Shown here one piece after another: positions 1-35,820 of a DNA stretch of 35,820 nt. The position numbers and the translations under genes are program-made. Origin of the DNA: Opitutales bacterium. GTDB taxonomy: Bacteria; Verrucomicrobiota; Verrucomicrobiia; Opitutales; JAJFLR01. The stretch lies in the NCBI GenBank assembly GCA_021772565.1, contig JAJFLR010000048.1:1-35820 (forward strand), in the 5' to 3' direction. Below the pieces are notes generated by a model that did not search any database, was not told where the DNA came from, and saw only the letters and a list, made by a program, of their open reading frames with translations. The first letter of the stretch is position 1. Each line of letters starts with the position of its first letter.

Positions 1-41
1 GAGAAAAAAGTAGCTTTACCGAAAGCGATCACCAATAAATA

Positions 42-1285
42 TTAACAAATAAAATGAATAAAAGCGATAGCATCACCTTTGCCCCGTACTAGGGAATTAT
101 AGTTGTCGTCAAATAGGGAAGAATAATTGTCGTTGACCACATAGGCGTAATTTCCCGAGACGGTGACGGATGTTGGGCCGCTGCCGATAGACAGACTGCC
201 GGTCAGGCTCGGGGATGCCGGTGTGCTCACATCAATGACCTTGAGGTCATCGGAAGTTTGGTCGACGACATAGGCGTAATTTCCCGAGACGGCGACGGAT
301 CTTGGGTTCCCGCCGATAGCCAGGCTGCCGGACAGGCTCGGCGCTACCGGTGTGCTCACATCAATGACCTTGAGGTCATCGGAAGTTTGGTCGACGATAT
401 AGGCGTAATTTCCCGAGACGGTGACGGATGTTGGGCCGCTGCCGATAGCCAGGCTGCCGACAATAGGAGCGAATAGTGGTGACAGATTGACGGCGGATAC
501 CTGGCTGAAATCCAGGCCACTGACAATGGGTGATAGATCAGCGCTCAGCGTCGCACCAGCATCGGTTACTTCGAGTGACGTGCCCGTTAAGAGTGACGCT
601 GGTGTTCAACTCATTGGTGCTGCTGGCATCGGCTAAGGTACTCCATTGGGTACCGGTGCCGGTGCTCGATAGAACCTGACCGGAGGTACCGGCAGAATCA
701 GAGGAATCGACGTATGTGCCGGTAACTCGGAGGTTGCCGTCGATATCTAATGCCTCAGAAGGATTGGGTGTGCCGATACCGACTCGATTTTCAGAACCAT
801 CTATAAAAAGGGTATTGGAATCGAAATTGAGATCGAAGTTGCCCAGAGCGAAGGCGGTGTTGGCATCAATTGTAATAGCGTCAATCAACTTATCGAAATC
901 GAGTGCATCTGCGCCAATGGAAGAAGCGCCGCCGATAGTAACCCAAGCCGATCCGTCATAGTAATTATAGGTGCCTGTGGTAGTATTGAAGATCAGCAGA
1001 CCGGTCGCTGGCGAACTGACGGCGTCGCGTTGGGTGGAGGTCATGCGCGGAAACAAGATGCCCTTGGTTGTTCGAGGTTACATCAAGGATGGAGGAGGCG
1101 TCTGGTGTGCCGACGCCGACGCCGACTTGACCGTCGGGTTCGACGATCAGCAATTCGTTGTCGCTGGAATCTTGAACCTCAAAATTGTCTGACTGCAGTT
1201 CGACTTCGACATCCGGTGCCGCGATTAGGTGTGTGATTGTATATATTAATAATATTATTAATGTTGATAGACTTTTTGTTTTCAT
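42..1285 (-). pseudogene. Broken surface protein: signal peptide, stalk-like region, LVIVD propeller repeats
   Basis: Read on the minus strand, three frames join into one protein of about 413 residues. Part 1 (1285 to about 1062) has a signal peptide (MKTKSLSTLIILLIYTITH) and a segment ending SSILDVTSNNQG. Part 2 (about 1060-588) continues as ILFPRMTSTQRDA, then GLLIFNTTTGTYNYYDGSAW, the module seen in large surface and tail-fibre-like proteins. Part 3 (about 586-42) carries LVIVD-type repeats such as GNYAYVVDQ and DLKVIDVSTP. Each junction is repaired by removing one G from a GGG run (CCC on the plus strand, near 1061-1063 and 585-588). The propeller stops after fewer than three repeats with an aberrant tail, where the family normally carries more. 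The gene is much richer in G+C than most of the window, suggesting foreign origin. It is probably dead, although homopolymer sequencing errors at both sites cannot be excluded. Confidence 0.75.
100..475 (-). repeat. 129-bp in-frame tandem repeats (43 residues each)
   Basis: The word ATCAATGACCTTGAGGTCAT occurs at 231 and again at 360, giving a period of 129 bp, exactly 43 codons. GTAATTTCCCGAGACGG recurs at about 143, 272 and 401. Adjacent copies differ at only a few positions, so they arose by recent duplication or are kept alike by conversion. Each copy encodes one LVIVD-type propeller blade. At 90-137 a shorter, roughly 24-bp imperfect duplication follows (AGGGAA...TTGTCGT twice), encoding DNYSSLF and DNYNSLV. 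Confidence 0.85.
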
Positions 1286-1409
1286 GCTAACGTGGATAGA
1301 ATAAGTGGATAATTAATAGAATTTTTTTTTAAAAATTTAAAAAACTATAAAAATATGAGTCAACTATTGAATTGAGTTAAAAAAGATTTTTTTAAATTTC
1401 ACAAAAGTC

Positions 1410-1453
1410 AGATGGACTGTCGCACTCTGCTATTGCAGAGCTCACAATGACAA
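1410..1453. repeat. Dispersed palindromic repeat, copy 1
   Basis: The stretch runs AGATGGACTGTCGCACT ... CTCACAATGACAA. It matches the start and end of the copy at 1557-1600 (AGATGGATTGCCGCGCC ... CTCGCAATGACAA) with a variable centre containing a short hairpin (CTCTGC...GCAGAG). It lies in the noncoding stretch 1286-1649, which otherwise holds only AT-rich sequence and the next repeat. Confidence 0.6.
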
Positions 1454-1469
1454 TTAGGTTTTTACTTAG

Positions 1470-1600
1470 TCATCGGCGAGGAGCAACGCGAGCCGATTAC
1501 GCCATAGTAGCCTCTGGCTACGACGGCTGTACGCGTCGATCCAAACCGTAGAATCTAGATGGATTGCCGCGCCATCGTGCCGATGGCTCGCAATGACAAA
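1470..1600. repeat. Dispersed GC-rich palindromic repeat, copy 2
   Basis: This is a GC-rich block inside AT-rich DNA. It contains a perfect hairpin GTAGCC-TCT-GGCTAC near 1508-1522 and ends in the AGATGGATTGCCGCGCC...GCAATGACAA unit at 1557-1600. That unit recurs at 1410-1453 and, as AGATAGATTGCCGCGCC, at 33046. There is no transposase and no coding frame, so it fits a short miniature-element or REP-like family. It directly abuts the receptor fragment at 1650. Confidence 0.6.
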
Positions 1601-1649
1601 AGTGTACAATAACTTTTCGAAAAACTTTGTGAAATTATTTTTCAGAACC

Positions 1650-1796
1650 AGTATAATTACCGAAGAAGAAATCAAGAGATCAGGATCGGAGATACTCCTG
1701 GAAATTTTAAGACTGTCTCCCGGGCTTGAAGTCGGACGTACTGGCTCAAACGATTGGGCAATCTGTATTCGCGGATTTAACGATACCGTCTCTTAA
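1650..1796 (+). pseudogene. TonB-dependent receptor plug-domain fragment
   Basis: The open frame in this interval encodes a peptide with the hallmarks of an outer-membrane receptor plug domain: IITEEEIKRSGSEILLEILR, then LSPGLEVGRTGSNDWAICIR and GFNDTVS. In intact receptors the same pattern (TAEDIRRSG, LRLVPGV, IRGFN) is followed by a long beta-barrel of several hundred residues. Here a TAA follows directly after DTVS and no barrel-like sequence comes next. No signal peptide precedes it; the upstream codons back to 1593 run into the dispersed repeat. This is a remnant of roughly 48 residues, truncated at both ends. Confidence 0.75.
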
Positions 1797-1797
1797 T

Positions 1798-2586
1798 CTA
1801 ATTAGATTTCAAAAATTTCACCAAATGAGAATATTGATCGAGATATAAATTTCTACCGGCAACGGAAATTTTGACAAGTTGAATGCCATTATCTTGATTT
1901 TTATAAGAGTTATCATCTTCGAGCTTAACAGTTGATATAAGATTTAAGTTTATAATCTTTTCGAGAATGGGTAGTTTAGTTTTTTCAAATTCTGCCCAGA
2001 TAGTTTTGGCGTTATTTCTTAAATGTTTATTTTCATCTATGCTTTTTGATAAATTATGCCATTCGTCTAAATAATTTCTTAAATTTTGATTTAACCATTT
2101 TAAATCCTTTGCTACTTTACTTTTCGTTTTATCGGCAGTTTCTAAAGTTTTAAGATCATTTTCAAAATTTTGATCTATACTTAACAGATTATTATTAAGA
2201 TTTTTCTGATTTATTTGACTGAAGAGTTGTCGGTATTTTTTAACAGTTTCAGTGTTGAGAATTTTGTAATGATTTATATCTATGCCAAAAAATGAGTCTT
2301 CATCATTTTCCTTTTTATGCGACCGACCATCGGGAAATAAATTTATTAAATCATCAATTTGATGTTTAATTTTACTGCGAGATTGGTCTGTATCAATCAG
2401 TGCTTCAAATATTTCAGACTGTTCAAAAATTAGATTTTGAGTATTTTGATTGAGGAACTTAACAGTAATTATTTCAGGGGGGGTACTAACCCATTTTTCC
2501 AGACGACTCCAATCAAGTTTATTAATTGCTAAAGAAACAGTTTGCGGTAGTATGCAAATGAGTAAAAATATTATTCGATGCATCAT
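1798..2586 (-). CDS. Secreted protein of unknown function, helical
   Basis: The 262-residue product begins with a convincing signal peptide (MMHRIIFLLICILPQTVSLA), so it should be exported to the periplasm or beyond. The mature part is rich in Lys, Asn, Asp and Leu, with long stretches of heptad-like spacing (around residues 90-200) suggesting helical or coiled-coil structure, and no cysteine in the mature chain. I do not recognise a family and see no catalytic motif. The gene stands alone; its stop is adjacent to the receptor remnant on the other strand and 280 bp of noncoding DNA lies upstream. Base composition matches the AT-rich host, unlike the region to its left. The start could be either of the first two Met codons. 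Confidence 0.7.
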   Translation of the reverse strand: MMHRIIFLLICILPQTVSLAINKLDWSRLEKWVSTPPEIITVKFLNQNTQNLIFEQSEIFEALIDTDQSRSKIKHQIDDLINLFPDGRSHKKENDEDSFFGIDINHYKILNTETVKKYRQLFSQINQKNLNNNLLSIDQNFENDLKTLETADKTKSKVAKDLKWLNQNLRNYLDEWHNLSKSIDENKHLRNNAKTIWAEFEKTKLPILEKIINLNLISTVKLEDDNSYKNQDNGIQLVKISVAGRNLYLDQYSHLVKFLKSN

Positions 2587-2790
2587 CTATTTTATTTTAA
2601 AATAATGTAATCGAGAAAAGAGAAACGTGTTATTGTGTCAAATCTGAATGAATAGATTTCTGCTTTAGAGATCTTTTGATCAAGGATATTATAGTATTTC
2701 TAATAAAGTAATATAGATCGGTTTATTAAAGGTGTTGTCTATATTGTGATTAGATTAGAACTAAAAACATTGTACAGCTGTAGCTGGCCT

Positions 2791-2860
2791 ATTACCGAGA
2801 GGTGTTTAGCTATAACTCGCTGATTACTCACTTCCGGTAAGCAAAACACTCTATCGTAAT
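2791..2860. repeat. Imperfect inverted repeat downstream of the small gene pair
   Basis: ATTACCGAGAGGTGTTT (2791-2807) and AAACACTCTATCGTAAT (2844-2860) form an imperfect inverted pair, and TTACCG/CGGTAA (2792-2797 and 2835-2840) pair more closely inside it. It lies just past the stop of the 59-codon gene at 2869, so it could act as a transcription end on the minus strand, though no clear T-run follows. The remainder of 2587-2868 shows nothing recognisable. Confidence 0.35.
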
Positions 2861-2868
2861 ATAGTTTA

Positions 2869-3048
2869 TCATTCGATTGAATCATATCCATGCAGTATAG
2901 ATATTTCCATACGTAACAGATATTCCATACTGGAATCGACCTGATTATACAATTTACTTGTTTTTGGTAAATGCTTTTTAATTTTAAAAAGCAGATTTAT
3001 AGCCTGTAGGTATTTGATTCGGCATTCAATCAGTTCTAGTTCACTCAT
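2869..3048 (-). CDS. Small protein of unknown function (59 aa), second of a pair
   Basis: An ATG at 3048 opens 59 codons ending in TGA at 2869. The product begins MSELELIECRIKYLQ and reads as one or two amphipathic helices with a basic middle (KIKKHLPK) and no membrane segment. It starts 26 nt after the stop of the 57-codon gene at 3074-3247 in the same direction, so the two are probably cotranscribed. The codon mix looks like that of real genes here, but the length is short and no family is recognised. An imperfect inverted repeat lies just downstream. Existence as a gene is likely but unproven. Confidence 0.5.
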   Translation of the reverse strand: MSELELIECRIKYLQAINLLFKIKKHLPKTSKLYNQVDSSMEYLLRMEISILHGYDSIE

Positions 3049-3073
3049 TTATAGTATTGATTGGGTTTATTTT

Positions 3074-3247
3074 CTATTTATCACTACGATTTTCATAATA
3101 TTCAAAGAATTCATCAAGGCCGATGTAAAGTGCACTTATGATTAATTTCCACTCATATTTATCACTCGAATTAGTGTCTGCAACTAATGTGAAGATATAG
3201 TCTTCAACCACTTTTACTTTTTCATTTATTGGAATAGGAAGTTTCAT
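3074..3247 (-). CDS. Small acidic protein of unknown function (57 aa), first of a pair
   Basis: An ATG at 3247 opens 57 codons ending in TAG at 3074. The product starts MKLPIPINEKVKVVEDYIF, continues with KYEWKLIISALYIGLDEFFE and ends acidic; it is soluble-looking and predicted mostly helical, rich in Glu, Asp, Tyr and Phe. The gene is divergent from the HTH protein at 3331, with 83 bp between the two starts, and is followed after 26 nt by another small gene in the same direction. A small acidic protein next to a regulator may be a regulator-binding partner or an antitoxin-like protein, but that is speculation; no family is recognised. Confidence 0.55.
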   Translation of the reverse strand: MKLPIPINEKVKVVEDYIFTLVADTNSSDKYEWKLIISALYIGLDEFFEYYENRSDK

Positions 3248-3256
3248 AAAATAAAC

Positions 3257-3328
3257 AATTATTTAATAAAATATTAAACTTCAAGAAAAAACTTTGATGT
3301 TTGTTGAATTATTTAATTTATTATTAAA
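3257..3328. promoter_or_regulatory. Paired 22-bp direct repeats in a divergent promoter region
   Basis: Two copies of a 22-bp sequence lie 50 bp apart at 3257-3278 and 3307-3328. Both start AATTATTTAAT and end TATTAAA and they match at 19 of 22 positions. One copy sits next to the start of the 57-codon gene (3247) and the other abuts the start of the HTH gene (3331). This is the expected arrangement for operators of a regulator controlling itself and its divergent partner. The sequence is almost pure A/T, so part of the match may be compositional. Confidence 0.45.
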
Positions 3329-3330
3329 TT

Positions 3331-3855
3331 ATGAATACGGGCATAAATCTTTTTGGAGAAAAATTGCGTCAGATAAATGAATCTTTATTTCCTGAATGGA
3401 AGGGCAAAAATATTGCTAAAATCTGCGAAATTGCTCCATCCTTATTGAGTAGAATATACAGCGGTGAATATTTTCCGGGCGAGAAATCTCTAATAAAAAT
3501 TATAAATAATTTGCCGATCAATGATTTTCAAAAATCTGAAATCGCTGAAGCCTGGCTTCGTCAAAAGTGCAAAGAAATTGGGATTTCGGATAAAGTTGTG
3601 ATCAGCAAGCGAGATACTCATAATTTAAAATTGCCTCAATATTTAGTGCAGGATGCTGAGCTGGAAGAACGGTTAGAAATATTAGCTGCTGCTGCTGTTC
3701 ACAGAAAAAATACACGTAATGTAGTTATGCACATCACTGATGGAATTATTGAGAGAGCTAATCGTGAAGGCAGTTATGATTTTTTAAATACTGATAAAGA
3801 TCTTGCGGTTGCAGATGAAATTGAAAATTACAATTCTACAAAAAAGAAGAAATAG
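3331..3855 (+). CDS. HTH (XRE-like) DNA-binding protein
   Basis: The 174-residue protein carries a Cro/C1-like helix-turn-helix pattern near residues 8-60: FGEKLRQIN at the start, KNIAKICEIAPSLLSRIYSG as the turn and recognition region, and a following helix KSLIKIINNL. The rest is charged and helical (LEERLEILAAAAV around 110-124) and ends in a Lys-rich tail. It is probably a transcriptional regulator acting on the divergent region that separates it from two small genes on the minus strand; repeated AT-rich 22-bp sequences there are candidate operators. There is no peptidase, LexA-like or toxin domain. About 150 bp separate it from the MoxR gene downstream, so joint transcription is possible but not shown. 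Confidence 0.65.
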   Translation: MNTGINLFGEKLRQINESLFPEWKGKNIAKICEIAPSLLSRIYSGEYFPGEKSLIKIINNLPINDFQKSEIAEAWLRQKCKEIGISDKVVISKRDTHNLKLPQYLVQDAELEERLEILAAAAVHRKNTRNVVMHITDGIIERANREGSYDFLNTDKDLAVADEIENYNSTKKKK

Positions 3856-4006
3856 AATACAATGCAGCTTGTTTGATTTCAACGGATAGTAAAATTTTAC
3901 AGTGAATTTTATCCAAGTAATTTCAAGAAATTATATAATTGAATTTATTATTTCCTTAATAGTTCGACAATTTTTAAAGCAAAGGTAGGTTCCACTACAA
4001 TTTACT

Positions 4007-5020
4007 ATGACAGAAGAAGAATTAAAACAAAAAGATTCTGATATTGAGAATTTCATAGATCATTTTGATAAGCTCAAAAATGAAGTTGCAAAAAATATTA
4101 TTGGTCAGGAAGAAGTTATTGAATTTACACTAATTGCTATAATAGCTGGCGGCCATGTTCTATTGGAAGGTGCACCGGGATTGGGAAAAACTTTGTTGGT
4201 TAAAACAATTGCGGAAGTGTTAAGTTTATCATTTAAGAGAGTGCAGTTTACACCTGATTTGATGCCTGCTGATATTATTGGAACACAGGTATTTCTTGAA
4301 GATGCAAGTGGTCACTCCCGTTTTGAATTTTCACCGGGGCCTGTATTTTGTAATTTATTATTAGGTGATGAAATAAATCGAGCGACACCGAAAACTCAAT
4401 CTGCTTTACTTGAGGCTATGCAAGAACGAGCTGTAACAGTTTTCGGAGAAACGCGACAGCTTGATTTACCTCATTTTGTTCTGGCAACTCAAAACTCAAT
4501 AGAGCAAGAGGGGACATATCCACTGCCTGAAGCACAACTTGATCGTTTCTTTTTTAAACTACTCATCGACTATCCGACATTTCAAGAATTTGAAAATATT
4601 CTAGAATTAACAACAAGTAAGTCTGAAACTAAAATCAATAAACTATTCAATGGAGCAGACTTAATATCGATGGGTGATTTAGCAAGGGAGGTGCCGATTC
4701 CGCCAACTATTAAAAAAAGGGCGGTTGAACTCGTTATGGGAACGCACCCGGAAACAGAGTATTCTACAGAAGAAGTAAAGCGTTATGTTAGATATGGTGC
4801 TAGTCCAAGAGCCGGACAGGCACTATTAATTGCCGCAAAAATTAAAGCGTTATTGAATAAACGTTTTTATGTTGCAACCGAAGATATTTTATCTGTTGCG
4901 TTACAAGTTCTCAATCATAGGATTATTCTAAATTTTGAAGCACAGGCAGATGGAGTTAGTGTACACCATTTATTGGAAAACCTTATGAACGAGAAAAAAT
5001 CAAAATGGGTAAAATGTTAA
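4007..5020 (+). CDS. MoxR-family AAA+ ATPase
   Basis: This is a 337-residue AAA+ ATPase of the MoxR class, chaperone-like ATPases that remodel or activate partner proteins, often von Willebrand factor A proteins. The Walker A motif GAPGLGKT is at residues 55-62, the Walker B motif LLLGDEINRA at 117-126 (followed by SALLEAMQER), sensor 1 ATQNS near 160-164 and an arginine-finger region EAQLDRFF at 175-182. The length is usual for the family. The customary neighbours, a DUF58 protein and VWA-domain proteins, are absent here: the next gene is convergent. Its client is therefore not evident. No strong ribosome binding site precedes the ATG. Confidence 0.92.
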   Translation: MTEEELKQKDSDIENFIDHFDKLKNEVAKNIIGQEEVIEFTLIAIIAGGHVLLEGAPGLGKTLLVKTIAEVLSLSFKRVQFTPDLMPADIIGTQVFLEDASGHSRFEFSPGPVFCNLLLGDEINRATPKTQSALLEAMQERAVTVFGETRQLDLPHFVLATQNSIEQEGTYPLPEAQLDRFFFKLLIDYPTFQEFENILELTTSKSETKINKLFNGADLISMGDLAREVPIPPTIKKRAVELVMGTHPETEYSTEEVKRYVRYGASPRAGQALLIAAKIKALLNKRFYVATEDILSVALQVLNHRIILNFEAQADGVSVHHLLENLMNEKKSKWVKC

Positions 5021-5186
5021 GCTTGTAATTCGCCAAGATTTGAAGGTGTGTCTGATAAAATAAAATTGATATGGTTCGTGATGTTATACACCTTGCTTTA
5101 ACAATAAAACCACAGTTGTACAGTGAGCCCACGAAGTGATTACTGTATTTTAAGTAGATAAGATTTAGTTATCCAATAATGCCAGT

Positions 5187-5214
5187 AGGTTAGAATTAGT
5201 GTACTAACCTTTAT
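5187..5214 (+). terminator. Possible terminator after the MoxR gene
   Basis: AGGTTAG (5187-5193) and CTAACCT (5204-5210) form a 7-bp stem with a 10-nt loop, followed by TTATT. It sits between the convergent MoxR and exosortase genes and overlaps the exosortase stop codon. The stem is short and the T-tail imperfect. Confidence 0.4.
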
Positions 5215-6754
5215 TAATCTCTAATGATCGATCAAGAAATTCTTTAGTTTGTTTCTTGGCTTCTTCAATTGATGGTGATCCAGTAATAATGATTTCAATG
5301 GATTTTCGACTATTGATTCTCTTACCGTTAGCTACATTTACCAAACGCTCTTTCATTGAATCTGCCAGTGGAACTGCTATTCCGGGAAAATCACTCCAAA
5401 CTGCATAAAACACGTAGATGGGTGTTCCGAATGTTTCAAATTTATATGAGCTGATATTAATTGTTAAATCGTTATTTTCCCAAACAAAAGAGTCGCCAAA
5501 ATCTATTAAATTTAGACCTGATGCCGGCAAACATATTTCAGGGCGATGAACGCCCGCAAATGATGATACTTTCCCTTTATCCCAACTTAGAAAATATACT
5601 AACCATCTTTCATTTTTGTCATTAATCCATGATGCTTTAATTCCTTCAGTAGTTCGCAATACGCTTTTAACTCGGCTTGGGATTTTATGAAAATTAACCT
5701 TCGAATTTACATTGTCCCAATTTATTGAGACAATATGTGGATCAAGATCTTCCGCTTCATTTTTGGAATACCACATTTCAGATATTAAAAACGAGATTAC
5801 AAATAATGAGGAAATCATTATTAAAGTTGGTGCCTTAAGCCATCTGAGACCTTCATTTTCACTTCTTTGAACGCATGGGGTTGGAGGTTGTGATACCCGT
5901 AATTTATTTATTATTAACGCCGATACAAATAGTACTAAAAATGATGTAATTGAAATTGCATAGCCAACCGGATCGTGCCAATACTCAATATCTCCGGGAT
6001 TCTGACTATACGAAACAAATGTCAGTATGTAAGTGCGAATTATATTTAATAAAATTGAAACGACTGAACCAAATATTATTAGTGATAATCTTATGTAAAT
6101 TCGGAGTCGAAATAGTTCACCAAAAAAATATCCGGCCATTATTGTTGACTGAAATGATCTTACACCGCTACAGGCTTCCTCAACACCAACCATTCCGGTT
6201 GAAAGTTTTATCAAGTTACCTTTTTGCTCTGCAGGTACTCCTGATAAATTCATTGCGTCAACTGTTATAGTTGCAACCATTTGCATCAAATGTTGTGTGA
6301 TTGGCTGTTCGATCATGTTCAACCATGGTACTGCAAATAAAATAACAGCAGCTGGTATTGCAAAATGCCTAACCCATGAATAACTAGTCCATAACCAAAT
6401 TACAACCAGTGTGATTAAATATACATTTATTGCTTGTGCCCACTGAACAACACGCCAGTCAGGATTGGATTGATAAATTATTTTTAGTGGTAAAATTGTT
6501 AGCACTAAAAAGATTAGCGTAAGAAATAAAATAATATTTTGTGAAGAATTTTGATTAGAATTTATAGCTGGTCTATCTTCCCATCTTAGATAAACAAGAT
6601 AGAGAGTTAAAAAAGGAACGAAATAACCATAACGATATTGTTCATCAATGCTCCATTCTAACTCTAGAATTCTAATGAGATCGAGCCACAGAATTGCTAA
6701 AATCGAGATATTTGCATATTTCAGAATATTTAACTTATCCAAGTTTTTTTTCAT
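5204..6754 (-). CDS. Exosortase fused to an EpsI-type domain
   Basis: The 516-residue protein has two parts. Residues 1 to about 285 form a multi-pass membrane exosortase, the transpeptidase that cleaves PEP-CTERM tails: GVEEACSGVRS with catalytic Cys195, NIIRTYIL with Arg240 and HDPVGYA with His260, all in the expected order. After another hydrophobic segment (about 310-325), residues 340-516 form an extracytoplasmic EpsI-like domain with the hallmark HRPEICLPASG (403-413). EpsI proteins are found with exosortases and exopolysaccharide genes. A second exosortase is divergent from it across 312 bp, and proteins with PEP-CTERM-like tails lie at 9615 and 18161. The start MKKNLDKL is the only plausible one. 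I cannot assign a numbered exosortase subclass. Confidence 0.9.
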   Translation of the reverse strand: MKKNLDKLNILKYANISILAILWLDLIRILELEWSIDEQYRYGYFVPFLTLYLVYLRWEDRPAINSNQNSSQNIILFLTLIFLVLTILPLKIIYQSNPDWRVVQWAQAINVYLITLVVIWLWTSYSWVRHFAIPAAVILFAVPWLNMIEQPITQHLMQMVATITVDAMNLSGVPAEQKGNLIKLSTGMVGVEEACSGVRSFQSTIMAGYFFGELFRLRIYIRLSLIIFGSVVSILLNIIRTYILTFVSYSQNPGDIEYWHDPVGYAISITSFLVLFVSALIINKLRVSQPPTPCVQRSENEGLRWLKAPTLIMISSLFVISFLISEMWYSKNEAEDLDPHIVSINWDNVNSKVNFHKIPSRVKSVLRTTEGIKASWINDKNERWLVYFLSWDKGKVSSFAGVHRPEICLPASGLNLIDFGDSFVWENNDLTINISSYKFETFGTPIYVFYAVWSDFPGIAVPLADSMKERLVNVANGKRINSRKSIEIIITGSPSIEEAKKQTKEFLDRSLEINKG

Positions 6755-7066
6755 ATTAAATATATTATAATAAAACCAGAAAAGTCTGTAGCAAAATGAA
6801 TAGTTATAAATACATCATCTCAGCAATTCACCATTTGTGATTGCAATTTAATACTAGTTGTCAATCCAAGTTCATAAAAGTTTGAGTTTGTAATTTATAT
6901 AGATAAAACTTCATTTAAAAATATGTCAGCATTAAAATTGAGTCATCATAGATGATTTATGAATTGAATTATTATTAGATTTATAATTATTATCATAAAA
7001 TTAATTACTTAGAGTATTAGTAATTAATAAAACTACATTATATTAATAAAAACAAAAAAGACTTAG
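6755..7066. promoter_or_regulatory. Noncoding region between divergent exosortase genes
   Basis: This 312-bp strongly AT-rich stretch lies between the starts of two divergent exosortase genes and must hold both promoters. No convincing -35/-10 pair, operator palindrome, small gene or RNA can be singled out by eye. Confidence 0.4.
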
Positions 7067-8104
7067 ATGAAAAGCGATTTTTTTCTATTACCCCGTCAAG
7101 CTCAAGTAGCGGCTTGGATCTGTGTTGGCTTTCTTGCATTTTTAGCAGTTGATCAATCTAGATGGTGGGGCATGCGCGAAGATTATAGTTTTGGGTATTT
7201 GGTTCCACTGTTTGTAGCTTACGTAATTTATGAACGTTGGCCTGTGATAAAACAAATTTTTATTAAAAGTAAAACTGTTATTGACGAAAATGGAGATGAC
7301 CAAACTTCTGTTGAAACTCGAATACCTCAAGCTGAAAATATAGATTCGTGGTCACCTGCATTAACTAAATTTTTGGAGGTACTTTTTATAACAGTGTTAA
7401 TATTGGGACTGTTATCTTTTGTTATGGGAGCTTTTTTGAAATCACTAACTGGCCCGGGATTACCTGTTACCTGGTTGCTTACCGTCGGATTTGTCGGTCT
7501 GGTTTTTGGAATGATTTACAGTTTTAGTGATTTTGATTCTGAAAACAATACTATCCATCCAAAGACCAGACTGCTTCTCACATCTATGTTTATTTTTCCA
7601 TGTTTCATTTGGTTGATATCATCTCCACTGCTTGATTTTCTAGAAACTAAATTAAGCCTGTTTCTATTAAGTAATGTAATTAAAGTCGTATTTGTTGTTT
7701 TCGACCTTTTGGCATTACCGATAGAAATTCAAGGGAACGTTTTGATTTTGCCCAAAGGACAGGTCGGAGTAGCCGATGCTTGCTCCGGCATTCGTTCACT
7801 GACTGCATGTTTATTTGCAGGATCTTTTTTAAGTGCTGTCTTTTTGGATAGTTTTCTGAAAAAGTTTTTGCTAGTTGCTTCGGCAATGTTTCTTGCATTT
7901 GTCACAAACATTATAAGAAGTCTTTTTTTAACCTGCTGGGCTTATGCTTACGGTTCAGATTCCATCAGTGGAAAAGTTCACGATATTACTGGATATGCAG
8001 TATTGGGGCTAACGTGTATTGGGTTACTTTGTTTGTTGCCTATATTTAATTTTAAATTCACTTATGAACCCGATGAACTTCCGGAAGCATCAGCTTCTAG
8101 TTAG
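7067..8104 (+). CDS. Second exosortase (single-domain)
   Basis: This 345-residue multi-pass membrane protein carries the full exosortase active-site set: GVADACSGIRS with Cys239, NIIRSLFL with Arg284 and KVHDITGYA with His305. It starts with MKSDFFLLPR and a first membrane segment at about 15-28, followed by the family's RWWGMREDYSFGYLVPL region. An acidic loop (about 70-95) and a separate hydrophobic block precede the catalytic core. It lacks the EpsI domain of its divergent neighbour and ends in a short cytoplasmic tail. Its role should be to recognise a membrane-embedded C-terminal PEP-type tail, cleave it and possibly transfer the protein to another anchor. The glgA gene follows after 28 bp in the same direction, so the two may share a transcript without a functional link. 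Confidence 0.9.
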   Translation: MKSDFFLLPRQAQVAAWICVGFLAFLAVDQSRWWGMREDYSFGYLVPLFVAYVIYERWPVIKQIFIKSKTVIDENGDDQTSVETRIPQAENIDSWSPALTKFLEVLFITVLILGLLSFVMGAFLKSLTGPGLPVTWLLTVGFVGLVFGMIYSFSDFDSENNTIHPKTRLLLTSMFIFPCFIWLISSPLLDFLETKLSLFLLSNVIKVVFVVFDLLALPIEIQGNVLILPKGQVGVADACSGIRSLTACLFAGSFLSAVFLDSFLKKFLLVASAMFLAFVTNIIRSLFLTCWAYAYGSDSISGKVHDITGYAVLGLTCIGLLCLLPIFNFKFTYEPDELPEASASS

Positions 8105-8132
8105 TTCTTTATGATTTTAATTCAGTGCTTGT

Positions 8133-9614
8133 ATGAATATTTTAATGATTGCGTCAGAAGTTGCACCCTATGTTAAAGTGGGTGGATTGGGTGATGTAGT
8201 GGGAGCACTCCCTAAAGCTATTGAAAAACTTGGACACGATGTTAGAGTTATTTGCCCATTATATGGGTCTATTGTTAAAGATGAAAATTGGAACTCTTTT
8301 AAGTCTCCTTTTAATATATATTTTGGAGGGAAAAATTTAAAAGCCAAAATTTGGGAGAGCACATTACCTAATAGCAATGTTAAGGTCTACTTTATTGAGT
8401 ATAATGTTTTATATGCCTACAAGGAAGTTTATAGCGGTCCATGGGGAGCTCACGAAAATAATGACAGAAGATTCATTTTTTTATGTCGATCGGGGATTGA
8501 ACTTTCAAAATTAATCAATTGGCAGCCAGATGTAATACACTGCCACGATTGGCCAACTGCACCTACTTCCCTAATGTTAAAGACTTCGTATTTAAATGAG
8601 CCTAAAGGAAATTGTGCGACAGTGTTAACAATTCATAGTATTCAACATCAGGGGAGTTTTCATGCAGGAATTTTAGATTATGCCGGTGTGGTATCAGAAA
8701 GTATTTTTGACACCGGTCATTTAGAGACAAATGACCAGTTGAATTTTTTAAAATGTGGATTGATTTATTCGACAAAAATTACAACAGTAAGTCCTAACTA
8801 TGCTCGTGAAATTCAGACGCCGGAATATGGATATACGCTTGATAAAACTTTAATTTCTAGATCATCAGATTTAGTCGGAATTTTAAATGGTATTGATCGT
8901 GAAGAGTGGAATCCTCAAATCGATATTTATATTCCCAAAAATTATTCATCTGATAATTTAAAGGGAAAGTATGGATGTAAGGCTCATCTCCAGAAAAGTT
9001 TTGGACTGAAAGAAAAACCTGATATACTGCTATTTGGAGTTGTTGCTCGATTATATGAGCAAAAGGGAATTGATTTACTTGCTGATATTATCCCAAGAAT
9101 GATGGAGCAAATGATTGTCCAGCTTGTAATTTTGGGAAACGGTGATACTGAGTTGGAGAAAAAAGTAGAGATGTTGGCAAATAGGTATTCTGATCGTTTG
9201 GGTTTTCAAACAGGATTTCATAATTCTTTGGCTCATTTAGTTTATGCCGGATCCGACTCTTTCATAATGCCAAGTAGGTTTGAGCCTTGTGGATTGAGTC
9301 AGATGTATGCGATGAACTATGGTACCCCACCGGTAGCAAGAGCGACTGGCGGACTCATAGATACTATAGATCAATATGTAGAGGGATCAGAAAAAGGTAC
9401 TGGATTTCTTTTTGATTTGCCGACACAAGATGCACTATACTATACCTTGGGGTGGGCTTGCTCTACGTATTATGATCGTCCGGCAGAATTTTTGAATTTG
9501 CAATTGAACGGTATGAAAAAAGATTTCTCATGGGATGTATCAGCAAAATTATACGAGCAAGTTTATAAAAGTGCCATCGAAGCTGAGCGGGTTAGAATAT
9601 TGTTAGATACTTGA
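8133..9614 (+). CDS. glgA: Glycogen synthase (ADP-glucose type, GT5)
   Basis: This 493-residue enzyme extends glycogen by adding glucose from ADP-glucose to alpha-1,4 chains in the cytoplasm. It has the full GT5 layout: KVGGLGDVVGALPKAI at residues 15-30 (the KxGGLGDV glucan/nucleotide-sugar loop), HCHDWPTA at 136-143, VSPNYAREI at 219-227, and the C-terminal nucleotide-binding face with SRFEPCGLSQMYAMNYGT at 381-398 and TGGLID at 405-410. The length is typical. It begins 28 bp after the second exosortase, and its TGA touches the stop of the convergent secreted-protein gene with no spacing. No other glycogen gene is in the window. Confidence 0.95.
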   Translation: MNILMIASEVAPYVKVGGLGDVVGALPKAIEKLGHDVRVICPLYGSIVKDENWNSFKSPFNIYFGGKNLKAKIWESTLPNSNVKVYFIEYNVLYAYKEVYSGPWGAHENNDRRFIFLCRSGIELSKLINWQPDVIHCHDWPTAPTSLMLKTSYLNEPKGNCATVLTIHSIQHQGSFHAGILDYAGVVSESIFDTGHLETNDQLNFLKCGLIYSTKITTVSPNYAREIQTPEYGYTLDKTLISRSSDLVGILNGIDREEWNPQIDIYIPKNYSSDNLKGKYGCKAHLQKSFGLKEKPDILLFGVVARLYEQKGIDLLADIIPRMMEQMIVQLVILGNGDTELEKKVEMLANRYSDRLGFQTGFHNSLAHLVYAGSDSFIMPSRFEPCGLSQMYAMNYGTPPVARATGGLIDTIDQYVEGSEKGTGFLFDLPTQDALYYTLGWACSTYYDRPAEFLNLQLNGMKKDFSWDVSAKLYEQVYKSAIEAERVRILLDT

Positions 9615-10265
9615 TTAATTCTTACATCCTGAACGTTTGCGGTAATAAGCCAGACCGAATGCCCCTAATGCCAGGATTGCAGCATAATTTGACGATTCAG
9701 GAACCGCAGTTACTGTAATCGGTGTTTCTGGTGTGTCATCAAATTTGCCACCTAGAATAGTTAAGGTTTTAGTTGATGCAACCCAAGACACATTAATAAA
9801 ACCAAATTCATTGTCTCCATTTTTAAAACCGATTGCACCTGAAGGACGATCCACATCCCATGGTACTTTATTACCAAAATTTGTAGTATATCCATAGTCA
9901 CCAAAATCAGAACCTATCCCATTAATTGTTGATCCCACGGAATAATAGAGTAATGCAGCAGCTGAAGTTGATCCTGTGTTAAAGACATATGCTCCGTTAT
10001 ATCCATCGAGAAATACCCGTGCTAATGTGAAATCATTGTCACCCGAAATTAATATTAAATCATCAGCATCACTCGATTGACTCAATACAAAGTTGAAATC
10101 ATCTCCTGCACTTCCACCCCCTCCGGCAATAAAAGTTTTACTCAGTAGGCCAGAAAGGTCTAAGTTTATCACATCGGCTGTCAACATTGATGTCGACGAA
10201 ACAACACCTACTGACACAGCTAAACTTTTTGAGCTTAATGCGTATTTTAATATTCTTTTTTTCAT
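9615..10265 (-). CDS. Secreted protein with PEP-CTERM-like sorting tail (VPESS variant)
   Basis: The 216-residue product has an N-terminal export signal (MKKRILKYALSSKSLAVSVG and on to about residue 30) and a C-terminal tripartite tail: VPESSNYA (188-195), a hydrophobic span AAILALGAFGLAYY, then RKRSGCKN. This is the PEP-CTERM plan with Ser in place of the second Pro. The mature domain is Gly-, Asp- and Asn-rich and predicted all-beta, with a motif GFKNGDNEFGFINVSW; no enzymatic signature is seen. It is expected to be exported, cleaved at the tail by an exosortase and left at the cell surface. Two exosortases are encoded close by. The Cys near the end is unusual for such tails. It is convergent with glgA, with stops back to back. 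Confidence 0.85.
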   Translation of the reverse strand: MKKRILKYALSSKSLAVSVGVVSSTSMLTADVINLDLSGLLSKTFIAGGGGSAGDDFNFVLSQSSDADDLILISGDNDFTLARVFLDGYNGAYVFNTGSTSAAALLYYSVGSTINGIGSDFGDYGYTTNFGNKVPWDVDRPSGAIGFKNGDNEFGFINVSWVASTKTLTILGGKFDDTPETPITVTAVPESSNYAAILALGAFGLAYYRKRSGCKN

Positions 10266-10448
10266 GATTTTGAGTTGTGTATCAAACTATAATTTTTTGC
10301 CTGTTTTAAATGTAATTTTCGCCTTTAATGTAAAATTAATTAGTTATACTTTATTTTTTCAACAAGATAAATTTTAGATTAAATCTGTCAACTAATAAAT
10401 AAACAGGTGGCATTAAAACTAACGGCTTGATGGAGTCTAATTATTTTA

Positions 10449-12065
10449 TTAAGATTTTTCACCAAATATCTCTTGTATAGTTTGAAGCATTTCGTTCGGC
10501 TTATAAGGTTTTGTGACCACACCTCTAAACCCATATTCTCGGTAATTTGACAGTACCGGATTATTTGCATAACCACTAGAGACGATTGCTTTGACCTCTG
10601 GGTCAATTTTCAGTAATTCCTTAATAGTCTCCTCACCCCCTTTTCCGCCTCGAATTGTCAAATCAAGAATTACAATATCAATCGACTCATCGGTATTTAG
10701 AGATTTGCTGTAAATCTCCAGGGCCTCTTCACTGTTTTTTGCCAATTTAACCTTATGTCCACCTTCTTGGAGAATATCGACTGAATAACCCCTAATGAAA
10801 TCATCATCATCCATAACTAACACTCTACCTTCTTGTCCTAATAGAATTGAATCATCATCGATGCAATTATCTATACTTGCTTGGGAAATTGGAAGATAGA
10901 CAAAAAATGTTGTACCAACACCGAGTGTGGATTCTAAGGTAATATAACCTGCATGATTGTTGACGATTGAAAAAACAGTGGCAAGACCCAGACCGCTACC
11001 TTTTTGTTTGGTAGTAAAAAATGGATCAAATATTCTTTGCCTATCCTTAATCGTAATACCAATTCCCTCGTCTGCTATACTTATTTTTACAAAGTCTTTT
11101 CCGTTGAGTGGAAGTTCAACATCCTTGGACTTGGTGAAATTTTCTGCTTTTATCTTAATGGTACCGCCATTTGGCATTGCTTGATCAGCATTAATGATAA
11201 GATTTTGTATGACTTGATTGATTTGGCCATAATCTGCATCAATCGGTTTTATGTCATCAGGCATTGAAAATTCAGCAGTTATCTTTGAACCACTCAGAGC
11301 AAAATCAACAGTCTCACGAAGAAGTCTTTCTGTAGGAACAGCTTTTTTTATTGGCTCACCACCTGTGGCAAATGTTAAAAGCTTTTGTGTTAGTTTTTGA
11401 GCTTGATTACTGGCATTCTCGGCCCTGGTTAATTGATTGAGACTCTCTTGTTTGAGTTTGGAAGTCAATTTAACAAGAGAAATATTTCCAATAATAATAG
11501 TCAAAAGATTATTGAAATCGTGTGCGATTCCTCCGGCTAAGCTACCGACGGATTCAAGTTTTTGGGTTTTAAGAAGTTCTGTTTCCATTCTTTTACGCTC
11601 AGTGATATCTACTGATGTAACGATGATATACTCGATTTTCCCCTGATCGTTATGTGCTGGTAGAAATGTAGTATTAAACCAAACCTCTACGCCATCCATA
11701 TCGAACATTGGGCATTCAACACTGGAAATCTCACCTAATTTTGCACGTTCTAGATGATCGGTTAGGACTTTTTGAGTCGTTTCCGGATAGAAATCAAGAG
11801 GGAAAGTACATCCATAATAACGATTAATATCGGGTATTTTGAGTCGATTAACACCAGCTGAACTCATGTAAAGCAAACGAGAGTTTAGATCAATTATTTT
11901 ATTACACACAGGTGATCCCTCAAGTAGGGCGCAACTTTGAATATTAGAATTACCCAGCTTGTCTTGAGGCAAATCAGTGTCATCTTTTTCAATTTCAAAA
12001 ATCCGCTGCTGCAACTCTTCTAATTCAGCAACAAGTTGAGCTCTAGTTTTATTTTCGTTTTTCAT
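10449..12065 (-). CDS. PAS-domain hybrid histidine kinase with receiver
   Basis: The 538-residue protein has no membrane segment, so it is probably a cytoplasmic sensor. After an N-terminal coiled coil (about 8-28), a PAS domain spans about 40-158 and ends in VDITERKRME. The dimerisation/phosphoacceptor helix reads GSLAGGIAHDFNNLL with His182, the class typical of NtrB-like kinases. The ATPase domain shows the N box (NLIINADQAMPNGG, about 288-301), G1 DEGIG (332-336) and GSGLGLA (356-362). A receiver domain follows, with acidic pocket DDDD (419-422), phosphoacceptor Asp468 in VILDLT and Lys519 in TKPY. There is no DNA-binding output, so a separate phosphotransfer partner or regulator is needed, and none is adjacent. 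Confidence 0.92.
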   Translation of the reverse strand: MKNENKTRAQLVAELEELQQRIFEIEKDDTDLPQDKLGNSNIQSCALLEGSPVCNKIIDLNSRLLYMSSAGVNRLKIPDINRYYGCTFPLDFYPETTQKVLTDHLERAKLGEISSVECPMFDMDGVEVWFNTTFLPAHNDQGKIEYIIVTSVDITERKRMETELLKTQKLESVGSLAGGIAHDFNNLLTIIIGNISLVKLTSKLKQESLNQLTRAENASNQAQKLTQKLLTFATGGEPIKKAVPTERLLRETVDFALSGSKITAEFSMPDDIKPIDADYGQINQVIQNLIINADQAMPNGGTIKIKAENFTKSKDVELPLNGKDFVKISIADEGIGITIKDRQRIFDPFFTTKQKGSGLGLATVFSIVNNHAGYITLESTLGVGTTFFVYLPISQASIDNCIDDDSILLGQEGRVLVMDDDDFIRGYSVDILQEGGHKVKLAKNSEEALEIYSKSLNTDESIDIVILDLTIRGGKGGEETIKELLKIDPEVKAIVSSGYANNPVLSNYREYGFRGVVTKPYKPNEMLQTIQEIFGEKS

Positions 12066-12366
12066 ACCATACTATGATCAATAGGTGACATATATATATA
12101 TTTATTTATGAACTTCGATGATATATAATGAAATTTCTGTGGAATTCGAATAATACTAAAAATTTAAGAGTTTATTCTTAAGAAGACTCTATAAATTTAA
12201 AATATTTAAAATAGCGTGCATATTAACTATATGCAAGACATTTAACTAATTATATAGTCATGAATGCAGCAAAGTTTAACTACATATTATTAATGATTAT
12301 AAATTTTTCTTTTTTCGTATACACAGTTACACCGTTAGATAATTATATTTATAGTAAATTGATTAC
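12066..12366. other. Noncoding stretch, no clear feature
   Basis: This AT-rich interval lies between the hybrid kinase start and the end of the 139-residue membrane protein. It should include the kinase promoter. A TA-dinucleotide run occurs near 12090-12100. A 41-codon plus-strand frame from 12260 is discussed among the rejected items. Confidence 0.3.
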
Positions 12367-12786
12367 TCAGGTTATATTTGCCTGACTCAAATTATGCAAC
12401 TGGCTGTTTTTATTTAGTTTGAATGTCGTTAACAAACAAAACGCTATTGCGATAGTTATTGCAGGTAGAACTGTGAATAATATGTTAGGTGTGCCAACTA
12501 AAATATGAATATTTATGATAAATGAACTAGTTAAACTAACTGTGATGATTGTTGGCATTATTAATTTAAATTTAACATGCCTTATAGTATTAAATAAATA
12601 CGTTACTAATTTAACTAAAACAAAAGTCATAATAAAACTAAATGTTCCCTGAGTTAGTCCGGATAATAACCCTGAATTAGTAGAGGGTGAATAATTAATG
12701 TAGAAAGCCCAACCACCCCATGCTATAAATCCACTCCATGCAGAAATATAGTTAAAGAAGTGACTAGTTCGAATTGGCTCATTCAT
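12367..12786 (-). CDS. Small multi-pass membrane protein, unknown
   Basis: The 139-residue product has about four hydrophobic segments (about residues 12-32, 45-66, 75-93 and 97-121) with short loops, so it is an inner-membrane protein. Distinctive parts are SGFIAWGGWAFYINY near the N-terminus and LTQGTFSFIMTFVLVKL in the second segment. I recognise no transporter, enzyme or sensor motif. It follows a secreted-protein gene on the same strand after 123 bp, and that gap contains a GC-richer structured element ending 11 bp before the ATG. Function unknown. Confidence 0.65.
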   Translation of the reverse strand: MNEPIRTSHFFNYISAWSGFIAWGGWAFYINYSPSTNSGLLSGLTQGTFSFIMTFVLVKLVTYLFNTIRHVKFKLIMPTIITVSLTSSFIINIHILVGTPNILFTVLPAITIAIAFCLLTTFKLNKNSQLHNLSQANIT

Positions 12787-12797
12787 TTCTCAAGTCT

Positions 12798-12874
12798 GTC
12801 TAGGCTACAATCTTTCGACCACCTGCTAAACCGAAGAGCCAAACCTGATTTTCCATCCTTGGAGCCTTAGAGTC
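12798..12874. other. Compact GC-richer element able to fold as a three-helix junction
   Basis: Between two AT-rich minus-strand genes is a 77-bp block of more balanced composition. An outer helix pairs GTCTAGGCT (12798-12806) with AGCCTTAGAGTC (12863-12874), allowing a bulge. Inside it, TCTTTCG (12811-12817) pairs with CGAAGA (12832-12837), and CCAA...GAT pairs with ATC...TTGG (12839-12862). This could be a cis-acting leader for the membrane-protein gene starting at 12786, a small RNA, or a remnant of another gene. It does not match tRNA signatures. Strand is uncertain; transcription of both neighbours favours minus. Confidence 0.4.
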
Positions 12875-12910
12875 CTGGCAATAAAAATTTTATATGTTTT
12901 ATCTAAGTAA

Positions 12911-13417
12911 TTATAAATTAGCGAATTCAAAATCCAAGTACGAATTATCACCATTATTAACATGTTTCATATAAACACGGAATTTTACAGTTCCGCCGCC
13001 TCTTCCACTAAACGAGAAATTCTTCCACTGATTCAACTTCATTGTTTCTGACTTTGTTTGATACCAAGACCGAACACTCTTATCCTGGTGGTCAACCTGA
13101 ACAATATTATAATAGTGTACACTGATAATTATTTCACCTGGGTACTTTACTCTACTGGATACAGAAATGCTTGGTATACCTTTTGATCGACTATCTCTTT
13201 CAATTTGTCGCTGAAACATACGTTTGCCATCATATTTGCATTCAATATATGCATAGCTATCTTTTACTATATAATCTCTAACTTTCTCTACAAAATTTGT
13301 AGACGCGTTAGAATAGAATTTACTTTTGTTGACAGTCGGTGGCCCATCATCAGCATAGCTTAAGTTGGGAACCACACCAATTATTATTAACAGGGATAAA
13401 TATTTTATAACTTTCAT
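12911..13417 (-). CDS. Secreted protein of unknown function
   Basis: I start the gene at the ATG at 13417, giving 168 residues, because it begins with a clean signal peptide (MKVIKYLSLLIIIGVVPNLS, cleavage near SYADD) and has an A/G-rich leader (AAAAAAGAA) just upstream; an in-frame start at 13471 would add 18 polar residues ahead of the signal. The mature protein is predicted mainly beta-stranded, with alternating patterns such as GEIIISVHYYNIVQV and TVKFRVYMKHV, and a Gly-rich turn SGRGGGTV. It has one Cys (IECKYDG). No family is recognised. It should act in the periplasm or outside the cell. Confidence 0.65.
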   Translation of the reverse strand: MKVIKYLSLLIIIGVVPNLSYADDGPPTVNKSKFYSNASTNFVEKVRDYIVKDSYAYIECKYDGKRMFQRQIERDSRSKGIPSISVSSRVKYPGEIIISVHYYNIVQVDHQDKSVRSWYQTKSETMKLNQWKNFSFSGRGGGTVKFRVYMKHVNNGDNSYLDFEFANL

Positions 13418-13756
13418 TTCTTTTTTAGAATAAGAAAAAGAATGAGTTGAGTCAAGGTATAGATCGGACATATACCACTATGCAGTGTTTAGAAACTGTC
13501 GTGTTTATCAATTTGAGTTAAGATCAGTTGAACCTCAAAATTTATATAGTCATTTGTAATTAAACTTTAGTGTATCATTGTTATAACGTTACCTATATCG
13601 TAATCGAATTTATCTCCATATATTGTAATTTCCTCTAGATTGGTGTTTTGCTGGAATTCAGTGAACACTCTCGGCTAAATAATTAGGAAAATAAATATGG
13701 CTGACCTAGCTATATATTGGATTGATTACTTAAACATTAAGTTTAACTTTAACAAT
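13418..13756. other. Noncoding divergent region
   Basis: This 339-bp stretch separates the secreted protein (minus) from the antitoxin (plus). It should hold both promoters, including an autoregulated antitoxin operator. No defined palindrome or promoter boxes stand out. Possible extended starts at 13471 and 13697 lie within it but were not preferred. Confidence 0.3.
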
Positions 13757-13999
13757 ATGAAAACGATATCTATGTTGGAATTTAGAAAGAACGCTGCTAA
13801 AGCAATAAATGAAATTAAACAAGGGCGACGATTTAAGCTCACTTATCGTGGCGAAGAAATTGCAGAAATGGTACCTATTGTTACAAATAATAAAATTGAA
13901 AAGGACGATCCATTTTATCGAATTACCGATTTAGCATCTAAGGCGGGAAGTACTTTGAATAATGATCAAATAGATAAATTGATTTATGGCAAAGAATGA
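13757..13999 (+). CDS. Phd/YefM-type antitoxin
   Basis: Starting at the internal ATG at 13757 the protein is 80 residues and opens with the typical antitoxin N-terminus MKTISMLEFRKNAAKAINEI, then GRRFKLTYRGEEIAEMVPI. This is the Phd/YefM fold that dimerises and binds its own operator, while the charged C-terminal half (DDPFYRITDLASKAG) would wrap the toxin. An upstream in-frame ATG at 13697 would add 20 unrelated residues. Its last codons overlap the ATG of a PIN-domain toxin at 13986, the classic translational coupling of such pairs. The toxin is broken, so this antitoxin is now an orphan. Confidence 0.85.
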   Translation: MKTISMLEFRKNAAKAINEIKQGRRFKLTYRGEEIAEMVPIVTNNKIEKDDPFYRITDLASKAGSTLNNDQIDKLIYGKE

Positions 14000-14404
14000 T
14001 ATTTTTATTGATACATCAGGATTTTATTCACTTTTCGTGAATAAAGATGCGATGCATAATCGTTCAAAAAAAAACTGACAAAATTAAGTAAAAACCGAAG
14101 TGCTGCTTTTACGACTGACTATATTGTTGATGAAACAGCAACTTTACTGAATGTACGTGGGCTTAGGCATATTGCTGATGATCTATTTAATATTCTAGAT
14201 GAAAGTATTGCTCTAAAATTGGAGCAAATAGATGAGTTTAGATATGATCAAACGGTTAAATACTTTAGAAAGTGATTTGATCATGATTACTCATTTACAG
14301 ATTGTAGTAGTTTTACAATTATGAAAGAAATGCGACTAACGAAAGCTCTTACGAAAGATAAACATTTTATTGAAAATGGTTTTGATGCACTGATTGTTGA
14401 ATAA
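13986..14404 (+). pseudogene. Broken PIN-domain (VapC-like) toxin
   Basis: From ATG 13986 the reading is MAKNDIFIDTSGFYSLFVNK, with the first PIN acidic residue (FIDTS), and ends at a TGA after RSKKN. Adding one A to the nine-A run at 14066-14074 restores the frame: KLTKLSKNRSAAFTTDYIVD, then ETATLLNVRG. A second TGA at 14273-14275 interrupts FRK-stop-FDHDYSFTD, where a TGG would fit. After it come SFTDCSSFTIMKEM, which carries the later PIN acidic residue, and LTKALTKDKHF, ending at TAA 14402-14404. The repaired protein would be about 139 residues, the usual PIN toxin size. Such toxins are Mg-dependent RNases held inactive by the antitoxin. Two independent lesions make inactivation convincing. 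Confidence 0.85.
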
Positions 14405-14412
14405 TTCTAACG

Positions 14413-16755
14413 TCAGCCAGGAACATCTTTTAGCCAGTCAGCTAATTCTTGATTATTTTTAATCGAACAATAGTTTTGGTACTCTGATGACAACAGCTCA
14501 CGGTAAGACTTTTCGGCAAATCGTTTGCAATGTAGCAAAATCGAAGCTTTTTGTCCGGGTGCTCTAACGATCCTGCCTAAGGCCTGATTAACTTTAATCA
14601 TGCCAGGAATTTGATAGACTTGTTTAAATGCATCACTATTTAAATTTTTCATTTTGGCATCCTGAATAGCATTTACTTCCGGAAGTGCCGGGCCGACTAC
14701 AATTACGAGATTTGTTTTGCCTCCGAGGATATTGATGCTCTCGGAATAACCGCTACCCAGTACAAGCAATAAAACATTTGCACTGATCAAACTCGACTCG
14801 ATAAAATTATTTTGCTCTTGCAGATTTTTAATTCGTGGCTGTAGAGCTACACGCGTAAATGGACTAATTGCTTCAATGTAAGCTTTTACAGATTCTGCAT
14901 AGCGATATGACGGGAAAAATGTTACCACGGGTGTGTTTGAATAAATAGATGCCTGGTTAATAGTTTCTGCAGTTGTTTCATAATATTTTTTTCTTTCTGA
15001 AAAACGCGTGTTTATTCGAGTGTCTATGGCGACATTAAATGCTCCTTGACGCCAGTCAGCCTCAGCCTGAATTGTTTCAATAGAAATTTCTGAAGTGAGC
15101 CCACATGAACTTTTATAGTAGTGCATTGGTGATAAAGTTGCGGACATAAAAATAGTTTGTGCCAATTGTTTCAATTGATCTCCAATTTCCAGCGAAGCAT
15201 TGATACAGGTGAAATGTATTTTTTGTTTTTTTGCTGACCAAATAAGTTTATCGATTAAGGGGTTTTCCAGGAAATTTTTTATCTCAATAATTTCCCATAG
15301 TTTATCCATTGCTGCGGGAGTAAATAACTCGGCATTGAGATGAGTTTTTAGTAATAAATTAACGATAGGTTCTATTATTGCTAAAACTTCATACTCGAAA
15401 TTTAAATCAAACTCCTTTGATTCTTTGATACTATCGAGAGTATTTATCCAGTGACTCCATACCTGTAAAAATAATGCATCAGTATTTGCTAGTACCAATT
15501 CGTCATAAACAGAAATAGCATCATTGTAAGAAAAATTAAAAGAGTAGTTATTTGCGACTCTAGATGGAAAATTATGAGCTTCATCGATGATGACTAATGT
15601 TTGTTTTAAATCAAAGCCCGGTTGCTCAAGAAATATATTTCTACTACGGTGAGAAAATAGATAATTATAATCTCCAATCCATATTTCAGCAAAGGGTAGG
15701 GCGGCCCGGCTAATTTCGTAGGGGCAAACCCCAGAATTTATTCCTTTGGTCTTAATATCTTCAAGTTGTATTGTGCCCTCTTTGTAGAGTAAGGATGGTG
15801 CTATACCGGCGTCATTCCATTTTTCCTCAATGTTTGTTCTGCATCCGCCAACATCATCACAAGTGTGCAACAGTGATGCTATATTGTGTTCACTTTTGTT
15901 ACGCATTTGGAAATATTGAATACTGGTGTCATCGCCGATAATTGATTTGAGCTGCTCTGTAATTTGTAGTTGGCCGGTACTTTTGCTTGTTAGATAGATA
16001 CATCGATCAAAAATATTTTCACTTAATCTTTTTAACGCATAATCGAGAACTATGCCTGTCTTGCCATACCCTGTAGGGGCTTCAAAAAAAATAAACTCTT
16101 TATCGCAGGATATGGCGTTGAGTTTATTGATTGAAATTTCCTGACCGGTGCGCAGTTTTTTAAATACCGGTTTGTGTTTTAATTTTTTAAGTCGAAGATG
16201 TGAATTATTTTTCTCTTCGATAAAACTGTGGATTTTGTTTAATTGATTAGAAAATAATTTATGCCACAAATCATCGATTTCTATTTCCTGTTTAACACCA
16301 TCATTAATATTAACGAAAACCAAACTGCCCAAGATTGATTTATCTTTCAAGTCGTTAGATAGATTTGCCAGCTGCATATAAACTGCAAGTTGGGCAAAAT
16401 ATGCGGGATACTGGCGCGAAAGAATTTCATTTTCACAAGGCAGAGCTTTGCTTACGGTTTTAATTTCTTTGAGAATAATGTTGTCATCAAGTGTTTCAAT
16501 CTGGTCAATACGGCCTTGAATTTCATAACGCCAATTTTCATGGATATAATTTCCTGATAATTGATACTCGAAATTAATGTTTGAACAGGTTGATTGAGTT
16601 TCTATTTCATTTCGCAATTCCTGATGCCATTGTTGACCTACCTTTGCTCTCCATAGGTTGAAAGATGCTCCTCCAGAATCTGACGGGCCGATTTTAAACT
16701 CTGCAAATTCCCTGGCACTTGTCTTGACTGTTCTATTGAGCAAGTCGATTTTCAT
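14413..16755 (-). CDS. PD-(D/E)XK nuclease-XPD/DinG-like helicase fusion
   Basis: The 780-residue protein combines two activities. The N-terminal part (about 60-180) matches a RecB/Cas4-like nuclease fold: GRIDQI with Asp84, ILKEIKT with Glu97 and Lys99, then QYPAYFAQLAVYM. From about 205 it is a superfamily 2 helicase of the Rad3/XPD/DinG type: Walker A EAPTGYGKTG (225-234), DEAH (391-394), SATLSP (538-543) and motif VI QALGRIVRAPG (724-734). An insert after Walker A has Cys299, Cys305 and Cys344, like the Fe-S region of this family, but only three cysteines are obvious where four are usual. It likely unwinds and trims damaged or foreign DNA 5'-3'. It is encoded 3 bp after the MFS gene. Confidence 0.88.
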   Translation of the reverse strand: MKIDLLNRTVKTSAREFAEFKIGPSDSGGASFNLWRAKVGQQWHQELRNEIETQSTCSNINFEYQLSGNYIHENWRYEIQGRIDQIETLDDNIILKEIKTVSKALPCENEILSRQYPAYFAQLAVYMQLANLSNDLKDKSILGSLVFVNINDGVKQEIEIDDLWHKLFSNQLNKIHSFIEEKNNSHLRLKKLKHKPVFKKLRTGQEISINKLNAISCDKEFIFFEAPTGYGKTGIVLDYALKRLSENIFDRCIYLTSKSTGQLQITEQLKSIIGDDTSIQYFQMRNKSEHNIASLLHTCDDVGGCRTNIEEKWNDAGIAPSLLYKEGTIQLEDIKTKGINSGVCPYEISRAALPFAEIWIGDYNYLFSHRSRNIFLEQPGFDLKQTLVIIDEAHNFPSRVANNYSFNFSYNDAISVYDELVLANTDALFLQVWSHWINTLDSIKESKEFDLNFEYEVLAIIEPIVNLLLKTHLNAELFTPAAMDKLWEIIEIKNFLENPLIDKLIWSAKKQKIHFTCINASLEIGDQLKQLAQTIFMSATLSPMHYYKSSCGLTSEISIETIQAEADWRQGAFNVAIDTRINTRFSERKKYYETTAETINQASIYSNTPVVTFFPSYRYAESVKAYIEAISPFTRVALQPRIKNLQEQNNFIESSLISANVLLLVLGSGYSESINILGGKTNLVIVVGPALPEVNAIQDAKMKNLNSDAFKQVYQIPGMIKVNQALGRIVRAPGQKASILLHCKRFAEKSYRELLSSEYQNYCSIKNNQELADWLKDVPG

Positions 16756-16758
16756 TGA

Positions 16759-17967
16759 TTACTGAGTAGATACGTTACGTTTTCCGACAATGCCTCTCAA
16801 AGGAATAAATAAAATTGTAGCTAAGCCGACTAATGTTAGAGCAACCCAGCCGACAAAAACGGGGTGAGTCTTTGCCATAAGTGAATAAGCAACATAGGGT
16901 GCAACCAATCCACGCACACCGGTTGATCCGCTGTGAATACTCATATAGGCTGAAACTTTTTCCCGGTGTGCAATTTTCGTTACCCAAAGTTGCCATATTA
17001 TACTAAATCCACCCATAGAAAAACCAAATAACATCATACTAAAACCCATCACCCATATTTTTGATGTGAAGAAAAATATTAGAATTGCAAAGAGTAATAT
17101 TGAGTTTGTCATTATTTGGATGACAATCAAATTTAGTTTGTCGAATAGAATTCCCCAAAATTTTGTTGATAGTAAACTAAAAAATACCGGAATCGCTCCG
17201 AGAACTAACCCGATAGTCTCATTAGACGCATTCACATTATAGATTGGGTTTGTCATATACTCAAAACGCATGGGAATCATCATTAAATTTCCCATTCCCA
17301 TAATTGACCAACATAGAATTAATTGACCAAACATTTTATCTTTAAATATCAGATTGATATTTTTCAGTGGGTTAACAGTACTTTCAGGATGAAGCTTTTC
17401 CGTTGGAATTTTGAAAACTGCAAAGGCAGCCCCTAACGCCATACATGAACACAGTAACAATACTAGGCGAAAGTATTGCAAATTAATATCGAGTAATCGT
17501 CCACCAGTGTACGAAAAGGCAGCGACGACAATTCCGGAAATCAGGATAGTTGATGAAAGGCGTTTGCCTCGAATAGCTGAATTATAATTATTGGCATAGA
17601 TTTGAGTAGTAAGTGGAGCACATTGAGCTACTGACATCAGGGCTAGCATCATAAAAAAAGTATAGAGATACAGATTAGCTGAAAAAGCTGCAATGGCTAG
17701 GCAGAATGCAGAGACGGTTAAGTATAGAGCACACCCGCTTCCTGCTTTTAATTTCAACCTGGAGATAAGAATTAAAGTAAATGGAGCGAACAGTGCACCG
17801 ATTGGATAGGCAGCCGGAATATTACGTTTGATTTCTATCGGTGCGTTAAAAACACGTATGGCTATCAACAATGCAAAAGTATGCCAACAGGCGTCAATGG
17901 CTCCTGAGAATGAACCCCGAATTCTATCCCATTTATAGGTTTTGTCTGAAATTTCTGTTGGGGTCAT
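16759..17967 (-). CDS. MFS-family membrane transporter
   Basis: The 402-residue protein has about twelve hydrophobic segments in two halves with a cytoplasmic central loop (about 190-210, KIPTEKLHPESTVNP), the major facilitator layout. A loop with positive charges (NSAIRGKRLSS, about 131-141) follows segment four, and a segment rich in Gly, Phe and Met (MMLFGFSMGGFSIIWQLW) lies in the second half. I cannot name a substrate. It is transcribed ahead of the nuclease-helicase with only 3 bp between them, so the two are probably an operon although no functional link is known. It is an importer or exporter of a small solute in the inner membrane. Confidence 0.82.
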   Translation of the reverse strand: MTPTEISDKTYKWDRIRGSFSGAIDACWHTFALLIAIRVFNAPIEIKRNIPAAYPIGALFAPFTLILISRLKLKAGSGCALYLTVSAFCLAIAAFSANLYLYTFFMMLALMSVAQCAPLTTQIYANNYNSAIRGKRLSSTILISGIVVAAFSYTGGRLLDINLQYFRLVLLLCSCMALGAAFAVFKIPTEKLHPESTVNPLKNINLIFKDKMFGQLILCWSIMGMGNLMMIPMRFEYMTNPIYNVNASNETIGLVLGAIPVFFSLLSTKFWGILFDKLNLIVIQIMTNSILLFAILIFFFTSKIWVMGFSMMLFGFSMGGFSIIWQLWVTKIAHREKVSAYMSIHSGSTGVRGLVAPYVAYSLMAKTHPVFVGWVALTLVGLATILFIPLRGIVGKRNVSTQ

Positions 17968-18059
17968 GTAATGAGTTTTTGTATTTTATCTGAATTGACA
18001 GGTTTAATCACACTAATTTTTCAATGTGTCGAGAGATTGCTAATTCTAAAATTGTATAT

Positions 18060-18068
18060 TGTGGATAA
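18060..18068 (-). promoter_or_regulatory. Perfect DnaA-box match upstream of the CHRD gene
   Basis: TGTGGATAA reads as TTATCCACA on the minus strand, the exact consensus DnaA box. It stands alone, about 100 bp before the CHRD-protein start, so it may be a chance match or a DnaA titration or regulatory site. Confidence 0.25.
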
Positions 18069-18160
18069 TTTGTTAATAATATTGACAAATATTTCGATAT
18101 TATAATTAATAACACTGTAAACGTTAAACAATAATCATTAATTCAAACATTAAATTAAAT

Positions 18161-18781
18161 ATGAAAACAGGTATAATTATCACATTATTAATATCAATGG
18201 TAAGTTCATTAAACGCTGCGTTATATCAAATTGAACTATCACCGTCAGTTCCCGGACTAAATGAGGGCTCAAACCCCTACACAATAGATCATGCAGTAGG
18301 TCTTTCAGGAGCAAATGAAGCAACACCTAATGCGAGTAATGCTTTTGGTGATGCTAACGAAATAATATATGATGATGACAGCGGTGAATTGTTTTTTGAC
18401 TTTGAATATGGGAGTGACTTTTTTGGTACCGGGACTGATTTAACGTCCGACTGGACAGCCACTCACATACACGGACCTGGAGGAGTCAATGCGCCATCAC
18501 CTAACATGGGAGGAGATGTAATATTTAATTTAGCCGGCGATCACACACCGGGTTCATCAGCATTAACTGGGTCTTTTTTTGGATCTGTAACTTTAGATGC
18601 TACAAATGAAGGGCTTTTATTTGATAATGCCTTATACATTAATATTCACTCGACAAATTTTACTAGTGGTGAAATTCGTGGACAACTGATACCTACCGAG
18701 GTTATTCCGGAGCCTAACACTTATGGCTTTATTATGGGATTAATAACGTTTGGTATATTGATCATTAGAAAAAGAAATTAA
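18161..18781 (+). CDS. CHRD-domain secreted protein with PEP-CTERM tail
   Basis: The 206-residue protein has a signal peptide (MKTGIIITLLISMVSSLNAA), a CHRD domain spanning about 45-178 and a C-terminal sorting tail. CHRD features include FDFEYG, THIHGPGG (101-108) and NIHSTNFTSGEIRGQLIP (161-178); the last is the most recognisable part. The tail is IPEPNTYG (182-189), hydrophobic FIMGLITFGILII, then RKRN, a classical PEP-CTERM. It should be exported and processed by an exosortase; two lie at 5204-8104. The role of bacterial CHRD proteins at the cell surface is not well defined. The upstream region contains TTGACA and TATAAT words but with only 13 bp between. A terminator lies at 18921-18960. 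Confidence 0.88.
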   Translation: MKTGIIITLLISMVSSLNAALYQIELSPSVPGLNEGSNPYTIDHAVGLSGANEATPNASNAFGDANEIIYDDDSGELFFDFEYGSDFFGTGTDLTSDWTATHIHGPGGVNAPSPNMGGDVIFNLAGDHTPGSSALTGSFFGSVTLDATNEGLLFDNALYINIHSTNFTSGEIRGQLIPTEVIPEPNTYGFIMGLITFGILIIRKRN

Positions 18782-18920
18782 GGACTTTATTTGTAATCAC
18801 ACAGCAAGATTATATTTTCTGCATATTGAAAATTAAGATTGAGATTCAACAATTATAGTTTGGGTAAATAAAGATAATATTAATTACTAAGCTGAGTAGT
18901 TATATTATTATTAAAATCGC

Positions 18921-18960
18921 AAGAGGGACCGGAAAGTAATTTACTACCGGTTCCTTTTAA
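18921..18960 (+). terminator. Rho-independent terminator between convergent genes
   Basis: AGGGACCGGAAAGTAA pairs with TTTACTACCGGTTCCT to make a long GC-containing stem, followed by TTTTAATTTT. It lies between the convergent CHRD gene (plus) and hybrid kinase (minus). The T-tail favours ending plus-strand transcription; the stem may also slow the opposite strand. Confidence 0.8.
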
Positions 18961-18969
18961 TTTTATAAT

Positions 18970-21780
18970 TTAGTGTTTAGCAGCATTAGCTATAGTGACC
19001 CATTTATTAATAACTCTTGTTAATTCTGCAGGTTTAATAGGCTTTGTGATATAATCATTCATTCCCGCATTTAAACATCTTTCACGATCTCCCTTCATTG
19101 CATGAGCAGTCATTGCAACTATCGGTGTTTCTTTATTTTGTGAAATATCGTTTGACCTGATTTCTTGTGTAGCGACTAATCCGTCCATTACCGGCATTTG
19201 AACATCCATTAAAATAATATCATATCTTTTATAAGATACAGCTTCTACAGCTATTTTACCATTTTCGGCTATATCGATTTTGTGGCCAATTTTACTGAGA
19301 ATCTTTATTGCAACCATTCTGTTTACTTCATTATCCTCAACCAGTAAAACGTTCGATTTGAAACTGGATTCAGACAAAACACTAAATGGTGCTCGACTAT
19401 CTTTTGACTGAAATTCAGCAGAGAAACCGGTTAATAAATTATATATTGAATCCAATAATAATTTATGTCTAACTGGTTTATTGAGGCAAATTTTGCAGCC
19501 TAGTTTTTTAAATTCTCTTGTTAGGGGTACATTGTCTACGGAGGTTAACACGATGATTGGATGATCGGTATAAGCCTCGTTTGCGATGATAGATTTGTAG
19601 AGAGTCAGGCCATCCATTTCCGGCATGTGGTAGTCAATAATTGTCAAATCAAAATTCTTGTTTTGATCAACTGCTCTATCCAAAAGACCAATAGTTTCAA
19701 GTGGATTGGTAGCCTGGGTAACCAAACAATTATAAGAAGTTAAAATATTATTGAGGATATCAAGATTAGTTTTGTTATCATCGATAATTAATATTCTCTT
19801 ACCATTTAAACTATTATTCAGCTTTTTTAGTTCTGAGTCCGGCAGTAATTTTTCTGATTTAGGAAAAGTAATTTTAAACCAAAATTTGCTCCCTTTTCCG
19901 ACTTCACTGGTGACGCCCATTTTACCCTTCATCAGGTTGACTAGTTTATTTGATATTGTCAGGCCGAGACCGGTTCCGCCAAATTTTCGAGTGGTGGATG
20001 TATCTGCTTGAATAAAACTATCAAATATTATACCGAGGCGATCTTTAGCTATTCCGATTCCTGTATCACTTACAGAAAATAATAATGTTATAAATTTATC
20101 ATTTTCATTTATTAGATCCACACGAGTATCAACAGAACCCTTATCAGTAAATTTTACTGCATTACTGCACAGATTGACAATAATTTGATGTATACGTTCA
20201 GGATCTCCAATTAAATGATTTTTTATCCGGGGATCTGTGAAGGTAGTGCACTCAATGTTCTTTTCATTAGCACTTGGAACAATTAAGTCAACTGAACTTT
20301 CAATGATATCCTGTACATCAAACGCAACTTCTTCCAAATCAAGTTTACCGGATTCTATTTTCGATAAATCCAAAATATGATTTATTAAGACTAATAGTGA
20401 GTCTCCGGCATTTTTAACTGTCTTTAAAAATTCTTTTTGTTCACGATTCAGTTCAGTTTCTAATAATAATCCGGTTAGGCCAATAATTGCATTCATCGGT
20501 GTTCTAATTTCATGACTCATATTAGCCAAGAAAATACTCTTTGTATTAGTAGCATTTTCAGCAGATACTCTTAATTTTTCAGAAACATGTAAGGCAGTTT
20601 TAGTTTCTTGTGCGGAGTTTTTGGCATTTTTGAGTGCAGCTTCTAATTTTGCCGTCGAGCCACTTAATTCGCGATTCATTTCATTAATTGACGCGGCTAA
20701 TTCTCCAATTTCATCATCTGATTCAATTTCAATATGATTTGAGAAATCACCTTGGGTTATTGAATTAGCAACTTTTGTAACGCGCCTGATTGGTTGACTG
20801 ATTCTTTTGGCAAATTGATTAGCCAATATCATTACTATGAAAATTAAAATTATACATAAGATGATGAACTTGTACTGCAGTGTAACTAATGGGGCAAATG
20901 CAGTAGCTAAATCATGAACGACTAACACTTTCCATTCCAGACCATCGAAACTGTCATATCCACTTGATTTAGCATAACTGATTAAGTATTCTAAATCATT
21001 TGATAAATTAGATGTAATAAATCCTGAGCGATCTTCAACTGTATCGGTGATACTGAAGATTTCCTGAACAATTCCTGAATCAATAATGTTTTCATCATTT
21101 AAATTATTTAAATTATAATACAAAGCATTGTTGAAATTATTGATGAGAAATATGGCGATTTTACTTGGATTGTTCTGATCCGGATTAATGATACTTTTTG
21201 TGATTTTATCAATTTCATTCCAATTTAGAAATGCAACCAAATGACCAATCGTTTTATTTGAGTTATTCTTTAAAGATTTGATAGGTGTTGAAACAGCTAT
21301 TGTATGTTCTGCGGATGATAGGTCATTATATTCAATGTCCGATATTTTAGTTGCAGACTCTTTCATTATTTCACTCAACCATGCAGAACTTTTGTGATTT
21401 TTATGTATAGAATTAGGGTCACTCGATGCGATAATTTCCCCTTCCATATTAAAGCAATACAAAGATGAGTATAATTTGAAATTCTTCTGCAAATTGGTTA
21501 AGCTTTCATTAATCTTACCATACGGATCATCACTGGCCACCTCCTGCATGATTTCATTAACAGCCAAAGCTTGAATTTCTTCTTTTGAGAAAAATAAAAA
21601 TCGATCAATATTATCGATTGTTTGAACGGATATCCTCTCAAAACTTTGGCCGATATTTTCCCTTAGATTCGATCTGCCTTTAAAATATGTTAATAGCGAA
21701 ATAATTATAGCCGGTACTAAAGCAACGAATAGCAATAATAACATCAATTTTCTTTGAATCGAAAACTTTTTAGACATCAT
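18970..21780 (-). CDS. Membrane hybrid histidine kinase, double receiver
   Basis: This 936-residue sensor is anchored by two membrane segments (about 11-32 and 303-322) flanking an extracytoplasmic region of about 270 residues, probably a double Cache-type ligand domain. Then come HAMP (about 323-378, [12 protein letters not shown]), a coiled coil, the kinase core with [18 protein letters not shown] (His423), the N box [12 protein letters not shown] (538-549), G1 SDTGIGI (571-577), the F box and GGTGLGL (601-607), and two receivers. Receiver 1 has DD (667-668), Asp716 and Lys768; receiver 2 has ED (815-816), Asp859 and Lys913. It looks catalytically complete. There is no histidine phosphotransfer domain, so a separate one should connect it to an output. 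It lies 91 bp downstream of the UDP-sugar pyrophosphorylase gene on the same strand. Confidence 0.94.
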
Positions 21781-21871
21781 TTGTTTGGCTGCATTTTTTT
21801 TGTTATGTAATACTGGTAATCCTAAACCTTAAAATCTTATACTTAATGTATATAGATGAATAGATTATTTA

Positions 21872-23299
21872 TCAATTTTCTAAGTATAATCCATCTACAA
21901 TTTCAGGTTTATTCAGTAGTGATTCCCATTTAGTTTTGAACGAACTAAAACTGTCAGCAAATAGCGGACTAATTTCAAACTTAATTTTTGTATCTTCGTT
22001 TTCATGGAAATTTACACCTACAGATTTTAGCCATGCGATCCATTGCTTTAGCTGATCCTCCTGACAAGTCTTGAGAGAATCACTGCCCTCCGCATTTTTT
22101 ACCGGGCTGAATTCATCTTGGCGCAAGGTTTCAAGCACAATCGGATTTTTGGCAATAGGCAGAGCATCAAAGACAAACATTTCAAATTTTATTCCATTTG
22201 GTTGCTTCGGTTTGTAATCCGAACCATCTGCGGCGATAGTATTAATTTTCTTATCTGCTCGATGAAAGGGCATCCGGAATATTTCACTATCTCCGTGGCC
22301 TATTTTTTTTGCAAAATCTCTTGAAATAATGTGTATGGCAATGCTCCCAGCCTGGTATAGAAGTTCGCCTGAATTATCTCGTTCATTTATCAAAGCATCG
22401 GGCATATCACTGTATTCTATAACTGATGTTCGATTATCAATGTCAGTAAAGATTCCAACTTTTTCACTAGCATCCACTTTTTTCACCATTTTACTGGACA
22501 TATCTGAATTATTGATCAGGTGAAATCCAATAAAAGCTGGGTCAATACAATGGACAATTGGGTTATCTACCTGGAAGTAACTAATTATATCGCAATTTAA
22601 ATCTTCCATCTGCTTAATTGCACCGCTTCTACATAATGCTCGAAATGAACCTCCATGACCATCCGGACTCATCGAAATTGTACTTTTATTCTGGAGCATT
22701 ATTTTCCCATTTTTATCAACAGATGGCATTCGGCCTTGTATTACAAAATTAACAGTATTTTTATTGAGCCCAAAATAATTATTTTTTTCAAAAAAATCTA
22801 CAGTTTGATTATTATTAGCGTGACTAGTCATGATAAACCATGGGATTGAACAATTATAACGTCTGTTAGCAGCCAATATTTTTTCTGAAAATATTTGAAA
22901 TAATGTTTTATCGGATACAATACCTACTGGGAAAGTTCCTTTGGGGCCATCAAATCCAAGACGAGTTCCTTGTCCGCCAGCAACAGTAAATGCGGCAACA
23001 CGGCCTGCGCTTATGGCCTCAATCCCATATTCAATAGCAGATTTCCAGGATTTATCAGCTTCAATTTTATCAGGTCTGGGAATAAATTGGGCTGGTTTTA
23101 TTTTTGACAATTCTAACGAATGAGTTTCTTCACAAGTAATGTGCTCATCAATTAACTGAGACACCTCATTCAGGTCAATTTCAGAGGCTTGCAACAATAG
23201 CTTCTCTCTCAACGGACTACTCAGCTCATCCCAATATTGAAATACATGACTTTGGTTTTCTTCAGAATATTTTTCTTTTATAGTATTATAGTCAAGCAT
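21872..23299 (-). CDS. UDP-sugar pyrophosphorylase (eukaryote-type UAP/UDPGP family)
   Basis: The 475-residue enzyme should make a UDP-sugar, probably UDP-N-acetylglucosamine or UDP-glucose, from UTP and the sugar 1-phosphate in the cytoplasm. It has the family UTP loop AGGQGTRLGFDGPKGTFPVG (107-126), the middle motif MSPDGHGGSF (210-219), and YFQVDNPIVH (241-250) before the metal-binding region. This matches the long eukaryotic-like class rather than bacterial GlmU or GalU. It ends a run with ribF and the FtsB-like gene (41-bp gap), suggesting a role in cell-envelope precursor supply. I lean towards the GlcNAc-1-P specificity but cannot settle it from motifs. Confidence 0.88.
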   Translation of the reverse strand: MLDYNTIKEKYSEENQSHVFQYWDELSSPLREKLLLQASEIDLNEVSQLIDEHITCEETHSLELSKIKPAQFIPRPDKIEADKSWKSAIEYGIEAISAGRVAAFTVAGGQGTRLGFDGPKGTFPVGIVSDKTLFQIFSEKILAANRRYNCSIPWFIMTSHANNNQTVDFFEKNNYFGLNKNTVNFVIQGRMPSVDKNGKIMLQNKSTISMSPDGHGGSFRALCRSGAIKQMEDLNCDIISYFQVDNPIVHCIDPAFIGFHLINNSDMSSKMVKKVDASEKVGIFTDIDNRTSVIEYSDMPDALINERDNSGELLYQAGSIAIHIISRDFAKKIGHGDSEIFRMPFHRADKKINTIAADGSDYKPKQPNGIKFEMFVFDALPIAKNPIVLETLRQDEFSPVKNAEGSDSLKTCQEDQLKQWIAWLKSVGVNFHENEDTKIKFEISPLFADSFSSFKTKWESLLNKPEIVDGLYLEN

Positions 23300-23340
23300 C
23301 TGGCTTACTATATTGAATAATTATCGTTATTTCGAGAAAA

Positions 23341-23622
23341 TTATTCAAATCGAAAAACTCTCTCATCTGGTCTGATGTAACCCAATTTCCGTTTAACAAT
23401 TTTTTCTAAAAAAACACTATTATTTCTCAAAAGTCTATAGTAACGTTCTTTTTGCACTAATTCTTTTTGCACTAACTCAAGTTTGGTACGCATATCAGCT
23501 TCTCGGTTTAAAAAATAACTTAAGTCATCTTGAGCTTGCCACACTGAGTAACTTATAAATCCGATAAAAACTAACAATAAACCAAAGAGTGAATAGAGTG
23601 CAGTTTTAGCTAACCGATACAT
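23341..23622 (-). CDS. FtsB/DivIC-like septum formation protein
   Basis: The 93-residue protein has one N-terminal membrane segment (about 9-29, ALYSLFGLLLVFIGFISYSV) followed by a coiled coil (about 34-65, rich in Glu, Leu, Lys and Arg) and a short basic C-terminal part with RKLGYIRPDERVFRFE. This is the architecture of the FtsB/DivIC family, bitopic division proteins that join FtsL and FtsQ at the septum. The GYIRPDE-type ending is characteristic. It lies between ribF (52-bp gap) and the UDP-sugar pyrophosphorylase (41-bp gap) on the same strand. Identification rests on architecture and the tail motif; a generic single-pass protein is possible. Confidence 0.78.
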   Translation of the reverse strand: MYRLAKTALYSLFGLLLVFIGFISYSVWQAQDDLSYFLNREADMRTKLELVQKELVQKERYYRLLRNNSVFLEKIVKRKLGYIRPDERVFRFE

Positions 23623-23674
23623 AATAATTATTAAATTTTTGAAATCCTGACTGGATATAAAACAACATATTAAA

Positions 23675-24613
23675 TTATTTCAATAGTTTTTTTGCTCTTT
23701 CTTTGTCTAATATGATTTGCTCTTTTAATTCATCAATCGATGAAAACTTTTTTTCCGGTCTTAAAAAATTATGAAACTCAACGAATACTGAGTCACCGTT
23801 ATTTAATTTCATATCTTTAAATAAATGAATTTCCAATAACGGTTGGGTTTCATCATTCACAGTAGGTCTCAGTCCATAGTTAGCTACTCCACCAATGTTT
23901 ATACTCCCATCTTTAATTCCAACTGTAACAGCATAAACTCCATATTTTGGTTTTAGTTCCGGTGTCCAGTCCAGGTTAATTGTACTAAATCCAATGGTTT
24001 TACCCAATCCTTTTCCAGATATTATGCTACCTTTACAGTAATACGTGTAGCCTAGTAGAGAGTTAACTAACTCCATATTTCCATTCAAAATTTCATTGCG
24101 GATTCTAGTGCTGCTGATAGGTTCACCATTAAATTTGATCCGCTCCAAGCTAATAGCCGAAATATCATAATTCGCAGCCTCAGAGATCAGATTGCCAATA
24201 TTTCCAATCCTGCCTTTCCCATAACGAAAATTTTCACCTACATAAATTGATTTTAGGGTGGGTAAAGATTTTTTTAGAAATGGTATGAATTCTGAAGAAT
24301 TTATGGTCGCAAATTTTTGATCAAATTTTTTTAGAATAATTAAATCTATACCCATTTTAAAAATAATTTGAGATTTAATTTCGTTACACATGATTAGTCG
24401 GGTATAGTTATCTTTGTTTAAGATTTTACTCGGGTGTGGCCAAAATGTTAGTACAGCTGAAACCGCACTTTTCACTCTTGCAGATCTGACTGCAGATTCT
24501 ATGACAGCATGGTGCCCTAAGTGTACCCCATCAAACATACCAATAGCCAGATGAAGTGAACGCCCTTCAAGATTTGCTTCGCTAAATCTATTTATAGTGG
24601 CAGGAAATTTCAT
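23675..24613 (-). CDS. ribF: Bifunctional riboflavin kinase/FAD synthetase
   Basis: The 312-residue enzyme phosphorylates riboflavin to FMN and adenylates FMN to FAD. The N-terminal nucleotidyltransferase half has [11 protein letters not shown] (25-35, ATP-binding) and SSTRIR (167-172); the C-terminal kinase half has [17 protein letters not shown] (200-216), KYGVYAVTV and [11 protein letters not shown] (242-252), and the catalytic Glu in LLEIHLF. The length is standard. Its ATG overlaps the truB stop by 4 bp (ATGA), so the two are translationally coupled. It is the usual neighbour of truB in many bacteria. Confidence 0.96.
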
Positions 24614-25332
24614 AAAACGTTACTTGGGACAGCTTGATAGGCTGGGATTAGGCATCTGTTGATCTGACTTACACTCATTGACTCTAGTTTTCCCAGTTCA
24701 ATTGAATCACTAATTTTAAATCGATCAACAAATGTTCTTCTCAACTCGACTAAGTGAGCACCACAACTAAAAGAATTTCCCAGATCATGAACTACAGTCC
24801 TAACGTAAGTTCCTTTGCTGCAATAAAGTCTGAAATCAACATAAGGTAAATCCATATTGAGAGTTTCAAATTTACTGATGTGAATAAACCTTGGTTCTCT
24901 TTCAACAGTCTTACCCTTACGGGCTAGTTTATAGAGTGGTTGTCCTTTGATTTTTATAGCTGAAAACATTGGAGGGGTCTGATATTGATCACCTGAAAAT
25001 TTTTTCATCTGTTGGTTTAATTCTTCAAGAGTTATTTCAGGAACCGGGTTTTCTTCTAATATTTTTCCTTCTATATCATGTGAATCCGTAACCTGACCAA
25101 ACTTGAATTTACCTTCATAACCTTTATCTAAATTACATAAGAATTGAGATATCTTGGTAGCTTTGCCAATTAGAATTATTAAAACACCTGTTGCAATAGG
25201 GTCAAGAGTTCCAGCGTGGCCGACTCTTTTCATTTTTACTATTCTTCTGACTCGATCAACAACATCATGTGATGTTATGCCCTTTGGTTTATCAATTAAT
25301 AAAACACCTTCAAATTGATCTAACGTATTCAC
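24610..25332 (-). CDS. truB: tRNA pseudouridine-55 synthase
   Basis: TruB isomerises uridine 55 in the T-loop of tRNAs. The 240-residue protein has the N-terminal [20 protein letters not shown] (10-29), the catalytic motif [14 protein letters not shown] with nucleophile Asp44, and [15 protein letters not shown]. Later there are the [20 protein letters not shown] segment and [15 protein letters not shown]. It is a little shorter than enzymes with a full C-terminal PUA domain. It follows nrnA after 28 bp and overlaps ribF by 4 bp, in the order rbfA-nrnA-truB-ribF. Confidence 0.97.
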
Positions 25333-25360
25333 TGTATATTTTTTTCTGAGATAATTACTG

Positions 25361-26362
25361 TTATAAATTTAGATATTTAAAGTGATTTGTTAAATTTGAA
25401 ATAATAAGTTCGTAGACTTTTTCAATATTTTCATCAATATTAAACCCGGCTGCACAAGCATGGCCTCCACCATTAAATTTTGAAGCTAACAAATCAACTC
25501 GATGGACGGGATCTTTAGATCTAAGACTGCCTTTAGTGGAACCTTTTCTTTCTTCAAGGAGAATGCCAATTTCAACACCTTTTATAGAACGGGCATAATC
25601 GACAAGACCCTCGGAGTCATCATAAGTCGCATCAGATTCAGTGTAATCACGGCTATTTAACTGACCGATACAAACTTTTTTATTAAATTCAAATTTTAAT
25701 GTCGATAGGAATTTCTGCAGCAATTTTATTTTGTTTACACTCTCATTTTCATATAACTGTAATGCCGCTTCTGCCGGATTAGCACCTAATTGAATTAGTT
25801 TGCAGCAGATTTCAAATACTTGCTTTGTTGTTGAGTTATAACGAAACTGTCCAGTGTCTGTTGCGATACCAATATAGAGAGCCTGAGCTGTAATTGAATC
25901 AATGGGTAAATTATTATCTAAAAACATTACGGCTAAAATTTCAGCTGTAGCAGAAGCATCAGAAACTACAAAATTATGTGTTGCATAATTTGTATTGGAA
26001 ATATGGTGATCAATATTAATTAAAACATTATTATAGGATTTGTGCAACTTTTCACCAGCTCGCATTTCATCCGCACAATCAGCAGTGATAACTTTATAAT
26101 CCAGATAATCAGTAATATCATTTTTCCCGGAACAGATCCAGGGCGTATCTCCAATAAACGATTTTAGTGATTGAGGAATTGCATCATGATTTATTGCCAC
26201 AGACTCAACACCAATCTGATTTAAGGCTCTACACAAGGCGACTTGTGATCCGATGCAATCACCATCAGGTCTTCTGTGCCCAAGTATAGCAACATTTTTC
26301 CCTTTGAGAATATTGATCAGTTCAATGAATTGTGTTGATAATTTTGAATTAAATTTATTCAT
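25361..26362 (-). CDS. nrnA: DHH-family phosphoesterase (NrnA-like)
   Basis: The 333-residue protein belongs to the DHH/DHHA1 phosphoesterases that degrade short RNA oligonucleotides and often hydrolyse pAp. The metal motifs are [11 protein letters not shown] (29-39, Asp33 and Asp35), ITADCAD (92-98, Asp94) and [12 protein letters not shown] (116-127, the DHH triad). The DHHA1 substrate domain near the C-terminus has [13 protein letters not shown]. The length is typical. It sits between rbfA (24-bp gap) and truB (28-bp gap) in a translation and RNA-turnover operon, a widespread arrangement. Confidence 0.94.
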
Positions 26363-26386
26363 CAGTTAAATTATTGATTGAATTAT

Positions 26387-26731
26387 TTATTCCCCTTCCA
26401 GGCCCATATCATCCATTAATTGATTTATTCTATAACTTTGTTCGACAGATTCATCGAAATGAAAATTTAATGCCGGGAGATATTTTAGAACAATTCGCTT
26501 GCCAAGAATAAGTCGGATTTCCACCTTTTTTTGATTTAGAAATTTCTTGGCTTTATTTTTTTGATCTTCATTTCCAATAACAGAATAGTTAACTTGAGCC
26601 TGACGTAAATCAGGTGCGACACTTACATTAGATATAGTTATGCATACAGCTTCCTTTTGATATCTGGTATGTATGATATCGCTGATCTCACGTTTTATTA
26701 ACTCATTAACTCTAACTAGTCTTTGGCCCAT
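26387..26731 (-). CDS. rbfA: Ribosome-binding factor A
   Basis: The 114-residue KH-like protein helps maturation of the 30S subunit at the 5' end of 16S rRNA. It starts MGQRLVRVNELIKREISDII, then VTISNVSVAPDLRQAQVNYSV-like strands (actual reading ITISNVSVAPDLRQAQVNYS), and ends in LKYLPALNFHFDESVEQSYR, all typical of RbfA. It is the first gene of the run rbfA-nrnA-truB-ribF. The usual upstream partner infB is not next to it; 246 bp of noncoding DNA lead to a phasin-like gene. A promoter for the run must therefore lie in 26732-26977, although I cannot pinpoint it. Confidence 0.93.
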   Translation of the reverse strand: MGQRLVRVNELIKREISDIIHTRYQKEAVCITISNVSVAPDLRQAQVNYSVIGNEDQKNKAKKFLNQKKVEIRLILGKRIVLKYLPALNFHFDESVEQSYRINQLMDDMGLEGE

Positions 26732-26977
26732 TTTAATTTCAATTCAGTTTTCAATTCAAAATTATAAGGCTCAAAATTGATTGTTTTCAATGTAGTAGGG
26801 ACAACTCTGATGGTTAAATCGGCATCATTCGTCATGATACTCACGATGTAATCCATTTTCTGAATCTAACTTGTGGATGCATTGTAGCATGCAACCCTAC
26901 AAAGAAATATGTTTTGGAGACCTTGAAAAAAAATTTCGACATTTATAATTTAGGGCTAAATCCCAATACTATGAACG

Positions 26978-27277
26978 TTATTTAAGGTCTAGTTTTTCTT
27001 CTATTTTACTTATTCTTTCTTCAAGCTTTTCAATTTGGCTTTGAGTCACAATATTAGCTTTATTCAGCGAATCATTTAAGACATTACCGATGCTTTCTTT
27101 TGTTTCTTCAAATTCTTTTTTACCCTCCTCAATAATTTTACCTGCCATTTCTTTGGCTTCATTTGAAGAAATTTTACCTATCGCAACAAAATCTTCCAAT
27201 CGTTTTTCAACTGCCTCTTTAGTAACTACTGAAACACCTATTCCTGTAAGAATTGCTTTTTTTATTATATCAATCAT
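26978..27277 (-). CDS. Small phasin-like coiled-coil protein
   Basis: The 99-residue product begins with a short hydrophobic or amphipathic segment (MIDIIKKAILTGIGVSVVTK), continues with helical charged sequence (KEMAGKIIEEGKKEFEETKE) and finishes in a heptad-type coiled coil (QIEKLEERISKIEEKLDLK). This layout is that of small phasin-family or polyhydroxyalkanoate-granule-regulator-like proteins, which bind granule or membrane surfaces. No PHA synthase is in the window, so granule association is inference only. It stands alone on the minus strand, between rbfA and a divergent glycosyltransferase. Confidence 0.65.
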   Translation of the reverse strand: MIDIIKKAILTGIGVSVVTKEAVEKRLEDFVAIGKISSNEAKEMAGKIIEEGKKEFEETKESIGNVLNDSLNKANIVTQSQIEKLEERISKIEEKLDLK

Positions 27278-27421
27278 TTAAAGAGAATGCTATTAGATTT
27301 AATAAATTGCAATTATAAATCTATAATTACACAAATTGAATTATACGGATTTTATCATTTATTGACCTAAAGTTTTATAAGTTTTTATTGGCAGGCATTC
27401 CAATTAAAATCTGAACTAAAC

Positions 27422-28501
27422 ATGCGATCATTATACATATTAAGAAGGGAAGGCACAGGCATAGGAGGGGCTGAACTAGTTGTGAAACGCTTTAAATCTA
27501 TGTTTGAAAATAATTGGCATGTCACAATCTTATCATCAGGAATTAACTACAAAAAACATAAAATTAGCGGGAACAAAGGTCCGTCCTGGTGGAAAGCTTT
27601 AAGGTACGCCAATAGTGTGAATTCGGTCATATTTGCCGATAATCCAGACATAGTATTTAGCATGGAGAGAGGTCCGAAATGTGATGTTTATCGAGCGGGC
27701 GATGGTGTTCACAAATGTTATATAAAGTATAAATACGGCAATTCTATACGATGGATTTTTAATCTCTGGAATTGGGTCGCACCCTTTTTAGAAGCTCGTA
27801 CAATTCAGTCTGCAAAAATTATTATAGCGAACTCTAAAATGATAAAACAGGATATAGAAAAAGTTTATCCTCAATTTTGCAATAAGGTTAAAACTATTCT
27901 GAATGGCTTTGATCCTAAAAGATTTTATCCACCTAAGTCTGATAATCAGGAATTAAAAGACAAATTGGATATAAAATCAGAAAAAATAATATTATTTTGT
28001 GGGAGTGGTTGGGAGCGAAAAGGCTTGGTGGAGACGATTAAGATATTTTCTGAACTTATACAAAAAGGCAGTTATATTCTAATAATATTGGGTAAAGGGA
28101 ATATATCTTATTATGAGAAATTTTCAGAAACTCTTGGTGTGGCCAAACGAGTTAAGTTTATAAAACCTCAGAGTGATATTCGTAACTATTATCAAATTGC
28201 CGATTATATGATTTTACCGACAGAGTACGACCCGTTTTCAAATGCCACTCTTGAAGCTCTAGCCTGTGGTTGTCCAGTTATTACTACTATAAACAATGGG
28301 GCATCTGAAATAATTCAAAACAAAAAAAGTGGATTTATAATGAAGGATAGAAACAATGATATTAAAGCAGCAGCGGAGTGGATTTTAAATAACAATAAAT
28401 TATCAAAAGAGGAAATAGCAGAAAGTGTAGCAAATCTAAATATTCAAAATGAAAATTTATTATATAATGAAGTGTTTAATGATCTTGTTGCTGCCAATTA
28501 A
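27422..28501 (+). CDS. GT4 glycosyltransferase, WaaG-like
   Basis: The 359-residue protein has the two-Rossmann GT-B layout. N-terminal features are GTGIGGAELVVKRF (11-24) and MERGPKCDVYRAGDGVHK (81-98), the latter resembling LPS core glucosyltransferases of the WaaG type. The C-terminal donor domain begins IILFCGSGWERKGL and has LIILGKGN, then DPFSNATLEALACGCPV (270-286), where the usual first Glu of the family's EX7E motif is Asp270, with Glu278 retained. It probably adds a hexose to lipopolysaccharide core on the cytoplasmic face of the inner membrane. The GT2 gene follows 35 bp downstream. Confidence 0.85.
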   Translation: MRSLYILRREGTGIGGAELVVKRFKSMFENNWHVTILSSGINYKKHKISGNKGPSWWKALRYANSVNSVIFADNPDIVFSMERGPKCDVYRAGDGVHKCYIKYKYGNSIRWIFNLWNWVAPFLEARTIQSAKIIIANSKMIKQDIEKVYPQFCNKVKTILNGFDPKRFYPPKSDNQELKDKLDIKSEKIILFCGSGWERKGLVETIKIFSELIQKGSYILIILGKGNISYYEKFSETLGVAKRVKFIKPQSDIRNYYQIADYMILPTEYDPFSNATLEALACGCPVITTINNGASEIIQNKKSGFIMKDRNNDIKAAAEWILNNNKLSKEEIAESVANLNIQNENLLYNEVFNDLVAAN

Positions 28502-28536
28502 GTGTGTCCTATGCAGCCATTATTTAAAAATTGATT

Positions 28537-29310
28537 ATGAGCTCTGAAAATAAAATTCCGGTTTCAGTTTGTCTGTTGGTTAAAAATGAAGCTGATCGTT
28601 TACCTGGGACTTTAGAGAGGTTGAATTTTTTTTCAGAGATTGTTGCTTTGGATAGTGGCAGTACTGATAATTCATTAGAAATTTTGGGAAAATTTGGTGT
28701 ACGTATCATCCAAAGTAATTGGCAAGGTTTTGCTAAAACCAGAAAAGTGTTATTTAATTCTGCTGAGCAACCCTGGATTTATTGGTTAGATGCTGACGAA
28801 ATAATTACTGATCAACTTAGAAATGAGTTAATAGAATTATTTAGTAGTCCGATAGATTTAACTGCATTTATGGTTAATCGAATTGTTTATTTTGATGGTC
28901 ATTGGATAAAGCACGGGGATTGGTTTCCTGATTGGAATGTTCGATTGTTTCGCAGTGATAAGTGGAAAATGGAAAATAGAGAAGTGCATGAATCTATAAC
29001 TATACTTGGCGAAATTGGTAAACTTGGTGGACTTATGGAGCATTATACATATAGAAACTGGGAAGATATGCGCCAGCGTTCATTGCGTTATGCAAATCTT
29101 TGGGCCGTTGAAGCATTTGCTAAAAATAAAAAATATTCACTGCTAATATCATATCTTCGATCAGTGTGGCGGTTATTTAGAGGATTGATATTAAAGGGCG
29201 GATTGCTCGATGGAATTATTGGAATTAAAATAGCAATAGCAATATCAAAGGAAGTACTTTTAAAATATAGATTGCTCGGAGATTTAATTCGTTCAAAAAC
29301 TAATCAATAG
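28537..29310 (+). CDS. GT2 glycosyltransferase, WaaE/LgtF-like
   Basis: I start at ATG 28537 (257 residues); the upstream TTG at 28531 adds only two residues. The GT-A fold shows VSVCLLVKNEADRLPGTLER (9-28), DSGSTDNSLEIL (39-50) and the metal-binding DxD in YWLDADEI (82-89). NWQGFAKTRKV and the later REVHESI and HYTYRNWEDMRQRSLRYA are typical of LPS-core glucosyltransferases of the WaaE/LgtF/KdtX type. It should use a nucleotide sugar at the inner-membrane cytoplasmic face. It is probably cotranscribed with the GT4 gene and overlaps the convergent GT-C gene by 11 bp. Confidence 0.88.
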   Translation: MSSENKIPVSVCLLVKNEADRLPGTLERLNFFSEIVALDSGSTDNSLEILGKFGVRIIQSNWQGFAKTRKVLFNSAEQPWIYWLDADEIITDQLRNELIELFSSPIDLTAFMVNRIVYFDGHWIKHGDWFPDWNVRLFRSDKWKMENREVHESITILGEIGKLGGLMEHYTYRNWEDMRQRSLRYANLWAVEAFAKNKKYSLLISYLRSVWRLFRGLILKGGLLDGIIGIKIAIAISKEVLLKYRLLGDLIRSKTNQ

Positions 29311-31609
29311 AATCAATTATTTGTAATCTATTAAAATAACAAATTATCGGCGTACTATTTTCATCACTTTTAGGCATATTAAATGATAAAATATTTTTTC
29401 CATTAATCGCATCAAAATTAATGGAAATTTTAATTAACTTATTACTAATTTTAACATCAATATTATCTAGAACGCGCTCATTGATTTTAACTACAACAAA
29501 TTCATTTGCGCTATTGTTGGTATAAAATTCAGCGATAATTTTTTTCTTAATATTAGATGTATTAAAGATTAATTGGCATCTTTCCCCATTAGTTCTACGA
29601 TATGTGTTATAATGAGTTTTTTTATTTATATATTCAGTTCTTAAAATCCCAGTTTCTCTATTCCATCCTACAAATCGAGGGATGTGTTTTGAGAGCTTAT
29701 GTTGTTTTATCAATGATTCTTTAATATACAGTGAGTACGGTGTTGTGTCACCAACGACTTGAAATTTTTCCTCTATTCCCGGATAGTTTATAAACATTCC
29801 TGCTAATCCGTCAGTTCTTAAAAATATAGCATCTGGATCTGGTGAAATTTTTGGTAAGACTTGACCCCAAAAATGAGGTCGCGGTTTAATTTTATTATAG
29901 ATCCAGCTTTGTAGTGGATAGGGTTTATCCCAGGCAAAATAAAATCGTATGCACTTTGGCTTGATTTTTTCAATAATTTCGTAAGCTGCTTCTTGAGGTT
30001 TAATTAAGTGTTGCGAACGGTAAAATTGTGTTACAACACGAGGTTTGCTGAAGATACTTAAATTTCCGAAAACAGGTCTGCTCTGTGAGTTGAGTGCCGG
30101 AAAAAAAGCTACACAAGTTATGCCGGTTAACAGTAATGTTACAGTGCGTTTGAAATTTCCAATAGTATAGACAACACCTAATGCAGGTGCCATTAAGCAA
30201 AAAATTGGCACATGAAGTCGTGCATGCCAGGGTTGCCATTTTAAAATAAGACAAAACAGAAAATAACAGGATAACAGAATTAAATAGTAGACCCACCATC
30301 TGTGGTCTAATTTCTTTCTGTTTAATAATGCGACAATGGGTGCTAAAATAATCAGCAAAACATGAATAGGGGCTGAGGCGTTTGTTTCTACTTTTGGATA
30401 ATAAAAAATTTCAAATTCCTCTCCCCAGAAAGTTGTTTTGGGTTCATTGATATCTTGTTTCATTCCACTATGTAATAATTGGACAAATTTATATAGATTA
30501 TCATTTATTGACTGACTTGGTGATCCCAAATGCAAAAATGTATTTCGGATAATATTTGACGCTATGGCTTTTGGAGAAAAACTTTCATTTTTTAAATCAT
30601 ACCCTTTGTCTTGAAGGGCACCAAACGGTGATCCATACCAGCTGTAATTTCTGTAGTAATGTCCAAAGACTAATAGGCAAGCGATTGTCGTTATTACTAA
30701 AATCGGTTTCCAAAATTCCTTTTGTAACTGCTTAATAAATATAATTCCAATATATACCATTATTGGAATTGAAAATATCAAACCGGTTCCTTTAGTTACC
30801 CATACCAACCCCAAATTTATCCCAATAAATATCCAATCACTTTTTAATATTTTTTTTGATTGTGACATTCGCAATCCATACCAAATCAGCGAGCAGCAAA
30901 AAAATCCCAGCATTAAATCATTTTTTGGATTGGATGCCTGATGAAATGTTAACGGAACTGATACTGCAAAAAATGCACTTAAAGTTTGACCAAGATTATT
31001 TGCTCCTAAACTTTTGGCTATGTTGGATACAGTTATTGCAACTAGAATATAAGCAATCCACTGGAGTGTGTTTGCCCAGAAATCATTGCAGGATAACAGC
31101 ATTAAATGCATACCAATAATTTCAACAAGAGGTGGCATCATTATTTGTCTGTCATTAGCTGTATAATAGTGATCCAGGCTGCCTTGTTGTATCCAAAATA
31201 ATTGACGCGTCATATGGTAACTCAAGCTGTCGGGATTATTTGGAGGCGAGAAAAAAGCCATTAATCCTGAAAGTAATACTACTATACAGACAATAGATAT
31301 AAGTAAGATGATTATCCAGTTGGGCTTAGACAGGAATTTTTTTGACTTAATACCTAACCAATTTTTTTGACTAAAAATATAGACTGTCAAAAGCAAATTA
31401 ACAGTAATCCAAAATAGAGCTAAAACCGGGAAGTTTATGCTGTAATATAGACTTAAAAATTCTGATACTACTATAATACCGGCAGACCAAATTATAACTG
31501 ATACAATAATTTTATCCCGGATAAGGACTACTTCATTTTTTTTATGACTAATTATTGTTAGTACAATAAATATTAAAATTATTGGTAAATAAACAAGTAT
31601 ACCTAACAT
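29300..31609 (-). CDS. GT-C membrane glycosyltransferase (PMT/ArnT-like)
   Basis: The 769-residue protein has about eleven or more membrane segments in its first 490 residues and a soluble C-terminal part. The first large periplasmic loop has FFSPPNNPDSLSYHMTRQLF with Asp127, the placement expected for the catalytic or metal acidic residue of GT-C enzymes, then MMPPLVEIIG. These enzymes use a polyprenyl-phosphate sugar on the periplasmic face. The C-terminal 180 residues look beta-rich (RTNGERCQLIFN, ILSFNMP), perhaps carbohydrate-binding. Acceptor unknown; LPS, exopolysaccharide or a protein are all possible. Its end overlaps the convergent GT2 gene. Confidence 0.82.
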   Translation of the reverse strand: MLGILVYLPIILIFIVLTIISHKKNEVVLIRDKIIVSVIIWSAGIIVVSEFLSLYYSINFPVLALFWITVNLLLTVYIFSQKNWLGIKSKKFLSKPNWIIILLISIVCIVVLLSGLMAFFSPPNNPDSLSYHMTRQLFWIQQGSLDHYYTANDRQIMMPPLVEIIGMHLMLLSCNDFWANTLQWIAYILVAITVSNIAKSLGANNLGQTLSAFFAVSVPLTFHQASNPKNDLMLGFFCCSLIWYGLRMSQSKKILKSDWIFIGINLGLVWVTKGTGLIFSIPIMVYIGIIFIKQLQKEFWKPILVITTIACLLVFGHYYRNYSWYGSPFGALQDKGYDLKNESFSPKAIASNIIRNTFLHLGSPSQSINDNLYKFVQLLHSGMKQDINEPKTTFWGEEFEIFYYPKVETNASAPIHVLLIILAPIVALLNRKKLDHRWWVYYLILLSCYFLFCLILKWQPWHARLHVPIFCLMAPALGVVYTIGNFKRTVTLLLTGITCVAFFPALNSQSRPVFGNLSIFSKPRVVTQFYRSQHLIKPQEAAYEIIEKIKPKCIRFYFAWDKPYPLQSWIYNKIKPRPHFWGQVLPKISPDPDAIFLRTDGLAGMFINYPGIEEKFQVVGDTTPYSLYIKESLIKQHKLSKHIPRFVGWNRETGILRTEYINKKTHYNTYRRTNGERCQLIFNTSNIKKKIIAEFYTNNSANEFVVVKINERVLDNIDVKISNKLIKISINFDAINGKNILSFNMPKSDENSTPIICYFNRLQIIDSID

Positions 31610-31679
31610 AGTAATTTGTAATTAATTAATGACTAACTAAAACAAAATCATTATTAAATCGTTTTTCAATAATTTGGGA

Positions 31680-32267
31680 TTAATAAAATTTTATGTAAAT
31701 TCTGGAATCTTTATCTTGAAAGACCAATTTTCGGTTTTTCGGGTTTATACCAAAAAAGCGTAATCCATAAACTCCTTCGATGTATTGTCCCATATGATAC
31801 GTATTTCCGTTTAAAATTATTTTAGTATTTTCTCCATCTTCAATTACACCGGTGATATTACATTTGCTGATGAAACTAAAATTTTCTCGTTGGGCTTTTT
31901 TCTTTTTTAATTGGCCGAACTTTTTATTTCTTTTTGCGTCATCCGATTCAAGACTAATCACAGGATCGTAAATTTTATTGGCTAGTGACATTACCAGATC
32001 CATACTTTTTTCTATATCACTCTCGTTTTCTTTAGCTGTTGTAGTATTTTCAAGTTCACTCTGTACTTTTATATTTTCCAAACGTTTATTGAATTGTTTT
32101 AGGAAAAATCCCATACAAATGTAGAGAACTGCCAAAATTAAAAATATTTTAAATGCAAATATAAAGGTACTTTTATTAGTATCTTCAGAATTGTTATTTT
32201 CCTTTAAATTATTAGCTGTAGTTCCCACTTTTTTATAAAAATTAATTGTCTGGGGATGAAGGGTCAC
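31680..32267 (-). CDS. Single-pass membrane protein with a GspC/PilP-like end
   Basis: The 195-residue protein has a 33-residue cytoplasmic lead, one membrane segment (about 34-55, STFIFAFKIFLILAVLYICM region) and a charged periplasmic part with Glu/Lys-rich stretches. The last 60 residues (CNITGVIEDGENTKIILNGN, then TYHMGQYIEGV and LVFQDKDSRIYIKF) resemble the beta-strand pattern of the GspC/PilP homology region, a small domain seen in type II secretion and pilus assembly. No other secretion gene is nearby, so this is a weak structural analogy. The gene is on the same strand as the GT-C gene, 70 bp upstream of it. Confidence 0.6.
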   Translation of the reverse strand: MTLHPQTINFYKKVGTTANNLKENNNSEDTNKSTFIFAFKIFLILAVLYICMGFFLKQFNKRLENIKVQSELENTTTAKENESDIEKSMDLVMSLANKIYDPVISLESDDAKRNKKFGQLKKKKAQRENFSFISKCNITGVIEDGENTKIILNGNTYHMGQYIEGVYGLRFFGINPKNRKLVFQDKDSRIYIKFY

Positions 32268-32570
32268 ATTATTCTGTCTGATGTATTCCTAATGTCTTAT
32301 AGATTCCATAAAGTCTACTTCTAGTGATTTTAACTCATTATAATGATATCAGTTATGTAGAACATTAGTAATTACGTCTGCTTTTCAATGTTTTTAACAG
32401 AAAAAATTAGGCAGCAGATAAAATGCTCTTTATCTGATCGATAAATGTAAATTTAATCATGCAATTGTTTCAGATTTCTTATTCATAATAAATAATAGTG
32501 TGATGAAACATAAAATGATAATCGAAATTGATATTTTATTCGATCATCATGATTAGTTTTTATTACTGCT

Positions 32571-32610
32571 ACCTGATATTAAGTTACTTAATATCCTCCC
32601 AGGTTTTATT
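32571..32610. terminator. Strong hairpin followed by T-rich tail
   Basis: GATATTAAG (32575-32583), loop TTA, CTTAATATC (32587-32595) form a perfect 9-bp stem, and ACCT/AGGT close around it, followed by TTTATTTT. It looks like a plus-strand terminator, yet no plus-strand gene precedes it, so it could end an unseen small RNA or be part of the origin region. Confidence 0.4.
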
Positions 32611-33045
32611 TTACAAATCTTTCCATTACTCGTTAATTACGGTGTCTGACTAAACCAAAAGCGAGATCATCTAACCTTGACAATACTAACTGTATATTTA
32701 TCGTTATTTGGGATGGTGCAAATACGGTTACTAAATAGCAATAATCTGTTATATCTACAGGATAGTAACGCTAAAAATTTATTTTATAGAAAGAGTTATT
32801 ATAAAGTTTTTATTTGGTAACGGTAACGGCATAATAACTATATTTATATATGATTTAGAAATTGTAAAAAATAATTCATTAATATTTCAGTTAAATTGAA
32901 TGTTAAATTTTACAATTTCATAATTAAACAAGCCCCCCCTTTTTTTCATACGCTCATTCTTTATAGCGATTGCCGTAAATGTTTTCGTATTTAAATGAAA
33001 ATATATTGTCTGAAAGTTGTATGCAGTAATTGAGCAATTTAATTC

Positions 33046-33122
33046 AGATAGATTGCCGCGCCCTGTATTCACAGGGCTTGATTTTGTCATCACGAGGAAT
33101 GAAATGACGCGGTGATCCATGA
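33046..33122. repeat. Dispersed palindromic repeat, copy 3
   Basis: AGATAGATTGCCGCGCCCTG opens the copy, with CCCTGTATTCACAGGG as an inner hairpin, TTGTCATCACGAGGAATGAA in the right half and GACGCGGTGATCCATG closing it. The two ends are roughly inverted (GATTGCCGCGCC against GACGCGGTGATC). The left end matches the unit at 1557-1600. It is probably a nonautonomous or REP-like element that has inserted upstream of dnaA. Confidence 0.6.
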
Positions 33123-33585
33123 TTATTTTTTTATAAATGAAATAATTTATGGCAATTGCTATAAATCAATGGATTATCAGATGTATGGGCATATTTATTC
33201 TAATTAATAATACGTTATTATAGTTTGATATTTAGGTAAAAATTACTGGAGAATCCAGGTAAAAATAGCATAAAAACTGATTGTTTATAACTTGTTAGAA
33301 AGTTGATCTTGATAAAATATCGCTGCATCGAGTTATTATATCGCCACAGTCTCAGTCGAACTACTATTATATTAACTATAAGATGAATATTTGGGGGAAT
33401 ATTATTACTGAATTACTTGACTTTACGTTTATAAGTTGTTGTATATTAATTACTAAGTTTAATATTGATCAGGATTTTCAAATTATACTTATAAATATAT
33501 TTAATAACTAACAATAGAGTTCACAAGTCGTTAATTATATAGTAGAATAACTGTTAAAATAATAAAAATAAACACTTGAAGCTAT

Positions 33586-33594
33586 TGTGAATAA
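33586..33594 (-). promoter_or_regulatory. DnaA box just upstream of dnaA
   Basis: TGTGAATAA reads TTATTCACA on the minus strand, one base from the consensus TTATCCACA and within the accepted TTATNCACA form. It ends 20 bp before the dnaA start, a position suited to autorepression by DnaA. Confidence 0.45.
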
Positions 33595-33614
33595 ATCTAA
33601 AAATTACTTTAAAA

Positions 33615-35009
33615 ATGGAACAAATTAAAACTGAACATAATTATTGGGCTAATATTAAGAATGAGTTAAAAAATTTATTATCAGAGGATATATTTAATAT
33701 GTGGATTAGTCCGCTTCAATGTGTTGAAGAAGGCGATGAAACTTGGATTTTATCAGCACCTAATGAATTTGCGGCTATCTGGCTAAAAGATAACTACCTT
33801 GATCTTATAAGCAAACATGCTGAAATTTTAACCCAAAAGCCTATTCTCATCGTTGTTGAATCAAATGATTCATCACATGAAAACCCTAATAACAGGGTTC
33901 AAAGTAGTCGTGACCGGTCTGTCAGTGACAAACTTGAAATTGCCGGTGCTAACAAGAGGGGATTGAAGTCGCATATTAAGACAAAGATTCCATTGTTAAA
34001 TCATAAAAATACATTTGAAAATTTCATAGTGGGTTCCAGTAATCAATTAGCACATGCAGCCTGTGTAGCAGTAGCAGATTCATTGGCAAAAGATTATAAT
34101 CCTTTATTTCTCTATGGTGATACTGGATTGGGAAAAACACATTTAATGCATGCTATCGCTCACCAAGTTTTAAATATAAATGAGGATGCTCAAGTTGTTT
34201 ATGTGTCCTGTGAAAAATTTACAAATGAATTTATACGTGCAATTCAGGAAAACAATTTAGTTAATTTTAGAAAATTTTATAGAAATATTGATTTACTTCT
34301 TATTGACGATGTGCATTTCCTCGCCGGTAAAGAGAGAATTCAAGAAGAGTTTTTCCACACTTTTAATGAACTCTATGAATCGCAGAAACAAATTTGTTTG
34401 TCCAGTGATAGACCTGCAAGTGAAATTTCCAAGCTGGAAGCACGTCTTGTCTCCAGATTTCAATGGGGTATGCTCGCTGATATCCAGGCACCTGATTTAG
34501 AAACTCGAGTCGCTATTTTAACCAAGAAAGCCAAGAATGCCGGTTATGACATACCCGATGATATTATTACTTTCATGGCTCAGCACATTACTAGAAATGT
34601 CAGAAGAATGGAAGGGGCTCTAACACGTGTAGCCAGTATTAATATTTTAACCAAAAAAGAACTTAATATATCAACTGTCGAATCACTTATTCAGGATATT
34701 TTACTGGAAGAGGCTCAAAGCAAATTAACTATAGAAAAAATCCAGAAAAAAATTATCGATTTTTACGAGCTTCGTATGACTGACCTTTTAGGAAAAAGGC
34801 GACCCAACAAAATTGCATTTCCAAGACAGGTTGCCATGTACTTATGTAGATTATTAACTTCACATTCTCTTCAGGAAATTGGTGATGCATTCGGTGGCCG
34901 TGATCATGGTACTGTTATTCATGCCTGTAAAACTGTAGAAAATATGACAGATCAGGATGATAAAATTAAGCGAGATGTTGATTACCTGACTAAAAATTTA
35001 TCAGTTTAA
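33615..35009 (+). CDS. dnaA: Chromosomal replication initiator DnaA
   Basis: The 464-residue protein binds DnaA boxes at the origin and opens DNA for replication. It has all four domains: an N-terminal helicase-loading domain (about 1-80, YWANIKNELKN and FNMWISPLQ), a linker (about 85-130), the AAA+ domain with Walker A YGDTGLGKTH (167-176), Walker B LLLIDDVHFL (227-236), sensor 2 RRMEGALTRV (330-339), and the DNA-binding domain with PRQVAMYLCRLLT (403-415) and the signature AFGGRDHGTVIHA (425-437). The length is standard. No dnaN or recF follows; instead a small gene comes 12 bp downstream. One DnaA box lies just before the start codon. Confidence 0.98.
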   Translation: MEQIKTEHNYWANIKNELKNLLSEDIFNMWISPLQCVEEGDETWILSAPNEFAAIWLKDNYLDLISKHAEILTQKPILIVVESNDSSHENPNNRVQSSRDRSVSDKLEIAGANKRGLKSHIKTKIPLLNHKNTFENFIVGSSNQLAHAACVAVADSLAKDYNPLFLYGDTGLGKTHLMHAIAHQVLNINEDAQVVYVSCEKFTNEFIRAIQENNLVNFRKFYRNIDLLLIDDVHFLAGKERIQEEFFHTFNELYESQKQICLSSDRPASEISKLEARLVSRFQWGMLADIQAPDLETRVAILTKKAKNAGYDIPDDIITFMAQHITRNVRRMEGALTRVASINILTKKELNISTVESLIQDILLEEAQSKLTIEKIQKKIIDFYELRMTDLLGKRRPNKIAFPRQVAMYLCRLLTSHSLQEIGDAFGGRDHGTVIHACKTVENMTDQDDKIKRDVDYLTKNLSV

Positions 35010-35021
35010 AAATTGCAATAT

Positions 35022-35468
35022 ATGACTCTTACTGAAGAGCAAAATAAACAAATAGCTAAGTGGATTAGCGATGGTTTAACCTTATCTGATATTCAGAAAA
35101 ATCTTTCGAGTGAATTTGATATCAATATGACTTATATTGATGTTCGGTTTTTAGTTGATGATTTGAACTTGGTATTAAAAGACAAATTACCGGATAAATC
35201 TAAAATTGAGCCCTCTGATACTAAAACAGATAGCAATACACTAGAGAATCTGGGTGGGGTCTCTGTAGATGTTGATAAAGTCATTAAACCAGGAGTGATT
35301 GTCAGTGGAACTGCCAGATTTAGTGATAATGTTACAGCTGAATGGTATGTGGATAATATGGGGCAATTAGGATTGAATCCAAGTGTTGAAAATTATCAGC
35401 CTAACTCAGCTGACATTCAGGAATTTCAAAAACAGCTTGAAGCAGTACTACGTAAGAAAGGACTGTAG
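35022..35468 (+). CDS. Small acidic protein of unknown function downstream of dnaA
   Basis: I prefer the ATG at 35022 (148 residues) over the TTG at 35013, because it gives the natural start MTLTEEQNKQIAKWISDGLT. Residues 1-55 look like a helical HTH-like module (SDGLTLSDIQKNLSSEFDIN, TYIDVRFLVDDL). An acidic linker (about 60-85) leads to a beta-rich segment (PGVIVSGTARFSDNVTAEWY, then VDNMGQLGL) and a C-terminal helix. From general memory similar proteins occur in Opitutae-type Verrucomicrobiota, which supports the placement, but I assign no function. It starts 12 bp after the dnaA stop, so it is likely cotranscribed. Confidence 0.8.
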   Translation: MTLTEEQNKQIAKWISDGLTLSDIQKNLSSEFDINMTYIDVRFLVDDLNLVLKDKLPDKSKIEPSDTKTDSNTLENLGGVSVDVDKVIKPGVIVSGTARFSDNVTAEWYVDNMGQLGLNPSVENYQPNSADIQEFQKQLEAVLRKKGL

Positions 35469-35575
35469 TTATAGTATGTTCGACTTCACTGCTTGATGAG
35501 AATTCGATCAGTTACATTGTGATAATTATTTTGCTACTACCGAGAAACTTGTTTCGACACCTCATCGAGCAAAGC

Positions 35576-35605
35576 GAGTTTCGAACGTAGTGACATGTGA
35601 AACTC
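35576..35605. repeat. Inverted repeat in the right-end noncoding region
   Basis: GAGTTTC (35576-35582) and GAAACTC (35599-35605) form a perfect 7-bp inverted repeat with a 16-nt spacer, and GAAAC-TT-GTTTC lies just to its left (about 35544-35555). The block CATCGAGCAAAGCGAGTTTC is richer in G+C than the surroundings and resembles a dispersed intergenic repeat. The rest of 35469-35820 shows nothing recognisable. Confidence 0.45.
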
Positions 35606-35820
35606 ATAACAATTAAACACGGATTTTTTTTCTGTTAAAATCATATTCTTAAATTCTATTGTTATTCTTCCAATGTTATAGCACACATTCCTTAGTATTT
35701 TTATTCGTTTTTTCTTATTTATTATAACCGTAATCATGGCGGAGTTGTAAAGATAGACTCATCAAGTTGAAGTGCATGTAGGTATTGCTGCTGGTAAACT
35801 AGAAGTTTTCTGGTAATTTG

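Follow-up and report, generated by a model that had tools for sequence, protein, structure and literature searches.

What does a protein that joins a nuclease to a helicase do, and why does its gene lie directly behind that of a transporter? The question is raised by two genes of the window (the whole analysed stretch of 35,820 nucleotides from an Opitutales bacterium), both on the minus strand and both where an earlier sequence-only reading had placed them. The helicase gene (14413..16755) codes for a protein of 780 aa and the upstream gene (16759..17967) for an MFS transporter of 402 aa, which matches Pfam MFS_1 above the cut-off (52 bits versus 33.4). Only 3 bp lie between the stop codon of the MFS gene and the ATG of the helicase gene; this spacing and the common strand suggest that the two genes may be cotranscribed. 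The numbers of sites in a promoter and terminator scan did not exceed those for shuffled sequence (29 versus 33.5 and 3 versus 3.7, respectively), and the Rfam (gathering threshold) and tRNA scans gave no matches.

The N-terminal PD-(D/E)XK (RecB/Cas4-like) nuclease domain (residues 1–195; 16171..16755, minus strand) is supported by alignment, model and structural matches. Whether its site is complete had been left as a point to check, and all motif residues are present: H44, E63, D84, E97-x-K99 and Q122-x3-Y126, in a domain model with a pLDDT of 94.8. The match to Pfam PDDEXK_1 (19.7 bits) does not reach the cut-off of 22; the nuclease assignment is nevertheless settled by the full-length alignment with the structure 9kqh, by the invariant motifs and by the matches of the domain model, the best of which are 9kqh, Cas4, SSO0001, MGME1 and RecE. 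The seven motif residues (H44, E63, D84, E97, K99, Q122 and Y126) are invariant in the 41 domains of alignment A2 (of 42 rows prepared). L206, which was excluded from A2, has a serine at the position of E63. The wider set of 106 orthologues was retained from 112 distinct proteins (six, each shorter than 700 aa, were left out, as were the loci L119, L125, L181 and L077, where greedy ORF picking gave no helicase ORF). E97, K99, Q122 and Y126 are kept in all 106, H44 in 104, and each of E63 and D84 in 105, the remainder being gaps. The available text of a review names H, E, D and E plus K as the EndoDinG nuclease residues, and H44, E63, D84, E97 and K99 correspond to this set (PMC11981726).

The helicase core (approximately residues 225–770; 14446..16083, minus strand) matches DEAD_2 (63 bits, cut-off 21) and Helicase_C_2 (77 bits, cut-off 25.3), both above the Pfam cut-offs. 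It carries the Walker A motif APTGYGKT (226–233), the DEAH motif (391–394) and the residues Q724, R728 and R731 in what we take to be the motif VI region. G229, G231, K232 and T233 of the Walker motif are kept in 106 of 106 orthologues, as is DEAH. The proposed nuclease–helicase fusion is thus borne out by the Pfam helicase domains, the 9kqh alignment, the motifs and the model, and its domain make-up and complete active sites are established by comparison of both sequence and structure.

The YoaA and DinG equivalog models give only 22–43 bits versus cut-offs of 598–794, and dinG_rel matches residues 524–769 only. The protein is not assigned to the ordinary DinG/YoaA class: it has a nuclease domain and lies on the far side of the helicase-core tree, where 20 nuclease-fused rows are split at 100/100 from six ordinary DinGs, all from the order (YoaA sequences left out). 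Its N-terminal domain is PD-(D/E)XK and not the DnaQ-type 3'-5' exonuclease of ExoDinG. On its sequence features, that is an N-terminal PD-(D/E)XK domain carrying H, E, D, E and K followed by an XPD/DinG core with Walker A and DEAH, the protein is classified as an EndoDinG, a known architecture.

In a protein of an already known kind, the Fe–S region (residues 278–350; 15706..15924, minus strand) is the mildly surprising part, being altered here and absent in some relatives. As had been noticed, this stretch has only three cysteines, C299, C305 and C344, in the pattern H297-x-C299-x5-C305 ... C344. The search for a fourth ligand has a divided outcome: N291 stands where Cys1 would be, and the alignment offers H297 as a candidate. 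Four cysteines are present in the stretch in 59 of the 106 orthologues (L105 is an example), and in 7 others a divergent arrangement has at least four; 23, the window protein included, lack Cys1 and have H-x-C plus C3 and C4; and 17, such as L151, have lost the site (none or one cysteine) with both active sites kept. The H-x-C class (n = 23) is partly defined by its pattern, and the independent test consists of the 20 proteins with exactly three cysteines. All 20, which belong to three clades and are not 20 independent events, have a histidine two residues before the first cysteine. The same position before C2 is occupied by F (52), P (6) or S (1) in the 59 four-cysteine proteins. In 40 of these 59, a histidine already stands immediately before C2, so the histidine may be inherited rather than recruited as a ligand. 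H290, of the conserved EH, is an unlikely fourth ligand; it is kept in 16 of the 17 cluster-free proteins, the other having a gap.

The Fe–S domain of the window protein probably still binds a [4Fe-4S] cluster, in which H297, a ligand predicted from the alignment, would replace the lost Cys1. It is doubtful that the three-cysteine domain is instead a structural remnant without a cluster, heading to the cluster-free state of its relatives. The 17 orthologues that keep both active sites with none or one cysteine are consistent with such a path; in a remnant one would expect decay, yet the three cysteines and the histidine are all retained in the 20 exactly-three-cysteine proteins of the three clades.

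The cluster-free state requires four changes on a 116-row tree and five on a 57-row tree, both of them quick trees whose strongly supported branches require only one loss. For the ten outgroup rows the label CCCC was set by rule, and each of the outgroup stretches listed has four or more cysteines. L181 and L077 come from one genome, G039, whose protein (as L018) has no cysteine in this stretch. We see even chances that the orthologous family forms a series, from four cysteines through the Cys-to-His ligand swap seen in the window protein to a site lost altogether, perhaps more than once, with invariant nuclease and motor residues. The Fe–S cluster is generally considered important in XPD-like helicases, and its role there and in DinG (structure, redox sensing or a strand-separating wedge) is still debated. 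If the series is real, the cluster could be re-ligated, or even dispensed with, and the enzyme retained. A single family with four cysteines, with histidine and three cysteines, or with none would offer natural variants for testing the role of the cluster, as an alternative to disruptive point mutants.

Orthologues are found in 31 of 52 order-level genomes, the window genome counted (29 of 46 good ones); Cerasicoccus arenae also has one (L094). The gene has no match in 21 of the 52 (17 of the 46 good ones), which indicates that EndoDinG is dispensable; 13 of these 21 genomes are smaller than 2 Mb. The host order consists mostly of aquatic bacteria. The refuting outcomes named in the sequence-only reading give a mixed picture: the pairing with the MFS gene is rare but also occurs outside this genome, and the 100/100 split sets the protein apart from ordinary DinG, yet within the order EndoDinG is a widespread gene whose inheritance appears to be vertical.

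The orthologues frequently lie in the block PhoH-HDIG-YbeY-DUF502-RecO-like-helicase-PyrR-PyrB-PyrC. Some gene of this recurrent block is present within four genes in 57 of the 92 loci with enough flank. The RecO-like gene lies no more than four genes upstream in 32 of the 92, a number lowered by mechanical ORF calling, and does not in 60, the window included. The helicase gene of the window genome is separate from both its recO-like gene (C58) and its pyrR-pyrB-pyrC genes (C105). NCBIfam RecO matches 7 of 11 tested proteins (best 29.7 bits versus 48.7) and Pfam RecO_N 4 of 10; since every match is below the curated cut-off, 'RecO-like' is the most that can be said. This recurrent neighbour is a hint at a recombination–repair role for the little-studied EndoDinG group.

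We hold it fairly likely that the locus as a whole is explained by an EndoDinG for DNA repair or recombination, with an H297-ligated cluster and a rearranged MFS neighbour. The XPD/DinG-family motor would most likely travel 5'-3' on single-stranded DNA and open forks, flaps, D-loops or R-loops, and the metal-dependent N-terminal nuclease would cut the strand being threaded. The most likely role is an ordinary cellular one in Opitutales, namely DNA repair or recombination, and the DNA-repair theme suggested at the outset appears correct. Ends or flaps would perhaps be processed for RecO-dependent recombination.

The structural neighbours Cas4, MGME1 and RecE are DNA nucleases, which argues against a main action on RNA or R-loops like that of a Listeria DinG exonuclease; we regard such an action as unlikely, with the RNA-linked names of two neighbours, YbeY and the PhoH-like protein, in its favour. 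The Listeria protein, a DinG-like relative, is described in the available text as acting on unprocessed rRNA and removing it, but is named an exonuclease and presumably belongs to the ExoDinG type (PMC12774634).

A meaningful system made up of the MFS gene and the helicase gene is not supported. Their adjacency is not conserved, occurring in 3 of 92 testable loci, and the idea of a conserved system was rejected. The pairing is rare, and it is not confined to the window genome, since the three loci represent two lineages. Where both genes are present (24 genomes), they are adjacent by coordinates only in the window genome and G009, and the MFS gene lies beside nadA in 11 of 23 loci looked at (MFS ORF recovered in 21). 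These figures make it very improbable that the two proteins are a functional pair, linking, for example, the repair of DNA damage to the export of the compound that causes it. Such a pair would fit the 3-bp gap, the overlaps in L122 and L138 (about 11 bp, provided that the match begins at the start codon) and the two lineages, which stand apart in the helicase tree as well as in the MFS tree. However, L138 retains nadA-MFS upstream and L122 retains pyrB-pyrC downstream, as expected from the joining of ancestral blocks. In G030 and G031 the MFS gene is found 38 and 98 kb upstream of the helicase gene on the same strand, so that a local rearrangement could join the two. Rearrangement is most likely the better explanation than function: the helicase gene would have left its ancestral site between the recO-like gene and the pyr genes and then gained its MFS neighbour. 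The proximity of nadA hints at NAD precursors as the MFS substrate; the transporter has no sequence match in the PDB at E 0.1.

A defence role had also been considered. Nuclease–helicase fusions are frequent in defence, and the PADLOC type IV DinG model gives 209 bits on the helicase core. This match is confined to residues 196–769, and among 29 of the 30 window ORFs of at least 100 aa (the other being an overlapping 106-aa ORF, 5950-6270) there is no convincing defence gene besides the helicase core; one signalling protein and two AAA+ ATPases match weakly, with at most 26.6 bits. The window has no direct repeats of at least 22 bp within 120 bp and no CRISPR-like array, and the other scanned ORFs include no Cas protein, whereas a type IV CRISPR CasDinG should have csf genes and a CRISPR array close by; a defence island thus finds no support. 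An anti-phage nuclease–helicase, to which the absence of the gene from 21 of 52 order-level genomes would be suited, is very improbable given this window, the housekeeping neighbourhood in many relatives and the distance of the viral, plasmid and phage matches listed. A mobile or phage origin was rejected, the matches being distant only (five partial ones in viral contigs, 23–26% identity; 15 and 23 in plasmid and phage records, 21–27% among those listed).

Compared with known systems, the protein shares its helicase core with XPD/Rad3 (Thermoplasma, yeast and human XPD; Z about 20–26), and the rad3 model gives 138 bits, below the TIGR00604 cut-off of 247. The XPD chains among the matches listed align from about residue 193 and have no counterpart of the nuclease domain. 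The same genome also encodes an ordinary DinG (C19, 688 aa), which has a Helicase_C_2 match and Fe–S cysteines like the window protein; it differs in that it lacks a nuclease domain, has 66 residues ahead of Walker A rather than 225, and lies on the other side of the tree (100/100).

Among solved structures, that of Finegoldia magna DinG (9kqh) is the closest, with an alignment that spans residues 7–760 (E 3.1e-43 for residues 8–758; VIA Z 26.8, rmsd 5.2, 703 residues). The two-part architecture is common to both nearly over the full length, with the helicase and nuclease parts both aligned, whereas identity is about 23% and the aligned Fe–S stretch has at least four cysteines instead of histidine and three. 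A literature search, with preprints and most subscription journals outside its range, found no paper on 9KQH, and the matches listed held nothing on topic for the Finegoldia magna DinG, no Cys-to-His swap or cluster loss for the EndoDinG group, and a single review on topic for EndoDinG (PMC11981726). In its available text, the EndoDinG subgroup, represented by the DinG of Bdellovibrio bacteriovorus HD100 (whose endonuclease activity is cited as unpublished data), shares with the window protein the PD-(D/E)XK domain with H/E/D/E and K, the XPD/DinG motor and the Fe–S domain, three-cysteine and four-cysteine domains both being counted as FeS domains (PMC11981726). The subgroup is given a conserved CCCC motif there (PMC11981726), of which Cys1 is lost in the window protein and the whole site in 17 of the 106 orthologues.

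The sequence-only reading had proposed a RecB-like nuclease fused to an XPD/DinG helicase next to a transporter gene, and both genes were confirmed on the reverse strand, 3 bp apart: the nuclease-helicase (780 aa, 14413–16755; open reading frame, Pfam and structure model) and the MFS transporter (402 aa, 16759–17967; open reading frame). In the helicase, the Pfam domains DEAD_2 and Helicase_C_2 score far above the cut-off and PDDEXK_1 slightly below it; among NCBIfam models, rad3 reaches 138 bits, under its cut-off of 247, and DinG and YoaA 22–57 bits. The full-length AlphaFold2 model is confident (pLDDT 91.2, pTM 0.90). Finegoldia magna DinG (PDB 9kqh) is the top solved match by sequence and fold alike, over residues 7–760. 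It also ranks first (Z 15.3) for the nuclease domain modelled separately (pLDDT 94.8), followed by Cas4, SSO0001, MGME1, RecE, AdnA and AddA (Z 13.4 to 10.5); these matches bear out the fusion. Since the seven motif residues H44, E63, D84, E97, K99, Q122 and Y126 are invariant across 41 aligned nuclease domains (eight from other families of the phylum) and the fold is matched, the nuclease site is complete, the first point that the sequence-only reading wanted checked. In one further outgroup, excluded from this alignment, S replaces E63.

The protein does not fall among ordinary housekeeping DinGs. In the helicase-core tree, one split (100/100) sets it and the 19 other nuclease-fused proteins tested, among them relatives from Listeria and Acetoanaerobium, apart from six ordinary DinGs, of which one is encoded in this same genome. 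A Helicase_C_2 search of this genome recovered both copies; of the 40 order-level genomes having any, 28 have at least two. Orthologues occur in 31 of 52 order-level genomes (own genome counted) and, in a phylum search at E 1e-30, in 52 of 288 genomes, 39 of these from the same order. Judged by their titles, all 80 named loci are from Verrucomicrobiota, most of them labelled Opitutales, Opitutaceae, Opitutae or Puniceicoccaceae. The distribution looks like that of a vertically inherited gene.

Gene-by-gene comparison of the window with 30 relatives' loci revealed a recurrent block: HIT-PhoH-HDIG-YbeY-DUF502-RecO-like-(unknown)-helicase-PyrR-PyrB-PyrC-CAAX protease-AIR-synthase-like. The families are named from one member each; HDIG, YbeY, PyrR, PyrB, PyrC, DUF502, CAAX protease and AIRS are above cut-off, and HIT, PhoH and RecO below. 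The RecO-like assignment is the weakest: of 11 proteins tested, 7 have an NCBIfam match, to the RecO model alone (18–30 bits; cut-off 48.7), and Pfam RecO_N is found in 4 of 10, always under cut-off. Among 112 distinct helicase loci, the 92 with at least 1.5 kb upstream were used for neighbour counts: in 32 of them the RecO-like gene is among the nearest four upstream genes, in 16 pyr genes lie downstream, and in 57 at least one block gene is present on either side. In several relatives, two unnamed protein families of about 290 and 370 aa separate the RecO-like gene from the helicase (L071, 6365–7255; L238, 8319–9212; L080, 5532–6665; no Pfam match at E 0.001). In the window's genome, contig 58 carries the RecO-like gene with the next gene of the block, and pyrR-pyrB-pyrC lie on contig 105, so the helicase has most likely left its ancestral location.

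The pairing with the transporter, regarded as strange in the sequence-only reading, recurs beyond this genome but is rare: the MFS gene is immediately upstream of the helicase in 3 of the 92 loci, namely the window, L122 (MFS-helicase-pyrB-pyrC) and L138 (nadA-MFS-helicase). An MFS relative is present in 36 of 52 genomes; of the 23 loci examined, with the MFS reading frame recovered in 21, 11 have nadA beside it. The window genome's own nadA is on contig 1. The orders in L138 and L122 look as if two ancestral blocks had fused. Both loci group with family f10 (MFS tree 100/99), the MFS and helicase trees being concordant, and the window groups with family f5 (helicase tree 98; MFS tree 90/89, not starred), of which two members, L061 and L063, still have the RecO-like gene near or next to the helicase. 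The pairing probably has two or more separate origins. This is mildly surprising, but the pairing itself seems mostly incidental.

Other features of the window were also recorded. A Phd/YefM-type antitoxin reading frame in the region 13697–14405 (forward; 28.1 bits, slightly below the Pfam cut-off of 29.8) is followed by the remnant of a toxin, labelled PIN-like by eye, whose reading frame is disrupted both by a frame change and by a stop codon within it. Two divergent exosortase (EpsH) genes lie near each other (5204–6754, reverse; 7067–8104, forward) and adjoin a glycogen/starch synthase gene (8133–9614; Pfam). Two proteins, at 9615–10265 and at 18161–18781, have an apparent C-terminal PEP-CTERM sorting signal (by eye); the second also contains a CHRD domain. 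Because one relative (L087, genome G036) carries a similar exosortase and glycogen-synthase pair adjoining the HIT-PhoH-HDIG-YbeY-DUF502-RecO-like-helicase block, the linkage of these two neighbourhoods may be ancestral. The window also encodes a hybrid PAS/histidine kinase/response-regulator protein (10449–12065, reverse; Pfam), a 936-aa protein (18970–21780, reverse) that reads by eye as a second hybrid signalling protein and whose weak PADLOC matches were judged spurious, a 769-aa protein (29300–31609, reverse) that matched no Pfam family at E 0.001, and dnaA (33615–35009, forward), close to the window end.

A role in defence is unlikely, given the seemingly vertical distribution, the lack of a convincing match to defence genes besides the helicase core in the 29 of 30 window reading frames scanned, and a search of the window for CRISPR-like repeats that found none. 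The RecO-like neighbour suggests recombination repair. XPD/DinG helicases translocate 5'-3' on single-stranded DNA, opening forks or flaps; by analogy, the window protein would move 5'-3' on single-stranded DNA and unwind such structures, and its nuclease domain would make metal-dependent cuts. We consider it a new EndoDinG-type protein (PD-(D/E)XK nuclease fused to an XPD/DinG-type helicase), a known kind, with a probable role in DNA repair.

Of the family's features, the natural variation seen at the Fe-S site is the one that deserves further attention. Among 106 aligned orthologues, 59 have the four-cysteine layout; in 23 the first cysteine is missing and the pattern reads H-x-C-x5/6-C...C; 17, called cluster-free here, have no cysteine (16) or one; and seven have at least four cysteines in divergent layouts. 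In the window protein, N291 occupies the place of the first cysteine, and H297, C299, C305 and C344 follow. All 20 proteins whose stretch contains exactly three cysteines keep this histidine; they fall in three clades and are hence not independent. Two residues before the second cysteine, the four-cysteine class has F (52), P (6) or S (1) and never His; the residue adjoining that cysteine is already His in 40 of these 59 proteins, so the two histidines are possibly homologous. H290 is a poor ligand candidate, being conserved in every class, even in 16 of the 17 cluster-free proteins. The latter retain the Walker, DEAH and nuclease residues in the 106-row alignment. The outgroups have at least four cysteines in the stretch, which suggests that loss of the site is derived; four changes to the cluster-free state are counted on one tree and five on another, of which well-supported branches require just one. 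No description of this series (four cysteines, His plus three cysteines, cluster-free) was found among the literature matches listed. In the review that describes EndoDinG (PMC11981726), the group has the same architecture as the window protein and single-residue swaps are mentioned for DinG-like proteins in general; the CCCC motif is conserved in EndoDinG there, whereas the window protein carries N291 in place of the first cysteine.
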